Positions 1-64,000 of a DNA stretch of 64,000 nt are shown piece after piece. Positions within the stretch are counted from its first letter, which is position 1, and each line of letters opens with the position of its first letter. Source of the stretch: Kaistia adipata DSM 17808 (GTDB taxonomy: Bacteria; Pseudomonadota; Alphaproteobacteria; Rhizobiales; Kaistiaceae); the NCBI RefSeq assembly GCF_000423225.1, contig NZ_KE383991.1:1250217-1314216 (forward strand), read 5' to 3'. The position numbers were made by a program, and so were the translations under genes. Under the pieces are notes generated by a model. It had not been told where the DNA came from. It saw nothing but the letters and a program-made list of their open reading frames with translations, and ran no database searches.

Positions 1-181
1 ATGCTTTCCCTCCGCTGCGGCAACCGAGAACGCGGACAGGCACCATCCCACGCCGACCACCGCGGGAGCGGCAACTCGGCATTATCGGAGGGGCCGGAAC
101 CGCGCCGCGACAGCCGCACCGGTCAGGAATCCGTCTGAGTCGCGATCGTCATGGTTCCTCCCCTTGTACCGCCGACGGTGG

Positions 182-886
182 TTAGGCCACCTTGTTCGGA
201 TCGTTGTTGCGGCGCATCGCGCGCATCTGTTCGATGATGTGGCGGCCCGAGCCCTCGACATGGCGGGCGATCGTCGCCGCGGCCCTGTCGGCATCCTGAG
301 CCTTGATCGCGTCGAGCGCTTCCTGGTGTTCGCGCATCACGGCGGCCTGCCGCCCGACCGAGATCGGCAGGCGGCGGCTGATGGCGCGCAGGATCTCGCG
401 ATGCTTCCACCAAAGATCGACCGCGTGGCGGTTGTAGTGGCGCGCGTACATGGTGTGGTGGAACTGCGTATCGAGCAGGCCATGCCGCGCCAGATCGGTG
501 TAGTTGATGCGCTGCATCTCGGCATGCAGCGCCTCCAGCGCCGCGATGTCGACACCGCTGGCGATGCCGACGAACCAGCGCGTCAGCGCCGGCTCGATCA
601 GCACCTCGATCTCGTAGATGTCGCGGATGAACTCCTCGTCGATCGGCCGGACGCGGGCGCCGCGGTTCGGCGCCATGACGACGAAGCCCTCGCCGCGCAG
701 TTGCTGCAGCGCCTCGCGGATCGGATTGGTCGAGGTACCGTGCCGTTCGGCGAGTTCGGCGACGACGAGGCGGGCATTGGCCGGAAGCCGGCCGGAGATG
801 ATGTCCTCGCGGATCGCCTCATAGACGGGCCCGCCGCGATGAGGCGCCTCCAGTTCCGCTATGTCGAGGGTCGAAACGATGTTCAT
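182..886 (-). CDS. GntR family transcriptional regulator, FCD (FadR-type) subfamily
   Basis: A winged-helix DNA-binding domain lies near residues 20-85 and includes the typical stretch TSTNPIREALQQL. It is followed by an all-helical FCD ligand-binding domain with the pattern R...E...EP, then histidines (FHHTMY, HREI, HxEGS) that bind metal in this subfamily. The length of about 234 residues is normal. The start was set at the ATG at 884-886; in-frame ATGs further upstream (to 982) would add up to 32 residues with no family match and cannot be excluded. FCD regulators usually repress sugar-acid or amino-acid catabolic genes. A palindrome that could be its operator lies about 75 bp upstream. 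Thirty bases after its stop, in the same direction, is a strong ribosome binding site followed by only a nine-codon ORF. Confidence 0.85.
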   Translation of the reverse strand: MNIVSTLDIAELEAPHRGGPVYEAIREDIISGRLPANARLVVAELAERHGTSTNPIREALQQLRGEGFVVMAPNRGARVRPIDEEFIRDIYEIEVLIEPALTRWFVGIASGVDIAALEALHAEMQRINYTDLARHGLLDTQFHHTMYARHYNRHAVDLWWKHREILRAISRRLPISVGRQAAVMREHQEALDAIKAQDADRAAATIARHVEGSGRHIIEQMRAMRRNNDPNKVA

Positions 887-960
887 CGCGCCCGCCACAC
901 CATCCGTCCTCATGCCCATCGAGACCGGATCGCGGGTCCGTAATGCGCAATCTTCCGAAA

Positions 961-972
961 ATCGTGTACGAT
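961..972. promoter_or_regulatory. Candidate GntR/FCD operator palindrome
   Basis: ATCGTGTACGAT is a 12-bp near-perfect palindrome with 5-bp arms around a GT centre. It resembles the AT-rich GTAC-centred sites bound by FCD-type GntR proteins and sits upstream of the divergent GntR gene, so autoregulation is the simplest reading. The rest of the 887-1202 gap shows no other gene that I can support. Confidence 0.35.
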
Positions 973-1202
973 CCTGTCGCAATTAAACAGCGCTGTCCAG
1001 CCCGTCCTACCGCGATCGTCGCGGCAGTCGCCCACGCAGAGGCAACCCATCCTCATCGCCGCCCGGAACAAGACCGCCATAGCGCGCGGGCGAACAGCGC
1101 CAGCGACCCGGGCACGGCAGAATCCGTCCACGCCCCGGAACCCACTCGACGCCCCGCCGCCGCAATGGCAGACTGGAATCCCTAGAGTAAGGAGGGCTGA
1201 GA

Positions 1203-1295
1203 ATGAAGAAGACTTACGAGAAGCCGGCGCTCGAGAAGCGCGCGCTGGTGCAGGCCATTGCGGCCGCCCCCGGCAGTGGTGGCAACGAGACCTAG
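1203..1295 (+). CDS. Small peptide with lasso/RiPP-type leader, orphan precursor
   Basis: A 30-codon ORF is preceded by an excellent ribosome binding site, AAGGAGGG at 1189-1196. The peptide begins MKKTYEKPALEKR and so carries the Y-x-x-P-x-L leader motif (Y5, P8, L10) that lasso-peptide precursors use to bind the RRE/B1 protein. It ends in a small-residue tail, APGSGGNET. Peptides of this kind are annotated in alphaproteobacteria as putative RiPP precursors, usually with no maturation genes nearby. Here too no RRE protein, B2 protease or lasso cyclase flanks it. The tail lacks the penultimate leader threonine of classical lasso peptides, so the mature product, if any, is unknown. It is too short for ordinary ORF callers. 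Confidence 0.6.
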   Translation: MKKTYEKPALEKRALVQAIAAAPGSGGNET

Positions 1296-1665
1296 TCGAC
1301 CGAGCATCACCGCTGGCAGGACCTCCTGCCGGCGGTTTCGTTTGAAGCCGCGAGGGCCTCCCTCCGCCCGCCCGGCGTTTCCCGGCAGAGGCGCTAGCCG
1401 CCCTCCTCCGCGCTGGCTCCGCGTGCGGCCAAGAGGCACCGGACAGGTCGCCCCCCCGGATTGCCAACCGATCTCCGCCTGGGCCTTCGCGCCGGCCCGT
1501 AGGGACAGCGAGCAGCGGACCCTATTCGCGCCCAGCCGGCCTCGCGGCTGCCCCCTGCGGCAGACACCGGCCCGCCCCCCTCCTGACGCCCCCGGAACAC
1601 CGACTCCGTCCTCTCTCGACGCCGAATGGGTGGCGCGGAATCCATTTGACTCCGAAAGCGAGCCA
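1296..1665. other. Intergenic stretch with no recognisable gene
   Basis: About 370 bp of GC-rich sequence between the small peptide and the LacI operator. The open frames here are low-complexity Arg/Pro/Gly translations without ribosome binding sites or family motifs. I see no RNA gene, terminator or repeat. Confidence 0.5.
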
Positions 1666-1692
1666 CTTATACGTATAAATAATACGTATAAG
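1666..1692. promoter_or_regulatory. Twin palindromic operator upstream of the LacI-type gene
   Basis: CTTATACGTAT at 1666-1676 and ATACGTATAAG at 1682-1692 form a perfect 11-bp inverted repeat with a 5-bp spacer. Each arm contains the self-complementary octamer ATACGTAT, so the site can be read as two CG-centred LacI-family operators about 13 bp apart. It lies 11 bp before the LacI start codon, in a locally AT-rich patch. This fits autorepression and control of the downstream transporter genes. Confidence 0.6.
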
Positions 1693-1702
1693 GAAACGAC
1701 GC

Positions 1703-2707
1703 GTGTCGAGCAGACCGACCCAAAAGGATGTTGCCATCCGCGCTGGCGTCTCGCAGGCGACGGTATCGATGGTGCTGGGTGGCGCCAGCACGGCGTCCGT
1801 CTCCGCCGAGACCGTGCAGCGCATCCGCGCCGTCGCCGAGGAACTCGGCTATGTGCCGAACCGCTTCGCCCAGGCGCTGAAGACGCGGCGGACGATGACG
1901 ATCGCCTGCATCGTTCCCGACATCACCAACCCGTTCTATCCGGGCCTGATCCGCGGCGTTCAGAAGATCGCCCAGGAGCGCGACTACGACGTCATCGCCG
2001 TCAATACCGACGGCATCCCGGCGCGCGAGCGACACTTCCTCGACTGGGCACGGCAGGGGCGCGTCGACGGCGTCGTCGGCGTGTTCTTCACCGTGCGCGT
2101 GCAGGACTTCGTGCCGCTGCTCAATGCGGGCGTCCCGGTGGTTCGGATCGAATCCGCCAAGAAGCGGGGCGGCGAGCTGGCGATCGACGACATCTTCGTC
2201 GATAGCCGAGCCGCGGCGATCGCCGTCACCGAGCACCTGATCGCCAAGGGGCATCGCCGCATCGCCATGGTGGCCGGCAGCGGCGGTCCGCAGGGCGTCC
2301 GCGTCGAGGGCTATCGCGAGGCGCTCGGCCACGCCGGCATCGAGCCGCTCGTCGTGGTCGAGAGCGCCTTCAGCGAGGCCGGCGGCTTTCGCGCCGCCGA
2401 GACGATCCTCGCCACCGGCTACGAGCCGACGGCGATCTTCGCCGCCAACGACCTGATGGCGATCGGCGTCATGCAGGCGCTGCGCGAGCGCGGCATCGAC
2501 ATCCCCGGCCAGATCGCCGTCTTCGGCTTCGACGACATCTCGGCCGCGCGGCTCGTCACGCCGCCGCTCAGCACGGTCGCGCAGTTTCAGGACCGGATGG
2601 GGGAGAAGGCCGCCGAAATCCTGATCGACCGCCTGAGCGGATCCCGCTCGGGCGCAGGCACCACCGAGGAAATGCCGTTCCAGCTGATCGAGCGCGGCAC
2701 GGTCTAG
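1703..2707 (+). CDS. LacI family transcriptional regulator
   Basis: The N-terminus carries the LacI helix-turn-helix and hinge (QKDVAIRAGVSQATVSMVL, then VPNRFAQALKTRRT) at residues 5-60. A periplasmic-binding-protein-like effector domain fills residues 60-334, with typical segments NPFYPGLIRG, AAIAVTEHLIAKGHRRIA and AIFAANDLMAIG. The start is GTG at 1703, preceded by AAGGAAA at 1690-1696. The length of 334 residues is normal. It lies directly in front of a sugar ABC transporter operon and right behind a twin palindrome that overlaps its promoter zone, so it is almost certainly the local sugar-responsive repressor. Confidence 0.9.
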   Translation: MSSRPTQKDVAIRAGVSQATVSMVLGGASTASVSAETVQRIRAVAEELGYVPNRFAQALKTRRTMTIACIVPDITNPFYPGLIRGVQKIAQERDYDVIAVNTDGIPARERHFLDWARQGRVDGVVGVFFTVRVQDFVPLLNAGVPVVRIESAKKRGGELAIDDIFVDSRAAAIAVTEHLIAKGHRRIAMVAGSGGPQGVRVEGYREALGHAGIEPLVVVESAFSEAGGFRAAETILATGYEPTAIFAANDLMAIGVMQALRERGIDIPGQIAVFGFDDISAARLVTPPLSTVAQFQDRMGEKAAEILIDRLSGSRSGAGTTEEMPFQLIERGTV

Positions 2708-2733
2708 ACGTCCATAGATCTCAGGAGGAAACC

Positions 2734-4050
2734 ATGAAGAGACGCACATTCATCGCCGGGTCCCTCGGGCTTCTGGCCAGCACCGCGCTGATCGGCCACG
2801 CGCTCGCGGCCGGCAAGACCATCACCTGGTGGTATGAGAGCGCCGATCCGAAGCAGCAAGGCTACATCAAGTCCGGCATCATCGAGCCGTTCAACGCCGC
2901 CAATCCGGACTTCAACCTGACCATCGATTATCGCGGCACCGAGCTCGACAAGCAGATGCGCGTGGCGCTCTTGTCCGGCAACGGCCCCGACATCGTCTAT
3001 ACCGCCGGCCCGACCTATGTCGCGCCGATGGCGCGCGCCGGCCAGTTGCTGGCGCTCGACGACTATGTGACCCGCTTCGGCTGGGCCGACCGGATCCTCC
3101 CGGTCTTCCTCGAGATGGGCAAGTATGACGGCAAGCTCTACGCGCTGCCGAAGACCTACGAGACGCTCGGCCTCTTCTACAACAAGACCCTGTTCGAGAA
3201 GCATGGCTGGAAGGCCCCGACGACGATCGCCGAGGTCGAGGCGCTGGCCGACGCGATGCTGGCCGAGAAGATCGTGCCGTTCGCCTCGGGCAACGCCAAC
3301 TGGCGCCCGGCCAACGAGCACTATGTCTCGATCGCGCTCAACGCGATCGCCGGCCCGGAAAACGTCTACAAGGCGCTGAAGGGCGAGATCCCCTGGACCG
3401 CCGAGCCCTTCGTCAAGGCGATCGACACGCTGAACAGCTGGTGGCAGAAGGGCTATTTCGGCCCCAACTACTTCTCGCTCAGCGACGAGCAGGCCTTCGC
3501 CCAGATGGCGACCGGCCAGGCCGGCATGATGCCGTCCGGAACCTGGCAGTTCCAGCGCGTCAACAACTACTTCCCGCCCAACAACGCCGAGGCCGGCTTC
3601 GTCGGTTTCCCGAGCGCCGAAGGCATCAAGGGCCCGGTCTATCCGCTTGGCGTCGGCTCGACCTTCTCGATCGCGGCCACCTCCAAGAACGCCGACGGCG
3701 CCGCCGCGGCGATCGACTACATCTTCTCCGACAAGGCCTATAGCGCCATGAACTCGGTCTGGCCGGGCGAATGGAACACGCCGCTGGCGGACCTCTCCAA
3801 GGTGCAGGTCGACAACGGGCTGCCGCTCTACACCGAGGCGATGAAGACGCTCGCCGAGGCTGTCGGCGACAACCAGTACGGCTACACCACCTGGACCTTC
3901 CTGCCGCCGGCGACCAATTCCTACCTGGTCAGCGGCATCGAGGAAGTCTGGCTCGGCCGCAGCACCACCGCGCAGTTCCTGGAGCAGCTGAACGCGACGT
4001 TCCTGCAGGAAAAGGCTGACGGCAAGGTGCCCGCCATCCCCGCCCGGTAA
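2734..4050 (+). CDS. ABC transporter sugar-binding protein (CUT1 type)
   Basis: A periplasmic solute-binding protein of 438 residues. The N-terminus is a Tat-like signal (KRRTFIAG, then a hydrophobic run ending HALAAGKT), with mature sequence beginning TWWYES. Later segments, such as DIVYTAGPTYVAPMARAGQL, GLFYNKTLFEKHGW and GQAGMMPSGTWQ, are typical of oligosaccharide-binding family 1 proteins. The ribosome binding site AGGAGGAAACC precedes the ATG. It starts 26 bp after the LacI gene and is followed by a stable hairpin and two permeases, so it should encode the abundant binding component of that importer. The substrate cannot be read from the sequence. Confidence 0.9.
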   Translation: MKRRTFIAGSLGLLASTALIGHALAAGKTITWWYESADPKQQGYIKSGIIEPFNAANPDFNLTIDYRGTELDKQMRVALLSGNGPDIVYTAGPTYVAPMARAGQLLALDDYVTRFGWADRILPVFLEMGKYDGKLYALPKTYETLGLFYNKTLFEKHGWKAPTTIAEVEALADAMLAEKIVPFASGNANWRPANEHYVSIALNAIAGPENVYKALKGEIPWTAEPFVKAIDTLNSWWQKGYFGPNYFSLSDEQAFAQMATGQAGMMPSGTWQFQRVNNYFPPNNAEAGFVGFPSAEGIKGPVYPLGVGSTFSIAATSKNADGAAAAIDYIFSDKAYSAMNSVWPGEWNTPLADLSKVQVDNGLPLYTEAMKTLAEAVGDNQYGYTTWTFLPPATNSYLVSGIEEVWLGRSTTAQFLEQLNATFLQEKADGKVPAIPAR

Positions 4051-4063
4051 CCCCACGCAAGAC

Positions 4064-4095
4064 GGAGCAGCGGCGGCCCAAGGCGCCGCTGCTCC
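4064..4095 (+). terminator. Intra-operon hairpin between binding protein and permeases
   Basis: GGAGCAGCGGCG at 4064-4075 pairs perfectly with CGCCGCTGCTCC at 4084-4095, giving a 12-bp stem with an 8-base loop and no following T-run. In this position it would be expected to protect the upstream message or attenuate read-through, giving more binding protein than permease. Confidence 0.6.
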
Positions 4096-4114
4096 TTCCC
4101 GCGGAGACCCCAGC

Positions 4115-4960
4115 ATGCATCGGCTCTATCTCGTCCCGACATTGCTCATCAATGTCGTCATCATCTTCATTCCGGCTGTCCTGACCGTTGCACTGGCCTT
4201 CTTCCGCTGGGACGGCATCACGATGCCCGTCTTCGTCGGACTGCAGAACTTCCAGGCGCTCTGGAACGACCGCATCTTCTGGACGGCCCTCACCAACAAC
4301 CTGATCTGGACCGGCATCTTCCTGACCATCCCGATCTTCATGGGATTGCTGGCGGCGACGCTGCTGCTCATCGCGCGGCGCGGCAGCATGTTCTTCCAGG
4401 TCATCTATTTCCTGCCGATGATCATCGCGACCGCCATCCTGGCGCGCGTCTGGCAGGGCATGATCTACAGCCCGGTCTCGGGCGTGAACGGCATGCTCCA
4501 GCGCATGGGCTTCCCGACGATCGACCCGCTGACGCAGCCCTCGACGGCGCTGCTCGGCATCGCCACCGTCGACCTCTGGCACTGGTGGGGCTTTCTCTGC
4601 GTGATCTTCTTCGCAGCCCTCCGCCAGGTGCCGCAGGAACAGATCGAATTCGCCCGCCTCGAGGGCGTCAGCTTCTGGAACACGCTGCGCTACGTGCTGA
4701 TTCCGGCGATCCGGCCGACCATCACGCTGATGATGATCATGACCGTGATCTGGTCGTTCCTCGTCTTCGACTTCGTCTACATCCTGACCCAGGGCGGCCC
4801 CGCCTTCTCCAGCGAGGTGCTCTCCACCCTCGCCTATCGCAGCGCCTTCTACGACCTCGCCGTCGGCAAGGCCGCGGCCGTCGCCGTCGTCATCAGCCTG
4901 TTCGGCCTGGCGGCGACCGCCTTCTACATCCGGGCGCAGGCCAAGGAGTTCCAGTCGTGA
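4115..4960 (+). CDS. Sugar ABC transporter permease, UgpA/MalF-like
   Basis: A 281-residue inner-membrane permease with about six hydrophobic segments, beginning YLVPTLLINVVIIFIPAVL. The cytoplasmic EAA loop is present as EQIEFARLEGVSFWNTLRYVLIPAIRP near residues 177-203 and would contact the ATPase. The family is binding_protein_dependent_transport inner-membrane component, CUT1 subclass. Its stop overlaps the GTG start of the next permease, implying translational coupling. No ATP-binding subunit is encoded in this operon, so an ATPase from elsewhere must energise it. Confidence 0.9.
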   Translation: MHRLYLVPTLLINVVIIFIPAVLTVALAFFRWDGITMPVFVGLQNFQALWNDRIFWTALTNNLIWTGIFLTIPIFMGLLAATLLLIARRGSMFFQVIYFLPMIIATAILARVWQGMIYSPVSGVNGMLQRMGFPTIDPLTQPSTALLGIATVDLWHWWGFLCVIFFAALRQVPQEQIEFARLEGVSFWNTLRYVLIPAIRPTITLMMIMTVIWSFLVFDFVYILTQGGPAFSSEVLSTLAYRSAFYDLAVGKAAAVAVVISLFGLAATAFYIRAQAKEFQS

Positions 4961-5802
4961 AGCGCGAAGTGACACTCATCGAGAGCCGGACGACGCTCCT
5001 GCTCACCTATGGCGTGCTTGGCATCGCGCTTGTTATCACGCTGTTCCCGATCGCGCTGCTGGTACTGAATTCGATGAAGCCGGCGACGCAGATCGTGCAG
5101 AACCCGCTCGCATGGCCGGAGACGTTCCGCTGGGACAATTTCACCCGCGCCTGGGAGGACGCCCGCTTCTCCACCACGATGCTGAACTCGGCCATCCTGA
5201 CGGCGACGACCATCGTGCTGGTCTGCTCGACCGCGTCGCTGACGGCCTATGTCCTGGCCCGGCGCAAGATCGAGAGCTGGAAGATCGTCACCTTCTACCT
5301 GCTCGGCACCACGACGGCGCCGATCCAGCTCTTCCTGTTCCCGCTCTATTTCGGCTTCGCCAAGCTCGGGCTGATCAACAACCCCTTCGCCGTCGCGCTG
5401 ATCTACACGGCGATCTTCTCGCCCTTCGCCGTGATGCTGCTGCGGACCTATTTCCTCGCCATCCCGCGCGAGCTGGAAGAGGCGGCGCAGATCGACGGCG
5501 CCAATCACTGGCAGATCTTCACCCGCGTGATGCTGCCGATCGTCTCGCCGGGCATCCTGACCGTGGCGCTGATCATCGGGCTCTATTCCTGGAACGAGTT
5601 CCTGATCGCCACGACCTTCCTGCAGGGCGCCGACAACATGACGGCCATCGTCTCCTTCTTCCTCTTGAGCGGCCAGTACAGCTCCGACTGGGGTGAGATC
5701 ATGGCCGCCGCCCTCATCATCGTCCTTCCCGTCGTCATCCTCTTCGTCCTGCTGCAGCGCCGCTTCATCGAAGGCATGGCCGGCGGCTCGGTGAAGGGCT
5801 GA
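4957..5802 (+). CDS. Sugar ABC transporter permease, UgpE/MalG-like
   Basis: A 281-residue partner permease. The GTG start at 4957 overlaps the TGA of the upstream permease (GTGA), which fixes this start. The N-terminal hydrophobic segment is LLLTYGVLGIALVITLFPIALLV. The EAA loop reads LEEAAQIDGANHWQIFTRVMLPIVSPG, and the C-terminus has the typical QRRFIEGMAGGSVKG ending of MalG-type subunits. Together with the preceding gene it forms the heterodimeric membrane channel of the LacI-controlled importer. Confidence 0.9.
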   Translation: MKREVTLIESRTTLLLTYGVLGIALVITLFPIALLVLNSMKPATQIVQNPLAWPETFRWDNFTRAWEDARFSTTMLNSAILTATTIVLVCSTASLTAYVLARRKIESWKIVTFYLLGTTTAPIQLFLFPLYFGFAKLGLINNPFAVALIYTAIFSPFAVMLLRTYFLAIPRELEEAAQIDGANHWQIFTRVMLPIVSPGILTVALIIGLYSWNEFLIATTFLQGADNMTAIVSFFLLSGQYSSDWGEIMAAALIIVLPVVILFVLLQRRFIEGMAGGSVKG

Positions 5803-5815
5803 GAACAAGTTCTTC

Positions 5816-7936
5816 ATGGAGGCAACCTTGACCCTACCGAACGACTATCTCGAGCGCGTCTACGCCGGCGTTCTCGGCAAGCTGATCGGCGTCTATCTCG
5901 GCCGCCCCTTCGAGGGCTGGACCTACCAGCGCATCATGCAGGAGCTCGGGCCGATCGACTATTACGTCCATGATCGCCTCGACCAGCCGCTCGTCGTCAC
6001 CGACGACGACGTCGCCGGCACCTTCACCTTCGTCCGCGCGCTCGAGGACTACGGCATTTCGCCGGACCTCAAGGCCGAGGACATCGGCAAGGCCTGGCTC
6101 AACTACATCGTCGAGGAGCGTTCGATCCTGTGGTGGGGCGGCGTCGGCAACTCGACCGAGCACACCGCCTGGATCAACCTGAAGAAGGGCATCCCCGCGC
6201 CCGCTTCCGGCTCGATGGAAGTCAATGGCCAGCCGGTCGCCGAGCAGATCGGCGCGCAGATCTTCATCGACGGCTGGGCGCTCGTCGCGCCGAACCAGCC
6301 GAAGCTGGCGGCAAAGCTCGCCGAGCAGGCCGGCAAGGTCAGCCATGACGGCGAATCCGTCTATGCGGCCATGCTCTGGGCGGCGATGGAGGCGGAAGCC
6401 TTCAAGAGCCGCGACATCGACCACCTGCTCGACGTCGGCCTCTCGGTCATCCCGGCCGACAGCCTGATCGCCAAGCTGATCGCCGACGTCCGCCGCTGGC
6501 ACAAGGAGAACGCCGACTGGCGCGTCGCCCGCCAGCTGATCCAGGACCATTACGGCTACGACAAATATCCCGGCAACTGCCACGTCGTGCCGAACCACGC
6601 GCTGATGATCATGTCGGTGCTCTACGCGCCGGACGATTTCCAGAAGGCGCAGATGATCGTCAACACCTCGGGCTGGGACACCGACTGCAACGCCGGCAAT
6701 GTCGGCTGCCTGATGGGCATCATGCTCGGCCTCGACGGCATCGAGGCAGGCCCCGACTGGCGCGGCCCGATCGCCGACCGGCTGCTGATCTCGTCCGCCG
6801 ATGGCGGCAATTCGATCAACGATGCCGTCCGCGTTTCCTATTACCTCGCCAATCTCGGCCGTCAGCTCGCCGGCGAGGGCAAGCTCGGCAAGCCGAAGGA
6901 CGGGGCGCAGTTCCACTTCTCGCTGCCGGGCAGCCAGCAGGGCTTCCGCCCGCAGGGCGGCTTCACCGAGAACGCGTATCTGCGCGTCGGCAACGAGGAG
7001 TTCGGCCCGTCGCGCGCGCTGACGATCGGCTACGAGGCGCTCGGCCCCGGCCAGGAAGCGGCGGCGATCAGCCCGACCTTCTCGCCGCCCGAGCTGCTCA
7101 ACATGCGCACCTACGACCTGATGGCGACGCCGCTGGTCTATCCGGGCCAGGTGGTGACGGCACGCCTCGTGGCGCCGGCCGCCAACAAGGGCGCGGTCGA
7201 GGCTCGCCTGCGTCTGCGCGTCTATGACGGCGCCGACAAGCTGCGCGATGTCGACGGCGAGGCGGTGACGCTCGCACCGGGCGCCGACACCGTGCTCCGC
7301 TGGACGCTGCCGGAGCTCGACGGCCAGCCGATCGCCGAGATCGGCGTCGTGCTGACCGCCGCCGGTCCGCGCGCCGACGGCAAGATCCTGGTCGACTATC
7401 TGCGCTGGGACGGCGCGCCGGAAGTGACGCTGAAGCGTCCGACCGGCGACGGCGATTTCTGGCGCATGGCCTGGGTCAACGGCGTCAGCTTCTTCTCGAA
7501 GCGCTTCCCGCCGAGCTTCCGCATCTCGCAGTCGCTCGGTGACGGCGTCGTCTCGCACGGCACGCGCGAATGGACCGACTACGCGCTCGACGCGGACATC
7601 ATGATCCATCTCGCCGTGCATGGCGGCGTGGCGCTGCGCGTCCAGGGCCTGCGGCGCTACTACGACCTGCGCATCACCAAGGGCGGCGAGCTGCAGATCG
7701 TGCGCGTCCGCGACGACAAGGAAGTGGTGCTGGCGTCGAAGCCGTTCGACTTCGTGCTGGAGAAGGCGATTCCCGTCCGCGCCAAGGTCGTCGGCTCGAC
7801 GATCTCGGCCACCGTCGGCGGCGTCGCCATCCAGGCGACGGACGACAGCGCCGAGGCGTTCCGGGACGGTGGCATCGGCCTCACCGTCCGCGAAGGCGCC
7901 CTCTCGACCGACGCGGTCAAGATCTCGGCCGCGTAA
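5816..7936 (+). CDS. ADP-ribosylglycohydrolase family enzyme with C-terminal extension
   Basis: The first half is an ADP-ribosylglycohydrolase (DraG/ARH-like) all-helical domain. It shows GVLGKLIGVYLGRPFEGW near the N-terminus, an acidic TDDD metal site at about residues 60-63, and SGWDTDCNAGNVGCLMG near residue 285, matching the canonical G-x-DTD-N-x5-G motif. Metal-dependent hydrolysis of an N- or O-ribosyl-type bond is expected. Residues from about 370 to 706 form a separate beta-rich region that I cannot assign, possibly carbohydrate-binding. At 706 residues it is roughly twice the family norm. No signal peptide is seen. A TTG at 5828 preceded by GGAGG is an alternative start with a better ribosome binding site. 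Its place at the end of a sugar importer operon suggests it cleaves the imported glycoside. Confidence 0.85.
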   Translation: MEATLTLPNDYLERVYAGVLGKLIGVYLGRPFEGWTYQRIMQELGPIDYYVHDRLDQPLVVTDDDVAGTFTFVRALEDYGISPDLKAEDIGKAWLNYIVEERSILWWGGVGNSTEHTAWINLKKGIPAPASGSMEVNGQPVAEQIGAQIFIDGWALVAPNQPKLAAKLAEQAGKVSHDGESVYAAMLWAAMEAEAFKSRDIDHLLDVGLSVIPADSLIAKLIADVRRWHKENADWRVARQLIQDHYGYDKYPGNCHVVPNHALMIMSVLYAPDDFQKAQMIVNTSGWDTDCNAGNVGCLMGIMLGLDGIEAGPDWRGPIADRLLISSADGGNSINDAVRVSYYLANLGRQLAGEGKLGKPKDGAQFHFSLPGSQQGFRPQGGFTENAYLRVGNEEFGPSRALTIGYEALGPGQEAAAISPTFSPPELLNMRTYDLMATPLVYPGQVVTARLVAPAANKGAVEARLRLRVYDGADKLRDVDGEAVTLAPGADTVLRWTLPELDGQPIAEIGVVLTAAGPRADGKILVDYLRWDGAPEVTLKRPTGDGDFWRMAWVNGVSFFSKRFPPSFRISQSLGDGVVSHGTREWTDYALDADIMIHLAVHGGVALRVQGLRRYYDLRITKGGELQIVRVRDDKEVVLASKPFDFVLEKAIPVRAKVVGSTISATVGGVAIQATDDSAEAFRDGGIGLTVREGALSTDAVKISAA

Positions 7937-7945
7937 TCAAGTGAT

Positions 7946-7974
7946 CGCGCAGAGGGGTTACCCCCCTCTGCGCG
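7946..7974. terminator. Bidirectional terminator-like hairpin between convergent genes
   Basis: CGCGCAGAGGGG at 7946-7957 pairs with CCCCTCTGCGCG at 7963-7974, a perfect 12-bp stem with a 5-base loop. It separates the end of the importer operon from the convergent amidohydrolase. There is no T-run on either side. Confidence 0.7.
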
Positions 7975-7987
7975 TATCGCGCCGGCT

Positions 7988-9247
7988 TCAGTTCGGGCAG
8001 ACGGGACGCCCCGCACGATCTCCGACCCGCAAGCCCCGCTTCATCACGAAAATGGGCGCGGCCAGATCGGCAAGGTTCGCAAGACCGCCGGCGACCGCGA
8101 CCAGGTCGGCGGCCTTGCCGGCGACGAGGCTGCCGGTCTCATCCGAAATACCGAGGGCGCGCGCGCCGACGATCGTGCCGGCCCGCAGCGCCGCCTCCGG
8201 CGCCATGCCCCATTCGACGGCGAGCTCGAACTCCTTCACGGCGCGGGCGAGCGGATGGGTCGGCTTGCCGATCAGGTCGGTACCGAGCGCGAAGCGGATC
8301 CCCGCCTCAAGACCCAGCTCGAAATCGCGACGCATCGCCTGCCAGTGGCGCTCATAGACGTCGCGCTCCCACTGCGGATAGCCGAATGTGTCATAGGCGG
8401 CGCGGTGGAAATGGAGCTGCGAGATCGTGGTGACGACGATCTTGTCCGCATCGACCAGACGGGCGCGGGTGGCGTCGTCGATCGCATAGCCGTGCTCGAT
8501 GATGTCGACGCCCCCGTCGAGGGCGAGATTGACGGCCGCCGTGCCGATCGCATGCGCGCTGACCAGCATGCGGTTGCGATGCGCCTCGTCGACCGCGGCG
8601 CGCACTTCCGCGACGCTGTAGGTCGTGACCTGGCCGTAGGGATCGTCGCCCCAGGCGTGGTAGCGATCCCTGGTGCCGCCCTTCGACAGGCCGAGCTTGA
8701 CGAAATCGGCGCCGGCGCGGGCCCGCTCGCGCACGGCGCGGACGATTTCATCGACGCCGTCGGCGACGGCCGTCGTGGCGCGGCCCCAGGAAGAGGGCAG
8801 CGGCGGCGCGTCCCAGGTGCCGCCGGTCGACGAGATGAACTCACCGGCGACGACCAGCCTCGGCCCCTCGACATGACCCTCCTCGATCGCCCGGCGGAGA
8901 TCCGGCCCGACCGAGGAACCGAGGCAGCGCGCCGAGGTGAAGCCGGCCTGCAGCAGCTCGCGCAATTCGCCCGCCGCCCGCAGCGCGCGATAGGGCTCGC
9001 GCTCGGTGTTGAGCGCCGCCAGCCCGGTGCTCGGCATGCCGAACGTGTGCATGTGCGCGTCGATCAGGCCGGGCAGCAGCGTCGCCGCGCCGAGATCGAT
9101 CGCGATTGAATCGTCCGGCCTTGGCACCGAGGCATCCGGGCCAGCCGCGGCGATGCGGCCGTCACGGACGAGAATTGCACCGTCCTGACAAGGCTCGAGC
9201 GCGTCGCCGAGCAGGACCTTACCCGCGGAAATTCGATAGCTGGACAT
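7988..9247 (-). CDS. Metal-dependent amidohydrolase (imidazolonepropionase-like)
   Basis: A 419-residue amidohydrolase-superfamily protein. The small beta-sandwich segment at the start (GAILVRDGRIAAAGPD) leads into the TIM-barrel metal motif LLPGLIDAHMHTFG (HxH), later histidines SAHAIG and IEHGYAIDD, and the late aspartate in ALGTDLIGKP. The family includes imidazolonepropionase-like hydrolases and cyclic amidases or prolidases acting on small cyclic amides. It is transcribed divergently from the ROK/ribose-type transporter operon, with a 100-bp AT-richer gap between them, and probably belongs to the same catabolic function. The substrate is unknown. Confidence 0.85.
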   Translation of the reverse strand: MSSYRISAGKVLLGDALEPCQDGAILVRDGRIAAAGPDASVPRPDDSIAIDLGAATLLPGLIDAHMHTFGMPSTGLAALNTEREPYRALRAAGELRELLQAGFTSARCLGSSVGPDLRRAIEEGHVEGPRLVVAGEFISSTGGTWDAPPLPSSWGRATTAVADGVDEIVRAVRERARAGADFVKLGLSKGGTRDRYHAWGDDPYGQVTTYSVAEVRAAVDEAHRNRMLVSAHAIGTAAVNLALDGGVDIIEHGYAIDDATRARLVDADKIVVTTISQLHFHRAAYDTFGYPQWERDVYERHWQAMRRDFELGLEAGIRFALGTDLIGKPTHPLARAVKEFELAVEWGMAPEAALRAGTIVGARALGISDETGSLVAGKAADLVAVAGGLANLADLAAPIFVMKRGLRVGDRAGRPVCPN

Positions 9248-9348
9248 CGGATGCCAATTTCTTCGATTTTGGACGAATTACATTGTTGATTTGACCGATA
9301 TTGACAAAACTATCGTGGTTATGCCACTGCCATTTTCAGGGAGGACGA

Positions 9349-10563
9349 ATGGTCAAGGCTCGCTCACAGCATCGGCTTCGCGCGGCGGTTCTGGCCGCGC
9401 TCGAGGACGCACCCCGATCGCGCGCCGAGATCGCGCGCCTGCTGTCCGTTTCGCCCTCCACCGCGTCGAGCGCGATCGCCGAGCTGATCGAGGAAGGCGT
9501 CGCCGAGACCGTCGACGATCCCGTCCCGACCTCGCGCAAGGCGGCCGGACGGCCCGGCGAGCTGGTCGCGCTCAAGGAGCGGCACGCCTATCTGATCGGC
9601 ATTGATTTCGGCCGGCTGAGCTTCAAGGCGGCGATCTCCGACCTGAACTATCGTCTGATCGACGAACTCGACTGCGCCTTCGACACCGACATTTCTGCCG
9701 AGGCGGCGCTGGCGCTCGCGGTCGAGCATGTCGAATTGCTGATCAGCCGCAACGACATCAACCGGCGTCTGGTCAAGGCGGTCGGCATCGGCGTGCCCGG
9801 CCCGGTCGAGACGGCGACCGGCATGCTGCATCCGGGCTCGATCCTGGCGAGCTGGGTCGGCGCCGACATCCCGCGCCGCCTGTCGCAGAAGCTCGACCTG
9901 CCCGTCTACATGGACAACGACGCCAATCTCGGCGCGCTGGCGGAAAGCCGCCTCGGCGGCGCCGTCGGCTCGAAGATGATGCTCTATGTTTTGCTGTCGG
10001 TCGGCGTCGGCCTCGGCATCTCGATCGAGGGCGAGATCTTCCGCGGCGCCTATGGCATGGCCGGCCAGCTCGCCCATGTCGTCACCGACGAGAACGGCCC
10101 GCTCTGCCATTGCGGCAGCCGCGGCTGCCTCGAAGCCCAGATTTCCGTCAATGCGTTGAGCCGCTCGCTCGAGCCGACCCATCGCGACATCGCCCCGGCC
10201 GAGATGCTCCGCCTCGCCGCCGAGGGCAGCCCGGGCCCAGCTCGCGTCGTCGCAGATGCGGGCGCGATGGCCGGCCGCGCGCTCGGCGCGCTCTGCAATT
10301 ATTTCAACCCCGACCTGATCCTCGTCGGCGGCGAGCTGACCCGCGCCGGCCCCGTCCTGCTCAACGCGATGAAGGAAGCGATGCGCCGCACCGCCATCTC
10401 GCGCGCCGTCGAGCATGTCGACATCCGCCCCGGCGCGCTTGGCGACCGGGCGGAATTGTTCGGGACCCTGCTGCTTGCCCATGAACGGGCGCGCGCCGAG
10501 CTGCACGCCCGGCCAGCCCTTGCCGCGAAATCCGGCGTTTCGACCGAAGGAGCCGCCCCATGA
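9349..10563 (+). CDS. ROK family transcriptional regulator
   Basis: A 404-residue protein with an N-terminal winged helix (RSRAEIARLLSVSPSTASSAI, residues 21-41) fused to a ROK sugar-kinase-like domain. The ATP-binding start LIGIDFGRLSFKAAISD, the catalytic-type aspartate in VYMDNDANLG and the zinc motif CHCGSRGCLEA are all present. Proteins of this NagC/XylR layout repress sugar operons and are released by the sugar. The ATG at 9349 follows GGGAGGA and was preferred over an upstream in-frame ATG at 9301. Its stop overlaps the next permease start (ATGA), so it is the first gene of the ribose-type transporter operon. Confidence 0.9.
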   Translation: MVKARSQHRLRAAVLAALEDAPRSRAEIARLLSVSPSTASSAIAELIEEGVAETVDDPVPTSRKAAGRPGELVALKERHAYLIGIDFGRLSFKAAISDLNYRLIDELDCAFDTDISAEAALALAVEHVELLISRNDINRRLVKAVGIGVPGPVETATGMLHPGSILASWVGADIPRRLSQKLDLPVYMDNDANLGALAESRLGGAVGSKMMLYVLLSVGVGLGISIEGEIFRGAYGMAGQLAHVVTDENGPLCHCGSRGCLEAQISVNALSRSLEPTHRDIAPAEMLRLAAEGSPGPARVVADAGAMAGRALGALCNYFNPDLILVGGELTRAGPVLLNAMKEAMRRTAISRAVEHVDIRPGALGDRAELFGTLLLAHERARAELHARPALAAKSGVSTEGAAP

Positions 10564-11540
10564 CCTCAACCCGTGCCGATTCCGGTCGCGGCCGGTTCGC
10601 CCTGCCGGCCGGCGTGGCCTGGTCGAACTACGCCCTGCTCGCCATCTTCGTCGTGCTGGTCGTCGTGTTCTGCCTGACCGTGCCGCATTTCGCCACCTGG
10701 GCGAACTTCGCCAACGTGCTGCAGCGCAATTCGATCATCGGCATCGTCGCCTGCGGCATGCTGCTGATGATCATCCTCGGCGGCTTCGACCTTTCGGTCG
10801 GCGCGGTCGGCGCGGCCTCCTCGGTCGTCGCCGCGGCGCTGATCGTCCATGTCTCGATGCCGTTCGGCATCATCGCCGCACTCCTGCTCGGCCTCGGCGT
10901 CGGCATCGTCAACGGCTTCTTCATCGCCAAGATCGGCATCAACCCGTTCGTCACCACGCTGGCGACGCAGGTGCTGGTCACCGGCATCATGTTCGTCGGC
11001 ACGGCGGCGCAGCCGGTCTATGGCGTGCCGGAATCCTTCACTTGGCTCGGCCTCGGCCGCATCGGCCCGATCCCGGTGCCGACGATCATCTTCGCCGCCG
11101 TCGCCATCCTGACCTGGGCGATCCTGCGCTTCACCACCTTCGGCCACCACGTCTACATCGTCGGCGGCAACAAGCTCGCCGCCCGCCTCGCCGGCATCAA
11201 TGTCGACCGCGTCACCATCCTGACCTACGGCCTTGGCGGCCTGTTCGCCGGCATCGCCGGCGTGGTGCTGCTCGGCCAGACCAATATCGGCCAGCCCGCC
11301 AGCGCGGCCGACTGGCCGCTGACGGCGATCGCCGCCGTGGTCGTCGGCGGCGTGCCGCTCAGCGGCGGCGTCGGCAAGGTCGGCGGCGCCGTCCTCGGCA
11401 CGCTGCTGCTCGGCATCATCGCCAACGCCCTCAATCTGCTCGGTGTCTCACCCTTCTGGCAGCCCGCCGTCACCGGCGCGGTCATCCTCGTCGCCGTGGG
11501 CATCGACAGCTACCAGCGCCGCCGGCTCGAGCGGCGCTGA
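10560..11540 (+). CDS. ABC transporter permease, RbsC-like (CUT2)
   Basis: A 326-residue permease of the BPD_transp_2 family with eight to ten hydrophobic segments. Family landmarks include GGFDLSVGAVGAASS, NGFFIAKIGINPFVTTLAT and GGVPLSGGVGKVGGAVLGTLLLG. It overlaps the ROK gene by four bases, which fixes the start. Together with the following binding protein and double ATPase it forms a complete ribose/xylose-type monosaccharide importer. Confidence 0.93.
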   Translation: MTSTRADSGRGRFALPAGVAWSNYALLAIFVVLVVVFCLTVPHFATWANFANVLQRNSIIGIVACGMLLMIILGGFDLSVGAVGAASSVVAAALIVHVSMPFGIIAALLLGLGVGIVNGFFIAKIGINPFVTTLATQVLVTGIMFVGTAAQPVYGVPESFTWLGLGRIGPIPVPTIIFAAVAILTWAILRFTTFGHHVYIVGGNKLAARLAGINVDRVTILTYGLGGLFAGIAGVVLLGQTNIGQPASAADWPLTAIAAVVVGGVPLSGGVGKVGGAVLGTLLLGIIANALNLLGVSPFWQPAVTGAVILVAVGIDSYQRRRLERR

Positions 11541-11568
11541 CCCAGGACTTCAAGAGGAGGAGAATGAC

Positions 11569-12531
11569 ATGACGACTTCCATCACCAGACGCCTCATGCT
11601 CGGCCTTGCCGGCGCGACCATGCTCGCCTTCGGCGGCACGGCCGCGCAGGCCGCCGACGCGCCCCGCATCGGCTTCATGATCTGGAACACCTCGGTTCCG
11701 TTCTATTCGAACCTGATCAAGACGGCCGAGCAGACCGCCAAGGATCTCGGCGTCGAGCTCAACATCCAGAGCGGCAATGGCGACCTCGCGACCCAGATCT
11801 CGGTCGTGCAGCAGTTCATCGCCCAGGACGTCGACATGATCCTGATCGCCCCGAGCGATCCGCAGGGCATCGTGCCGGTGATCCGCCAGGCGACCGCCGC
11901 CGAGATCCCGGTCATGGCCGTCAACACCACGGCCGACACCACGACCGGCGCCAAGCTCGTCACCTATGTCGGCGTCGACGACTTCGTCTTCGGCCAGCGC
12001 CAGGGCGAACTGCTCGCCCAGGCCGTCGGCGAGAAGGCCAAGGTCGCCTACATCCTCGGCAAGCTCGGCACCTCGGCCCAGCTCGCCCGCGAGGCCGGCC
12101 TGATGGACACGCTGAAGAAGCATCCCGGCATCGAGATCATCGAGAAGCAGGCCGCCGACTGGGACAATTCGAAGGCGCTCGCCATCACCCAGGACTTCCT
12201 GAGCAAGTACCCGAAGGGCGAGCTCGACGCGATCGTCGACCAGGGTCCGGAAGGCGTCAACGGCGCGCAGTTCGCCGCCGAAAACGGCCGCACCGACGTC
12301 AAGTTCATCATGGGCGACTACCCGGCTGACGTCCGCAACGCGATCATCAAGGGCACTGTCCTCGGCACGGTGAACCAGGATCCGGCGCCGCAGGGCAAGT
12401 TCGCCATCGAGGATGCCGTCAAGTACCTCGCCGGCAAGGCTTCCGAAGTGCCCTCGCCGAACCACTATCTCGACCTGCCGATCATCACGAAGGAAAATGT
12501 CGAGCAGCATCCGGCGGCCTGGGGCGGCTGA
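11569..12531 (+). CDS. Sugar ABC transporter substrate-binding protein, RbsB-like
   Basis: A 320-residue periplasmic binding protein. The signal peptide has RRLMLGLAG, then a hydrophobic run ending AAQAADAPR. The mature protein shows type I binding-protein segments such as IQSGNGDLATQISVVQQFI, QDVDMILIAPSDPQGIVPVI and DAIVDQGPEGVNGAQ. The ATG at 11569 follows GAGGAGGAGAATGAC. It lies 28 bp after the permease in the ROK-led operon. Segment IIIAPS-like dipole and D/N-rich contacts suggest a monosaccharide or polyol ligand, not further specified. Confidence 0.9.
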   Translation: MTTSITRRLMLGLAGATMLAFGGTAAQAADAPRIGFMIWNTSVPFYSNLIKTAEQTAKDLGVELNIQSGNGDLATQISVVQQFIAQDVDMILIAPSDPQGIVPVIRQATAAEIPVMAVNTTADTTTGAKLVTYVGVDDFVFGQRQGELLAQAVGEKAKVAYILGKLGTSAQLAREAGLMDTLKKHPGIEIIEKQAADWDNSKALAITQDFLSKYPKGELDAIVDQGPEGVNGAQFAAENGRTDVKFIMGDYPADVRNAIIKGTVLGTVNQDPAPQGKFAIEDAVKYLAGKASEVPSPNHYLDLPIITKENVEQHPAAWGG

Positions 12532-12536
12532 TCACC

Positions 12537-14060
12537 ATGTCTGAAGGGACCCGCACGATGCTACTGGACATGCAGCAGATCCGGAAAAGCTTTGCAGCCG
12601 GACCGGTCCTGCACGGCGTGAACTTCCAGCTCGCGCGGGGCCAGATCCATGCTCTTGTCGGCCACAACGGGGCCGGCAAGAGTACCCTGATGAAGACGCT
12701 CGGCGGCAATTTCGCCGATTATTCCGGCAAGATCCTCCTCGACGGCGAGGAAGTCGCGCTTCACACGCCGAAGCAGGCGCTCGAAAAGGGCGTCGCGATG
12801 ATCTACCAGGATTTCTCGCTGATCCCGGACCTTTCCGTCGCCGACAATATCGGCCTCGGCCGCGACCCGCGCGGCGCCCTGCCCGGCCTGATCTCGCATT
12901 CGGCGCTGCGCAGACGCTCGGCCGAAGAAGCCGAGGCGGTCGGCATCCGCCTGCCGATGGATACGCCGGTCCGTCAGCTCGGCGTCGCCGAGCAGCAGCT
13001 GACCGAGATCGTGCGCGCCTGCTCGCAGAACGCCCGCATCCTCGTCATGGACGAGCCGACGGCCCGCCTGGCGCCGGCCGAGCGCCAGCACCTGTTCGAC
13101 GTCATGCGCAACATGGCTAGGAACCGCGGCGTCGGCATCATCTATATCAGCCATTTCCTCGAGGAGATCCGCGAGGTCTGCGACGTCGTCACCGTCATGC
13201 GCGACGGCCGGATCGTCGAGACCGGAGCGGCCTCAGCCTATTCGGTGCAGGACCTCGCCCGCCTGCTCGTCGGCCACGACGAGATTGCCACCATCGCGTC
13301 GACCTCGCCGCCGCGCGGCAAGACGGGCGCGCCCCTGCTCGAGATCGAAGGCCTCGCGGTCGCCGGCCGCCCGCCCGTCGATCTCGCGATTGGCGCCGGC
13401 GAGATCATCGGCATCGCCGGCCTGATCGGCTCGGGCCGGACCCGCCTGGCGCGCGCCATCATCGGCGACGTCGCCGCCGCCGGCCGGGTCCGCCTCGCCG
13501 GACGCGACCTTGCGCGCCGGACCCCGCAGCGCTCGGCCGACGCGGGGCTCGTCATGGTGCCGGAGGATCGCAAGGTCAGCGGCCTGGCGCTCGCTTCGGA
13601 TATCGAGGAAAACATGGCGGCGACGGCGCTTGCCCCTCGCCTCTCCCGCTTCGGCATCATCCGCGCCCGCGAGAAGCGCGCGCTGGTCGAGAGCCTGATC
13701 GCGAAATTCGGCATCCGCCCGCCCGACCGCAAGCGCGCCGTCGGCACGCTTTCCGGCGGCAACGCCCAGAAGGTTCTGGTCGCCCGCGCGGTCGCGGCGC
13801 GTCCGAAGGCGATGATCCTCGACCAGCCGACCGCCGGCGTCGATGTCGGCGCCAAGGGCGAGCTGCACAAGCTGGTGGAGCTGAGCGCCGCCGAGGGTGC
13901 GGCGATCCTGCTGATCTCCGACGATCTCGACGAGATCCTCGCGCTCAGCCACCGCGTCGCCGTCATGGTCGGCGGCCGGATCAAGGAAGTGCTGCCGCGC
14001 GAAGGCCTCGACCGCGCGAGCCTGCTCGCCGCGATCAGCCAGGGCGCGCCGGCGGCCTGA
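12537..14060 (+). CDS. Sugar ABC transporter ATP-binding protein, RbsA-like (two NBDs)
   Basis: A 507-residue double ATPase. The first NBD has Walker A GHNGAGKST (about residues 42-50), Walker B ILVMDEPTARL and a relaxed signature LGVAEQQ. The second has a degenerate P-loop GLIGSGRTR, a good signature LSGGNAQK, and LDQPTAGVDVGAKGEL, where the usual catalytic glutamate of Walker B is glutamine. This asymmetry is common in RbsA-type proteins, where one site is impaired. It closes the ROK-permease-binding protein operon and is followed by a strong terminator. The start could instead be the ATG at 12558, which has GAAGGGA eight bases upstream. Confidence 0.9.
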   Translation: MSEGTRTMLLDMQQIRKSFAAGPVLHGVNFQLARGQIHALVGHNGAGKSTLMKTLGGNFADYSGKILLDGEEVALHTPKQALEKGVAMIYQDFSLIPDLSVADNIGLGRDPRGALPGLISHSALRRRSAEEAEAVGIRLPMDTPVRQLGVAEQQLTEIVRACSQNARILVMDEPTARLAPAERQHLFDVMRNMARNRGVGIIYISHFLEEIREVCDVVTVMRDGRIVETGAASAYSVQDLARLLVGHDEIATIASTSPPRGKTGAPLLEIEGLAVAGRPPVDLAIGAGEIIGIAGLIGSGRTRLARAIIGDVAAAGRVRLAGRDLARRTPQRSADAGLVMVPEDRKVSGLALASDIEENMAATALAPRLSRFGIIRAREKRALVESLIAKFGIRPPDRKRAVGTLSGGNAQKVLVARAVAARPKAMILDQPTAGVDVGAKGELHKLVELSAAEGAAILLISDDLDEILALSHRVAVMVGGRIKEVLPREGLDRASLLAAISQGAPAA

Positions 14061-14107
14061 TCTCGCGCCCTCGGGGAGCTTTCCGACATGATCCCGAAAG
14101 CAAGAAA

Positions 14108-14136
14108 GCCCCGAAGCCTGCGCTTCGGGGCCTTTT
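14108..14136 (+). terminator. Rho-independent terminator of the ribose-type transporter operon
   Basis: GCCCCGAAGC at 14108-14117 pairs with GCTTCGGGGC at 14122-14131 around a four-base loop and is followed by CTTTT. A run of A before the left arm may let it also serve the convergent gene. Confidence 0.85.
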
Positions 14137-14144
14137 CGCAAGCC

Positions 14145-15302
14145 TCAGCGCCGGAAATGGCTCAGGCGATCGAGGATCCCGTCGCCTTCGGACGTTCCCT
14201 TCATCGAGATCAGGTCGTTCAGCGTGAAGACGCAGAGCCCCTCGACCGGGCTCTTCGCCACCGCGTCGATCATGCGACCGAACTCCGCCGCCTCGATCAC
14301 CGGCGAGCGGCCCCGGCCCGCATGCATGCCTTCCAGATAGAGCGCCTTGGCCTGCACGGTGCAGATCGCCGCCGCGCCGCTACGGGCGCGGATGTCGGTC
14401 GCGACATTGGCCGGCCATTCCGCCTCGCGGCCCATGATCTGGTGGTAGGCCATGACCTCGAAGATATCGACGACCTCGGCCAACAGGCGCGGGTCCTGGC
14501 CGAACACGTCGGTGACGCAATGGTCGAAATCATCGGCGAAGAACGGCAGCGTGTTGATCGAGATCTCGACGTCGCCCTTGACCGCGCGGACCGCATCGCG
14601 GATGCGGCGGATGGCGCCGACCGTCGTCGCGCATTTGTACGCCGTCCATTCCTCGCGATGGTGCCTCGCGATCGTCGCCGCCGCCGCGACCGGGTCGGAG
14701 GTGTCGAGCGTCAGGCCGGTCGCCTTGGCGAAGCGGTCGAGCGTCTGCGGCGCATAGCAATATTCCGGCTTGTCGGCGCGCCGGTCGCCCGGCAGCCAGG
14801 TTTCCCAGAAGCCGGGCCAGCGGATGAAGCCGAGATGCACGACGTCGGGCGTCAGCGCCGCGACGCCCTTTTCCAGCAGGTCGATCTTGTGGGCGAGATT
14901 GGCCTCGCGATCCGGCGGCACGCCGATGTACCAGTCCTGCTTCTCCTCGACCTTGCCGAACTGGTCGATCGGCAGCTGCTCGGGATGGGCGGCGATGTAG
15001 TCCGGGTCGAAGCAGATGTTGAGACAGGAGAAATAGCCGATCCCGCGCGCCGCCAGCGCCTTGCGGACGGCCACGTCGTCGAGCGTCGCATAACGGGCGA
15101 CATCCGCCGGCGTCACCCGGCTCGGAACCGCGGAGTCCTGCATCGGTAGGTATCGGCTTTGTGCAATGACGTAAGTTATATTCCAGCTGGCGAGCATGTC
15201 CGCCAGTTGATCTGGCTCCATGCCTTGCTTTATGTACCAATCATTGTCATAAATCTTGACGCCGCTGCGCAGGTTTATGCTTCTTTTTTTCGAATCCGAC
15301 AT
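14145..15302 (-). CDS. Conserved protein of unknown function, probable TIM-barrel glycoside-acting fold
   Basis: A 385-residue soluble protein with no signal peptide. I do not recognise a named family with certainty. Segments such as DMLASWNITYVIAQSRYLP, GIGYFSCLNICFDPDYIAAHP, VVHLGFIRWPGFWETW, DVEISINTLPFF, IFEVMAYHQIMG and EGLCVFTLNDL alternate strand and helix with conserved aromatic and acidic strand ends, as in TIM-barrel glycoside hydrolase-like proteins. The ATG at 15302 follows GGGGAG. It is convergent with the ribose-type transporter operon and sits alone, with an AT-rich promoter-like region upstream. A role in handling the same carbohydrate is inferred from position only. Confidence 0.6.
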   Translation of the reverse strand: MSDSKKRSINLRSGVKIYDNDWYIKQGMEPDQLADMLASWNITYVIAQSRYLPMQDSAVPSRVTPADVARYATLDDVAVRKALAARGIGYFSCLNICFDPDYIAAHPEQLPIDQFGKVEEKQDWYIGVPPDREANLAHKIDLLEKGVAALTPDVVHLGFIRWPGFWETWLPGDRRADKPEYCYAPQTLDRFAKATGLTLDTSDPVAAAATIARHHREEWTAYKCATTVGAIRRIRDAVRAVKGDVEISINTLPFFADDFDHCVTDVFGQDPRLLAEVVDIFEVMAYHQIMGREAEWPANVATDIRARSGAAAICTVQAKALYLEGMHAGRGRSPVIEAAEFGRMIDAVAKSPVEGLCVFTLNDLISMKGTSEGDGILDRLSHFRR

Positions 15303-15628
15303 ACGATCTCCCCGTATTGAACGGATATATTTTGCATATTATTCTCTTATCATCAATGTTTACTTGCTATGCGGCCAGGCCTGCCCGGCTGATTTCCCGG
15401 CTCTGACGAACATGCAATGGCCGCAGCGGCAGGATCACAGGTGGATGGTGGCCTTGGCGGCGAACGCCGCCCCGGAGCGCGTCACACATGTCCGGCCGAA
15501 AGAATCGCCAGGCTGCCGCGCGAAAAGCGCGACTCCCCCCCCCCGCAAGCAACCGAACCCAGTCGATATCGCGCGGCCATTCGGGCGATCGCGCCCAATC
15601 TCCGACGGCCGCCATCAGGCGGAACCGG
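15303..15628. other. Intergenic region with AT-rich promoter zone
   Basis: About 325 bp between two minus-strand genes. Positions 15304-15370 are strikingly AT-rich for this genome. On the minus strand they contain a TTGATG-like -35 and an AAAATAT-like -10 about 17 bp apart, so this is probably the promoter of the 14145-15302 gene. The remainder lacks a supportable gene or repeat. Confidence 0.4.
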
Positions 15629-16891
15629 CTATTTCGCCGCGACGCCCAAACCGAGACTGTCGGCGAACGTCGCTTCGATCACGTCACCTGGGCGCACCTC
15701 GGCGTCCTCGTCGACGGAGAGGGTCACGGATGAACCGCCCTCGCGGCGGATGATGCTCACCTTCACCCCGGCGGCCCCGGTCGGGGATGGCGTCGGGCGG
15801 CTGCCGCCCAGAAGGTGCAGCTTCTCGCTGGCCGCGCGCAGCTTGATGGCGAGATCCGCCAGCCGGACATTGGCCTCGGCCAGGTCCTGCAGCAGGGTGG
15901 TCCGCCTCTGGCTGACGCTGCGCTCCAGCTGGCGCGCATAATCGCCCTGCTGGTATCGGGTCCGCATCAGTTCGACGGTCGTCTCCAGCCTGCGGCTCGA
16001 GGACAGCAGGAGCGCCCGCCGCATGTCGGCCATCCGGGTGTTGGTGAGATTGCCGGCCTCGTAGACCTGCTTCACCTTGGCCACCTCGTCCTCGTCGGCC
16101 TTCAAGGATGCCGCCTCGTCGCGCTCGCGCTTCAGCAGGACCTCGATCTGGTCGCCGGCGGCCTTCTGCGCCTGTTCGAGATAGACGCGCTCCCGCTCGG
16201 CGTCGTCGCGCGCCGTGTTCATGAGGTCGGTCTCGTTCCGGGCGATCGCCGCGACGACGTCGGGCGGCAGCGTGCATCCGGCCGGGGCGCTCGTGTCGAA
16301 GCCCGGCTTGCCCTGCAGTTCGGCCTCCACGCGCTGCTTGCGGAAATATTCCCGCACATAATCCGTCCAGAGCGAATCGAAGGCACCCTGTAGGTCGATC
16401 GGATCCTGCACCGACTGGGTCATCCGCGACCGCATCAGGCTGTAGCCGCCGGCGACGGCGACGGCCTGCCGGACCGTCATCAGCGGGCGATAGGGTTGCT
16501 GGCCGGGCGTCAGCACATCGCCCTTGATGTAGATGGGACGGTAGTCGACGATCGCCGCCGTCACGTCGCTGGGCTTGAGGAGGATGGCCTGTTCCCGTCC
16601 ATCCGCGAGGCGGATTCGGAAGATGGTCGCGGGCAGGGTCCGTTCCAGGCGCGACTGCAGCTCGGCCAGGGTCAGGCCGGCCACGGGGATCATGCCGATC
16701 TGGGGAAGCGCGACCGTTCCGTCGAGCTGCACCGTCGCCTGATGCGACCCGTCCGGGACGGTGGCGATGTTGATCTGTACGGTGTCGCCGGGGGAGATCC
16801 GGTATTCGGCGGCGACATCCGCGGCGATGGCGAGGTTCGACGCCACGGAAGCGGCGAGCGCGGCCAGCATGACGAGTCCGACGCGTGTCAT
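15629..16891 (-). CDS. Polysaccharide biosynthesis/export protein (Wza/ExoF-like)
   Basis: A 420-residue secreted or periplasmic protein. The signal peptide is MTRVGLVMLAALAASVASNL and is followed by the Poly_export domain (EYRISPGDTVQINIATVPDG, residues 30-110) and a SLBB-like repeat (IYIKGDVLTPGQQPYRPLMTVRQAV). The C-terminal half is a long coiled coil (about residues 230-380, rich in E, R, A and L), ending in a second small beta domain. This layout matches the rhizobial ExoF/GumB-like exporters, where the coil reaches across the periplasm. The start at the ATG at 16889-16891 has GGGAGAAG upstream. It overlaps the preceding beta-propeller gene by four bases and is the last gene of the left polysaccharide operon. 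Confidence 0.88.
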   Translation of the reverse strand: MTRVGLVMLAALAASVASNLAIAADVAAEYRISPGDTVQINIATVPDGSHQATVQLDGTVALPQIGMIPVAGLTLAELQSRLERTLPATIFRIRLADGREQAILLKPSDVTAAIVDYRPIYIKGDVLTPGQQPYRPLMTVRQAVAVAGGYSLMRSRMTQSVQDPIDLQGAFDSLWTDYVREYFRKQRVEAELQGKPGFDTSAPAGCTLPPDVVAAIARNETDLMNTARDDAERERVYLEQAQKAAGDQIEVLLKRERDEAASLKADEDEVAKVKQVYEAGNLTNTRMADMRRALLLSSSRRLETTVELMRTRYQQGDYARQLERSVSQRRTTLLQDLAEANVRLADLAIKLRAASEKLHLLGGSRPTPSPTGAAGVKVSIIRREGGSSVTLSVDEDAEVRPGDVIEATFADSLGLGVAAK

Positions 16892-18150
16892 CTTCGAGCT
16901 TCTCCCACGGGACCGACGCCCGTTTCCGCCGGCCATTCGAGCCGCGACACGAACTCCAGGACCGGCCCGCCGGGATTGCCCCAGTTGCTGGACCAGATGA
17001 CCTGGGACGCGTCCGGAGACGGCGACGCATGCGTCTCGCTCCAGTAATCGAACGGCACGTTATGGGTCTGGGCAATGCGGCGCACCTCGCCGCTGCCATC
17101 GAGCCGCAGCGCGATCACCTCCCTGGCGTATGGCGCCCAGCCGGGATGCCGGAACACGACGGCCGGATCGCCGGCATAGCTGACGATGATCCAGCCGGGA
17201 CGCCGGATCGCCCGCAGCGACACATGCTGCCCCTCGCCATAGGGCATCAGCGACGTCACCCTCCCGTCGGACAGGCGCCGCTTGATGATCTGGTACTGGT
17301 CGGGATCCGACTTGCTGATGCCGACATAGACCTCGCTACCATCGCTATCGACGGTCAAATCGCCATGCCCCGGCCGATGATGCTCGGTCCAGCGCTGCGT
17401 CAGGGCGCCGTCGACCGTGAAGACATAGGCCTGGTCGATGCCGCCCTCCGTGCTCTGCAGGCACAGGATGTTGCCGCCGAGCGGCGAGATCGTGCAGGCA
17501 TTGTTGGTGCCAGGCAGCTGGGACAGGTCGATGTCGGGGAACTTCTTCCGCGTCGCGAGGTCGAAGGCAAAGACGACCAGAGCGCCATCCTTGCGCTTCG
17601 CGCGCACGGCGATGCGATGGCCGTCCAGGCTCGGATTGCCCTTGTAGGGGCCGAACTGGAGCTTCAGATAGTCGGTCGAATAGAACAGCGGCTCTTCCCG
17701 ATTGGCGCGCGGCGCCCAGGTGGAGACCGATTGCCCGCCGACGCAGATCATCAGGTCGGGGTCGACCGGATGCCATTCGCATTCCGTCGCCCGGGCGCGG
17801 CGAAACAGGGGCTCGTAGGTCTGCCCGTCCAGAAAGCAGAGGCCGTTGCAGCCATTGGCGAGGACGAGAAGACTCGCATCCGCGTTCCAGGCCTGGGAGC
17901 TCGAATAGCGATGGCTGCAATAGGCCTCCCGGCACACGATCCCGCCGCCAAGCGGCCCCGGCCGGGTGATGCGCGTGAACTCGGTTCCGGAGGCCGGATC
18001 CCGCGCTGCCGCCAGATAGGCGGGAAGCTCCATCGCCGCCGGCACGTCCTGGCTGGATGACGAGGCGCCCGCGCCGAGGCCGATCGCCTGCGCCGCCAGG
18101 GGGATGGCGACACCGACCAGGACCGGCACGATCCGAGCGCGACGCAACAT
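16888..18150 (-). CDS. Secreted beta-propeller (WD40/TolB-like) protein of the polysaccharide locus
   Basis: A 420-residue protein whose start overlaps the stop of the upstream dehydratase (TGATG), so translation is coupled. The N-terminus RRARIVPVLVGVAIPLAAQAIGLGAGA is an export signal. The body is built of about six or seven repeating beta segments resembling TolB/WD40 blades: SSSQAWNADASLLVLANG, PDLMICVGG, NPSLDGHRIAVRAK, ACTISPLGGNILCLQS, SEVYVGISKSDPDQ and ASPSPDASQVIWSSNWG. It has no catalytic motif that I recognise. Between the export protein and sugar-nucleotide genes, a periplasmic polymer-binding, lyase-like or scaffold role is plausible but only inferred. Confidence 0.65.
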   Translation of the reverse strand: MLRRARIVPVLVGVAIPLAAQAIGLGAGASSSSQDVPAAMELPAYLAAARDPASGTEFTRITRPGPLGGGIVCREAYCSHRYSSSQAWNADASLLVLANGCNGLCFLDGQTYEPLFRRARATECEWHPVDPDLMICVGGQSVSTWAPRANREEPLFYSTDYLKLQFGPYKGNPSLDGHRIAVRAKRKDGALVVFAFDLATRKKFPDIDLSQLPGTNNACTISPLGGNILCLQSTEGGIDQAYVFTVDGALTQRWTEHHRPGHGDLTVDSDGSEVYVGISKSDPDQYQIIKRRLSDGRVTSLMPYGEGQHVSLRAIRRPGWIIVSYAGDPAVVFRHPGWAPYAREVIALRLDGSGEVRRIAQTHNVPFDYWSETHASPSPDASQVIWSSNWGNPGGPVLEFVSRLEWPAETGVGPVGEARR

Positions 18151-19157
18151 CACGTCATGTAGCCCTTCTCGCGCCGCACGCGGCCCTTCTGGAGCCGATC
18201 GCGCCACCAGGCGATCGTCTTCTCGACGCCATCGCGCAGGCTGGTGCGGGCGTACCAGCCTGTCTCGCGCTCGAACAGCGAGGAATCGGCGAGGAGCGCG
18301 CGGACCTCGGAATTCTCCGGCCGCAGGCGGCTCTTGTCATGCTGCACAGCCTTCTTGCAGCCGCTGAGCTCGAGGACCAGCGCCAGGAGATCCGCGATGG
18401 TCACGGCTCTCTGGCTCCCAGCATTGTAGGCGCGTCCGAACTCGATGCTCTCGGACGCTCCCGCCGCGAGGAAGGCGGCGGCGGTATCCTCCACGAAGGT
18501 CAGGTCGCGCACCGGGCTGGTATCGCCGACCAGGATCGCCTCGCATTCGGGATCCAGCGCCTGGCGGATGATCGTCGGCAGGATGGCGCGTTCGCTCTGC
18601 CGCGGGCCGAAGCTGTTGAAGGGCCGCAGGATGGCGACGGGGATGCCGTAGCAGCGGGCATAGGACTCGGCCATCATGTCGGCGCCGATCTTGGAGGCCG
18701 AATAGGGCGACTGCGCCTGAAGCGGGTGGCTCTCCGGAATCGGCATGGTGAGCGCGGTGCCATAGACCTCGCTGGTCGAGGCCTGGATGACCCGCTCCAG
18801 CTCCCATTGGCGCGCCGCCTCCAGAATGTTGAGCGTGCCGATGATGTTGGTTTCGACGTAGGAATGCGCGGCCGTGTAGGAATAGGGGATCGCGATCAGC
18901 GCCGCCAAATGGAAGACCACCGCCTGATCGCGCAGGATGCGATTGACATAGGCACCGTCGCGAACGTCGCCACGGATGAGATGCAGCTCCCTGCGGACCG
19001 GATCCGGCACGTCATCGAGCCAGCCGTGACTGTCGAACGAGTTGTACTGCGCCAGCGCCGTCACCTGGGCGCCCTCGCGGACCAGCGCTTCCACGACATG
19101 GGAGCCGATGAAGCCGTCGGCTCCGGTAACCAGGACCTTCTTTCCCCGATATCTCAT
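18150..19157 (-). CDS. NAD-dependent sugar-nucleotide 4,6-dehydratase, LegB-like
   Basis: A 335-residue extended short-chain dehydrogenase. The Rossmann motif VTGADGFIGSHV is near residue 10. The stretch ALAQYNSFDSHGWLDD is typical of the LegB branch that acts on NDP-GlcNAc. The S...Y-x3-K active site is TSEVYG followed by SPYSASKIG. The expected reaction removes water to give the 4-keto-6-deoxy sugar nucleotide. The ATG at 19155-19157 was chosen because the family motif starts at residue 8 and GGAG lies upstream; an earlier ATG at 19292 would overlap the sugar transferase. The aminotransferase two genes upstream is the natural next step. Confidence 0.85.
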   Translation of the reverse strand: MRYRGKKVLVTGADGFIGSHVVEALVREGAQVTALAQYNSFDSHGWLDDVPDPVRRELHLIRGDVRDGAYVNRILRDQAVVFHLAALIAIPYSYTAAHSYVETNIIGTLNILEAARQWELERVIQASTSEVYGTALTMPIPESHPLQAQSPYSASKIGADMMAESYARCYGIPVAILRPFNSFGPRQSERAILPTIIRQALDPECEAILVGDTSPVRDLTFVEDTAAAFLAAGASESIEFGRAYNAGSQRAVTIADLLALVLELSGCKKAVQHDKSRLRPENSEVRALLADSSLFERETGWYARTSLRDGVEKTIAWWRDRLQKGRVRREKGYMT

Positions 19158-19210
19158 CGTCTTGTGCTCCGTGGCGGCAACAACCAGTGTTCGGTCCTCT
19201 GGCGCCGGCC

Positions 19211-19903
19211 TCAGCCATGGCGGCGCGGGGCATCCAGTTTCGGCGGGGCGGGAACCCACCCCAGGATCGCGATCGCCCCGCGCGCGATCCACGCGACGTC
19301 GGAGGCGATCGTGCGATGCGGGAAATAGGCGAGGTCGAGCCTGGCCTTCGCCGGGAACAGCGCTCGCCGATAATAGGCAGTCGGCTCCTCGCTCGACGGA
19401 TAGAGGCTCGCTTCGTCGCGAAAGCAGACCTGGCTGGGCCCGAGCAGCCCCGGCTTGTAGCGAAGGACGTTCTCATAGCCGCCGCGAAAGCAATCGGCGA
19501 AGGCGAGGCTCTCCGGACGCGGCCCAACAATGGCCATGTCGCCGCAAAGGACATTCCAGAGCTGCGGCAGCTCATCCAGCTTCGTCGCGGCGAGAACGCG
19601 CCCCACCGGCGTCATCCGACTGTCGCCGACAACCGTCAGCGGGCAGCCGCTGGAGTCGCAGCTGACATGGAACTTTCGGAACTTGTACATCCGGAAGGGG
19701 CGGCCGCCGGCGCCAAACCGGGTCTGCGCGAACAGGATCGGCCGTCCGCCCTCGAAATACAGCGCCAGCGCGATGATGCCGAACAACGGGGCCAGCAGGG
19801 TCAGCGCCGTGGCGGCGCCCCCCACGTCGAGCGCGCGCCGCCCCCAGCCATGGGGGGCGTCCGGGACCGCCGGAAGCCCGAGACCCGCCTGCCGGACGCT
19901 CAC
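19211..19903 (-). CDS. Sugar transferase, PglC-like phosphoglycosyltransferase
   Basis: A 230-residue monotopic initiating transferase. One N-terminal hydrophobic re-entrant segment (ALDVGGAATALTLLAPLFGI) is followed by the bacterial sugar-transferase domain with PILFAQTRFGAGGRPFRMYKFR, the catalytic DE pair in TKLDELPQLWNVLCGDMAIVGPRPE, and RYKPGLLGPSQV. It moves a sugar-1-phosphate from its nucleotide onto undecaprenyl phosphate, starting the repeat unit. The GTG start at 19903 overlaps the stop of the aminotransferase (GTGA). The short form without the five-helix N-terminal region resembles PglC rather than WbaP. Confidence 0.88.
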   Translation of the reverse strand: MSVRQAGLGLPAVPDAPHGWGRRALDVGGAATALTLLAPLFGIIALALYFEGGRPILFAQTRFGAGGRPFRMYKFRKFHVSCDSSGCPLTVVGDSRMTPVGRVLAATKLDELPQLWNVLCGDMAIVGPRPESLAFADCFRGGYENVLRYKPGLLGPSQVCFRDEASLYPSSEEPTAYYRRALFPAKARLDLAYFPHRTIASDVAWIARGAIAILGWVPAPPKLDAPRRHG

Positions 19904-21033
19904 TTGGCCATCCCCATCTGCGAGACCCCGACGGCGTCGGCCAGCGCCGCGACGACGCCCTCGACCGTCTTGGTGGTGATGTCCGGATGCAGGGGAATGG
20001 TGAGCTCGCGCTGGGCGAAGGCTTCGGTCTTCGGCAGATGCACGCCGGGGCATCGCTCCCTGTACAGCGTCATCTTGTGCACGGGCGGATAGTGGATCGT
20101 GGTCTGGATGCCTTGCGATCGCAATCGATCGATGACGTCCTGCCGCTGCGCCGCATCCGGCAGGAGGATCGGCATGATGTGATACGCCGACAGGCGCGGG
20201 GCGCTGAACGGAATGGCCACCGCCGGACATTGCTGCGCGATCAGGCGCCGGTACTGCATCACGAGGATCTGCCGGATCTCGTTCCAGCCCGGCAGCCCGC
20301 GCAGCTGGACGATGCCGATGGCCGCCCGCAGCTCGTCCAGGCGATAGTTGAAGCCGAGCATCGTTACGTCATAGGTCGGCGTGCGGCTATTCAGCCTCTG
20401 ATGCGTCCCGCTCGACATCCCGTGGCCGCGCGCCAGGCGGATCCGGTCGCGCAGCGCGCGATCCCGGGCGATCACGGCGCCGCCCTCGGCGGTGGTCATG
20501 TTCTTGTTGCCATAGAAGCTGAACGCCGCCGCGACGCCATAGGTGCCGACTTCCTTCAGCCCGGGCGCATGCGCGGCATCCTCGATCAGCAGCAGGCCGC
20601 GACGCGCGGCAAACGCCTGCCAGGCTTCGCGGTCCGGCAGATAGCCGGCAAAATGGACCAGGATCACCGCCTTGGTGCGCGGCGTGCAGAGAGCCTCCGC
20701 CTCGGCGATCGACATCAGCGGCACGTCCATCGATTCAATGTCGACGAAGACGGGGGTCGCGTTGACATACAGAACCGCGTTGGCGGTCGCGACGAAGGTC
20801 AGCGCGGGAACCAGGACCTCGTCGCCGGGGCCGATGCCGAGCGCGTGCAGGATCAAATGAAGCGCCGCGGTGCAGGAGCTGACGGCGACGCTGTCCTCGG
20901 CGCCGTGCAGATTGGCGAAGGCCTCCTCGAACTCCTGCACCCGATCGCCCATCGTCAGCCACCCGCTGTCGATCACCTCGAACAGTGCCGCCTTCTCCGG
21001 AATCCCAACAATGGGTGCGCTGACCATGAGCAT
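19900..21033 (-). CDS. DegT/DnrJ/EryC1 PLP-dependent sugar aminotransferase
   Basis: A 377-residue fold-I aminotransferase. The motifs are SSCTAALHLILHALGIGPGDEVLVP, IEDAAHAPG and the PLP-lysine segment SFYGNKNMTTAEGG. The C-terminal region HIMPILLPD...GIQTTIHYPPVH is typical of the family. It transfers an amino group to the 4-keto (or 3-keto) position of an NDP-sugar. In this operon it would act on the product of the LegB-like dehydratase, giving a 4-amino-4,6-dideoxy sugar such as a bacillosamine precursor. The ATG at 21031-21033 has GAGGAAA upstream. Confidence 0.9.
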   Translation of the reverse strand: MLMVSAPIVGIPEKAALFEVIDSGWLTMGDRVQEFEEAFANLHGAEDSVAVSSCTAALHLILHALGIGPGDEVLVPALTFVATANAVLYVNATPVFVDIESMDVPLMSIAEAEALCTPRTKAVILVHFAGYLPDREAWQAFAARRGLLLIEDAAHAPGLKEVGTYGVAAAFSFYGNKNMTTAEGGAVIARDRALRDRIRLARGHGMSSGTHQRLNSRTPTYDVTMLGFNYRLDELRAAIGIVQLRGLPGWNEIRQILVMQYRRLIAQQCPAVAIPFSAPRLSAYHIMPILLPDAAQRQDVIDRLRSQGIQTTIHYPPVHKMTLYRERCPGVHLPKTEAFAQRELTIPLHPDITTKTVEGVVAALADAVGVSQMGMAK

Positions 21034-21087
21034 GATCGTTTCCTCGGCCGTTGCCGTTATGACGCGTCTGCAGGTTTCAGGTCGGGA

Positions 21088-21810
21088 TCAGGCCGCGGTG
21101 GCCGAGGCCTCGATCGAGCTGGAGGTTTCCTCCCAGGCGATCGTCTGCGCGCTCTGGAAATCGTCGACCCGTCCGATGTCGAGCCACAATCCGTTGTGCT
21201 TGTAGACATGCACCTTGCATCCGTCCTGGAGCATCTGGAGCATGAGATCATCGAAGCCGAACGGCACGCCGGAAGGCACGAAGCGCATCACCTCCGGGCT
21301 CATGCAGTAGAGGCCCATGCTGACGAGATGCGACAGGGTCGGCTTTTCCCGGAACAACTGCACCGTGTCGTCTTCCTCATCGATGACGCCGAAGTCCATC
21401 TTGATGTTTCGGAACGTCGTCGCGATGGTCACCAGGCCCTCATGCTTGCGGTGCATGGCGATGAAGCGACTGAGATTGAGGTCGGTCAGCACATCGCCGT
21501 TCAGGACCAGGAAGGGCTCCGTCAGCTCGTCGCGGATCAGCGACAGCGGGCCGATCGTGCCAAGAGGCTCCATCTCCTGCGTGTAGTGGATGTTCAGGTT
21601 CCACTGCTCGCCATTGCCGCAGAAGCTGCGGATGAGATGGCCGAGATAGCCGGTCGTGATGTAGATGTCCTGGATCCCGTTGCGCCGAAGCCATTTCAGC
21701 AGCAGTTCGAGCACGGGGCGCGCCCCGATCGGCATGAGCGGCTTCGGCAGGACCGATGTGAACGGCCGCAATCTTGTTCCCATTCCGCCGCACTGGATGA
21801 CTGCTTTCAT
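21088..21810 (-). CDS. Sugar-1-phosphate nucleotidyltransferase
   Basis: A 240-residue nucleotidyltransferase. The signature VIQCGGMGTRLRPFT is at residues 4-18, with KPLMPIGARP, a GTIGPLSLI segment and FLVLNGDVLTD (metal aspartate). No C-terminal hexapeptide repeats or CBS domains follow, so it is the short RmlA/RfbF-like or PtmE-core type. It should activate a hexose- or hexosamine-1-phosphate for the dehydratase downstream. The ATG at 21808-21810 has GGAGGG five bases upstream; it is the first gene of the minus-strand operon. Confidence 0.88.
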   Translation of the reverse strand: MKAVIQCGGMGTRLRPFTSVLPKPLMPIGARPVLELLLKWLRRNGIQDIYITTGYLGHLIRSFCGNGEQWNLNIHYTQEMEPLGTIGPLSLIRDELTEPFLVLNGDVLTDLNLSRFIAMHRKHEGLVTIATTFRNIKMDFGVIDEEDDTVQLFREKPTLSHLVSMGLYCMSPEVMRFVPSGVPFGFDDLMLQMLQDGCKVHVYKHNGLWLDIGRVDDFQSAQTIAWEETSSSIEASATAA

Positions 21811-22221
21811 TCGTCCCTCCATGGTGGACCGCTCGGCCCTCTGCCTTGGGAAGCGCCATTGGCGACAGGGGAGGAAGCCCGAGGCCGCGGATCTCGGAGC
21901 GACTGCCCCGACGGGCTCTGATGCTTCTTCCAGATCTGGCAGGTCAGAGCGTATGTTCTGGTTGCGGCACTGTCTTCGTGCATTTGAATGGTAACGGCTC
22001 GTTAACTCTGCTGTACCTTCTGGCACCAAGACGAGAGCCCGTTGTCGTCGCAAGTCGGCCCCAGGAGCAGTCGATTGATCGCCAGCCTCAGCAGAGCACG
22101 AACATCGGGAAGCGACCTCGGATCGGTCCGCCATTCGGCTATCCAGCCGCCGGCCGGAACCGGGGAGACGGAAGAAGAACACGGCGCGCGGGCGACGAGG
22201 GCCAACTAGGGGGCTGTCAAG
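21811..22221. other. Divergent control region between sugar-nucleotide operon and response regulator
   Basis: About 410 bp separating two divergent transcripts. It contains a 10-bp palindrome, CCAGATCTGG, at 21930-21939 and an AT-richer patch near 21960-22020 that could hold promoters. No gene or RNA is supported. Confidence 0.4.
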
Positions 22222-22899
22222 ATGTGCCGCATTGTGGTTGCCGACGATCACGGCCTCTACCGGCGGGGCCTGCGAAGTGCCCTGACCAGCGCCATCCCGG
22301 ACGCCGAGATCTTTGAAGCGCCGAATTTCGATACGGCGGTCTTCCTGCTGGAAGACAAGGCTCCGGTCGACCTCGCCATCCTCGACCTGCACATGCCCGG
22401 CCTGCTGACGCCGGAGGTGCTGATCGACGTGATGCCAATCTACCCCGACACGCGCTTCGCCATCATATCGGGATCGGAATCGAAAGCGGCCATCATCGCG
22501 ACGCTGTCCGCCGGCCTGCACGGCTTCATCGCCAAGTCACAGTCCGACGAGGAGATCGCCCACGCCGTGATCGACGTGCTGGCCGGCCGCATCTACGTGC
22601 CCGCCCTGCTCTCCCAGGCGTCGGAGCGGCACAGGATGCAGCCGACCGAAATATCCGATGGACGCCGGTTGGACCGGTCGATGGGCCTCGACAGCCTCGA
22701 CGGCCTGACCCAGCGGCAGCGCGACGTCCTGAGGCTGATGGCGGAGGGGTATTCCAACAAGGAGATCGCCCGCGACCTGCAGATCGCCGAGGCGACGACC
22801 AAGATTCACGCCGCCGCCGTCATGCGCCGCCTCGGGGTGCGCAATCGCACCGAGGCCGCCGTCATGCTGAAGACCTTGCTGACGCGAAAGTCGGGCTAG
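22222..22899 (+). CDS. LuxR/NarL family two-component response regulator
   Basis: A 225-residue regulator. The receiver domain (residues 1-120) has the acidic pair VVADDHG, the phosphoacceptor aspartate in LAILDLHMPG and the lysine in GFIAKSQ. The C-terminal LuxR helix-turn-helix (residues 155-220) reads LTQRQRDVLRLMAEGYSNKEIA, then RDLQIAEATTKIHAAAVMRRLGVRNRTEA. The last 38 bases overlap the convergent histidine kinase gene. Placed between the two arms of the polysaccharide locus, it is the likely activator or repressor of polymer synthesis. Confidence 0.9.
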   Translation: MCRIVVADDHGLYRRGLRSALTSAIPDAEIFEAPNFDTAVFLLEDKAPVDLAILDLHMPGLLTPEVLIDVMPIYPDTRFAIISGSESKAAIIATLSAGLHGFIAKSQSDEEIAHAVIDVLAGRIYVPALLSQASERHRMQPTEISDGRRLDRSMGLDSLDGLTQRQRDVLRLMAEGYSNKEIARDLQIAEATTKIHAAAVMRRLGVRNRTEAAVMLKTLLTRKSG

Positions 22900-24655
22900 A
22901 GGCCACGTCGTTTCGCGACAGATGCAGGGAATAGCGCAGTCCCCCGTTCAGCAGTTCCATGCTGGCGGAGCGCCCGACCAGCGGCGTGCCGCGGATGCCG
23001 AGGATGTTGGAGCCGAAGCCCCGGCGGTTCCGGTTGACGATCCCCGGCCGACGTCCCGTCTCGACCCATTCGAAGTGCAGGTCGCCGGCGAATTCCGGGC
23101 TTTCATCGAACCACCACTTCACGTCGACATGACCGTTCGCATGGCCCAGCGCGCCGTATTTCACGGCATTGGTGGCCAGCTCGTGCACGATCATGACGAA
23201 GCCCTCCGCCGCACCGTCCGACATGCTGATCGGAGGTCCGCTGATCGTGAAGTTGTTCAGCCGCTGATACGGCTTCAGTTCTTGAACGACGATGTCCCGC
23301 AGCGGCGCCGCCCAGGTCCCGTGGCGGGACAGAAGCTGATGCGTCGCCTCGAGCGCCCGAATGCGAGCGATCAGCGACTGCTTGTAGCCGGGGACGTCGT
23401 CCTCGGGGGCTTCCATCAGCTTCACGAGCGCGATCACCGCCGGGAACAGGTTGCACAGGCGGTGGCGAAGCTCGAGCACCGCGCCCTTGCGTCGCCTGGC
23501 CGCCGCCCGGAGCCGGATCCGCTCGCGCCGATAGGTGACATCGCTGGCGATGCCGGTGCGCATCGCCCCGCCGGGCGATGGCTCGCAGGCGCGCAGCGCC
23601 ACCCAGCGGATATGGCCATCGGCCCTCCGGACGCGGAATTCGAGCTGGCGATCCCCTGACGCATCGCCGGCGCCATAGGCGACGAAACGGCTCCAATCCG
23701 CCGGATGCACCACGGCGGACAGCGCGTCGAGGGAACGGGTGCTGGCCGGCGGCAGGCCGAGAATGCTCCAGAACTTGTCGGAACCGAGGACCAGCTTCCG
23801 CCGCGTGTCGATCTGCCAGGTTCCCAGGCGCCCGGCCGCCAGGGCGAGGTCCAGGAACGCCTTCTCGACGCCCAGCCGCTGCTGCCGTTCGGTGACGTCG
23901 CGGACCTCCGCCAGGATCGTGCGCGGCAGGTCGCCGTCGGCCGGGCAGAGCGACAGGATGATGCGCGTCCAGATCCGACCGCCATCCCGGCGATCCAGCC
24001 GCGCCTGGAACTCGACCGGCCCGCCCTCGGCGACCAGCCTTTCGAGGTTGCGGCGGCAGGCCAGCCTGTCCTCCGCAAGGATCAGCTCCTCCAGGTGGCC
24101 CGGCGGCCGGGCCGTCTCGTCCCGCCCGGCCATGTCACGCAGGCGAAGATTGGTTTCGAGCAGCTCGCCCCCGGCGCCGAGGATGGCGAGGCCGTCCGAG
24201 GCGTGGTCGAAGGCGTAGCGTTGCCGGCTGGCGCCGCCGGCCTCGGCGACGGCCGGCGGCGCCGCGGCCGGGGCCAGCGCCTGCCGCGCGCGCGCCTGCG
24301 GCAGATGCTGCCGCAGCAGAACGGCGATCCCGGCGCCGCAGATCAGAAGCTGGACGGAGGACAGCGACGCGACGCCGCCAAGCTGGGGATTGGCGGAACC
24401 ATGAAAATGGTAAGAGGCCATCCAAACTATAAGGAAGACATTGAAAATCATCGCAGCCAGGCTCAGAACCTGACCTCGGAAGAAGATTAATGCTGAAATT
24501 ATAAATACTTGCCCGATGCCGACGGCGAACTCATCCGTAAAGAGGGATACTAACTCGGCAACAAGGGCGGAGACAAAGGCCAGAGATACCAAAGCAACAT
24601 TGGTTGTTTTGGCGCGCAGATCGACGATACGGAACGCTCGATGTGCCGATGACAT
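22862..24655 (-). CDS. Membrane sensor histidine kinase, HWE family, with PAS domains
   Basis: About 597 residues. Four hydrophobic segments (VALVSLAFVSALVAELVSLF, GQVFIISALIFF, LAAMIFNVFLIVWMASY and SSVQLLICGAGIAVLL) lie in the first 140 residues. Two PAS/PAC domains follow (about residues 155-275 and 290-405). The kinase core has the HWE phosphoacceptor LRHRLCNLFPAVIALV, the N-box HELATNAVKYGAL and the diagnostic W-x-E in FEWVETG, ending with a G-rich ATP lid near GFGSNI. The start was taken at the ATG at 24653-24655, where the membrane region begins; an upstream ATG at 24775 would add 40 polar residues. It converges with, and slightly overlaps, the response regulator it probably phosphorylates. 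Confidence 0.82.
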   Translation of the reverse strand: MSSAHRAFRIVDLRAKTTNVALVSLAFVSALVAELVSLFTDEFAVGIGQVFIISALIFFRGQVLSLAAMIFNVFLIVWMASYHFHGSANPQLGGVASLSSVQLLICGAGIAVLLRQHLPQARARQALAPAAAPPAVAEAGGASRQRYAFDHASDGLAILGAGGELLETNLRLRDMAGRDETARPPGHLEELILAEDRLACRRNLERLVAEGGPVEFQARLDRRDGGRIWTRIILSLCPADGDLPRTILAEVRDVTERQQRLGVEKAFLDLALAAGRLGTWQIDTRRKLVLGSDKFWSILGLPPASTRSLDALSAVVHPADWSRFVAYGAGDASGDRQLEFRVRRADGHIRWVALRACEPSPGGAMRTGIASDVTYRRERIRLRAAARRRKGAVLELRHRLCNLFPAVIALVKLMEAPEDDVPGYKQSLIARIRALEATHQLLSRHGTWAAPLRDIVVQELKPYQRLNNFTISGPPISMSDGAAEGFVMIVHELATNAVKYGALGHANGHVDVKWWFDESPEFAGDLHFEWVETGRRPGIVNRNRRGFGSNILGIRGTPLVGRSASMELLNGGLRYSLHLSRNDVASSPTFASARSSA

Positions 24656-24925
24656 GGAAAAATAGTACAACTTTTGAACTAATTCGTCCAGATTGCGCCT
24701 CCAAGGACGAGGTAGTGCTTCCTCCCTATTGCAACCACCCCACCCTGAAGTGAAAATATGAGCACCAGCAGGCAAGATCCCAGCACATCGGATTCCCTGG
24801 GGCTCATAATATACAATACGTAGACTTACCGATCTATATTGACGCCGAATTTATAAGACATTCTGCAATACCAGGCAGGCAAAGCAGCCGATCACCCCAT
24901 CAACAAGAACTAGTCGGGCTGCTTC

Positions 24926-25642
24926 TTGGGCTTCATGCAGACAAGCGTACATTGGGAGTCAGAGAAATTGATAAACTTCAATCACAATGAAATCGTCTCC
25001 AGCGCCAATGGCAACAAATACGAGCTGCTGCATGCGGCCCTCTCCTTTGACATATCCGCCTGCATGGAGGGTGGGTCCGATGTCTCGGAGGCGCGCAGCA
25101 CCGAGGCGGCGTTGGCCGTCCTGGGACGCATCGGCGTCGGCTATCTCATTCTCGACGCGCAACGCAAGGTCGTCGACGGGAATCCCGCCGCGCAGATGAC
25201 GCTCGAACGTCAAGGCGAGAAGACCGACACGCTGGCGGGACTATCCGCCGCCTTCCGGCGCCTGACATCCAGCCTGTCCGTCAAGTTCCCGCCGAACTCC
25301 GTGTCCTGGGTGGTCATCCCGAGCCGATACGGGCGGCCGGTCGTGCTGCAGGAGCAGCTCAAGAACGCCTCGGAGGGAATGAGCATCGTCGTCCTGGTCG
25401 ATCGCGACAGCCGGCAGCAGCCCAATCCCGACACGCTGCAACGGATGTTCGGACTGACCAATGCCGAGACGCAGCTGGCGCTTTCCTTGGTGAGCGGCGA
25501 TGCGCCACTCGAGATCGCCCGCAGCCGGCGGCTCAGCCGAACCACCATCCGCTCGCAACTCGCCTCCCTCTTCACCAAGACGGAAACGAAGCGTCAGGCC
25601 GAGCTGGTTTCGCTCCTGTGCCGAATGGCCGTCCTGCCGTGA
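24926..25642 (+). CDS. LuxR-type HTH transcriptional regulator
   Basis: A 238-residue protein. The C-terminal LuxR-like helix-turn-helix (about residues 170-235) reads LTNAETQLALSLVSGDAPLEIARSRR, then LSRTTIRSQLASLFTKTETKRQAELV. The middle (residues 65-160) is PAS-like: VGYLILDAQRKVVDGNPAA. No receiver aspartate is present, so this is not a classical response regulator. The start may be TTG at 24926 or ATG at 24935. It lies between the kinase and the NRPS-like gene in the polysaccharide locus, with an unusually AT-rich stretch upstream at 24780-24870. Confidence 0.8.
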   Translation: MGFMQTSVHWESEKLINFNHNEIVSSANGNKYELLHAALSFDISACMEGGSDVSEARSTEAALAVLGRIGVGYLILDAQRKVVDGNPAAQMTLERQGEKTDTLAGLSAAFRRLTSSLSVKFPPNSVSWVVIPSRYGRPVVLQEQLKNASEGMSIVVLVDRDSRQQPNPDTLQRMFGLTNAETQLALSLVSGDAPLEIARSRRLSRTTIRSQLASLFTKTETKRQAELVSLLCRMAVLP

Positions 25643-25657
25643 TCACAACACAACGGA

Positions 25658-25692
25658 GGCGCCGGGCCGACCGTCGATGGCGGCCCGGCGCC
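25658..25692. terminator. Hairpin after the LuxR-type gene
   Basis: GGCGCCGGGCCG at 25658-25669 pairs with CGGCCCGGCGCC at 25681-25692, a perfect 12-bp GC stem with an 11-base loop and no T-run. It lies just after the LuxR-type stop and ahead of the convergent NRPS-like gene end. The remaining gap to 25890 shows nothing else. Confidence 0.55.
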
Positions 25693-25889
25693 ATGGCCGG
25701 ACCGATGCGGCCGGCCCGGAACGGCGAACGGCACGCGTTCCGTTGATGGCGGCCGGCTGACGGAGCGCGCCCGCCCCCCCAAGGATCCACGTCTCTCATC
25801 CGCGCCGCGACCGGCACTGAACCCGCGGGCGTGCCGACCGCCTCCGCGGCCCCGTCATCGCTTCCGGAACGGCCGGCGCGGCGGAACCG

Positions 25890-28691
25890 TCACCGCGGCC
25901 GAACCGGCGTCCCGCCCTCCGCCGCGACGAGCGCGCGCGCGATCAGGGGGCGATTATGCGCGAGATGGGGAGCGACCAACATGTCGAGGTGACCGCCGGC
26001 GATCGAGACCACCTCCAGGCTGTCGAAGAGTTTGCTCCAGCCGAGATCCGCAGCCAGGTGCTGGCGGTCGCAGCGGAACACGGTGGCCGCGATCGGCAGC
26101 GGCGTCCTTGGCAGCGAGAGCCAGCGCCAGAAGGCTTGCATCCGCAGGACATCCTCGAGCTCCAGCCGCAGCATGAAGCGCGCCTTGGCGAGCGGCTGCC
26201 AGGTCAATCGCTGGATGCAGCCGGCAAGCCAGGCCTCCCGCCCCCTGCGCACGCAGATCTTGGCGATGGCCCGGCACAACAGCCGATCCAGGGTCATCCG
26301 ATGCGCCCGGATCCGTTGCGCCGTGCGGGCGACCGCCTCCCGGAAGTCATAGGCCACGGGCAGGATGTTGGTATCGAGAATGCCGAGGAACGGGATCGTC
26401 CGGCCGGCCGCGATGAGGCGCCTGGCGACTTCGAACGCAACGGCGCCCCCCAGCGAATAACCGATCAGCGCGACCTCTCCCTCGGGCTGCACGAGGCTGA
26501 TCTGCTCGAACACCATGTCGGCCATGACGGAAATGGACTCGTGCCCGGCCAGGATGTCCACGAGATCGGGATAGCGCACGGCGACGACATGGGCGACGTC
26601 GCTCATTTCGACGCCGAAGGCGGCCAGGCTCGGGCCATAGCCGATCGACCCCGGCAGCATGAAGAGCGTCGGCTGCGGGCTGCCTTTGTCCGCCCCGGAC
26701 GTTCGCCCCGCGCCCGTCCCGGAGACGGCGCGAACGACGTCGGAAAACCGCATGTCGACGGTGAAGGCGTCGAGGCTGAACTCGCGTCCGAACCGGGTTT
26801 CCAGCTCCATCGCGAGCTGAAGCAGCCGCAACGAGTCGCCGCCCAGCTCGTCCCATCGACCGCTCGTCTCGTCGCGCTTGAGGATCGCCCTCCAGACCTG
26901 CGCCACGACCGGCTCGATGCCGTCCATGTCGCCGGCCTCGTCCGCAACCTCGGCCGCAGACGGCTCCTGGCGGCGATCGGCCAGCCCGGCGTCGAGCGCG
27001 CGCAGCGCGGCGCCGTCGACCTTGCCGCCACGAAGCCGGGGCAGGCTCTCGACGCAATGCAGGCGCGCCGGCTGGAGCGCGGTCGGAAGCGACATGCGCA
27101 CGAGATCGCGCAGGGCCTCGACCAGCCCGGGCCCGGCGCCGGCTTCGGGAACGACGAAGACGACGATCTGGTTGTCGTCCGTCACGATCGCGACGGCATC
27201 GCTGACATCGGGCGAGCGGCGCAGGACAAGCTCCAGCTCGGCCGGCTCGACCCGTCGCCCGTTGATCTTGATGAGGCGGCCCTTCCGGCCGACGATCCAG
27301 GTCAGGCCGCGCCCGTCGATCTTGACGAGGTCCCCCGTCGCGAGGATCCGCCGCGACGGCGTGCCGGGATCCGCCGGCAGCGGCACGACGCGGCCGTTCT
27401 CCCAGGTTCCAAGCGTCGTGTAGGCGCTGCGGATCAGCAACTCCCCCTCGCCCTCCGCGGCCAGGGCGTGGCCCTGCTCGTCGGCGACGACATACTCGAG
27501 GCCCGGAACCAGGTATCCGACGGGAACCGTCGCGCCCGCCTCCGGATGGCCCTTGGGCAGGAACCATTGCGTGCCGATCGCCTCGGTCGAGGAATAGCTG
27601 ACCTGGACAAAGCAGCTATCCGGGACCGCCTCGCGAACGACATCGATGTCGGACCAGAGCACCTTCTCGCCGCCGATGCGGACGATCCGCAGCGACGCGA
27701 ATGTGCCGGCCGGCGCTCCCCTTGCCAGCACGCGCAGCAGGGCCGGAACGACATAGGTGACCGTCACCCGCCGCGACTGCAGCAGCTGGCGGATCGAGCG
27801 CAGCCCGACGCTTTCGATATCCGCGAGATAGAGCGTCGCTCCCGACAGGATCGCCGTCATCATCTCGCGGCAGCCAGCGATGGTCGCCGGACCGGTGAGC
27901 GGCATGAAGATGTCGCTCGGACCGATATGGCAGGCGTTCACGGCCTGCTGGACGCGCAGAAGCAGGCCGCGCTGGCTGTTGGCGATACCCTTCGGCTCGC
28001 CGGTGCTGCCCGAGGTCGGCAGGACCAGCGCAGGCGCGTCGACGGAGCCGGGTCGCGGCTGGAACGCCCGATCCGGGCGTGTCGCCGGCGCCATGCAATG
28101 GGCGGGATCGATCCAGTGCCGGCCGGGGTCGGCCAATCCCGACGAGAGCTCGGCCTGGTCGCAGACGATCACGGAAAGCCGCGCCCGGGAGAGGACGTCG
28201 TTCAGGCGCTGGGTCGGATCGCGTGGATTGAACGACACCGCCGGACGGCCGGACGCCATCGCGGCCAGCATCGCGACCGGATACCAGACGCAATTGCCCA
28301 GCAGCAGCCCGACGGCCTCGCCCTCGGGAACGGCGGCCGCGATCAGCCAGGCCAGTTGCCGCACGGCGCCCAGCAGCTCCGAATAGCTCAGCTCGGTGAA
28401 GCCGTCGCTGACGGCCAGTTTGCTTCCGTGGCTCGCGGCGATCCGTTCCAGATGCTCGAAGGCCGGCACCTCGCAGAAGCTCTCCTCCAGCCTCGGAAAG
28501 GGGCGGTCGACGGGTCCGTTCAGATCGAGCGGGTATGCGGGCGGTGCCAGCCAGTCGGGAGCGGCATCGCCGCCCCGTCCGTTGCCGACAAGGTCCTGGA
28601 TGCGAGTGTCCGCGATCACCCCCTCGTCGCGTGGAACCGAGGGTCTGTCGGACAGATCCGCCGAGCGCCCGCGAGACTCTGCATTGAACAT
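25890..28691 (-). CDS. Stand-alone NRPS-like protein, adenylation-carrier-thioesterase (A-T-TE)
   Basis: About 933 residues with three domains. An AMP-forming adenylation domain (about residues 50-560) has the P-loop LVLPTSGSTGEPKG near 220, YSSTEA, RRILATGDLVKIDGRGLTWIVG and the C-terminal lysine region LPRLRGGKVDGA. A carrier domain has its phosphopantetheine serine in LGGDSLRLL near 618. A thioesterase has GYSLGGAVAFEV with the nucleophile near 745 and the late histidine in IAGGHLDML. There is no condensation domain. It should activate one carboxylic or amino acid, tether it and release or transfer it. The ATG at 28689-28691 follows GGAG; an ATG at 28706 is possible. Located inside a polysaccharide locus, it is a candidate for polymer or sugar acylation. 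Confidence 0.85.
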   Translation of the reverse strand: MFNAESRGRSADLSDRPSVPRDEGVIADTRIQDLVGNGRGGDAAPDWLAPPAYPLDLNGPVDRPFPRLEESFCEVPAFEHLERIAASHGSKLAVSDGFTELSYSELLGAVRQLAWLIAAAVPEGEAVGLLLGNCVWYPVAMLAAMASGRPAVSFNPRDPTQRLNDVLSRARLSVIVCDQAELSSGLADPGRHWIDPAHCMAPATRPDRAFQPRPGSVDAPALVLPTSGSTGEPKGIANSQRGLLLRVQQAVNACHIGPSDIFMPLTGPATIAGCREMMTAILSGATLYLADIESVGLRSIRQLLQSRRVTVTYVVPALLRVLARGAPAGTFASLRIVRIGGEKVLWSDIDVVREAVPDSCFVQVSYSSTEAIGTQWFLPKGHPEAGATVPVGYLVPGLEYVVADEQGHALAAEGEGELLIRSAYTTLGTWENGRVVPLPADPGTPSRRILATGDLVKIDGRGLTWIVGRKGRLIKINGRRVEPAELELVLRRSPDVSDAVAIVTDDNQIVVFVVPEAGAGPGLVEALRDLVRMSLPTALQPARLHCVESLPRLRGGKVDGAALRALDAGLADRRQEPSAAEVADEAGDMDGIEPVVAQVWRAILKRDETSGRWDELGGDSLRLLQLAMELETRFGREFSLDAFTVDMRFSDVVRAVSGTGAGRTSGADKGSPQPTLFMLPGSIGYGPSLAAFGVEMSDVAHVVAVRYPDLVDILAGHESISVMADMVFEQISLVQPEGEVALIGYSLGGAVAFEVARRLIAAGRTIPFLGILDTNILPVAYDFREAVARTAQRIRAHRMTLDRLLCRAIAKICVRRGREAWLAGCIQRLTWQPLAKARFMLRLELEDVLRMQAFWRWLSLPRTPLPIAATVFRCDRQHLAADLGWSKLFDSLEVVSIAGGHLDMLVAPHLAHNRPLIARALVAAEGGTPVRPR

Positions 28692-28982
28692 GCACAACTC
28701 CAGCATTGGCCGAGGATGAGGTCGCAAGTTTCGTATCGGAGCGGGCTCCGGATCGCATCGTTTGAACGAATGACACGGCGGCCGCGCCACGGGCCGGAAG
28801 CGCCGGCGCGCCGGCCGACGCCCGGGCGGCGCGAACTTCATGCGAACGAACGAGGACAGCGAGCGCGCATCCTCCTAGCCTGATTTCGTAGACGCGGCGT
28901 GACGGACCGGAGCCGGCTCGACATCGCAACCGACCGCCTAGTTCCCCCGCCGGCCGCCGTCGAGGACAATCGGGAGGCTGGA

Positions 28983-30200
28983 ATGCAACCGCATCTGGTC
29001 TGCGTGGGTGGCGAAGACCACGCCTTGCGGATTCCGTTCCTGCTCGCGCTTCGGGATCGGGGGGTCGAGATCACGGCGGTGTCGAGCGGCGATGGCGCCG
29101 CCTTCGCACGGCACGGACTGTCGCATCGCCGATATGCCTTCGATCGCTTCGGCAGCTTCGGCGGCGGCTGGAGCGCGATCCGCCAGCTGCGCGGCCTGAT
29201 GCGGCAGCTGCGGCCCGATATCGTCCAGAGCTTCGACACCAAGCCCAACCTGCTGGTGCCGCTCGCCAGCCGCGGCACGGTCCCGCTGATCCGGACGATC
29301 AACGGTCTCGGCTGGGTGTTCTCGTCGACGGAGCCGCGCGCCCGCGCGCTGCGGCCGGTCTATTGCGGCCTGCAGCGGCTGGCGTCGCGATGGACGGCCT
29401 TGACGGTGTTCCAGAACCAGGACGATCAGGCCTTCTTCGACCGGCGCGGCCTGCTCGGCCCCGGCGGCATAGGCCGTCTGATCGTCAGTTCCGGCATAGA
29501 TCCGGCCGCCTTCCGGACGGCACAGCGGAACGGCCCGTCGCCGGATGCGCTGCGCAACCAGCTGGGGCTCGGCACCGCCGAGATCGTCCTCTTCGTCGGC
29601 AGGCTGACGCGCCAGAAGGGCATCCCCACCCTGCTCGAGGCGATCCCGATGGTCCTGGCGCAACGGAAGCACGCCCGTTTCGTGCTGGTCGGTCCGCGCG
29701 ACTCCGAGGGGCCCTTCGCCGTCGACCAGGCCTCGATCGATCGCCTGGCACCCCACGTGATCGCGCTGGGCCCGCGCTCGGACGTGCCGGCGCTGCTCGG
29801 CATGGCCGACGTCTTCGCCTTTCCGACCGAATATCGCGAGGGCGTTCCGCGCGTCCTGCTGGAGGCCGGCCTGGCGGGACTGCCGATCGTGGCGACCCGC
29901 ATGCCCGGCTGCGGCGACATCGTCGAGGACGGCCATAACGGCTATCTGGTCAAGCCCCGCGATGCGGATGCGCTCGCCGGCCGGATCATCGACCTTCTCC
30001 GCGACCCGATCGGCGCCAAGACCATGGGCGCCCGCACCCGCGCCATGGTGCGCGAGCGCTTCGCCCTCGCCCATGTCGTCGAGCAATATTGCGATGCCTA
30101 TGCGCGCATCCTCGGCGCAAGCGCGTCGGGGGAGGACGCCAAGGCCCGGATCCTCGCCGGGACCGGCCGGGTCCGCAGGCTGGACGTGCGCCGGCCATGA
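28983..30200 (+). CDS. Glycosyltransferase family 4
   Basis: A 405-residue GT-B glycosyltransferase. The N-terminal domain has IPFLLALRDRGVEITAV and DIVQSFDTKPNL; the C-terminal domain has IVLFVGRLTRQKGIPTLLEAI, FVLVGPRDSEGP and the E-x7-E donor motif FPTEYREGVPRVLLEAG, then GCGDIVEDGHNGYLV. Similar proteins transfer sugars to lipid-linked GlcNAc-type acceptors (PglA/CapM-like). The ATG at 28983 follows GGGAGG; an upstream GTG at 28899 is less convincing. It starts the right-hand polysaccharide operon and overlaps the polymerase gene by four bases. Confidence 0.88.
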   Translation: MQPHLVCVGGEDHALRIPFLLALRDRGVEITAVSSGDGAAFARHGLSHRRYAFDRFGSFGGGWSAIRQLRGLMRQLRPDIVQSFDTKPNLLVPLASRGTVPLIRTINGLGWVFSSTEPRARALRPVYCGLQRLASRWTALTVFQNQDDQAFFDRRGLLGPGGIGRLIVSSGIDPAAFRTAQRNGPSPDALRNQLGLGTAEIVLFVGRLTRQKGIPTLLEAIPMVLAQRKHARFVLVGPRDSEGPFAVDQASIDRLAPHVIALGPRSDVPALLGMADVFAFPTEYREGVPRVLLEAGLAGLPIVATRMPGCGDIVEDGHNGYLVKPRDADALAGRIIDLLRDPIGAKTMGARTRAMVRERFALAHVVEQYCDAYARILGASASGEDAKARILAGTGRVRRLDVRRP

Positions 30201-31444
30201 CCCGCAACGCGCTCCTCGCCGCCGGTATCGTGATGTCCTACGCATCACAGCTCGAGCCTCCCGGCCTTCCGATCGGCTATGGCGAGCTTTTCCTGTTCCT
30301 GTGGATCCTGCTGTCGCTGGGGCGGATCCTGGCCGGCGGCCGCATTGTGGTCACGCCGGCGCTGGTCCGCTTCGCCTGGTTCTGGACGATCCTCGCCCTG
30401 TCGCTCGGGATCGGCACGATCGTCGGCTATTTCTCGGAAATCCTCTATTTCGCGGGTATCTGGCACGACACCCTGGCCTATGCGCTGCTGGCCTGCGTGA
30501 CCTGCCTGGCCACCGCGGAACCGGATGCCGAACGGCGCCTGCGCCAATGCGCCTGGTGGGGGGTCGGCCTCGCCAACGCGACCCTCGCGATCCAGGCGGC
30601 GCTGGCGGCGGGCTGGATCCATCAGTCCGGCGTCGAGCCATGGTACTGGGACCGCTTTCGCGGCTGGTCGCTCAACCCGAACCAGATCGCGCTCTATTGC
30701 GCCGCCTTCGGCCCGCTCGCCCTGCATCTGGCGACAACGACCGACAAGCCCGTGGCCAGGCTGCTCGGATTCGCCGGCATGATCCTGCCCTTCTATGTCG
30801 GGCGGCTGACCAAGAGCGACACGTTCCTGTACACCTCGGTGCTGACCTGGATGATCTTCCTCGGGTTGCATCTGCGCAGCTGGCTTGCCGCCGGCCGGGG
30901 GATCGCCAGCGCCGGTCGCCAGATCGTCATGGTGCTGATCCTGGCCTCCCTTCCCCTCACCATGGCGCTCGCGCCCTTCGGGCTGGCGGAACTCGGCAAC
31001 GCCGAAAGCTTCGCCAAGAGCCTGACCAAGGACAAGGGCGGCGACGCGACGGCGGAGACCGCGGAACTGCGCCTCTATCTCTGGGAGGAAGCCATTCGCC
31101 GCGGGCTCCGCTCCGCCTCGCTCGGACTGGGCCCCGGCGCGCATCTCGAACGCCCCAACATCGTTGGCAATGGCAGCCTGCCGCGCCCCTTCGAAGCCCA
31201 TAGCACGCTGCTCGACCTCTACACCCAGGGCGGGATCCTGGCGGTCGGCGCGCTCGCCTGGATCGTCTTCACCGCCGCCTTTCTCGTCTGGCGGGCCAAG
31301 CTCGACGCCCTGCTGGTGCTGATCGTGTCGCTCGTCGTGTTCAGCCTCCCCCACCTGATCATCCGCCATCCGATCGTGTGGTTCTCGCTCGCGCTCTGCC
31401 TCGTCGCGGGAGCCCCCGCGACCGCTCCTGCCAGGGAAAGATGA
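30197..31444 (+). CDS. O-antigen ligase/polymerase-like membrane protein (Wzy)
   Basis: A 415-residue integral membrane protein with about ten hydrophobic segments and a long loop around residues 260-330 carrying RLYLWEEAIRRGL, LGLGPGAHLERP and EAHSTLLDLYTQGG. The E-A-H-S/T-x-L-D pattern matches the Wzy_C/O-antigen ligase family, whose periplasmic loop contains the catalytic arginine and histidine. It would polymerise the repeat units after flipping. ATGA overlap with the GT4 gene fixes the start. Confidence 0.82.
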   Translation: MTRNALLAAGIVMSYASQLEPPGLPIGYGELFLFLWILLSLGRILAGGRIVVTPALVRFAWFWTILALSLGIGTIVGYFSEILYFAGIWHDTLAYALLACVTCLATAEPDAERRLRQCAWWGVGLANATLAIQAALAAGWIHQSGVEPWYWDRFRGWSLNPNQIALYCAAFGPLALHLATTTDKPVARLLGFAGMILPFYVGRLTKSDTFLYTSVLTWMIFLGLHLRSWLAAGRGIASAGRQIVMVLILASLPLTMALAPFGLAELGNAESFAKSLTKDKGGDATAETAELRLYLWEEAIRRGLRSASLGLGPGAHLERPNIVGNGSLPRPFEAHSTLLDLYTQGGILAVGALAWIVFTAAFLVWRAKLDALLVLIVSLVVFSLPHLIIRHPIVWFSLALCLVAGAPATAPARER

Positions 31445-31448
31445 CGCC

Positions 31449-33446
31449 ATGTGCGGAATTGCAGGCATCCTCCTGACGCCGACCGCCGCCGATACGAGCC
31501 CGTTGCGGGCCATCGGACGGATGGCGAAGGCGCTGCACCATCGCGGGCCGGACGGCGAGGGATTGTGGACGGATCGCGAGGCCGGCATCGCGCTCGGCCA
31601 CAGGCGGCTGGCGATCGTCGACCTCTCCCATGCCGGGCACCAGCCGATGCTGTCCGCCAGCGGGCGCTTCGTCATCAGCTACAACGGAGAGATCTACAAT
31701 TTCGGCGATCTGCGCCGGGAGCTGGAACGGGAAGGCCAGGCGTTCCGGGGCGGCAGCGATACCGAGGTCATGCTGGCGGCGATCGAGGGCTGGGGGCTCG
31801 AGCCGGCGCTCCGGCGCTTCGCCGGCATGTTCGCCTTCGCGCTGTGGGATCGCCAGGCCCGAACGCTGCATTTCGCCCGCGACCGCCTCGGCAAGAAGCC
31901 CCTCTACATTGCCCGCACCCGCGACGCCCTGATCTTCGCTTCGGAGCTGAAGGCGCTGCGCACCTGTCCGGATTTCCGCCCGGAACTCGATCTCGATGCC
32001 GCCTCGGCCATGCTGGCCAAGGGCTGGGTTCCGGATCACCAGTGCATCTGGCGGAGCGCCTTCAAGCTGGCCCCGGGCGCGCTGCTGTCCCTGCGAGCGG
32101 ACCAGCTCGGCCCGGTTCCCGATGTCGATGTCCTGCGCGCGCGGGTCCGCTCCTGGTGGTCGCTCGACGACATCGCTGGCCGGGCGCGACGGAACCTGCT
32201 CGACGGCGACGACCAGGAACTGACGACCGAGCTCGAGACCCTGCTGCAGCGCGCCGTCCGCGAGCGCATGGTCGCCGACGTCCCCCTCGGCGCGTTCCTG
32301 TCAGGCGGGATCGACAGCGCGACCGTCGTCGCGCTGATGCAGGTCCAGTCGAGCAAGCCGGTGCGGACCTTCACCATCGCCTTCGGCGACGCGGGCTATG
32401 ACGAGTCGTCCCAGGCGGCCGAGGTGGCGCGCCATCTTGGCACCGAACACACCGAGCTGCGCCTGCTGCCGGACGCCGCGCGCGAGGTCATCCCGGAACT
32501 GCCGCGCGTCTGGGACGAACCCTTCGCCGATGAATCCGAGATACCGACCCTGCTGGTCTCGCGCCTCGCCCGCCAGCATGTGACGGTGGCGCTCACCGGG
32601 GATGGCGGCGACGAGGGCTTTGCCGGCTATTCGCGCCATTTCCTCGGCGCCCGCCTGGCCGGCTGGCATGCGTGGGGCGGGCCGTTGCGCCGCACCTCGT
32701 CGGGATTGCTGGCGCTCCTCGCGCGCGGCATGCGCCAGGACCTCTTCACCCGCTTCCCGGCCCGCCTGCGCCGTGCCCTGCGACCCGACCAGCTGGACCG
32801 GTTGGCCCGCCTTCTCGCCGCCGAGGACCAGCCGGAACTGTACCGGCGACTGGTCGGCACCTCGGAGAACGGGCTGGTGCGCCATCCGTCCCGGCTGGCG
32901 GCCGAGGCCCCGCCGCTCGACGATCTGGTGTCGCGGCTCCTCCTCGACGACGCCACCGGCTATCTCCCCGGCGACATCCTCGTGAAGCTCGACCGCGCCA
33001 GCATGGCCAACAGCCTCGAGACGCGCTGCCCGCTGCTCGACCATCGCGTCATCGAGTTCGCCTGGCACCTTCCCACCCGCATGAAGGTGCGCAACGCCAG
33101 GGGCAAGTGGATCCTGCGCCAGCTGCTCGGCCGCCATCTGCCGCGACGGCTGATCGACCGGCCGAAGCATGGCTTCGACGTACCGGTCGGCGACTGGCTC
33201 AGGGGACCGCTGCGCGAATGGTCGTCCGACCTGCTGGCGGACCTGCGTCGCGAACCGGACGGCCTCGTCGATATCGGCTTCATCGATGTCGACCGCGTCG
33301 ACGCCTGCTGGCGCGAGCATCTCGCCGGGCGGCGGGACCATTCGCGCGACCTCTGGTCGGTCCTCATGTTCCAGGCCTGGCGCCGCGAGCAGGCGGCGAC
33401 GATCCAGGCCGATCGCTATCAGCCATTCGCGTTGGCAGGGGAATGA
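31449..33446 (+). CDS. asnB: Asparagine synthase (glutamine-hydrolysing) family, AsnB-like
   Basis: A 665-residue protein. The N-terminal class II glutaminase has nucleophile Cys2 (MCGIAGILL), then the RG-x-D-like HHRGPDGEGLWTD, GHRRLAIVDLS and YNGEIYNF. The C-terminal synthetase has the ATP PP-motif GAFLSGGIDSATVVALM and GDGGDEGFAGY. Family members make asparagine, but those inside surface-polysaccharide loci often amidate uronic acids or other carboxyls. It lies four bases after the polymerase and two bases before the Wzc-like gene, clearly in the same operon. That it acts on the polymer or on the NRPS-tethered acid is inference. Confidence 0.88.
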   Translation: MCGIAGILLTPTAADTSPLRAIGRMAKALHHRGPDGEGLWTDREAGIALGHRRLAIVDLSHAGHQPMLSASGRFVISYNGEIYNFGDLRRELEREGQAFRGGSDTEVMLAAIEGWGLEPALRRFAGMFAFALWDRQARTLHFARDRLGKKPLYIARTRDALIFASELKALRTCPDFRPELDLDAASAMLAKGWVPDHQCIWRSAFKLAPGALLSLRADQLGPVPDVDVLRARVRSWWSLDDIAGRARRNLLDGDDQELTTELETLLQRAVRERMVADVPLGAFLSGGIDSATVVALMQVQSSKPVRTFTIAFGDAGYDESSQAAEVARHLGTEHTELRLLPDAAREVIPELPRVWDEPFADESEIPTLLVSRLARQHVTVALTGDGGDEGFAGYSRHFLGARLAGWHAWGGPLRRTSSGLLALLARGMRQDLFTRFPARLRRALRPDQLDRLARLLAAEDQPELYRRLVGTSENGLVRHPSRLAAEAPPLDDLVSRLLLDDATGYLPGDILVKLDRASMANSLETRCPLLDHRVIEFAWHLPTRMKVRNARGKWILRQLLGRHLPRRLIDRPKHGFDVPVGDWLRGPLREWSSDLLADLRREPDGLVDIGFIDVDRVDACWREHLAGRRDHSRDLWSVLMFQAWRREQAATIQADRYQPFALAGE

Positions 33447-33447
33447 A

Positions 33448-35709
33448 ATGGAAGGCTCCATCGTCCGCAACATTCACGCGCGGCCCGCGCCCCCGGCACT
33501 GACGACGGCCCGCGAGGCAGGCCGGCAGCTGCGACAGATGCCGGCCGACCCCGCCGAGCTGCCGACGCCGGGGCGAGAGGTCGCCATCACGCTGTTGCGA
33601 AAGAAGTGGCTGATCCTCGGCTTCGCCCTTCTCGGCGGCGCCCTTGCGGGCCTGTCCGCCCTCGCCCGCCCGCCGATCTATTCCGCCAGCACGCAGATCA
33701 TCGTCGAATCGGCCGGCGGCGGGGCCACGGGGGCGACCCCGCAGGATGTGCTCGACTCCACGATGGACAGCCACCTGACGATGCTGACCTCCGATGCGCA
33801 TCTGCGGCATGTCCTGGCCGCGCTTCGCGAGGGCGACGCGCAGCGAGCGGCGACAGCTGCCGAGGCAAGCCCTCCCTCCCCCGGCTTTTCCGGCCGACTG
33901 GCCGAGGCGCTTCGGGCGGCGCGGGCCTCGGCGGGCCACTTCCTGCGCGGGCTCCTGTCCGGCGGCGCGACATCCCCTCCCTCCCCGGAGGCAGCCGACA
34001 CCGCGGCGCGCGCCGCCCTGAAGGCCAATCTGCGGGTCGGCCAGGAACTGCGCTCGCGGATCATCACGATCGGTTTCACCGATCCGAACCCGGAGCAGGC
34101 CGCCCGTGTCGCCAACCTGGTCGCCTCCGTCTATGTCGACAATCTGGCGCAGCACAATCGCGAGCTGAAGGAGCAGGCCCTCGCCGGGATCGAGGAAAGC
34201 CTGCCGGTTGCGCAGCGCCAGCTGGCGAACGCCGCCAGCCAGCTGGACGCCTATCGCCTCACCCAGGGAGCCGGCAGTCCGGCCGGCTCCGACACGACCG
34301 GCCAGGAAATCACCCTGCTCGGCCAGCAGATCGCCCTGCTCGAGGCCGATCTCGCCGAAACGACCCGGCGGATCGACAAGATCCAGGCCTTGCGCCAGGG
34401 CGGCGCGCCGGCCCAAGAACTGGCCGCCGCGATCGGCTCTCCCGCCCTCGACGACCTTGCCGCCCGCGGTGCCCCCGCCGCGGGATCCGGCGGCGCTGCC
34501 GCCGCGACGACCGACCCGGCCGCGAGACTGGCCGAGCAGGTCGACAAGGCGATCGCCCATCTGGACGAGCAGGGGAACATGGATCGCACGCAGCTGGCCT
34601 TGCTGCGGCAACGCCGCGACGCGCTCAATGCGACGGCCAACGATGTCGCCGACCGCCTGTCGGGCCTGCGGGCCCTGGAGCTGCAGGTCGAGGTCGCGTC
34701 CCGCCGCTACAATGATCTGCTGAGCCGCCAGCAGGAGCTGGTGCAGCAGATTGCCTCCGCCGCCCCCGGCGTCGCGGTCTGGTCCGAAGCCTGGCCGCCG
34801 ACCCGGCCGACAACCCTGTCCTCCGCCTTCCTCATTCCGCCGGGAATGGTTGTGTTCGGCATCCTCGGCGCGCTGTTCGTCATCCTGCGGCACCGGTCCG
34901 ATCCCGTCCTGCGCAGCGAGGCCGCGGTCGAGGCGGCGCTGAAGATCCCCTGCGTCGGGCTTCTCCCCAGGATCGCCCGGCCGCAGGCGCAGCGACTGAG
35001 CCGGATGCTGCTGGCGGAGCCACAGTCGATCTATACGCGCGCGCTCCGCTCGCTGCTGGTTTCGCTGGGGGCGCCGGATGCCGGCCTGCGCCTGCCCAAC
35101 GTCCTGCTCATCACCTCGAGCAACCGCCAGGAGGGCAAGACCACGCTGGCCTGGAGCATCGCCCTGGCCGCGGCGCGGCTCGGCGAGACCGTGCTGTTTC
35201 TCGATCTCGACATGCGGGACGGCCCGTTGACACGCGAGTTCCGGGACGCCTTCAGCCGCACGACGAGCCAGGCGACCCTCGCCGAGGCGCTGCAGGGAAC
35301 CTGCCCTCTGGCCGACGCGATCGAGGAAATGCCGGACATCGGCATCCACTTCATACCGTCTCCCGGCGCCGGCTGCGATCTGCTTCCCCTGATGACATCG
35401 CCGGACGCCGCGTCGCGGCTGGAGCCGCTGCGCGAGGCCTACGCCCTCGTGGTCATCGATGGCCCGTCGGCGTCGGAAGGCCCGGAGGCGAGGCTTGCGA
35501 CAGCCTGGGCCGACGCGGTGCTCTTCGCCGTGCGCTGGGGCACGACGGAGCCGAACCTGGCCCGCGAGGCACTAGCGAGCCTCGGCGCCGGGCCGTTTGA
35601 CGATCGCGCCCTGCCGATCGCCAGCGTGCTGACCCAGGTCAACCTGAAACAGCATGCCGGCTTCCGGTTCGGCGACAGCGGCGACCTCCTGCTTGCCGGC
35701 CAGCGATGA
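33448..35709 (+). CDS. Wzc-like polysaccharide co-polymerase with BY-kinase-like ATPase domain
   Basis: A 753-residue protein. The N-terminal Wzz domain has a transmembrane segment at about residues 50-70 (KKWLILGFALLGGALAGLSA), a long periplasmic coiled coil to about 455, and a second membrane segment near 470 (AFLIPPGMVVFGILGALFVIL). The cytoplasmic ATPase carries Walker A SSNRQEGKTT at about 556-565, Walker A' VLFLDLDMR and Walker B ALVVIDGPS. It controls chain length and couples synthesis with the Wza-like exporter. The usual C-terminal tyrosine cluster is absent: the protein ends FGDSGDLLLAGQR. Autophosphorylation of the standard kind is therefore doubtful. Confidence 0.88.
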   Translation: MEGSIVRNIHARPAPPALTTAREAGRQLRQMPADPAELPTPGREVAITLLRKKWLILGFALLGGALAGLSALARPPIYSASTQIIVESAGGGATGATPQDVLDSTMDSHLTMLTSDAHLRHVLAALREGDAQRAATAAEASPPSPGFSGRLAEALRAARASAGHFLRGLLSGGATSPPSPEAADTAARAALKANLRVGQELRSRIITIGFTDPNPEQAARVANLVASVYVDNLAQHNRELKEQALAGIEESLPVAQRQLANAASQLDAYRLTQGAGSPAGSDTTGQEITLLGQQIALLEADLAETTRRIDKIQALRQGGAPAQELAAAIGSPALDDLAARGAPAAGSGGAAAATTDPAARLAEQVDKAIAHLDEQGNMDRTQLALLRQRRDALNATANDVADRLSGLRALELQVEVASRRYNDLLSRQQELVQQIASAAPGVAVWSEAWPPTRPTTLSSAFLIPPGMVVFGILGALFVILRHRSDPVLRSEAAVEAALKIPCVGLLPRIARPQAQRLSRMLLAEPQSIYTRALRSLLVSLGAPDAGLRLPNVLLITSSNRQEGKTTLAWSIALAAARLGETVLFLDLDMRDGPLTREFRDAFSRTTSQATLAEALQGTCPLADAIEEMPDIGIHFIPSPGAGCDLLPLMTSPDAASRLEPLREAYALVVIDGPSASEGPEARLATAWADAVLFAVRWGTTEPNLAREALASLGAGPFDDRALPIASVLTQVNLKQHAGFRFGDSGDLLLAGQR

Positions 35710-35769
35710 GGAGCAGACCGACCAAATCCGCCTCCACCCGAGGCGTTCCGGAGCGCGCCAGCCAAGCGG

Positions 35770-36594
35770 ATGCGAACTGCCATGATCATTGAGCTCTTCG
35801 GCCCTCCCGGATCCGGCAAGACGACCTTCGCGCAGGAGCTCGCGCGCCACCTGCGCGAGAGCGGCTACAGGGTCCGGGTCATGCGAAGCTATCCGCGCCG
35901 GACGGTGCAGCACGGCTTCGACCGCTATGGCATCCTCTATTTCGTCTATCGGATCTGCGCCGCCTTCGCGCATACCACCTACGCGGTCGCGGCCTCTCCG
36001 ATCGCTCAAAGCGAGATCAAGATCTCCGGCGACCTGGTGAAGATCATGCCGCCGTCGCAGATGATCTGGCGGATACGGCTCTGGCAATACATCATCAAGC
36101 TGTCCAGACGCTGGAACGCCGCCAGGATGTCCGAGGACATCGTCATCTTCGACCAGGGCTTCGTGCAGGCGATCGTCTCCCTGGCGATCTTCAACGGCGC
36201 CGCCGACGACGCGCTGCTCTCGGCGGCGCTCGACCTCGCGCCGCAGGCCGACTTCGCCATCCGCCTGCTGGCGCCGCGCGACCTCATCGAAACGCGCCTG
36301 CTGACACGGATGCAATACGAGTCGAAGGCGGAGCGCCTGCTTGAAGTCGAAGTATCCACGAACATGGCTTCGTTCGGCATATTCGACGACGTCAACCGAG
36401 TCATAGAAAACAAGAAGCGGACAATCTTTCCGATCCAGCCGGTCGATCATGAAACGACGCAAGAATGCCTCCAGATGATCAAGAAGATGATCTCCGAAAT
36501 TCTGGATGGATCGAAGACCAAGCGCTCGAAAGATCCGGAACTCGGGCCGGGCGGAATGGATGCCAGCACGCTTCTGGATGGGAGCAGCCGATGA
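35770..36594 (+). CDS. P-loop nucleotide-binding protein, kinase-like, unknown substrate
   Basis: A 274-residue protein whose first 20 residues hold a strong Walker A, FGPPGSGKTT, followed by a helix (FAQELARHLRESGYRVRV). A Walker B-like or lid region appears as EDIVIFDQGFVQAI (about residues 120-135), and an arginine-rich lid at LAPRDLIETRLLTRMQYESKAERL. This resembles thymidylate/adenylate-kinase-fold small-molecule kinases. No named family is certain. It sits between the Wzc-like and Wzx genes and overlaps the latter by four bases, so it belongs to the operon. Phosphorylation of a sugar, lipid or other small precursor is the best guess. The start could be the ATG at 35782. Confidence 0.7.
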   Translation: MRTAMIIELFGPPGSGKTTFAQELARHLRESGYRVRVMRSYPRRTVQHGFDRYGILYFVYRICAAFAHTTYAVAASPIAQSEIKISGDLVKIMPPSQMIWRIRLWQYIIKLSRRWNAARMSEDIVIFDQGFVQAIVSLAIFNGAADDALLSAALDLAPQADFAIRLLAPRDLIETRLLTRMQYESKAERLLEVEVSTNMASFGIFDDVNRVIENKKRTIFPIQPVDHETTQECLQMIKKMISEILDGSKTKRSKDPELGPGGMDASTLLDGSSR

Positions 36595-38102
36595 CTGCCT
36601 ATGCGCAAGAAAGCCGGGCCCGGCCGCGGAAGATCGCCCGGAGCCTCGGTCCCGAGTCTCCGGATGCGGCCAGGCGAACGGAGGGCGATGGCGCTGGCCG
36701 AGCGGCGCGTCCGCGGAAGGAGACCGGGCGCAGCCTGGCCTATGGCAGCCTCTTCGCCCTGCTGATCTATATCTGCGGCGCCGGCCTCACCAGCCTCGCG
36801 CAATTGCTGATCGCGCGGCTGGTCGGCACCTCGAGCTACGGCATCTACGCCTACACCATGGCCTGGGCCACGGTGCTCGCCTATCTGTCGACGCTCGGGT
36901 TCAACGTGTCGCTGCTGCGCTTCGTGCCGGCCTACAACGCCGTCGGCCGGATGGACCTGGCCCGCGGCGTGATCCGTTTCGCCCTGCGGCGCGCCATGAT
37001 CGCCGCCACGCTTTGCGCCGGCATCGGCGCCGCCCTGATCGTGACCGTCTCGGATCATCTCGGCGCGGAACTACGGACCAGCCTGCTCCTTGGCATGGCG
37101 GCCGTGCCGCTGATCACGGCCTACTCCCTCGGCGCGACGCTGGTGCGCGCCTTTGGCGGCGTGATCTCGGCGCTGCTGCCGGAGCGCATCGTCCGGGACG
37201 GGCTTCTGCTGATCATCCTGGCGGGAGCGGGACTGGCCGGCTCCTGGGCCCTGGATGCCCCGGTGGTGATGATGGCGGCGGTGACGAGCTCGGCCGTCAC
37301 CGCGGGGCTGGCCTTCACGACGGCGATCCGGCTCTGCCCCGCCAGCCTGCGCGGCGTGACGGCGAGCTACGCGCCCGGCGAATGGTGGGCGGCCGCCCCG
37401 CCGATCATGCTCATCACCGGGCTCGACGTCTTCATCAACCGGACCGGGGTCATGCTCCTGGGCTGGACGGGGGATGTGCGCAATGCCGGCATCTTCGCCG
37501 TCGGCCTGAACGTCGCCATGCTGGTGGCCCTGTCGCGGGTCGCGATCAGCATCATGTTCGCGCCGAGCGTGGCGGACCTCCATGCCCGCAACGACATGGA
37601 AGGGCTGCGGCGCCAGTTCGCGCGCGCCACGCTGTTGTGCTTCGGCGGCGCGGTCACCCTCGCCGTGCCGCTCCTGCTCGCGATCGAACCGTTCCTGCGC
37701 TGGTTCGGCGAGGATTTCGTCGCTGCGGCGCCGATCACGCGCATCCTCATCCTGGGCTATGTCTTCGCGGCCGCCTGGGGGCCGCAGCAGAACCTGCTGA
37801 CCATGACCGGACGCGAATGGGCGGCCGCGACGACCATGATCGCGGGCGCGGTCACCAATGTGCTCGGCGGCCTCATCGGCGTGATGCTGTACGGGCCGAT
37901 CGGCGCGGCCATCGGCATCACCTTCGCCCTGGTGGTCTGGCACTCCTCCATGGCGGTCTACATCTTCCGGCGGCTGAACATGCTGCCGGGCCTCGCCTTG
38001 GCGGCGCTCGCCCTCAAGCGCCAGATCCTGGACCGGCGCGGCGCGGCATCCCCGACGCCGCGGGTCGCGACGGACCCGGCCGGAAGCGGCCGGGCCCGAT
38101 AG
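36591..38102 (+). CDS. Polysaccharide flippase (Wzx-like, MATE/MOP superfamily)
   Basis: A 503-residue integral membrane protein with 12-14 hydrophobic segments. The N-terminal half starts after a 45-residue basic tail with SLAYGSLFALLIYICGAG, then SLAQLLIARLVGTSSYGIYAYTMAWAT, the typical Wzx/MOP opening. Further helices follow to the C-terminus (ITFALVVWHSSMAVYIFRRL). It flips the undecaprenyl-linked repeat unit across the inner membrane for the Wzy-like polymerase. Start by ATGA overlap with the P-loop gene. It is the last gene of the right arm. Confidence 0.85.
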   Translation: MTAYAQESRARPRKIARSLGPESPDAARRTEGDGAGRAARPRKETGRSLAYGSLFALLIYICGAGLTSLAQLLIARLVGTSSYGIYAYTMAWATVLAYLSTLGFNVSLLRFVPAYNAVGRMDLARGVIRFALRRAMIAATLCAGIGAALIVTVSDHLGAELRTSLLLGMAAVPLITAYSLGATLVRAFGGVISALLPERIVRDGLLLIILAGAGLAGSWALDAPVVMMAAVTSSAVTAGLAFTTAIRLCPASLRGVTASYAPGEWWAAAPPIMLITGLDVFINRTGVMLLGWTGDVRNAGIFAVGLNVAMLVALSRVAISIMFAPSVADLHARNDMEGLRRQFARATLLCFGGAVTLAVPLLLAIEPFLRWFGEDFVAAAPITRILILGYVFAAAWGPQQNLLTMTGREWAAATTMIAGAVTNVLGGLIGVMLYGPIGAAIGITFALVVWHSSMAVYIFRRLNMLPGLALAALALKRQILDRRGAASPTPRVATDPAGSGRAR

Positions 38103-38653
38103 CCCCCGTCATCGGCGCTCTCCAACCGATCCGTCGGTCTCGCCATGAGCCGGACGCCAGCCAGGTGGAGCGGGTCGGAGGCGGCCCGCCGCCGCTCGCG
38201 CCGCCGCCGACGCCCGCTGGCCCTGGCGCCGCTCCTCGCCAATCTCCGGAATTGGCCTGCGGTTGCCGGCACGGCACGTCGACCCCGGGTTGAGCTCGAC
38301 ATGCCGGGGATCGATACGGCACCGCGGCACTCAGCAGCGAGATCCATCCCCCCAACCGGGCGATGGATCTCGGATACCGGGCTTGCAGCGTGCTCTCCTA
38401 ACCGGCGGAGCAGCATGAGCGAAACGCACGCAACCACGCGGACCCGGCCACCGGTCGGAGGCGGCTTCCAGCGGGCCGGAATCGACGCGATTGGCCTGAT
38501 ACATGGGCCGACAGGGCATTGAGCCGCAAGAGCGCCCTAACCTCTGCGACCATGGATACACTCAGAGCGAATAGCGAGCTGCGACTACAACCCATCCACG
38601 ACAGCTTGGACTGATTACGATAGTCTGACGAAAACGAACGCTGGGGGGACGAG
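38103..38653. other. Non-coding boundary region with a stem-loop
   Basis: About 550 bp between the flippase and the large defence gene. CGAGATCCATC at 38338-38348 pairs perfectly with GATGGATCTCG at 38362-38372 (11-bp stem, 13-base loop, no T-run), probably ending the polysaccharide operon. A 13-bp direct repeat GGTCGGAGGCGGC occurs near 38174 and 38456. Base composition becomes less GC-biased toward 38530-38640. No credible gene, tRNA or att duplicate was seen. Confidence 0.45.
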
Positions 38654-41600
38654 GTGACTGAGCAGCTTTTGAATATTCGTGCGTTCACCGCCGGACATCT
38701 GAGCGTCGCCTTCCATCAGAACGCCATTCCGGCCATCAGCGAGATCGTCATCGAGAACACCTCAGAGATCGACGCAACCGATCTCCTCATCGAGGTCGTC
38801 AGCGAGCCGGCCTTCGCTCGCCCCCTGGCCATTCGCATCGAACGGATCGCCGCCGGCAACATCCACCATGTGAGGACGCCGGATCTTCCGCTCGACGCCG
38901 GGTTCCTGCGCGGGCTTAAGGAAGGTGTTCGCGGATCGCTCTCGTTCCGGCTTGCCGCGAGCGGCGAACCGGTCGCGACCGAGATCGTCGAATTCCAGCT
39001 CCTGCCGCCGGCGCAGTGGGGCGGCGTCGGCGCAACGCCGGAACTTCTCGCCGCCTTCGTGCGGCCGAACGACCCCGCAATCGACGCGGTCCTGCGCGAC
39101 GCGGCGACCCGCCTGGCGGAAGCGGGGAAATCCAGCGCCATCGACGGCTACACCAGCGGGCGCAAGGAGCGGGTCTGGGAACTCGCCTCCGCGATCTGGT
39201 CGGCGCTCGCCGCGCGCGGGATCGCCTATGTCCTCCCGCCTGCGAGCTTCGAGCGGACAGGCCAGAAGGTCCGCGGGCCGAGCGATATCCTCGAACGCCG
39301 CGTCGGGACCTGTCTGGACACGACGCTGCTTTACGCCGCTTGCTTGGAGCAGGCCGGCCTGCATCCGCTTGTCGTTCTGACGGCAGGACACGCCTTTGTC
39401 GGCCTGTGGCTCAAGAACGAGGGCTTCCCGACGGCGGTGGTCGATGACGTGCAATCGCTTCGCAAGCGTCGCGATCTCGAGGACATGCTCTTCGTCGAGA
39501 CCACGCTGCTGACGCAGACACCGGCCGCGCGCTTCGCGCATGCGATCGAAAAAGGCAACCGACAGGTCGACGAGGATGCGAGCGCACCGCTCGAACTCGC
39601 CATCGACATCCAACGCAGCCGGACGCGTGGCATTCGCCCGCTTGAACTCGGCGAGGCGAGCGGGACGACACGGCCCATGACCGACGTCCCTGCTGCCGAA
39701 ATCGCCCTGGAGGAAGCGCCTGCCTTCGTGCAGGAGATCGTGGTTCGCGAGGAAGAGGATCCGACCGTCGACCGGCTCGAGCGCTGGAAGCGGAAGCTCC
39801 TGGACCTGACGCTGCGCAACAAGCTGCTCAACTTCAAGGACACCCGGAAAGCGATCACGCTCGATTGCCCGGCGCCGGCGACCCTCGAGGACATGCTGGC
39901 CGGCGGCGAGCGGTTCAAGCTGCTCGGTCGCGCCGACGTGCTGACGGGGGCCGACCAGCGCGACGCCGGCCTCTTCGAGGCGCAACGCCAGGATGACGGG
40001 CGCAGGTCCTTCCTGCTCCAGGCGCTCTCGCAGCGAGAGCTGCATACGGATCTCACCGACAAGGAGCTCGACGCCAGACTGACCGATCTCTACCGCCTGA
40101 CGCGGACGGCCTTCGAAGAGGGCGGCTCGAACATCCTCTTCCTGGCCTTCGGCTTCCTCAAATGGTCCGCCAAGGAGGGATCTCCTCCGTGTCGCGCGCC
40201 GCTAGTCCTGATCCCGGCCTCGCTGCAGCGGTCGAGCGTTCGAGCCGGCTTCCGGCTGGCGCTGCATGACGAGGAGCCGCGCTTCAACCCGACGCTCCTG
40301 CAGCTGCTGCGGCAGGATTTCAGCCTGCGGATGCCCGAACTCGAAAAGGAGCTGCCGATCGACGAGAACGGTCTCGACATCGACCGGATCCTGCAGATCG
40401 TGCGCACCCATGTGCGGGATCTTCCCGGCTGGGAAGTGACGGCGGAAGTCATGCTGTCGACGTTCTCCTTCACCAAATTCCTGATGTGGAAGGACCTTGT
40501 CGACCGGACGGAGCTTCTGAAGCGCAACCCGGTCGTCCGCCACCTGATCGACACGCCGAAGCACAGCTACAGCGATCCCGCCTCCTTCCCCGAGGCGCAT
40601 GACATCGACAGGGATCATCATCCGGTCGATGTGTTCGCGCCGCTCTCGGCGGATTCATCCCAGCTCGCGGCGGTTCTGGCCGCCGCTTCTGGCAAGGATT
40701 TCGTCCTGTTCGGACCGCCGGGAACGGGCAAGAGCCAGACCATCGCCAACATGATCTCGCAATGCCTTGCGCTCGGAAAGACAGTGCTCTTCGTCTCGCA
40801 GAAAACAGCGGCACTCGAGGTCGTGCAGCGGCGGCTGAAGGCGATCGGGCTCGGCGAATACTGCCTGGAGGTTCATTCGACCAAGGCGCAGAAGGCACAG
40901 GTTCTCGGCCAGCTCAAGACGGCGTGGCATGAGCGGGCCGCGCCAGATGCCTCGCAGTGGCAGGAGGCGACGGCGGAGCTCGGCCGGCTGCGGGACGAGC
41001 TCAATGCCCTGGTAGCGGCACTGCATAACCGACGATCGAACGGCATGACCGCCTATCAAGGCTTCAGCCAGGTGATCGGAACACGCGACCTCGTCGAGGA
41101 TATCGTGCTCGATTGGGGCTCGCAGGAGCACACCCCTGCCGAGCGCGAAGCACTTGCCGAAATCGTGCGCAAGCTTCGCACCGACATGGGAGCGATCGGC
41201 AATCCCGCCCAGCATCCACTGCGCGGACTCGAAGTCGTTTCCTGGACCCCGGCCTGGCGGACGCGCATTCTGGATGCAGGCAAGCAATACACCGTTGCCG
41301 CCAACGCCTTTGAGGGCCTTGCGGAACGCTTCGGAGAAACTGTCGGTCTGGCGGTGCCTCCCGACGTAGCCTCGCTCGATGCTCTGGAAGCGCTCGGGGC
41401 GGTGTTGACTGATCCGAATGCGCCGCTGGGTTCGCGCCTGCTCGCTCCAGAGGGAGACTTGCTCGCCTCCGCTCTCACCACGATCGAAGTCCTGCAACAG
41501 CAGGCGCGCGCCCCGACACAGCGGCTCCAGAGCGACTATGCGCCATCGATCTTCGGCGAAGACTTGACGGCGCTTCGCGCGGAATGGACGGAGGCCAGTG

Positions 41601-44600
41601 CCTCGAACTTCCTGGTTCGCGGCAGCCGGCAACGCAAGGTTCGCGACAAACTGCAAGCCTTCGCCAGCAAGCAGGTCGGCGAGGATGTGGCGCGTGAGCT
41701 GATCGCCCTGATCGAGCTTCGCGACATCGTCGAGAAAGTGAACGAGGCTTCGGAGCCGCTGCGCGCCGTCGGACTGAAGGCGAATGGCCTGGACGTCGAG
41801 CTGGAAGGCCTTCGCGCGGCCCTCGCCTGGTCCGAACGCGCACGCTCCGCCGCGGCCCGGATCGCCGGCCCGCTCGCGCTACAACCGAGCGACATCATCG
41901 GCCACGTCATCATGCTGCTGCGCGACTATCGCGACCTGCTGGCGGCAGGCGGCCAGGCGCATTCCGCCTATCAAGCCTTTGCCGCCGGTCTTCGCGAGCT
42001 CGCGACGACCGAGGCCGAGCTTGCCGGCCTCGCGGCGCGCGAGACGCTCACGGAGCGAGGCGACGCGTGGCCGGGCGATGGCCCGCGAATGGTTCAGCGC
42101 TGGATGGCCAACCTCAACCGGATCCAGGACTGGTGCCACTGGAACGCGACCGCCGAAAGCGCCAGGCAGAGCGGGCTGCGGCCGATCGTCGACGCCGTCC
42201 TCGCCGGACAAGTCGCGCCAGACGCGATCGAGACGGCATTCCGGGGCGCCTATGCGCGCTGGTGGATCGACGAGATCGTCACCAACGATCCCGTGCTGCG
42301 GTCTTTCTCGGTCACTCGCCAGGAGGATGCCATCGCACGCTTCCGCGCGGCCGACGAGCGCGTGTCGGAGCTCGCGAAGCTAATCGTTCGCGCGCGGCTG
42401 AAGGGCGACATCCCGCCACCCACGGCCTTCGGCGCCGATCCCGAGTGGGGGACGCTGGCGCGCGAACTCACCAAACGAGCGCGCCATCAGCCGCTCCGGC
42501 AGCTCTTCGGCACGATTCCCACCGTGCTGACGCGGCTGACGCCTTGTGTGATGATGAGCCCGCTCTCGATCGCGCAATACCTGCCGGCGGACAGCCGGCC
42601 CTTCGACGTCGTCATCTTCGACGAGGCGTCGCAGATTCCGGTATGGGACGCGATCGGCGCGATCGCGCGCGGCAATCAGGTGGTCATTGTCGGCGACCCC
42701 GAGCAATTGCCGCCGACCAGCGTCGGCGAGCGTGGCATCGATGAGATCGAGGACGGCACTGACGTCGCCGACCAGGAAAGCATCCTCGACGAATGCCTGG
42801 CCTCCAACATTCCGCCGCGCCGACTGACCTGGCACTACCGCAGTCGGCATGAGAGCCTGATCGCCTTCTCCAACCAGGAATATTATCGCGGCCAGCTGAT
42901 CACCTCCCCGTCCGCCGTCACCGAGGACACGGCGGTGCGCTATGTCCATGTGCCGAACGGCGTCTACGAGCGGGGCGCGGGCCGGGTGAACCGCGAGGAG
43001 GCCCGCGCGGTCGTCGCCGACATCGTGCGGCGGCTGAGCGAGCCAGATTTCGAGCGCGATCGTTCCTCACTCGGCATCGTGACCTTCAATGGCGAGCAGC
43101 AGCGACTGATCGAGAACCTCCTCGATGCGGAGCGTCGCAACCGGCCCGAGCTTGAGCCGTTCTTCGATCCGAAGCGCTGGCACGAGCCCGTTTTCGTCAA
43201 GAATCTGGAGAATGTCCAAGGCGACGAGCGTGACGTCATCCTCTTCTCCGTGGCGGTCGCGCCCGATGCGAGCGGACGCGCGGTCGCGACCATCAGTTCG
43301 CTGAACAAGGAGGGCGGCCATCGCCGCCTCAACGTGGCGATCACTCGAGCCCGCAGGGAAATGGTCGTGTTCGCGACGCTGCATCCCGACCAGATCGACC
43401 TCTCCCGCACCGCCGCGCGCGGCGTGCGTGATTTCAAGCACTTCCTGGAGTTCGCCCAGCGCGGGACGCGTGCGCTGGCCGAAGCCTTCGCCTTGACGGG
43501 AGGCGGGACGGAATCGCCCTTCGAAGATGCGGTGAAGACGGCGCTCGAAAGCCGCGGCTGGATCGTCCACACGCAGATTGGCGTGTCGGGGTTCCGCATC
43601 GATCTCGGCATCGTCGATCCCGATGCGCAGGGGAGCTATCTGGCCGGGGTCGAATGCGACGGGGCGACCTACCATCGTTCGGCCACGGCGCGCGACCGCG
43701 ATCGTTTGCGCGAGAACGTGCTGATCCAGCTCGGCTGGCGGATCCGGCGGGTCTGGAGCCCGGATTGGTGGATGAACGCCCCCGCCGCCTTCGAACGGCT
43801 GCACGACCAGCTTTTGTCCGATCTCGAGGCCTCGCGAGCGGAACGGGAAGCGCGCGAGGCGGCCGCCCGAACGGCCCCCGAGCCGACGATCGAAGCGGCA
43901 TCCATCGACACGGCCGAGGCAGGCGTTCAACCGTTCGACACGGCTGCGGATGCGCCACCGGACATCGAAGTGCAGGAGGAGCCGGCGGACTTCGACCAAC
44001 CCGGCCTTCCGCCACCGCACATTCCCTCTCCATCGGTCGGCACCTATGCGGCGCCGCCATCCCTACCCGACCGGACACCGCCGGCAGCACCGGCCGGATA
44101 CCGTCAGACCGACCTCCGCGAGGCCGGCTTCGAGCCGGACGGCGAGCGGTTCTACGATCCCGCGCATCAGTCGACGATCCGGGCAATGGTGAAGCACGTT
44201 CTGAGTGAAGAGGCGCCGATCTACGCGGATCTCCTCGTCCAGCGCATCGCCCGCGCGCACGGCTTTTCCCGCGCCGCCAACCGAATCCGCGAGACGGTGC
44301 TTGCCGCCGCAGGCTCGAGCTATCCCAGAACGACGGACGACGAGCGCCTATTGCTTTGGCACCACGACCAGGATGCAACGGCGATCTTCGCCTTCCGTGG
44401 TCTCGCCGAGGCGCGCGACCATTCCGACATTCCAATCGTCGAGCTTGCCAGCCTGGCGCAGCTCTATCTCGCGGAAGGCGCCGATCGCGAGGAGGCCGTG
44501 CGACGGATGGCGCAAGAGCTAGACCTCGGCCGGCTTCGTGCCACCACGCGAGAGCGCCTGGAACGAGCGGTAGACCAAGCGGTGAAGGCGGCGTCTAATT

Positions 44601-44602
44601 GA
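38654..44602 (+). CDS. DUF4011-helicase-nuclease-DUF3320 protein, Hhe-type anti-phage defence
   Basis: A 1982-residue protein, GTG start with GGGGGGA upstream. Domains in order: a beta-sandwich then transglutaminase-like region (Cys220 in VGTCLDTTLLYAA, His246 in TAGHAFVGLW); DUF4011 from about 375 (RKLLDLTLRNKLLNFKDTR); a UPF1-like superfamily 1 helicase with Walker A GPPGTGKS at 687-694, Walker B DEAS at 1323-1326, motif WHYRSRHESLI near 1392 and LNVAITRAR at 1559; a Vsr/MTES_1575-type endonuclease at about 1620-1710 (ESPFEDAV, RIDLGIVDP, VECDGATYH, then RDRDRLRENVLIQLGW); and DUF3320 from about 1820. This fusion is the single-gene Hhe system reported by Gao and colleagues. Metal-nuclease residues E/D appear intact. 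It stands alone, without partner genes. Confidence 0.85.
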   Translation: MTEQLLNIRAFTAGHLSVAFHQNAIPAISEIVIENTSEIDATDLLIEVVSEPAFARPLAIRIERIAAGNIHHVRTPDLPLDAGFLRGLKEGVRGSLSFRLAASGEPVATEIVEFQLLPPAQWGGVGATPELLAAFVRPNDPAIDAVLRDAATRLAEAGKSSAIDGYTSGRKERVWELASAIWSALAARGIAYVLPPASFERTGQKVRGPSDILERRVGTCLDTTLLYAACLEQAGLHPLVVLTAGHAFVGLWLKNEGFPTAVVDDVQSLRKRRDLEDMLFVETTLLTQTPAARFAHAIEKGNRQVDEDASAPLELAIDIQRSRTRGIRPLELGEASGTTRPMTDVPAAEIALEEAPAFVQEIVVREEEDPTVDRLERWKRKLLDLTLRNKLLNFKDTRKAITLDCPAPATLEDMLAGGERFKLLGRADVLTGADQRDAGLFEAQRQDDGRRSFLLQALSQRELHTDLTDKELDARLTDLYRLTRTAFEEGGSNILFLAFGFLKWSAKEGSPPCRAPLVLIPASLQRSSVRAGFRLALHDEEPRFNPTLLQLLRQDFSLRMPELEKELPIDENGLDIDRILQIVRTHVRDLPGWEVTAEVMLSTFSFTKFLMWKDLVDRTELLKRNPVVRHLIDTPKHSYSDPASFPEAHDIDRDHHPVDVFAPLSADSSQLAAVLAAASGKDFVLFGPPGTGKSQTIANMISQCLALGKTVLFVSQKTAALEVVQRRLKAIGLGEYCLEVHSTKAQKAQVLGQLKTAWHERAAPDASQWQEATAELGRLRDELNALVAALHNRRSNGMTAYQGFSQVIGTRDLVEDIVLDWGSQEHTPAEREALAEIVRKLRTDMGAIGNPAQHPLRGLEVVSWTPAWRTRILDAGKQYTVAANAFEGLAERFGETVGLAVPPDVASLDALEALGAVLTDPNAPLGSRLLAPEGDLLASALTTIEVLQQQARAPTQRLQSDYAPSIFGEDLTALRAEWTEASASNFLVRGSRQRKVRDKLQAFASKQVGEDVARELIALIELRDIVEKVNEASEPLRAVGLKANGLDVELEGLRAALAWSERARSAAARIAGPLALQPSDIIGHVIMLLRDYRDLLAAGGQAHSAYQAFAAGLRELATTEAELAGLAARETLTERGDAWPGDGPRMVQRWMANLNRIQDWCHWNATAESARQSGLRPIVDAVLAGQVAPDAIETAFRGAYARWWIDEIVTNDPVLRSFSVTRQEDAIARFRAADERVSELAKLIVRARLKGDIPPPTAFGADPEWGTLARELTKRARHQPLRQLFGTIPTVLTRLTPCVMMSPLSIAQYLPADSRPFDVVIFDEASQIPVWDAIGAIARGNQVVIVGDPEQLPPTSVGERGIDEIEDGTDVADQESILDECLASNIPPRRLTWHYRSRHESLIAFSNQEYYRGQLITSPSAVTEDTAVRYVHVPNGVYERGAGRVNREEARAVVADIVRRLSEPDFERDRSSLGIVTFNGEQQRLIENLLDAERRNRPELEPFFDPKRWHEPVFVKNLENVQGDERDVILFSVAVAPDASGRAVATISSLNKEGGHRRLNVAITRARREMVVFATLHPDQIDLSRTAARGVRDFKHFLEFAQRGTRALAEAFALTGGGTESPFEDAVKTALESRGWIVHTQIGVSGFRIDLGIVDPDAQGSYLAGVECDGATYHRSATARDRDRLRENVLIQLGWRIRRVWSPDWWMNAPAAFERLHDQLLSDLEASRAEREAREAAARTAPEPTIEAASIDTAEAGVQPFDTAADAPPDIEVQEEPADFDQPGLPPPHIPSPSVGTYAAPPSLPDRTPPAAPAGYRQTDLREAGFEPDGERFYDPAHQSTIRAMVKHVLSEEAPIYADLLVQRIARAHGFSRAANRIRETVLAAAGSSYPRTTDDERLLLWHHDQDATAIFAFRGLAEARDHSDIPIVELASLAQLYLAEGADREEAVRRMAQELDLGRLRATTRERLERAVDQAVKAASN

Positions 44603-44752
44603 CGACGATGTCAGACCGCCTGGTTGCGAAGAATTGGAAGCGATCCTGACTTGACAAGAATATCATAACCAACTTCGAGCTCGCCAGGTATCATTGTTGC
44701 CATTCTCGATTGATTGTCCGAAGCGAGGAATTCGATCTAGAGGGAGGGCGGC

Positions 44753-44775
44753 CCGGATTCGTCAGAAGAATCCGG
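44753..44775. terminator. Hairpin between defence gene and catabolic operon
   Basis: CCGGATTC at 44753-44760 pairs with GAATCCGG at 44768-44775, an 8-bp stem with a 7-base loop between convergent genes. It is a candidate weak terminator. The surrounding 180 bp hold no gene. Confidence 0.45.
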
Positions 44776-44786
44776 ATCATATGGTC

Positions 44787-46415
44787 TCATTTAGGTATAG
44801 TCTTGGTAGTATAACTCAATTCGGCGAAATTATCGCGGATGTACTCAGAAGCTCGTAGCGCCAGTGCCGAAATAGTGGGGGTCGGATTCACCACCCCCCC
44901 GGTCGCCAGTACCGAGCCATCAACAATGAACATGTTCGGCACGTCCCAGGATTGATGCCAACCATTGACCACCGAGTCTTCTGGATCGTCTCCCATCCGG
45001 CAGGTGCCAATCATGTGCCAGGCCGGGGTTCTGTAGACGCCGCTTTCGTCGCGGTAATCTTGTAGGGCGACATCGAAAGCGCCAGCCGCATCCGCAACAT
45101 CGACCATCCGGTCAAGCATGAAGTTCATCATCCTCCGGTCGTTTTCGCCCGGTTCATAGTGCATGCTGATTACCGGAACTCCGTCCTCGTCCGTTGCCTC
45201 GTCATTGAGGAAGACGCGGTTATCGGGGCTTGGAAGATCATCGCCGATCGCAAAAAAGCCGATTGAATGGCCGAAGCGGCTGGCAATCCAATCATGATGC
45301 CCGGCCCCCCAAGGCGCCCGCGTATTTGTGAGCCAGCCTGCCGCCATCTCTCCTGGCGACGGAGTCGAAGTCAGGCAGTTGAAGTTGAAGCCGTTTACAA
45401 ATCCCCGGCTGATATCGGTTTCGGCAAATTCCCGCGAAAACAGCGAGGCGATATAGCCCATCTGAGCATTTACCGGCTCGTCAACCCAGATTTGCGCCCC
45501 GACCAGGGTATGATGAAGCAGGTTGCGCCCGACATGCCCCGAACTGTTGGCCAGATTGTCCGAAGCCAAAAGCAGGCGCGGCGTGCCGACACCATTGGCT
45601 GCAACGATAACCACGCGGGCGCGGGTGCGCTCCTCCGCTCCGGTGATGCGATTTTTCCAGATCGCTCCCGACGCCCGCCCATCCGCTCCGGTCTCAATCC
45701 GCAACACGCGGGCATGTGTCTTGAGTTCCGCTCCCGCGGCAAGCGCCTTCGGCCAGACCGATTGCGAAAAGAGCGACATCGAGCCGCGCGGACAGCCATT
45801 GCACATTCCGCAGCCGTTACAGGCGGGGCGCCCATCATAGTCCCGCGAAATAACCCCTGCCTCGACCGGCCACCAGTGCCAGCCAAGTTTGTCAAAGGCC
45901 TTGGCGAGACGCTGTGCGGCCAGGCCAAACGGTAGCGGCCCCGTCGGACATTCCTCACGTGGCGGCATGGCCGGATCGCCACAGAGCCCGCTCACGCCCA
46001 CAATACGATCTACGCGCTCGTAGAAGGGCGCGATCTCCTCGTAGGAGATGGGCCAGTTCGGCTGCAGTCCATGTTCATCGCCCTTGCGGAAGTCCGAGGG
46101 ACGATAGCGCGGCCAGATTGCGCCGTAGGCATTTGTGGAGCCCCCGACACCATTCCACATCAGCACCTGACTAGAATCGCTGTGAACCGGATAGCCGTCA
46201 GCATGCAGGCGGCGGTTCACATCCGGATTCCAGTTGGTCTGTCGCTGCCAACTCCAGTCCGTGTGGGAGTGGACAAAATCCTTACGTTCTATCCAGCCGC
46301 CCTGTTCGAGACAGATCACATCCAGGCCCGCCTGCGCCAGCACCATGGCCGACAGCGCACCTGTCGCACCGGAGCCGATGATCAAAACGTCGCGCACATC
46401 GTCTCTCGCGATCAT
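44787..46415 (-). CDS. GMC family oxidoreductase (gluconate/sugar dehydrogenase large subunit-like)
   Basis: A 542-residue flavoprotein. The FAD-binding GxGxxG is in LIIGSGATGALSAMVLAQAG, with CLEQGG next. A four-cysteine motif, ACNGCGMCNGCPRGS near residue 205, is typical of gluconate-2-dehydrogenase and FAD-glucose dehydrogenase large subunits, and may hold an iron-sulfur cluster. The C-terminal GMC_oxred_C region has HMIGTCRMGDDPEDSVVN and LATGGVVNPTPTISALALRAS with the catalytic histidine. It should oxidise a sugar or polyol hydroxyl. Its start overlaps the stop of the small-subunit gene. No cytochrome c subunit is encoded next to it. Confidence 0.87.
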   Translation of the reverse strand: MIARDDVRDVLIIGSGATGALSAMVLAQAGLDVICLEQGGWIERKDFVHSHTDWSWQRQTNWNPDVNRRLHADGYPVHSDSSQVLMWNGVGGSTNAYGAIWPRYRPSDFRKGDEHGLQPNWPISYEEIAPFYERVDRIVGVSGLCGDPAMPPREECPTGPLPFGLAAQRLAKAFDKLGWHWWPVEAGVISRDYDGRPACNGCGMCNGCPRGSMSLFSQSVWPKALAAGAELKTHARVLRIETGADGRASGAIWKNRITGAEERTRARVVIVAANGVGTPRLLLASDNLANSSGHVGRNLLHHTLVGAQIWVDEPVNAQMGYIASLFSREFAETDISRGFVNGFNFNCLTSTPSPGEMAAGWLTNTRAPWGAGHHDWIASRFGHSIGFFAIGDDLPSPDNRVFLNDEATDEDGVPVISMHYEPGENDRRMMNFMLDRMVDVADAAGAFDVALQDYRDESGVYRTPAWHMIGTCRMGDDPEDSVVNGWHQSWDVPNMFIVDGSVLATGGVVNPTPTISALALRASEYIRDNFAELSYTTKTIPK

Positions 46416-46954
46416 CGCTTCATGCCCCAGGCAGTGGTGATCCGGCGGCCAAGCTCAAGCGTGGAAACATCAACCCTCGCTACTGCCTCGGTGGGTATCC
46501 AGTGCCCACGACCATGCGTGGGAGTCTGTGTCGCTCGGTCGAAAGGCGGGAGATCGTAGCCGTTGAGGTGCGGGCGGGCGTGGAGCGGTGTTCCCCGGCC
46601 GTTGATCACCTCTATCACCCCAGGGGTCGCGTAATAGGCGAAGTAGGCAGCGTCGCGCCGCCAACCGAAGAGCTTTGGCTCGGAGGCTTCCAGATTTTGC
46701 ACGGCCTCAAGGCGCGCCGCACCATCGAGATTTCCAAAGGGCGCGCCGATAGCAACAAGGGCAGCTGTCAACGCTGGAAGGCTGGCGTCTCCCTTCTCCT
46801 CGATGAAGCGTAGCTGCAAGCTGTACTGCACGCCCACATCTCGACCCGAGGGCCACTCCTCGTTGCCGGGAATCAACTCGCCAACCAGATCGGCGAGCGC
46901 TTCGACGAGGAGGTTTGGACGATGGTGCGCTACGATATTCGACGTCTTGTTCAT
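46412..46954 (-). CDS. Gluconate 2-dehydrogenase subunit 3 family protein
   Basis: A 180-residue protein matching the subunit 3 pattern: LVEALADLVGELIPGNEEWPSG, FGWRRDAAYFAYYATPGVIEVING, then LNGYDLPPFDR. It pairs with the GMC large subunit as a chaperone-like small subunit. The usual Tat signal of periplasmic subunit 3 proteins is missing: it begins MNKTSNIVAHHRPN. This suggests a cytoplasmic enzyme pair. ATG at 46952-46954 with GAGGAG six bases before it. Confidence 0.82.
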   Translation of the reverse strand: MNKTSNIVAHHRPNLLVEALADLVGELIPGNEEWPSGRDVGVQYSLQLRFIEEKGDASLPALTAALVAIGAPFGNLDGAARLEAVQNLEASEPKLFGWRRDAAYFAYYATPGVIEVINGRGTPLHARPHLNGYDLPPFDRATQTPTHGRGHWIPTEAVARVDVSTLELGRRITTAWGMKR

Positions 46955-46977
46955 GGGCGGCTCCTCGGAGACCAGCG

Positions 46978-48462
46978 TCAGCACAAAACTCGCTGGGGCA
47001 AGGTTATCATCCGAATTTCTGTCATCGCCTCGAGCGTATGCCGACCACCAAGACGACCCGCGCCGCTCTTGGTGCCGCTTCCGCCACCAAAGGGCAGATG
47101 GATCTCCCAGTAGGTCGTTGAGGCATTAATATTGACGATACCGGCAGTCAGTTCGCCCGCCATCGCCATCGCAGTCTCAACATCACCGGAAAAAACCGAC
47201 ATGGAGAGCCCATAGTCCGTGTCCCGCGCCACCCGCATCAACTCGGCATCGCCCTCCAGCGGGATGATCGGAACCACCGGACCGAAGGTCTCTTCCTTGG
47301 CGATGCGCATATCGGGCGTCACGTCTGTCAGCACCGTCGCTGCGTAAAAGAGATCGCTGCCCAGTTCCGGCAGCGACTTGCCGCCGGCGAGGAGCTTCGC
47401 ACCCTGTGCCACGGCCTCGTTGACATGATCGGCCGTCTTGGTTGCAACCGCCTGGTTGTTCAGCGGTCCCATGGTCGTGCCCTGATGCAGCGGATCTCCG
47501 ACGTGTTCTGCCCCAGCCAGCTTGGCAATTTTCTGCGCCAGTTCTCCGGCGATCCGACCGTCGGCCAGAACACGGCCGGTTGCCGCACAAACCTGCCCCG
47601 AGTTGAAGAACGCACCACCGGCCGCCGCTTTGGCCGCGGTATCGAGGTCGGCATCGTAGCGCACGATCATGGGGCCATTGCCGCCAAGCTCAAGTAACAT
47701 AGGCTTGCCTGCGCCACGTTCGGCGATCCGTCGCCCAGTCGCCGCAGAGCCCGTAAATCCGATGGCGTGGGTGCCGGGGTTCGCAACGATCTCGTCCCCA
47801 ACCTCTGCGCCTTCACCCAGAACAAGGTTAATCAACCCGTCGGGCAATCCCGCTTCAGCCAGGACCCGCATGAAGGCCACAGCCACCAATGCGGTGCTCG
47901 GCGCCGGGACCCAGACCACGGCATTGCCGGTAGCGATGGCAGGGGCGAGATATTCCGTAGGGATGTTGACTGGGAAGTTCCATGGCGTGATCACTGCATA
48001 GACGCCGCGCGGATAGCGCCGAGTTATCACCAGCCGGTCCGGCGTTTCGGCAGGAAGGACCTCTCCTGTCATATACTTGACGAGCTCGGCATTCATCCGA
48101 AAGCCATCAGCGGCCTTGCTTACCTCGCCCATGGCCTGCGCGAGCGGCTTGCCCTGCTCCATGGACAGGACACGTGCAACCTCCGGTACCCGTTCGTCGA
48201 TCGCGGAGGCCAGCTTCACGCAGAGAGCCGCACGCTCCCAGACCGGTATCCTCGACCATGCCGCCTGCGCTTTGGCGGCTGCCGCTATGGCGCGCTGCGC
48301 CGTGGCGCGGCTGCTCTTCGGCAGGCGGCTGATAGCCTGCCCTGTGGCGGGATTGATGACATCAGAATGGGCGGCCTCTCTATCCTCCCACGCACCGCCA
48401 ATGAAATTTCCGGGAGAAGAAACCAGTTCGGGCAAGCCGCCCGATGCGTATTTTGCCGTCAC
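46978..48462 (-). CDS. NAD(P)-dependent aldehyde dehydrogenase
   Basis: A 494-residue ALDH superfamily enzyme. The NAD site ITPWNFPVNIP, the general base glutamate LLELGGNGPM (about residue 258), the nucleophile cysteine FNSGQVCAATGR (about 293) and the late EETFGPVVPIIP motif are present. The usual lysine of the KPS/KPA motif is replaced: the segment reads VVWVPAPSTAL, which may alter cofactor preference. GTG start overlaps the deacetylase stop (GTGA), with GAAGG upstream. In this operon it should oxidise an aldehyde to an acid downstream of the GMC enzyme. Confidence 0.88.
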   Translation of the reverse strand: MTAKYASGGLPELVSSPGNFIGGAWEDREAAHSDVINPATGQAISRLPKSSRATAQRAIAAAAKAQAAWSRIPVWERAALCVKLASAIDERVPEVARVLSMEQGKPLAQAMGEVSKAADGFRMNAELVKYMTGEVLPAETPDRLVITRRYPRGVYAVITPWNFPVNIPTEYLAPAIATGNAVVWVPAPSTALVAVAFMRVLAEAGLPDGLINLVLGEGAEVGDEIVANPGTHAIGFTGSAATGRRIAERGAGKPMLLELGGNGPMIVRYDADLDTAAKAAAGGAFFNSGQVCAATGRVLADGRIAGELAQKIAKLAGAEHVGDPLHQGTTMGPLNNQAVATKTADHVNEAVAQGAKLLAGGKSLPELGSDLFYAATVLTDVTPDMRIAKEETFGPVVPIIPLEGDAELMRVARDTDYGLSMSVFSGDVETAMAMAGELTAGIVNINASTTYWEIHLPFGGGSGTKSGAGRLGGRHTLEAMTEIRMITLPQRVLC

Positions 48463-49610
48463 GATTGCAGGCCTTCAGATTGATGGAACCATTTTCCGTC
48501 GATGATGCAGCCTTCGGCGAACAGCCGCTCCTTGACCTTCACCACCTCGCCAAGGACGTCCTCGAGTGCGAAATCGCCCTGTCGAACCGACAGAATCGAG
48601 GCGTCCCCTTCCGTTCCCGGCTTCAGACTGCCGAGGCCTGGGCGGCGAAGTGCACGGGCTGGAATCTCGGTGGATGCACGCACAATGTCGTAGAGTGACA
48701 TGCCAAGCGGCATGAACTTGGACATCGTGGTGACCTGGTCATAGGCGGGGCCGTCTATGCACAATGCATGCACGTCGGAAGAGATGACATCCGGCGGGAA
48801 GCCCTTGTCCATCATGCCGCGCGCGGTCTTCCAACTGAATGAGCCCATCCCGTGGCCGATATCGAAATAGACCCCCCGCTCTCGTGCGGCCAACAACGCT
48901 GGCTTGACCTCACCATCGCCCGTAAGCGGAGAATTCGGGAAAGGCCGGTAGCAATGGGTCAGCACATCGCCGGGGCGCAGCATATCGACGACCGCCTCAT
49001 AGCTCGGCGGCGGCTCGTCGATATGGCACATCACTGGCAAGGCGGTCTCGTCGGCGACTTGCAGCGCGACGACAAGCGGATCGATTCCGGTCGGGCCTGA
49101 AGCATGACGGCCAATCCGCACCTTGATACCGATAATATTCTTCGGATCCGAATGAGCAACTTCGACCGCCTCCCGCGCGGCTAGCAGCCGGGGATCATGA
49201 CTTTCGCCCACCATGATACGCTTGGAGAAGCCGTAGATTCCCGCGAAGGAGACATGGAGATAAGCAAGGATCCGGACCGCCGAAGGTTCGATCACATGCT
49301 TGCGAAATCCCGGATAGTTGCCAGGTCCGGCACTTCCGGTATCGACCGCCGTCGTTACTGCCGTCGTCCGAGCAAAATCCTCGGCGTCGATGCCCAGCGA
49401 CGTGCCTCCCCAGTAGACGTGGGTATGCAAGTCGATCAGACCAGGCGTTAGGATATAGCCGGTCAGATCCTTGGCCTCGCGTGCCTCCCCGGGGAGGGAC
49501 TTGCCGATTGCCGCCACTTTGCCGCCAGTAAAGGCGACATCGTGCACCTCGTCTAGGCCCTGCCCAGGATCGATGACCCTGGCATTGCGGAGTATGAGGT
49601 CGAAGGTCAT
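48459..49610 (-). CDS. Amidohydrolase/deacetylase family metallohydrolase
   Basis: A 383-residue amidohydrolase. The metal site TPGLIDLHTHVYWGG (HxH) is followed by GIKVRIGRH with the bridging lysine, HIDEPP, LTHCYRPFPNS, FDIGHGMGSF and the late aspartate ISSDVHALC. The pattern matches the EF0837-like amidohydrolase/deacetylase family, which removes acyl groups from amino acids or amino-sugar acids. The ATG at 49608-49610 has AGGA upstream. It sits in the same operon as the aldehyde dehydrogenase. Confidence 0.85.
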   Translation of the reverse strand: MTFDLILRNARVIDPGQGLDEVHDVAFTGGKVAAIGKSLPGEAREAKDLTGYILTPGLIDLHTHVYWGGTSLGIDAEDFARTTAVTTAVDTGSAGPGNYPGFRKHVIEPSAVRILAYLHVSFAGIYGFSKRIMVGESHDPRLLAAREAVEVAHSDPKNIIGIKVRIGRHASGPTGIDPLVVALQVADETALPVMCHIDEPPPSYEAVVDMLRPGDVLTHCYRPFPNSPLTGDGEVKPALLAARERGVYFDIGHGMGSFSWKTARGMMDKGFPPDVISSDVHALCIDGPAYDQVTTMSKFMPLGMSLYDIVRASTEIPARALRRPGLGSLKPGTEGDASILSVRQGDFALEDVLGEVVKVKERLFAEGCIIDGKWFHQSEGLQS

Positions 49611-49714
49611 TGGAATGGTCCTGTCATGTCGGTCAGCGTGAGTGCCGACCCGTCAGAGGGCGGCGCCAGACTCGGCATCGAAGCGATATACGCGCGATTG
49701 CGGCGCAGAGAGCG

Positions 49715-50659
49715 TCACCTCCTGCCCGCGCTCCAGCCGATATCGGCCGTAGTGGCCTTCACGAGCGTCCCACCCACTTCCACATCCAAGAAGTAGACAT
49801 GGCCTGCCGGTTCAACCATCGCAAGCGTGCCAGTAACGGCGAAATCATCAGTATTCGCCTTCCCGTCTTTAACCAGGTTCATGTCATGTGGTCGGGCACC
49901 AATAATAATTTTCGCATTTCCATTCGGAGCTGGAAGAATGTTCATCTTCGGAGAACCAATGAACTCGGCGACGAAACGGTTGATAGGATTTCGATAAACC
50001 GTCATCGGATCGTCGAATTGCTGCAAGTGACCATTGGACAAGACAGCGATCCTGTCTGACATGACCATCGCTTCTTCCTGATCATGGGTGACAAACAGCA
50101 CGGTCAGCCCCAGCTCTCGCGCCAATCGCTTTATCTCGGTGCGCATGTGGACCCGCAGACCCGCATCGAGATTGGAGAGCGGCTCATCCATCAACAACGC
50201 GGCAGGATTGCGCACGATGGCACGGCCAACAGCCACGCGCTGACGTTGACCGCCGGAGAGGTCCGACGGTGACCGATCCAGCAGGCCGGTCAGCCCAAGG
50301 AGCTCGGCCGCCCAGTTCACCTGCTTGGTGACAAGGGCAGAGTCCAATTTTTGCCGACGCAGCGGGAACGCAATGTTCTCGCGCACCGACATGTGCGGGT
50401 AGAGCGCATAGTCCTGGAAGACGAGCGCAATATTGCGTTCCCGCGCACCGCGGTCGGCAACATCGTTTCCATTGAAGAGGACACGACCGCCGGAAATCTC
50501 CTCCAGCCCAGCGACGCAATATAGAAGCGTTGACTTTCCGCATCCCGATGGTCCGAGTAAGGAAACAAATTCCCCATCTTTGATATCAAGGCTGACCGAA
50601 TGGAGGGCTTTAACGCCACCATAGTCTTTCCTGACATTTTCTACATTTATCGATGACAT
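49715..50659 (-). CDS. Sugar ABC transporter ATP-binding protein, UgpC/MsmK-like, frameshifted C-terminus
   Basis: An ATPase of the CUT1 UgpC family. Walker A GPSGCGKST, Q-loop VFQDYALYPHMSV, signature LSGGQRQRVAVGRAI, Walker B LLMDEPLSNLD and switch histidine FVTHDQEEA are intact. The C-terminal TOBE region reads as expected up to VEVGGTLVKATTADI, then the frame changes and stops after GWSAGRR. In the neighbouring frame the normal ending continues (YRLERGQEVTL...SRVYRFD) to a stop at 49653-49655. A one-base deletion near 49741-49748 explains this, so the true gene was 49653-50659. The ATPase core is complete and may still work. It serves the fused permease upstream and could also energise the 2.7-5.8 kb importer. 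Confidence 0.8.
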   Translation of the reverse strand: MSSINVENVRKDYGGVKALHSVSLDIKDGEFVSLLGPSGCGKSTLLYCVAGLEEISGGRVLFNGNDVADRGARERNIALVFQDYALYPHMSVRENIAFPLRRQKLDSALVTKQVNWAAELLGLTGLLDRSPSDLSGGQRQRVAVGRAIVRNPAALLMDEPLSNLDAGLRVHMRTEIKRLARELGLTVLFVTHDQEEAMVMSDRIAVLSNGHLQQFDDPMTVYRNPINRFVAEFIGSPKMNILPAPNGNAKIIIGARPHDMNLVKDGKANTDDFAVTGTLAMVEPAGHVYFLDVEVGGTLVKATTADIGWSAGRR

Positions 50660-50669
50660 CGGATAAACC

Positions 50670-52571
50670 CTAACCTTTCACAGCGCCGGAGAGGGCACCC
50701 TGCACGAGGTAACGCTGAAATACGAAAGCGATGATGACAGGCGGCAATATCGACAATACTGACGCAGCGAACATCGGTCCGTATTCGTGAAAACGTGCTT
50801 GTTGGAGATAGCCGGACAGCACGACCGGAATAGTTTGGGCATCGGGCGTCGAAGTCAGAATCATCGCAAAGAGGAACTCATTCCAACTTACGAGAAAGCC
50901 AAAGATTGCCGCCGCCACCAATCCTGGCCGGATCACAGGGATCATGACCCGGATCATCATCTGAAACCGGCTGCAGCCATCCACAATTGCCGCCCGGTCA
51001 AGGCTCTGCGGAACACTTTCAAAGGTGCTTTTCATCATCCAAGCGATGAGCGGCAGCAGGATCGAAAGATGCGCAATGACCAGGCCGGTGCGCGTGTCGA
51101 TGATCCCGAGACCGCGATAGATGACGAAGAACGGCAGAACCAGCGTCAGCGCCGGAGTCATTCGAGTAAAGAGTATTCCCCACAGTCCGATCTGGAAGCT
51201 TCGCGCGCGCGGCCAACGGGCAAAGACATACCCGGCGAAGGGGGTGAGCGCGATTGCAATCAACACGGTGAACGTGCCGACGATAAAGGAATTCATCAAC
51301 GAGATCGGCACGCGCTTTGACTGTGTAGAGGTCGTTCCACCATCCGGAAATAGAACTTCGCGGAAGTTGTCCAAGGTCAGGGCCGATGGAATGATCGAGG
51401 CCGGGGTACGGATCAGGTCGGTTGCCGGCGTGAGACTCATGTTCAAAAGCATCAGAACCGGAACTGCAGACCAAAGAAAGATCATCAGAACCGCCAAGCG
51501 GAACAGTGCTTTGGCTAGGAGGCGCCTCGCCCTTCGCGGCAGAAGCGGCGCCTTGTACTTCGGCGGCTCCAGGGTAACCGGACGAGCCTTGACAGCCGCC
51601 TCGGCAACGTTGGGTGCGCCAGCATTGGCGGTGTCGGCCTGGGCTCGACGACGCCAACGGGACGGCCCCAATAACAAGACAAAGACAATAGCGCAGGCGA
51701 AGGATAGCGCGGTGAGAACGTAGAGCATTGCAGCCCCCTCGCCGAAGCGCAGGAACTGAAAGGAATATACGTATCCAAGCCAAGCAAAGACGGTAGTAGC
51801 CTGTCCAGGCCCGCCACGCGTCATGATCCAGATGATGTCGAACGCCATGAGCGCGTTGATCGTTGCGATGATGCACACGAACAGCAGCGACGGCCTCAAC
51901 CAGGGCAAGGTGATCCGGAAGAAGCGGCCCACCGGTCCGGCCCCATCCAGCATTGCCGCCTTGTGCAGGCTGGCCGGCATGGATTGCAGGCCCGCCAGCA
52001 GCAACAGCGCGGTCAGTGGCGCCTGATTCCACACATGAGTGAGGGCGACTAGGTTAAGCGCGCGATTTCCATCGCCAAGCCAAGCCTGCGTCCATGCGCC
52101 CAACCCCAAATCATTCAACGCGGCATTCAAGGTGCCGACGTCACCCGCGTAGATGAAGGACCACAAGACCGCAACCGAGACCGGCGCCATGGCCCAGGGT
52201 ACCAGCATCACGGAACGCATGAAGCCGCGCCCGAAAAACGCCTTGTTCAACACCAACGCGATCGCCATGCCGATAACTGTGGTGCCGATCAGCGCGAAGC
52301 CAGTAAAATAAAGAGTCCTACCAAAGGCCTCCCAGAAGGCGGGATCTTTAAATATGTTCCGAAAATTGCTCAGACCGGCGAATGTAGTCTTCCGCGTTAT
52401 GGGATTGGCACGGTGCAATACCAGCCAGATCGAGTAGACCAGAGGAAGTCCTACAACTAGCACGACCATGAGCAAGGTCGGCGAACTGGCGAGATAGGCG
52501 AAAAGGGGGGGGCGTGGACGATATCTGCGAGGCGGCAGAACCGTCGCTTCATGTTGATCGATCAGCGCCAT
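50670..52571 (-). CDS. Fused sugar ABC transporter permeases (UgpA-UgpE in one chain)
   Basis: A 633-residue membrane protein joining both CUT1 permeases. The first half (residues 1-300) has the MalF-like start FAYLASSPTLLMVVLVVGLPLVYS and EAA loop LHKAAMLDGAGPVGRFFRITLPWLRP. A hydrophilic linker at about 310-350 leads to the MalG-like half (LAKALFRLAVLMIFLWSAVP) with its own EAA loop LDRAAIVDGCSRFQMMIRVMIPVIRPG, ending YLVQGALSGAVKG. These subunits are normally separate proteins. The ATG at 52569-52571 follows GGGAG; upstream in-frame codons have no family match. The frame is continuous through the linker. Confidence 0.88.
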   Translation of the reverse strand: MALIDQHEATVLPPRRYRPRPPLFAYLASSPTLLMVVLVVGLPLVYSIWLVLHRANPITRKTTFAGLSNFRNIFKDPAFWEAFGRTLYFTGFALIGTTVIGMAIALVLNKAFFGRGFMRSVMLVPWAMAPVSVAVLWSFIYAGDVGTLNAALNDLGLGAWTQAWLGDGNRALNLVALTHVWNQAPLTALLLLAGLQSMPASLHKAAMLDGAGPVGRFFRITLPWLRPSLLFVCIIATINALMAFDIIWIMTRGGPGQATTVFAWLGYVYSFQFLRFGEGAAMLYVLTALSFACAIVFVLLLGPSRWRRRAQADTANAGAPNVAEAAVKARPVTLEPPKYKAPLLPRRARRLLAKALFRLAVLMIFLWSAVPVLMLLNMSLTPATDLIRTPASIIPSALTLDNFREVLFPDGGTTSTQSKRVPISLMNSFIVGTFTVLIAIALTPFAGYVFARWPRARSFQIGLWGILFTRMTPALTLVLPFFVIYRGLGIIDTRTGLVIAHLSILLPLIAWMMKSTFESVPQSLDRAAIVDGCSRFQMMIRVMIPVIRPGLVAAAIFGFLVSWNEFLFAMILTSTPDAQTIPVVLSGYLQQARFHEYGPMFAASVLSILPPVIIAFVFQRYLVQGALSGAVKG

Positions 52572-52678
52572 TAGATCGCTCCCGTGAAGACTATAGGGCG
52601 CGGAGGAACGCGTTCTGCGGGCGCTTCCACCCGCAGAACCAACAAGCCGATCACTCCAGCGAGGAGAACCGATAATGT

Positions 52679-53977
52679 TTAGTATTTTTCCTTGAGGCTG
52701 GTGACCTGATCCGCCAGCAGGCTGACGATCTGGTCGGTATCGCCCGTACCCCGGATGTAGTCCTGGACCCGCTGCATCATGAAGAGATCCCACTCGGGGA
52801 ACCATATTTCCTTGGACACTGTCCGTGGCCGGGCCCGCGAGATCTGCTCGTTGGTAACATCCAGATTGCGCCACTTCGAGAAGGATGCGACCACATCGGG
52901 ATCCGCCATGAGTTCCTTATGGGCCGAGCCGAGACCGAACTCCAACGCCCACTTCTTCGAAACGTGGTATTGGCCATCATCGGCCTTGCCGCCGAAGAAT
53001 TGGAGCATCTTCCAGACGCGATTCACATCGACAGGATGGGCACCCATCAAATAACAGGCAGTCCAGGCGAAGGTGGACTTGGTGGCGCCGGGCATCAGTG
53101 CGTTCTGTACCTTCCCGGCGATCTGTGAGAGCTTCGGATCGTTGGCCACCGACTGATTGTAGTCATGCATGAACTGGAACACATGCCTGCCCGACGCGAA
53201 CGAAGGCACCCCTTCGTTCGGCAGAGTCATGATATCCTCAACCACAAGGCCTTCGGAGTAGAGCGACCGGTAGAATTCGAGCACCGTGCGAAGTGCCTGA
53301 TCATCGACGAAGTTACTCTCTTCATCAAAGACCTTTGCCCCCTCCGCATACCACGCACCAAACAGGCTCCAGGAGAGCTCCGGCCATTTCTGTCCCCAAG
53401 CGCCATTGAACGGTGCCGCCGATATGCCATCGGCCTTCAGTTTGCGGCAGGCCTCCAGAAGGCCTTCATAGCTTGTCGGAACTTCGAGGCCAGCCTTCGA
53501 AACAGCCTCCTCGTTGAATACGAATGCCATGTGCCCGGCGTAGTACGGCATGCCCGCGAAGCGACCATCCGGAAGCGAGAGAGATGTCAGCGACGCGGGG
53601 TATAACCCTGCCTTGATCGCATCGACCCCCTCGAGGCCCTCAAGATCTCGGGTCCAGCCAGCCGCATTCCAACGCGCAATACGATCCTCCTCAGCATAGA
53701 GCATATCGATTTGCTGGCCGCCGATCAGTTTCGTTTCGGCGATAGGGTGGTAGTCGCCACTAACCAGTTCATAGGTTACTCGTTCATCATTCAACTTCTG
53801 AAAGGTGGCAACATTTTCTTCCACCATTTGCGGCTGGAACTGCCAGCCGATGAAGCTGATCGGCGTCGATGGCGCTGCGAAGGCACGACTGCCAAGCAAG
53901 CTTGACGCTCCAAGAGCGGCACCGCCTTGGAGGACCGCGCGACGTGACACCAGGAACTGCTCGAGTTTCTTGTTCAT
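52679..53977 (-). CDS. Extracellular sugar-binding protein of the fused-permease importer
   Basis: A 432-residue family 1 solute-binding protein with a Tat-type signal (SRRAVLQGGAALGASSLLG, cleavage near AFAAPST). Mature segments include PISFIGWQFQPQMVEENVATFQ, DMLYAEEDRIARWNAAGW and PYYAGHMAFVFNEEAVSKAG. ATG at 53975-53977 with GAGGGGA upstream. It is the first gene after the RpiR regulator in a minus-strand operon with the fused permease, the ATPase and the catabolic enzymes. The substrate is unknown but should be the compound oxidised by the GMC system. Confidence 0.88.
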   Translation of the reverse strand: MNKKLEQFLVSRRAVLQGGAALGASSLLGSRAFAAPSTPISFIGWQFQPQMVEENVATFQKLNDERVTYELVSGDYHPIAETKLIGGQQIDMLYAEEDRIARWNAAGWTRDLEGLEGVDAIKAGLYPASLTSLSLPDGRFAGMPYYAGHMAFVFNEEAVSKAGLEVPTSYEGLLEACRKLKADGISAAPFNGAWGQKWPELSWSLFGAWYAEGAKVFDEESNFVDDQALRTVLEFYRSLYSEGLVVEDIMTLPNEGVPSFASGRHVFQFMHDYNQSVANDPKLSQIAGKVQNALMPGATKSTFAWTACYLMGAHPVDVNRVWKMLQFFGGKADDGQYHVSKKWALEFGLGSAHKELMADPDVVASFSKWRNLDVTNEQISRARPRTVSKEIWFPEWDLFMMQRVQDYIRGTGDTDQIVSLLADQVTSLKEKY

Positions 53978-54101
53978 ATTTCCCCTCAGCGTTAGGCCCG
54001 GGCACGAATTCCCCAACGAAAGTTGCATTTTCGGATCAAAAAAATATATCCAACACCGCATTTCGCGAATTGAGGCTAGAAATATCGATCAAATTTTGCT
54101 T

Positions 54102-55004
54102 TCAGTCAGCCAGCGGTCGCATTTCGTCAATTTCGATATTGCTGACATATTGGTGCTTCAACCTCCGCAGCCTCTCGAGGACCTCGTCCCGCGAGCGCAC
54201 CGCGCAGGCATAGGCCAGCAGATCGATCATGAAGAGCATCGAGTATCGAACTGGAGTTGGACAGAGCACGTCGCCATACTCATAGGTTTCAACTGGCAAA
54301 TGCAGGTCCGCGCCTGCTGCCAAGGGAGTGCCGGCCGGACAAATCGCCATACAGAAGGCTTTGTATTCTTGCGCAATATTCATCGCGTCCAGCAGGGCTG
54401 TATTACTACCTCCCAGCGAACAGAATATTATGAGTGAATCTTTCCCCAAACTCGAGGCAAACATAGTCTGCATGATGCCGTCGCGACACGGGATAACGTG
54501 TTTGCCCAACCGAAAGAAACGGTTCTGGAACTCTTCAGCCAACCAACTCGAAACGCCACCGCTTCCGAAGGCATAGATGACCTTTGCGGCTGCGATTCTA
54601 TCAACTGCCTTTTCAAGCACTTCGTCGGACACCCGAGTCCCGCCAACAATCGCGCGCTGCGCGCGCATGGCCAGTTGTTCGCGAACCTCATGGACGGTGG
54701 AGGGGGGAGGGACGGAGTTCGCGTAGCGTAGGCCAATTTCCGTCCCCCCCATGACTTTAAGCTTCAGGTCGCGGAGCCCCTCGCAACCGACAGTGCGGCA
54801 AAAGCGGGTGATGGTTGGCGCCGATATGTTCAACCATTGCCCTAGTTCCTCGATCGACTTCTCGGCAAAGAGCCTAGGATAGCTCAGGATCGCTGTAGCG
54901 ATGACTTTTTGGGAACGCGAAAAACTCGGCATGAGATCATGGATACGGGCGAAAATATCGCGTTTGTCGCCCTTAGTCGCTTGGGGGGGCTGGAGGTCGG
55001 TCAC
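54102..55004 (-). CDS. MurR/RpiR family transcriptional regulator
   Basis: A 300-residue regulator. The N-terminal HTH_6 domain (residues 15-90) has LPSFSRSQKVIATAILSY-like spacing, SIEELGQWLNISAPTITRFCRTVGCEGLRDLKL. The C-terminal SIS sugar-phosphate domain has VIYAFGSGGVSSWLAEEF and SLIIFCSLGGSNTALLDAMNIA. Such proteins sense phosphosugars or amino-sugar derivatives. GTG start at 55004 with GAGGA upstream. It is transcribed in the same direction as the importer operon and is the likely local switch. Confidence 0.9.
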   Translation of the reverse strand: MTDLQPPQATKGDKRDIFARIHDLMPSFSRSQKVIATAILSYPRLFAEKSIEELGQWLNISAPTITRFCRTVGCEGLRDLKLKVMGGTEIGLRYANSVPPPSTVHEVREQLAMRAQRAIVGGTRVSDEVLEKAVDRIAAAKVIYAFGSGGVSSWLAEEFQNRFFRLGKHVIPCRDGIMQTMFASSLGKDSLIIFCSLGGSNTALLDAMNIAQEYKAFCMAICPAGTPLAAGADLHLPVETYEYGDVLCPTPVRYSMLFMIDLLAYACAVRSRDEVLERLRRLKHQYVSNIEIDEMRPLAD

Positions 55005-55322
55005 CTAGTCCTCTTCAATTGCGGATTCCGTGGCCGGGCCGGCCAACTAACGAACCAACGGCGGCTTTGCAGCGCCGTCAAATTGCCTCACGTCAGGACC
55101 GGTACACACAGGCCCACACCAAACGCGAATGATAGCAAAAAAGCATGCGAGACAGCAGAGTGCCCCCGCATCCGAGCCAAATAGACCGCGGTGCAGCCAC
55201 CGGTGCTAGGATACGCGCGGCAAGCTCAGCCATCCCATGGCCGCCTTGACGTCCGCTTGGGACGGTCCGCATGGCGTCCCCTCCTCCCTGTCAACATCAA
55301 GAACCGGAAACAGAGCTCGCAC
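55005..55322. other. Divergent intergenic region
   Basis: Around 320 bp between the RpiR gene and the small ORF before the PLP enzyme. It must hold the divergent promoters. I find no clear inverted repeat matching an RpiR operator, no RNA gene, and only weakly coding frames. Confidence 0.35.
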
Positions 55323-55406
55323 ATGCTGAACCAACCCTATGTCCGCGCCGGTAGCGTGTTTGCCACCGACGGTGTCGAGCACCCGATGCGGATGCTCGAA
55401 ACATGA
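55323..55406 (+). CDS. Small ORF coupled to the PLP enzyme (possible leader or decayed gene end)
   Basis: A 27-codon frame (begins MLNQPYVRAGSVFATDGVEHP) whose TGA overlaps the ATG of the next gene as ATGA. No strong ribosome binding site precedes it. It may be a translated leader, the tail of a gene whose front has been lost, or chance. The frame is open further upstream to about 55191 without recognisable content. Confidence 0.3.
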   Translation: MLNQPYVRAGSVFATDGVEHPMRMLET

Positions 55407-56605
55407 GCCGGTCAGCCCAGTCCGACCGGCTCATTTGCACGGCTTGTAGTCATGAAGAAGCCATCGAAGCGGTGGCGTCCACATGCTCGATTTGCGACGG
55501 TATCCTTAATCTCGTGGTAGGCAGCCACGATCAACCCACAGGAGACGGGCTGTGGCGCTGGCATGAGCATTTGCCCCGAGTAGCGCCCGCCAACCGCGTC
55601 ATTCTGGGAGAAGGAAGCACCCCATTGCTGACGGCACCTCGCCTGGCAGCGAGGCTCGGGCTTGCTGACCTGATGATCAAGAATGAATCATTGCAACCAA
55701 CCGGTTCCTTCAAAGATCGAGCGCTGGCCCTCGCGACATCCCTCGCCAAAGAGTACGGGCGCAATGGGATTGTCCTTTCGTCGAGCGGCAACGGCGGCGC
55801 GGCGGCCGCCGCCTATGCAGCTCGCGCGGGCCTCCCAGCTGTCATCCTGGTGCCAGCCACCGCATCTCCCGCCAAACTGAAGCAGATCATGATTCCCGGT
55901 GCGCAGCTGATCACCGTCGATGGCGCCACTCATGACTGCTGCCTCCTAGCGCGCCGCGTGGCGTTTGAGTTGGGATACGTCAACGTCACCACTACATTCT
56001 ACTGCCCATATGACGTCGACGCTTACGCAACTATTGCCTACGAAATGGCTGAAGCGGAGCCGGACGTAGTGCTAGTACCCATTTCCAGCGGACCGATCCT
56101 CGCCGGAGTAATGAAGGGTTTCGAACGCCTGGCACAACGTAGGCTCTTGCGACGGATTCCACGCCCCATAGCCGTCCAGTCAGCGGCCTGCCGGCCGATC
56201 GTCGATGCCTTCGAGAGCGGAAGCGCTACTATCTCGTCACACCATCGTTTCACGGTCGCATCGGCACTGAACGACACGCTGCAAGGGTACGAGCGCGACG
56301 GCGACCATACGCTACGGTTCGTCCACCGTCACAACGGCTCCGCGATCGCCGTCGACGATCGGGATGTATTGGAGGCCATGAGCCTGCTGGCACGCCTCGA
56401 GGGAATTATCGTCGAGCCGAGTGCAGCAGCCCCTTTGGCGGCCCTGCCGCACCTACTGGCGAACGGCGCCATACGCGCGGACGAACGCGTCGTCGCGATC
56501 ACCACCGGCCATGGGCTAAAAGACATGCCAGACGCCGTGACGCCGGCCCTGCCAAAGCCCATCAGTCCCAACATGGAGTCCCTGATGCGCCACCTACATT
56601 CATGA
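55403..56605 (+). CDS. Threonine synthase-like PLP-dependent enzyme (fold II)
   Basis: A 400-residue enzyme. An N-terminal zinc-ribbon-like stretch has two cysteine pairs (ICTAC and CSICDG). The PLP lysine lies in PTGSFKDRALALATSLA (about residue 100). SSSGNGGAAAAAYAARAG is the asparagine/phosphate loop and PISSGPILAGVMKG a late glycine loop. The family includes threonine synthase and related lyases or ammonia-lyases; a dedicated catabolic variant acting on a hydroxy-amino acid or an amino-sugar acid is more likely here than housekeeping threonine synthesis. It is convergent to the Gfo/Idh gene. Confidence 0.8.
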   Translation: MSRSAQSDRLICTACSHEEAIEAVASTCSICDGILNLVVGSHDQPTGDGLWRWHEHLPRVAPANRVILGEGSTPLLTAPRLAARLGLADLMIKNESLQPTGSFKDRALALATSLAKEYGRNGIVLSSSGNGGAAAAAYAARAGLPAVILVPATASPAKLKQIMIPGAQLITVDGATHDCCLLARRVAFELGYVNVTTTFYCPYDVDAYATIAYEMAEAEPDVVLVPISSGPILAGVMKGFERLAQRRLLRRIPRPIAVQSAACRPIVDAFESGSATISSHHRFTVASALNDTLQGYERDGDHTLRFVHRHNGSAIAVDDRDVLEAMSLLARLEGIIVEPSAAAPLAALPHLLANGAIRADERVVAITTGHGLKDMPDAVTPALPKPISPNMESLMRHLHS

Positions 56606-56940
56606 CGGGTTGTGCCGCCCGCACGCTCCAGCGTTCAGATGAAGACGCCCGCCCTGCTTTGCGAATCCTATTTGACGGCTCGCGGAGCGCTGCGATGAAG
56701 CACGTGCGGCCGGCCAACCCCGCGTTTCGCGGAAACGGCCGGCCGGCTACGTCAAAGCTTCGGGAAGACAGCAGACCCTAACGCCCCCCCCCAGCGAATG
56801 TCCCGATGGTCCACAAAGTGCTCGAACGCCCCTTGTGGACCTCACCTGGACGGACCGTGTTCCAGGAGCCTTTCCGCTTCTCGTCGAACCGCGGCGACGC
56901 TCAGTCTGCAATCCAGACGAAATGCGGCCCGGGTAACGAA
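56606..56940. other. Intergenic region with nested stem-loop
   Basis: About 335 bp between convergent genes. CGGCCGGCC at 56707-56715 pairs with GGCCGGCCG at 56737-56745, enclosing an inner stem CCGCG/CGCGG at 56720-56724 and 56728-56732. This cruciform-like structure probably ends both transcripts. Nothing else is recognisable. Confidence 0.5.
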
Positions 56941-57984
56941 CTACTGCTGGACAGCTGCGCGCTCAAATATTTCAGCAATTGTGACCGGCCGCTTCTCGGC
57001 AAGCGACAGCAACGTTGCCTCAATCATCGCGGTTGCGATCAGCCCGTCATGGCCACTTGCTTCAGGCGTGATATCTTCGGCAACGCAGTCGATGAAATAG
57101 CGGATACTGTCGTACTGCCCCCCAGCGACCTTGCCATAACGCGTTATGGATTCGGACGCGAACGGCGTGTGATAGCGATCGGTGTAGACCCAGAGAGACG
57201 GCTCGTTGCGAAGTTCTAGCCCTCCCTTCGTGCCATACACCGTCAAACGATTGTCGACGACGTTGGTGAAGCTCTCTGGAAGGATCCACGACGTTTCGAA
57301 CGTGCAAAATGCCCCTCCCTCGAAGGTAACCATACTCTGTATAGTATCCCAACTATTGATCCCCATGCCATCTAGTACTCCTCGGTGCCCCTGAGCATAG
57401 ACCGAGACGGGCTCGCGGCCGAATATCCAGCGCACCAAATCCATGGTGTGTGGGAACAGGAACCACTCCGGCCCCGAATTGCCTCCCCATTTCAACATCT
57501 TGGTGGGGACATAGATCGTATCTGAAAGCCGAGCATATGCCATGACGGGATCACCGAGTTCGCCTCGTTCCGCGTAGCCCTTCGCGCCCATGAACAGCGG
57601 ATACCACCGCGCGTGAAAATCGACCATGAATTTGGTGCCGGCCTTCTCGGCCGCCGCGACCATGGCCAGACCATCAGCGACTGTTGTGGCGAGAGGCTTC
57701 TCGCACATGACATGCTTGCCAGCCTCGAACATGGCGACCGTAGGCTCGCGATGGAAGGGGTCGGGCGTGGCTATGGTGACGGCCTCGACATCGGAATTGG
57801 CAAGAGTGTCAATATTGTCGGTCCAGCCGCACCCGACTCTCTCGGCCAATGCCTTGGCGCGCGCGCCATCAAGATCACAGATCAGTGAGAGTTCACACTG
57901 AGGATGTGTAGAAAGCGCAAGTGCATGATTGCTGCCCCAGATACCGGCGCCAATGATACCTGTTTTTACTCTACGGTCGGTCAC
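56941..57984 (-). CDS. Gfo/Idh/MocA family oxidoreductase
   Basis: A 347-residue NAD(P)-dependent sugar dehydrogenase-like protein. The Rossmann start is KTGIIGAGIWGSNHALALS, with VEAVTIATPDPFHREPTVAMFEAGKHVMCEKPLATT containing the conserved EKP motif. The C-terminal beta-sheet domain has FMVDFHARWYPLF, WFLFPHTMDLVRWIFGRE. GTG start with GGAGG upstream. It stands alone on the minus strand behind an AT-rich promoter zone with an inverted repeat, and probably belongs to the same sugar catabolism as the RpiR operon. Confidence 0.88.
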   Translation of the reverse strand: MTDRRVKTGIIGAGIWGSNHALALSTHPQCELSLICDLDGARAKALAERVGCGWTDNIDTLANSDVEAVTIATPDPFHREPTVAMFEAGKHVMCEKPLATTVADGLAMVAAAEKAGTKFMVDFHARWYPLFMGAKGYAERGELGDPVMAYARLSDTIYVPTKMLKWGGNSGPEWFLFPHTMDLVRWIFGREPVSVYAQGHRGVLDGMGINSWDTIQSMVTFEGGAFCTFETSWILPESFTNVVDNRLTVYGTKGGLELRNEPSLWVYTDRYHTPFASESITRYGKVAGGQYDSIRYFIDCVAEDITPEASGHDGLIATAMIEATLLSLAEKRPVTIAEIFERAAVQQ

Positions 57985-58075
57985 GGAAAGCCTCCTCGAT
58001 CAGCCGGGTTGCCCGATTGCGGCGCCAAAAGACGCCGCTGGACGCCATCCAGAAGGATGGCTCCCAACTGAACCA

Positions 58076-58093
58076 ATGAAAATTTTTATTTTC
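58076..58093. promoter_or_regulatory. Candidate operator upstream of the Gfo/Idh gene
   Basis: TGAAAAT at 58076-58082 and ATTTTCA at 58087-58093 form a perfect 7-bp inverted repeat with a 4-base spacer, about 95 bp upstream of the start, in a markedly AT-rich region (58060-58170). RpiR-family sites often have a TGAAA...TTTCA shape, so control by the local RpiR protein is plausible. Confidence 0.4.
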
Positions 58094-58180
58094 AAGTCAT
58101 TAACAGCAACTTCTTCATTGATACCGGGAGAATATTGGCAACTTTAGCGACATTTTTTCATTTTTAGATCAGCCACCTGA

Positions 58181-58229
58181 GTTCAAAATTGACCCCTTGG
58201 TGGGGGAATCGGCGACCAGTTTTGCCCCC
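58181..58229. mobile_element. Probable insertion-sequence end scrap
   Basis: GTTCAAAATTGACCCC at 58181-58196 and CCAGTTTTGCCCCC at 58216-58229 resemble the TGACCCC-rich subterminal repeats found at the ends of IS21-type elements. No transposase remains. It abuts the truncated front of the integrase remnant. Confidence 0.3.
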
Positions 58230-58231
58230 TC

Positions 58232-58987
58232 GTGATTGCGGGCTGTGACAATCTGTACATTTCGGCGAGCAGATGGGGGAGGATGAAGTTGGCGGATACG
58301 ATCGCCCGGGTCCGGCGCGCATTCCCTGTGCAGGGATGGTCGCTCAAGGGCGTCAAGAAGATCCGCAAGCGCAGTGACGCGCCGAAGGTCAACCGGCCAT
58401 GGACGCTGGCGGAGCGGGAAACCGTCATGGCCGCTGCCTCGCCGCAGTTCCTCTTGCCTCGCGATCGGCCGATGGGTCGGCCTTCGCTAGGGCGACATCC
58501 TGGAGATGCCGCGAACCGTCTATGACGGAGCATCCATCCGACTCGTCACCAGCAAGGCGGACATCCCGGTGTCGATCCCTGTGACCGCACCGCTTGAGGC
58601 CATCATCGACCGCGCGCTGCGCCGGCCGCAAGAGACGGCGAAACGGCTCGGCCGACGACGATCACCCTCTGCGCCAGCTCGCGCGGCCAGCCTTGGACCG
58701 GCTCCGGATTCCGGGTCAGCTTCTTCAAGCTGGTCGGCGAGATGGAGAAGGACGGCCGCGTCGGCGAAGGCCTGACGTTCCACGGCCTCCGGCATTCGGT
58801 CGCGACAGATCTGCGCGAGGCAGGCTTCGACAGCCGGACGATCGCCGACATGCTCGGCCAGAAGACCACGTCGATGGCGGAGCACTATTCCAGCGAGGCC
58901 GACCTGTCGGCGAAGCTGAAGGGCGTCGTGCGAAAGCTGGATAAGAGGAACGCCCGGCGAACAAAAGTGTCTACAAGCGCCGGATAA
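58232..58987 (+). pseudogene. Decayed tyrosine recombinase (integrase)
   Basis: Fragments of one integrase occur in three successive frames. The first, to about 58460, has the core start (RPWTLAERETVMAAAS). The second, about 58491-58650, continues with GDILEMPRTVYDGASIRLVTSKADIPV. The third, about 58650-58987, has SGFRVSFFKLVGEM, HGLRHSVATDLREAGFDSRTIADMLGQ and the catalytic tyrosine in AEHYS. The catalytic H-x-x-R and Y survive. The arginine I helix around TGLRQGD has been lost by a deletion near 58465-58490, and a one-base shift near 58650 breaks the frame again. The N-terminal domain is missing. It lies 70 bp from a tRNA gene, as expected for a tRNA-targeting integrase. Confidence 0.75.
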
Positions 58988-59054
58988 ATGTGTCTACACG
59001 ACACGGCCCCGCTGGGGGCAAGCGCTAAAATCCCAATGATCTCAAGAAGTTGTA

Positions 59055-59131
59055 TGGTAGCGGAGGAGGGACTTGAACCCCCGACACGCGGATTATGATT
59101 CCGCTGCTCTAACCAGCTGAGCTACTCCGCC
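59055..59131 (-). tRNA. tRNA-Met (anticodon CAT)
   Basis: A 77-nt cloverleaf including an encoded CCA end (TGG at 59055-59057 on the plus strand). The acceptor GGCGGAG pairs with CTCCGCT through one G-U pair. D-arm AGCTCAGCTGGTTAGAGC, anticodon stem GCGGA/TCCGC with loop ATCATAA, and T-arm GGGGGTTCAAGTCCC are standard. The GGTTAGAGC D-loop fits the elongator form. It could be the CAT-reading tRNA-Ile if modified, which sequence alone cannot exclude. The integrase remnant adjoins its 3' end. Confidence 0.92.
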
Positions 59132-59210
59132 CCAGGACCGGCGTCGCCGCCGGCTGGAATGGCCCGCTTATAGGGAGCGGGGCCAAGCCCTGTCAAGCAT
59201 CTGACGCGCG

Positions 59211-59900
59211 TCAGACGCGTTCAAACACAAGCAGTGTGAAAAACCCGATCGGACCGACCCGGCGGCGGTCGATCAGGCGCAGGTCCGGCCGGCCGAGAAT
59301 GCGGCCGATGTCGAAATCCATGTGCCAGCCGAGCGAGGCCGAAAGCGGCGCCAGCTTCTCGCCCATCCAGCCCCGCCAACCCTTTTGCTCGGGAAAATGG
59401 CTGACCAGCACGACGGCGCCGCCGGGCCTGGTGACGCGGGCGAGCTCGGCCATCACGGCCTTGGGATCCGGCACGACGGTCAGCACGAACATCGCGACCG
59501 AGGTATCGAAGCTCTCGTCGGCCATCGGCATCTCGCCGGCGTCGGCGACGTCGAGCGCCTCGACATTGGCGAGCTTGCCGGAAGCGACGCGCTCGCGCGC
59601 GATGTCGAGCATCTCCGGCGAGAGGTCGATGCCGGTGATGCGGTGGTCGGCGCGGTAATGCGGCAGCGAGATGCCGGTGCCGACGCCGCATTCGAGAATG
59701 CGGCCGGCGGGCAGCTCGTTGACGAAGCCGACGGCCGAGCGCCGGCCGGCCTCGAAGACATAGCCGAAGACGCGATCATAGATCGGCGCCCAGCGGGCAT
59801 AGGTGCTGCGGACCGCTTCCTCGTCGATCCGCGCCGCGCGCTTTCGGTTGCCGGCGAAGGACTTCCACTTGCGGGCGACGTCTTCAAAGAATTCCGGCAT
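59211..59900 (-). CDS. pmtA: Phosphatidylethanolamine N-methyltransferase, Rhodobacter type (class I SAM methyltransferase)
   Basis: A 229-residue methyltransferase. The family opening EAVRSTYARWAPIYDRVFGYVFEAGRR is followed by motif I ILECGVGTGISLPHY, motif II GIDLSPEMLDIAR and MPMADESFDTSVAMFVLTVVPDP, then RPGGAVVLVSHF and LGWHMDFDI, all characteristic of Rhodobacter-type PmtA. It would methylate phosphatidylethanolamine stepwise to phosphatidylcholine at the membrane surface. The ATG at 59898-59900 has GAGGGAG upstream. It follows mnmA by nine bases, so they share a transcript. Confidence 0.75.
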   Translation of the reverse strand: MPEFFEDVARKWKSFAGNRKRAARIDEEAVRSTYARWAPIYDRVFGYVFEAGRRSAVGFVNELPAGRILECGVGTGISLPHYRADHRITGIDLSPEMLDIARERVASGKLANVEALDVADAGEMPMADESFDTSVAMFVLTVVPDPKAVMAELARVTRPGGAVVLVSHFPEQKGWRGWMGEKLAPLSASLGWHMDFDIGRILGRPDLRLIDRRRVGPIGFFTLLVFERV

Positions 59901-59909
59901 TGCTCTCCC

Positions 59910-61103
59910 TCAGGCTGCTGCGACATGATCCGAGACGATCAGGCGACGCAACGCCTCTTCCGCCTCGGCGTTCCGTTCGGCCCGCGCGATCCAGCCACCG
60001 CCGAGAACGCGCGCGCCCTCCCCCTCGCCGCCATAGAACACACAGGCCTGACCGGGGGCGACCCCGGTTTCGCCATCGAGCAGCGAGACCCGCGTCTCGC
60101 CGTCGCGCTGGACCAACTCGGCGCGCTGCGGCGCGCGGGTCGAGCGCACGCGCGCGAAGATTTCGAGCCCCTCGGCGGCGGCGGCCTCGAGCGCCGCGTC
60201 GCCGAGCCAGTTGACGCTGCGCAGCACCAGGCGGCGGGCGGCGAGCGCCTCGCGCGGGCCAACGATGACGCGCTGCCGCACGGCGTCGAGATGGATGACG
60301 TAGAGCGGGTCGGCGGCGGCGACGCCGAGGCCGCGCCGCTGGCCGACGGTATAATGGATGATGCCCTCGTGCCGGCCGAGCACGCGGCCGTCGATGTGGA
60401 CGATGTCGCCGCCCTCGGCGGCGCCGGGCTTCAGCCGCTCGATGACGTCGGAATACTTGCCGTTCGGCACGAAGCAGATGTCCTGGCTGTCATGCTTGTC
60501 GGCGATCTCGAGCCCGAGCTCGCGGGCGATGGCGCGCGTCTCCGGCTTGGTCAGCCGGCCGAGCGGGAAGCGGATGAAGTCGAGCTGCTCCTGGGTCGTC
60601 GCGAACAGGAAGTAGCTCTGGTCGCGATCGAGGTCGGCCGGGCGGAACATGCCGCGATGGCCGCTTTCGAGCCGCCGGCTCTCGACATAGTGGCCGGTCG
60701 CCAGCGCCGCCGCGCCGAGCTCGCGCGCGGTCGTCAGCAGGTCGGAGAACTTGACCGTCTGGTTGCAGGCGACGCAGGGGATCGGCGTCTCGCCGGCGAT
60801 GTAGCTGGCCGCGAAGCTGTCGATCACCGACTTGCGGAAGCGCTCCTCGTAGTCGAGCACATAGTGCGGGATGCCGAGCCGCTCGGCGACGCGGCGCGCG
60901 TCGTGGATGTCCTGGCCGGCGCAGCAGGCGCCCTTGCGGTGCGTCGCCTCGCCATGATCGTAGAGCTGCAGCGTCATGCCGACGACGTCATAGCCCTCGC
61001 GTTTCAACAGCCCGGCGACGACGGAGGAATCGACACCGCCCGACATCGCGACGACGATGCGCGTGTCTTCGGGGCGGCCGGGAAGATCGAGGCTGTTGAG
61101 CAT
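59910..61103 (-). CDS. mnmA: tRNA 2-thiouridine(34) synthase MnmA
   Basis: A 397-residue enzyme that uses ATP and persulfide sulfur to thiolate U34 of tRNA-Lys, Glu and Gln. The PP-loop [12 protein letters not shown] is near residue 19. The first catalytic cysteine is in [11 protein letters not shown] and the second in [12 protein letters not shown], with the D-x-x-G and [11 protein letters not shown] landmarks. The length and start (MLNSLDLP) are normal. It is transcribed with pmtA. Confidence 0.95.
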
Positions 61104-61430
61104 GGTGCAACTGCTTTGCCGTGGTGCCGCGCAGGGCCCGTGCCGGGCGACGGCGGAAACGCAAGGGGGCGGCGGGGCCGCGTCAGGCCCGGACTATAAT
61201 GTCGATCGCGTCATCTTCAAGGCGCGGCGGCCGCATTCGGCGCCCGACGGGACAGCGCTTCCGCGCCGGCGCGCGGCCCGGCATGGCGGATTTCCGGCGC
61301 AAACACGGCATTTCCGCGAGGTTGCAGGCGGCTGCAATCCTTACCGAGTGGTTGAGAGGGGTTTAGCCCTTTTTTAAAGCCGACATCGTAGTCTCGCTTT
61401 CGACAAGGTCAGGTTGAGTGTGAGAGTAGA
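61104..61430. other. Intergenic control region between mnmA and sciP
   Basis: About 325 bp between divergent core genes. It includes a perfect TATAAT hexamer near 61195, in a GC-rich setting without a convincing -35, and a T-rich stretch at 61360-61376. No gene or known motif with full spacing was found, including TTAA-N7-TTAA CtrA boxes. Confidence 0.4.
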
Positions 61431-61706
61431 ATGACCGATCAAATGCGTCCGCGCGTCAAATACGTCATCGGACCGGACGGAAGTCCGCTTACGATTGCCG
61501 ATTTGCCGCCGCGTGACACGAAACGTTGGGTTATACGCCGCAAGGCAGAAGTCGTCGCGGCGGTGCGGGGGGGCCTGCTCAGCCTAGAAGAGGCGTGTCA
61601 GCGTTATACGCTGACCGTCGAGGAGTTCATCTCCTGGCAGCAATCGATCGACCAGCACGGCCTCGCCGGGCTCCGGACGACGCGGATTCAGCAATATCGC
61701 CAGTAG
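61431..61706 (+). CDS. sciP: SciP-like CtrA inhibitor (DUF1153)
   Basis: A 91-residue protein. The conserved block PRVKYVIGPDGSPLTIADLP, then RWVIRRKAEVVAAVRGGLLS, LEEACQRYTLTVEEFISWQQ and LAGLRTTRIQQYRQ covers nearly the whole chain and is the DUF1153/SciP family. In Caulobacter SciP is a small helical DNA-contacting protein that blocks transcription activation by the cell-cycle regulator CtrA. Its presence supports an alphaproteobacterial host. Confidence 0.92.
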   Translation: MTDQMRPRVKYVIGPDGSPLTIADLPPRDTKRWVIRRKAEVVAAVRGGLLSLEEACQRYTLTVEEFISWQQSIDQHGLAGLRTTRIQQYRQ

Positions 61707-61743
61707 ATCGCGCGGCTCTGTCAAAGCCACGCCACGAAAATCG

Positions 61744-61776
61744 AAAAGGCCGGCGCATCGCCGGCCTTTTTCTTTT
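61744..61776 (+). terminator. Rho-independent terminator of sciP
   Basis: GGCCGGCG at 61748-61755 pairs with CGCCGGCC at 61759-61766 around a three-base loop, flanked by AAAA before and TTTTTCTTTTT after. Confidence 0.92.
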
Positions 61777-61810
61777 TCCCGGATCAGAGCCTTGGAGAAT
61801 TGTCTTCCTT

Positions 61811-61934
61811 CACCTCTCCCTGAGGGAGAGGTCGACGGCCGCAGGCCGGCGGGTGAGGGTTTACAGCCTCACCCGGAGAATTCCCTAAACCCTCACCCGG
61901 AGCTTCGCTCCGACCTCTCCCTCAGGGAGAGGTG
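61811..61934. repeat. Palindromic intergenic repeat pair (REP/BIME-like)
   Basis: CACCTCTCCCTGAGGGAGAG leading into GTCG (61811-61834) recurs in inverted form at 61911-61934. Each unit is itself nearly palindromic (CTCCCTGAGGGAG type). Between them a second inverted pair, CGGGTGAGGGTTTA and AAACCCTCACCCGG, is visible. The full element is 124 bp of nested inverted repeats between convergent genes. Such elements are usually dispersed many times in hyphomicrobial genomes. Confidence 0.8.
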
Positions 61935-61955
61935 CAGAAAAGAATAGCCCTCCCC

Positions 61956-62657
61956 TCAGAGCGTCAGCGTCTCGCCGACCGCCGGCACCGCCACCTTGGC
62001 ATCGGCGCCCTTCATCGCCTCGACGAACTTGTCCGCCGTCGCATCGAGCAGGCCGAACGTGGCGTAGTGGCAGGGAATCACGGTGTCGAAATGGAAGAAG
62101 CGGCGTGCCGCCAGCGCCGCCACCTTGCCGCCCATGGTGAAGCGGTCGCCGATCGGCAGGATGCCGATCTTCGGCTGGTAGATCTCGTCGATCAGCGCCA
62201 TGTCGGAGAAGATGTCGGTGTCGCCGGCGTGGTAGAGTGTCTTCTCGCCCGGCGCGCGGAGAACGAGGCCATGCGGCAGGCCCAACGACATGGCGACGCC
62301 GTTCCTGTCGATCATGCCCGACGAATGATGCGCCACGGTCATCGAGACGCGGAAGGCGCCGAGGTCGATCGTGCCGCCCGAGTTCATCGCCTCGAGCTTG
62401 CCGACGCCATGGTGGCCGAGATAGGCGGCGAGGTCGGCATCCGCGACGACGGTGGCGCCGGTCGCCCTGGCGATCGGGATGGTATCGCCGAGATGATCGC
62501 CATGGCCATGCGTCAGCAGGATGTGCGTCAGGCCGCGGGTCCATCGCGCGGTGTCGCCCTTGAAGGACGGATTCCCGCTCAGGAACGGATCGATCAGGAT
62601 GACGGCGCCGTCGATCTCGATGTGGAAGGCGGCATGGCCGAGCCAGGTGAGCTTCAT
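61956..62657 (-). CDS. UPF0173 metal-dependent hydrolase (metallo-beta-lactamase fold)
   Basis: A 233-residue cytoplasmic hydrolase. The opening [24 protein letters not shown] is followed by the metal motif [10 protein letters not shown] (HxHxDH), the later histidine VAHHSSGMI and [11 protein letters not shown] with the bridging aspartate, then [13 protein letters not shown]. It matches the YtkL/UPF0173 family, whose substrate is unknown. It is divergent from the YqaA gene. Confidence 0.9.
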
Positions 62658-62791
62658 GATGTCGTATCCATCCTCTGTCGGTTCCTCGGGGCAATATGGC
62701 GACGCGCGCCGAATTGACCAGCCCCGCCGCGCTGCAAGCTTGCCGTGCCGGGCGCGATCCCCGATAAGGGCGTGAGCAAATCAGGAGGATC

Positions 62792-63415
62792 GTGTCGGAG
62801 ATGGAAGCGCGCGTACCGCAGGCCGAGCGCAAGGGCGTGATGAAGCGCCTGTTCGACCGCATCATGGTCCTGTCGGCCGGCAAGCACGCCCTGTGGCTGC
62901 TGGCCGTGGTCTCGTTCACCGAGGCCTCGTTCTTCCCGATTCCGCCCGATCCGGTGCTGGCCGCCATCGTGCTGGCGCGGCGCGACCGCGCCTGGCTGGC
63001 GGCGCTCGTCTGCACCCTCGCCTCGGTGCTCGGCGGCCTGTTCGGCTACGCCATCGGCTACGGCCTGTACGAGGCGATCGGCGCGCCGGTCATCGCCTTC
63101 TACAATCTCCAGGAAGCCTTCCATACCTTCCAGCTTCGCTTCGACGAATGGGGCGGCTGGATCATCGTCGCCAAGGGGCTGACGCCGATCCCGTTCAAGC
63201 TGGTGACGATCGCCTCCGGCGTTGCCCACCTCAACCTGTGGACCTTCGTCATCGCCTGCGTGGTCACGCGCGGCCTGCGCTTCCTGCTGGTCGCGGCGCT
63301 GTTCTACGCCTTCGGCCCGCAGGCGCGCGCCATCATCGACAAGCATTTCTCGACGGTGATGATCCTCGGCACGATCCTCGTCATCCTCGGCTTCGTCGCC
63401 ATCATCTACATCTGA
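62792..63415 (+). CDS. YqaA family (DedA/VTT-like) inner membrane protein
   Basis: A 207-residue membrane protein with four to five hydrophobic segments. Landmarks are [24 protein letters not shown] (re-entrant helix with the P-P-x-P motif), [19 protein letters not shown], and [22 protein letters not shown]. The VTT domain family takes part in phospholipid or undecaprenyl-carrier flipping. GTG start at 62792 with GGAGG upstream; ATG at 62801 is an alternative. Confidence 0.85.
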
Positions 63416-63423
63416 GGCCCGGC

Positions 63424-63945
63424 ATGAGCGGCACGATCCTGGAACTGGGCGAACTGGAGCTGGCGCTGCCTCAGGCGGCGCCCCTCATCGGCCTCGATCT
63501 CGGCACCAAGACGATCGGCGTCGCGATCTCCGATCTCGGCCGGCGCATCGCCTCGCCGCTCGTCCTGATCAACCGCGTCAAGTTCACGCTCGACGCCGAG
63601 GCGCTGATCAAGCTGATCGGCGAGCGCCAGGTGGCGGCGATCGTCATCGGGCTGCCCCTCAACATGGACGGTTCGGAGGGCCCGCGCGCCCAGGCGACGC
63701 GAGCCTTCGTGCGCAACCTGCTGCCGAAGATCGAGATCCCGGTCGCGTTCTGGGACGAACGGCTCTCGACCGTCGCCGTGACGCGCACGCTGCTCGAGGC
63801 CGACACCAGCCGCAAGCGGCGCGGCGAGCTGGTCGACAAGATGGCCGCCGCCTTCATCCTGCAGGGCGCGCTCGACCGGCTGCAGAAGCTGCTGCGCGAC
63901 CGCCAGCCGGACGATGAGGACGATCAGCCCTTCGGGCAGATGTAG
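63424..63945 (+). CDS. ruvX: RuvX/YqgF family protein, putative pre-16S rRNA nuclease
   Basis: A 173-residue RNase H-fold protein. The first metal aspartate lies in [16 protein letters not shown], then [23 protein letters not shown], the glutamate in [15 protein letters not shown] and the late aspartate in [16 protein letters not shown]. It is the RuvX/YqgF family, needed for 16S rRNA 5' end maturation in E. coli. The ATG at 63424 is eight bases after the YqaA stop. Confidence 0.92.
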
Positions 63946-64000
63946 TCGATGAAGGCGCGCGCGTCGAAGCGGGCGTCGAGCATGCCGTAGGTCGAGCGCC
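63924..64000 (-). CDS. C-terminal end of an unidentified gene, cut by the window edge
   Basis: An open minus-strand frame ends with ...[23 protein letters not shown] and a TGA at 63924-63926. It overlaps the 3' end of ruvX by 22 bases in convergent orientation. Too little is visible to assign a family. Confidence 0.5.

Follow-up and report, generated by a model that had tools for sequence, protein, structure and literature searches.

An adenylation-carrier-thioesterase protein in a Wzx/Wzy-type exopolysaccharide locus of Kaistia adipata as a candidate polymer decoration module

Genes of the locus

The window analysed here is a 64,000-nucleotide stretch of the Kaistia adipata DSM 17808 genome. 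It contains an exopolysaccharide (EPS) locus in which a single gene encodes adenylation (A), carrier (T) and thioesterase (TE) domains. The features of the locus are listed by window position.

15629..16891, minus strand: Wza-type polysaccharide export protein
16888..18129, minus strand: U10, conserved in the locus family, no family assigned
18150..19157, minus strand: LegB-like NAD-dependent 4,6-dehydratase (395 bits, cut-off 475)
19211..19903, minus strand: PglC/WcaJ-type initiating sugar transferase (PF02397)
19900..21033, minus strand: DegT/PseC-like sugar aminotransferase (PseC 298 bits, cut-off 424)
21088..21771, minus strand: sugar-1-phosphate nucleotidyltransferase-like protein
22234..22899, plus strand: LuxR-family response regulator
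22862..24592, minus strand: PAS/HWE histidine kinase
24935..25642, plus strand: LuxR-type regulator, conserved in the locus family (weak family matches only)
25890..28706, minus strand: A-T-TE protein, 938 aa (codon-scored start)
25893..26669, minus strand: thioesterase domain with Ser751/Asp778/His906 (Thioesterase 65.6 bits, cut-off 26.4)
26763..26906, minus strand: carrier (T) domain, GGDS with Ser625 (PP-binding 28.6 bits, cut-off 20.8)
27021..27239, minus strand: AMP-binding C-terminal subdomain with A10 Lys562 (AMP-binding_C 36.7 bits, cut-off 24.5)
27408..28448, minus strand: adenylation core domain, PF00501 (AMP-binding 165 bits, cut-off 29.9)
28899..30200, plus strand: GT4-family glycosyltransferase (Pfam)
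30197..31444, plus strand: Wzy-like membrane protein, marker of the locus family (no Pfam match; named by position and appearance)
31449..33446, plus strand: AsnB-type glutamine amidotransferase, WbpS/XrtA-like (TIGR01536 497 bits, above the cut-off of 267; TIGR03108 551.5 bits, below 816.9)
33448..35709, plus strand: Wzz chain-length/tyrosine-kinase-like protein
35782..36594, plus strand: P-loop kinase-like protein
36591..38102, plus strand: Wzx-like flippase (PF01943 28.3 bits, cut-off 28.2)

The preliminary description placed the A-T-TE gene at 25890-28691, which agrees with a minus-strand gene; 28691 is the next in-frame ATG after the codon-scored start, and the longest open reading frame in the ORF listing covers 25890-28841 (983 aa). 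Residue numbers refer to the 938-aa form. An open reading frame on the opposite strand (25956-28883, plus) was rejected, as codon-position base composition and codon scoring favour the minus strand. The AMP-binding search of the K. adipata genome also matches the minus strand at this locus. Relatives spanning the whole length at 38-59% identity are found in other genomes, both in plasmid records and by genome searches. The gene is therefore taken to be real and conserved, and a chance or artefactual reading frame was rejected. A search of genome contigs with the single A-T-TE protein gave no match, and with the family alignment the matches listed are distant adenylation proteins (22-30% identity in A2). 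Relatives of the protein are encoded on Mesorhizobium and Bradyrhizobium plasmids.

The domain set is complete, as had been described. No condensation domain was found in the Pfam scan at E ≤ 0.001, and all 14 aligned family members keep the carrier Ser625, the A10 Lys562 and the TE residues Ser751, Asp778 and His906. The best Foldseek match of the AlphaFold model is the terminal module of EntF (E 1e-48). The model of the TE domain matches thioesterase domains of non-ribosomal peptide synthetases (NRPS), best that of NocB (Z 22.6, rmsd 2.8, 209 residues), with several others within 1-2 Z. As modelled, the TE fold is of the ordinary NRPS type, that of enzymes that hydrolyse or cyclise.

The setting likewise corresponds to the one first reported, with regulators on one side and the GT4, Wzy-like, AsnB, Wzz and Wzx genes on the other. 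Among the proteins of the window locus scanned against Pfam, none matches an acyltransferase family at E ≤ 0.001, in line with the earlier statement that the locus has no dedicated acyltransferase. For AsnB, the TIGR03108 model outscores the asparagine-synthase models in bits, yet stays below its own cut-off.

Co-occurrence and alternation in related genomes

The distribution of the A-T-TE gene was surveyed in an order-wide sample of 397 genomes. The full-length protein is found in 13 of them and the Wzy-like protein in 17, and 12 genomes have both. These 12 are the closest 12 for the A-T-TE protein (at least 49% identity) as well as for the Wzy-like protein (at least 44%), both thresholds having been read off afterwards. 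In this A-T-TE search and in three other genome searches, scoring covered the top two or three candidates of each genome, so that a copy may have been missed. In each of the 13 genomes with the full-length protein, one or more copies lie amid polysaccharide genes; homologues mainly outside polysaccharide loci, which the preliminary description had named as evidence against its proposal, are not what is seen. For five of the 25 inspected copies at ≥46% identity (L041, L052, L056, L193 and L194), no polysaccharide gene was recognised in the flanking sequence retrieved, two of the five being located near contig ends. Distant relatives (32-39%) occur in varied contexts.

A comparison set was formed from 18 EPS genomes with the A-T-TE gene and five sister EPS genomes without it (23 locus genomes, K. 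adipata included). Within the stretches fetched, AsnB is present in 18/18 of the former and in 1/5 of the latter, and the A-T-TE and AsnB distances correlate across the 18 genomes (r=0.946). In 12 of the 18 loci the A-T-TE gene shares the strand of Wzx or Wzz and lies downstream of it; in one of these an acyltransferase gene intervenes. Gene starts in the relatives come from a codon-score caller and some N-termini are cut; the AsnB N-terminal motif MCGIAG is present in eight of the 18 genomes in the called starts and in 15 after the other ten were re-read, the remaining three giving no match to the motif on re-reading.

The A-T-TE gene alternates with a transferase and a deacetylase. The FemAB/VimA-like transferase of TIGR03019 is found in none of the 18 A-T-TE genomes versus four of the five sister genomes, and in 1/26 hand-picked other genomes of the order. 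The TIGR03006 deacetylase exceeds its cut-off in 0/18 versus 3/5; the other two sister genomes have weaker TIGR03006 matches directly beside FemAB, so that a deacetylase is present in all five. In the K. adipata genome neither TIGR03019 (as a proxy for VimA/FemAB) nor TIGR03006 (as a proxy for a VimE-like deacetylase) gives a match at E ≤ 1e-10. AsnB is also present in one of the FemAB genomes, G132. Trees of the Wzy-like protein (23 rows), GT4 (16) and U10 (15) separate the A-T-TE and FemAB types with support of 100/99 or better and are consistent with a single exchange between the two. Since the trees need only one change, the alternation may represent one event kept in 18 genomes and not 18 independent ones.

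The 12 genomes shared with the Wzy-like protein, the constant presence of AsnB and the alternation with the VimA/FemAB-type transferase and deacetylase, enzymes of types that work on amino sugars in other systems, all bear out the proposed tie to the EPS system, and the assignment of the A-T-TE protein to the EPS system of the locus is supported by these sequence comparisons. The best reading of the pattern is that the A-T-TE protein and AsnB form a thiotemplate module that may have taken over the VimA-type acylation step.

Predicted acid class and proposed role

The A-domain residues I276, R280 and R343 are taken here to correspond to GrsA sites 235, 239 and 299. The column of GrsA Asp235, the amine-binding residue, holds Ile in 14/14 family members; of 49 rows compared, all taken from other adenylation proteins, 45 have Asp there. 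These rows are not a random sample: they are the distant adenylation relatives with a stop-free reading frame, 49 of the 50 tried among 80 loci listed. Two basic pocket residues are conserved in the family. The loading of an α-amino acid, implied by the preliminary description's term aminoacylation, is left unsupported by the Ile at the Asp235 site. This residue and the two basic ones agree better with a hydroxy, keto or dicarboxylic acid. The substrate is probably not an α-amino acid, and it probably has a further group that is anionic or polar.

Taken together, it is about an even call that the A-T-TE protein and AsnB constitute a decoration module of a Wzx/Wzy-type EPS. The A domain would activate the carboxylic acid with ATP, the acid would be held on the phosphopantetheine of the T domain, and the TE domain would pass it to the amine of an amino sugar in the repeat unit. 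Among candidate acceptors the 4-amino group produced by LegB/DegT ranks first. AsnB, which resembles WbpS, would amidate a carboxyl on either the sugar or the acyl group. In this reading the module stands where sister loci have the FemAB/VimA-type transferase and deacetylase. Points that count against it are the ordinary NRPS-type TE fold, the single change needed by the trees, AsnB in the FemAB genome G132, an acyltransferase gene beside A-T-TE in locus L046, and the copies and distant relatives outside recognised polysaccharide loci. A more specific form is possible, though we lean slightly against it: the thiotemplate replaced the FemAB/VimA-type transferase, the TE domain is an intermolecular N-acyltransferase whose acceptor is an amino sugar linked to a lipid or a nucleotide, the acid is a dicarboxylic or hydroxy acid, and AsnB amidates the carboxyl of that acid or of the sugar.

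It is unlikely, in our estimate, that the A and T domains are charged with the acid destined for the polymer while another protein transfers it, the TE domain editing or releasing mis-loaded thioesters or freeing the amidated acid. Such a role would suit a fold nearest to standard releasing thioesterases. Four related operons (L057, L058, L060 and L061) encode a separate TE protein of 268-370 aa beside a separate A protein and an ACP, from which it follows that the three parts can work in trans, and in one locus (G309, L046) an acyltransferase gene (PF01757) adjoins the A-T-TE gene. The window locus, in contrast, yielded no acyltransferase family among its scanned proteins, and the TE triad is kept throughout the family.

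A diffusible small molecule, merely co-regulated with the EPS, is an improbable product. Non-reducing NRPS-like enzymes that use aromatic α-keto acids, among them fungal quinone and furanone synthetases, have the same domain order (PMC9047271). The absence of the amine-binding Asp and the copies outside recognised EPS loci would also agree with such a product. The genomes common to the A-T-TE and Wzy-like proteins, the constancy of AsnB and the alternation with the VimA-kind transferase argue against it, as do the two basic residues, which would be unlike an aromatic pocket. Least probable is the strict form of the earlier proposal, an α-amino acid placed on the sugar amine: the attachment of Ser or Gly to a sugar is ascribed to VimA (PMC7468200), to whose relatives the A-T-TE gene is the alternative, and DltA is among the nearest folds to the structure model (Z 44.7, tied with many others), but the Ile at the amine-binding site and a DltA model score of 74.9 bits against a cut-off of 559.85 speak against it.

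If the decoration module is real, non-ribosomal peptide chemistry is joined to polysaccharide assembly, a thioesterase domain gains a transferase role on sugars, and one EPS decoration step is served by two unrelated enzyme kinds. A new polymer modification would also be predicted in relatives of plant symbionts, given the plasmid-borne copies in Mesorhizobium and Bradyrhizobium. This prediction lends itself to a direct test, since loci both with and without the A-T-TE gene occur in one genus, g43 (G236 on one side, G314 and G1362 on the other).

Comparison with known systems

The preliminary description knew of no system with exactly this set. That part holds as far as the open-licence literature available goes, where no paper appeared to describe an A-T-TE protein within an exopolysaccharide locus; the underlying logic of amino-sugar N-acylation with AsnB-type amidation is, however, already known in print from the Wbp/Vim linking-sugar pathway of Porphyromonas (PMC7468200). 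There, the deacetylase VimE, the transferase VimA and the AsnB-type amidotransferase WbpS equip a sugar with an amino acid and an amide (PMC7468200). WbpS belongs to TIGR03108 and VimA matches TIGR03019. The two systems would share N-acylation of an amino sugar and AsnB-type carboxyl amidation in a polysaccharide pathway, and sister loci of the window locus carry proteins of TIGR03019 and of the TIGR03006 deacetylase. The window genome differs in having an ATP- and carrier-protein-dependent enzyme in place of these two; moreover, the Porphyromonas sugar links secreted proteins, whereas no exosortase was found in the window genome.

FemAB, deacetylase and AsnB have been noted together in exosortase loci (PMC7468200). 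The XrtA/PEP-CTERM EPS loci (TIGR03108, TIGR03098, TIGR03019, TIGR03006) resemble the window locus in combining an AsnB-type amidotransferase, an AMP-forming ligase and Wza/Wzz-type export. In the window, A, T and TE form one protein, and both the A domain and AsnB score below the XrtA cut-offs (144.8 bits for the A-T-TE protein with the XrtA AMP ligase model TIGR03098, cut-off 592.35). The exosortase family PF09721 was found in none of the 23 locus genomes at E ≤ 1e-5, the control genome G038 being positive. With no exosortase and the models under cut-off, the XrtA label was dropped. The 2006 PEP-CTERM/EpsH paper contains no occurrence of amidotransferase, ligase, asparagine, acyl carrier or hydrolase (PMC1569441).

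In the Caulobacter holdfast, the deacetylase HfsH and the Fem-like N-acyltransferase HfsK are thought to tune an EPS adhesin (PMC5362036). Sister loci of the window locus have such a pair; the window genome has the A-T-TE protein instead. Fungal A-T-TE NRPS-like synthetases convert aromatic α-keto acids to free dimers, quinones and furanones (PMC9047271). They share with the window enzyme the domain order without a condensation domain and, probably, substrates without an α-amine. The window enzyme is set apart from them by its EPS context and its two basic pocket residues. In Vibrio cholerae O1, the tetronate genes encode an AMP ligase and an ACP that feed the N-acylation of perosamine, using separate proteins and a dedicated transferase. 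The likeness to this system would lie in the placing of a carrier-activated acid onto a surface-polysaccharide 4-amino sugar.

The synthetase gene, its locus and its substrate pocket

The gene of the adenylation-carrier-thioesterase (A-T-TE) protein lies on the minus strand and is delimited as follows.

25890-28841, minus strand: longest open reading frame, 983 aa
28706, minus strand: start by codon scoring, giving 938 aa
28691, minus strand: next ATG after 28706, the start in the preliminary description

In the Pfam scan, AMP-binding, AMP-binding_C, PP-binding and Thioesterase domains each score above their own cut-off, and no condensation domain was found. The best match of the predicted structure (mean pLDDT 79) is EntF, a terminal NRPS module; adenylation domains including DltA are also matched (Z 44.7, 488 residues, rmsd 2.2), with many others tying. 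The thioesterase modelled alone (mean pLDDT 84) matches NRPS thioesterases (NocB TE: Z 22.6, rmsd 2.8, 209 residues). All three domains keep their catalytic residues in 14/14 aligned family members, and judged from these sequences the enzyme looks complete.

To the left of the gene are a LuxR-type regulator, an HWE kinase and a response regulator, followed farther out by an NTP-transferase, a DegT/PseC-like aminotransferase, a PglC-type initiating transferase, a LegB-like dehydratase, U10 (a conserved protein of unknown family) and Wza. To the right, GT4, a Wzy-like membrane protein, AsnB, Wzz/kinase, a P-loop protein and Wzx are encoded. No scanned locus protein matches an acyltransferase family. 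With this gene content, the earlier account of a condensation-free synthetase in an exopolysaccharide (EPS) locus, flanked by regulators on one side and a Wzx/Wzy operon on the other, is confirmed. AsnB reaches 551 bits with TIGR03108, which is above its own asparagine-synthase scores and below the TIGR03108 cut-off.

Pocket sites were assigned by alignment to what we take to be GrsA positions 235, 239 and 299. The Asp235 column holds Ile in 14/14 A-T-TE family members versus Asp in 45/49 comparison rows. Site 239 is Arg in all 14 members and site 299 is Arg in 13 and Lys in one; Arg or Lys at both sites occurs in none of the 49 comparison rows. The Ile and the basic residues make an alpha-amino acid an unlikely substrate; a carboxylic acid with anionic or polar character would be more likely. 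With an alpha-amino acid unlikely, "acylation" would fit better than the "aminoacylation" proposed earlier.

Other features of the window are listed below. The low-GC segment (0.57-0.62 vs 0.655-0.711 elsewhere) looks like an island adjoining a tRNA, and the protein adjoining the EPS locus could be a defence-type helicase-nuclease.

5816-7936: 706-aa ADP-ribosylglycohydrolase-family protein adjoining sugar ABC-transporter genes
38654-44602: 1982-aa protein with DUF4011, AAA_11/AAA_12 helicase, REase_MTES_1575 and DUF3320, adjoining the EPS locus
44001-59131: low-GC segment with GMC oxidoreductase, aldehyde dehydrogenase, ABC transporter and PLP genes
58742-58987: short integrase-like ORF, identified by eye
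59055: tRNA-Met

Distribution and co-occurring genes

Thirteen genomes of the same genus were searched for A-T-TE, and none matched at E<=1e-30. An even sample of 397 Rhizobiales genomes gave matches at E<=1e-60 in 14, the window's own genome included; one (G025) matched in the adenylation domain only, so full-length A-T-TE is present in 13. Matches were obtained in 3/385 genomes of the class sample (E<=1e-120) and in 4/12, 5/346 and 9/296 of three family samples that overlap the order sample. In the order, class and two family searches (346, 296), scoring was limited to the top two or three candidates of each genome. Named relatives are plasmid-borne: in Mesorhizobium japonicum at 59% identity, in Mesorhizobium sp. 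AR07 at 50.5% and in Bradyrhizobium elkanii at 46%. The AR07 copy (L040:20058-23657) is missing from the gene listing, and in the gene calls made here its reading frame enters nadE; it is possibly a broken copy.

Homologues mainly outside polysaccharide loci, which the preliminary description had named as speaking against its proposal, were not encountered: all 13 full-length order genomes carry at least one copy amid polysaccharide genes in the fetched neighbourhoods, as do 20 of 25 inspected copies of at least 46% identity. In the fetched flanks of the other five (L041, L052, L056, L193, L194) no polysaccharide genes were recognised, the L052 and L193 copies being close to contig ends. The diverged copy of G342 (38%), one of the 13 genomes, neighbours a deacetylase, Wzy_C and a PglC-like protein. 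More distant members (32-39%: G407, G758, G1285) sit in mixed contexts. A distant A-T-TE (32%) from another order (L173:9059-16380) has a diverged protein of the AsnB type in its vicinity, as well as a PF14907 nucleotidyltransferase, and is perhaps part of a peptide cluster.

The Wzy-like protein, which marks the locus family, was found in 17 of the same 397 genomes, 12 of them shared with the 13 A-T-TE genomes. These 12 are the closest of both sets (Wzy-like at least 44%, A-T-TE at least 49%, thresholds set after seeing the data). Perfect overlap of a random 12 and 12 from 397 has a chance of ~4e-23, only a guide because shared ancestry leaves the genomes non-independent. AsnB is present in 18/18 genomes with both proteins (12 of the order sample and 6 of the family sample of 296, chosen for having A-T-TE). 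Distances correlate with those of A-T-TE for AsnB (r=0.946, n=18), Wzy-like (0.906, n=18), GT4 (0.881, n=12) and LegB (0.712, n=11). A-T-TE lies downstream of Wzx or Wzz on the same strand in 12/18 loci, with an intervening acyltransferase gene in one, and is divergent from GT4 in the window and three relatives.

A second gene set in several genomes, inside the same EPS locus in some (G229, G248, G314), combines the thioesterase alone or A-T-TE with NadE, AsnB, a stand-alone adenylation protein (484 of 592 bits with TIGR03098 in L052), an ACP and a methyltransferase.

L052:2500-10742, L053:8321-16500, L054, L056-L058, L061, L196, L197: TE or A-T-TE, NadE-like protein, AsnB, TIGR03098-like ligase, ACP and usually a methyltransferase

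The recurrence of split and fused forms supports a joint function of adenylation, carrier and thioesterase domains with AsnB, and suggests that the thioesterase may act as a separate protein.

Further neighbours were recorded at particular loci. A-T-TE adjoins an aldo/keto reductase and an enzyme of the 3-keto-5-aminohexanoate-cleavage type at L041:18460-24421, and an FMN-dependent dehydrogenase and UDP-glucose dehydrogenase at L192:655-6281; these are possible hints at the acid and at a uronic acid. An RTX/calcium-binding repeat protein adjoins it in several loci of the family f23 type and in pMLb (L044:6967-8526, L045, L039) and was not seen in the window.

Alternation with a FemAB/deacetylase locus type

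The five other Wzy-like genomes (G301, G236, G356, G132, G036; Wzy-like identity 36-43%) gave no A-T-TE match in the order search or the fetched stretches. GT4, Wzz, Wzx and U10 are retained in the first four; the G036 locus is a 3.8-kb contig of an assembly 84% complete. G236 retains NTP-transferase, DegT, PglC and LegB at 64-69%, and the 4-amino-sugar genes are therefore common to both locus types. In the fetched stretches of G301 and G236 no AsnB was found. Both encode a protein above the cut-off of TIGR03019 (FemAB family, XrtA-associated; 328-329 vs 260 bits) and a deacetylase above that of TIGR03006 (319-324 vs 276 bits).

In whole-genome searches, TIGR03019 was absent from all 18 A-T-TE EPS genomes and present in 4/5 A-T-TE-less ones, the fifth being the 84%-complete G036; it occurs in 1/26 hand-picked other order genomes. 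TIGR03006 exceeds its cut-off in 0/18 versus 3/5, and the remaining two A-T-TE-less genomes have weaker matches (120-124 bits) immediately adjoining FemAB. A-T-TE genomes also give many weak partial TIGR03006 matches (best 89 bits). G132 carries FemAB together with an AsnB (46%), so AsnB can also occur without A-T-TE; the G356 stretch was fetched to 96,000 only, and AsnB may lie farther on. A PF01757 acyltransferase adjoining A-T-TE in G309 has relatives in G301 and G356. Exosortase was found in none of the 23 locus genomes; the control G038 was positive, ~1.5 kb from its FemAB.

A-T-TE loci span four families (f1, f19, f23, f35). In each of the Wzy-like, GT4 and U10 trees one change between locus types suffices, consistent with a single exchange, in either direction, retained by the A-T-TE loci of all four families.

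Comparison with known decoration pathways

Of the interpretation proposed earlier, polymer decoration is well supported and amino-acid loading is not; transfer by the thioesterase would be a candidate step. Judged from titles and abstract openings, the searchable open-licence papers contained no account of the exact gene set.

FemAB and deacetylase of the sister loci are of the kinds seen in the Porphyromonas Wbp/Vim pathway. According to PMC7468200, the deacetylase VimE (in a proposed role), VimA and the AsnB-type WbpS build the linking sugar of P. gingivalis, which has an amino acid on its amine and a uronamide. VimA matches TIGR03019 and WbpS belongs to the TIGR03108 family; a vimA swap changed serine to glycine on the sugar, and wbpS deletion abolished the amide (PMC7468200). 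FemAB, deacetylase and AsnB occur jointly in exosortase loci (PMC7468200), and the deacetylase HfsH and Fem-like HfsK are proposed to tune the Caulobacter holdfast (PMC5362036). From these roles and the TIGR03108 score of AsnB, we infer that A-T-TE and AsnB may replace, or complete, a step decorating sugar amines and carboxyls. The logic of such sugar decoration has precedents in the Wbp/Vim pathway and in EPS loci with exosortase.
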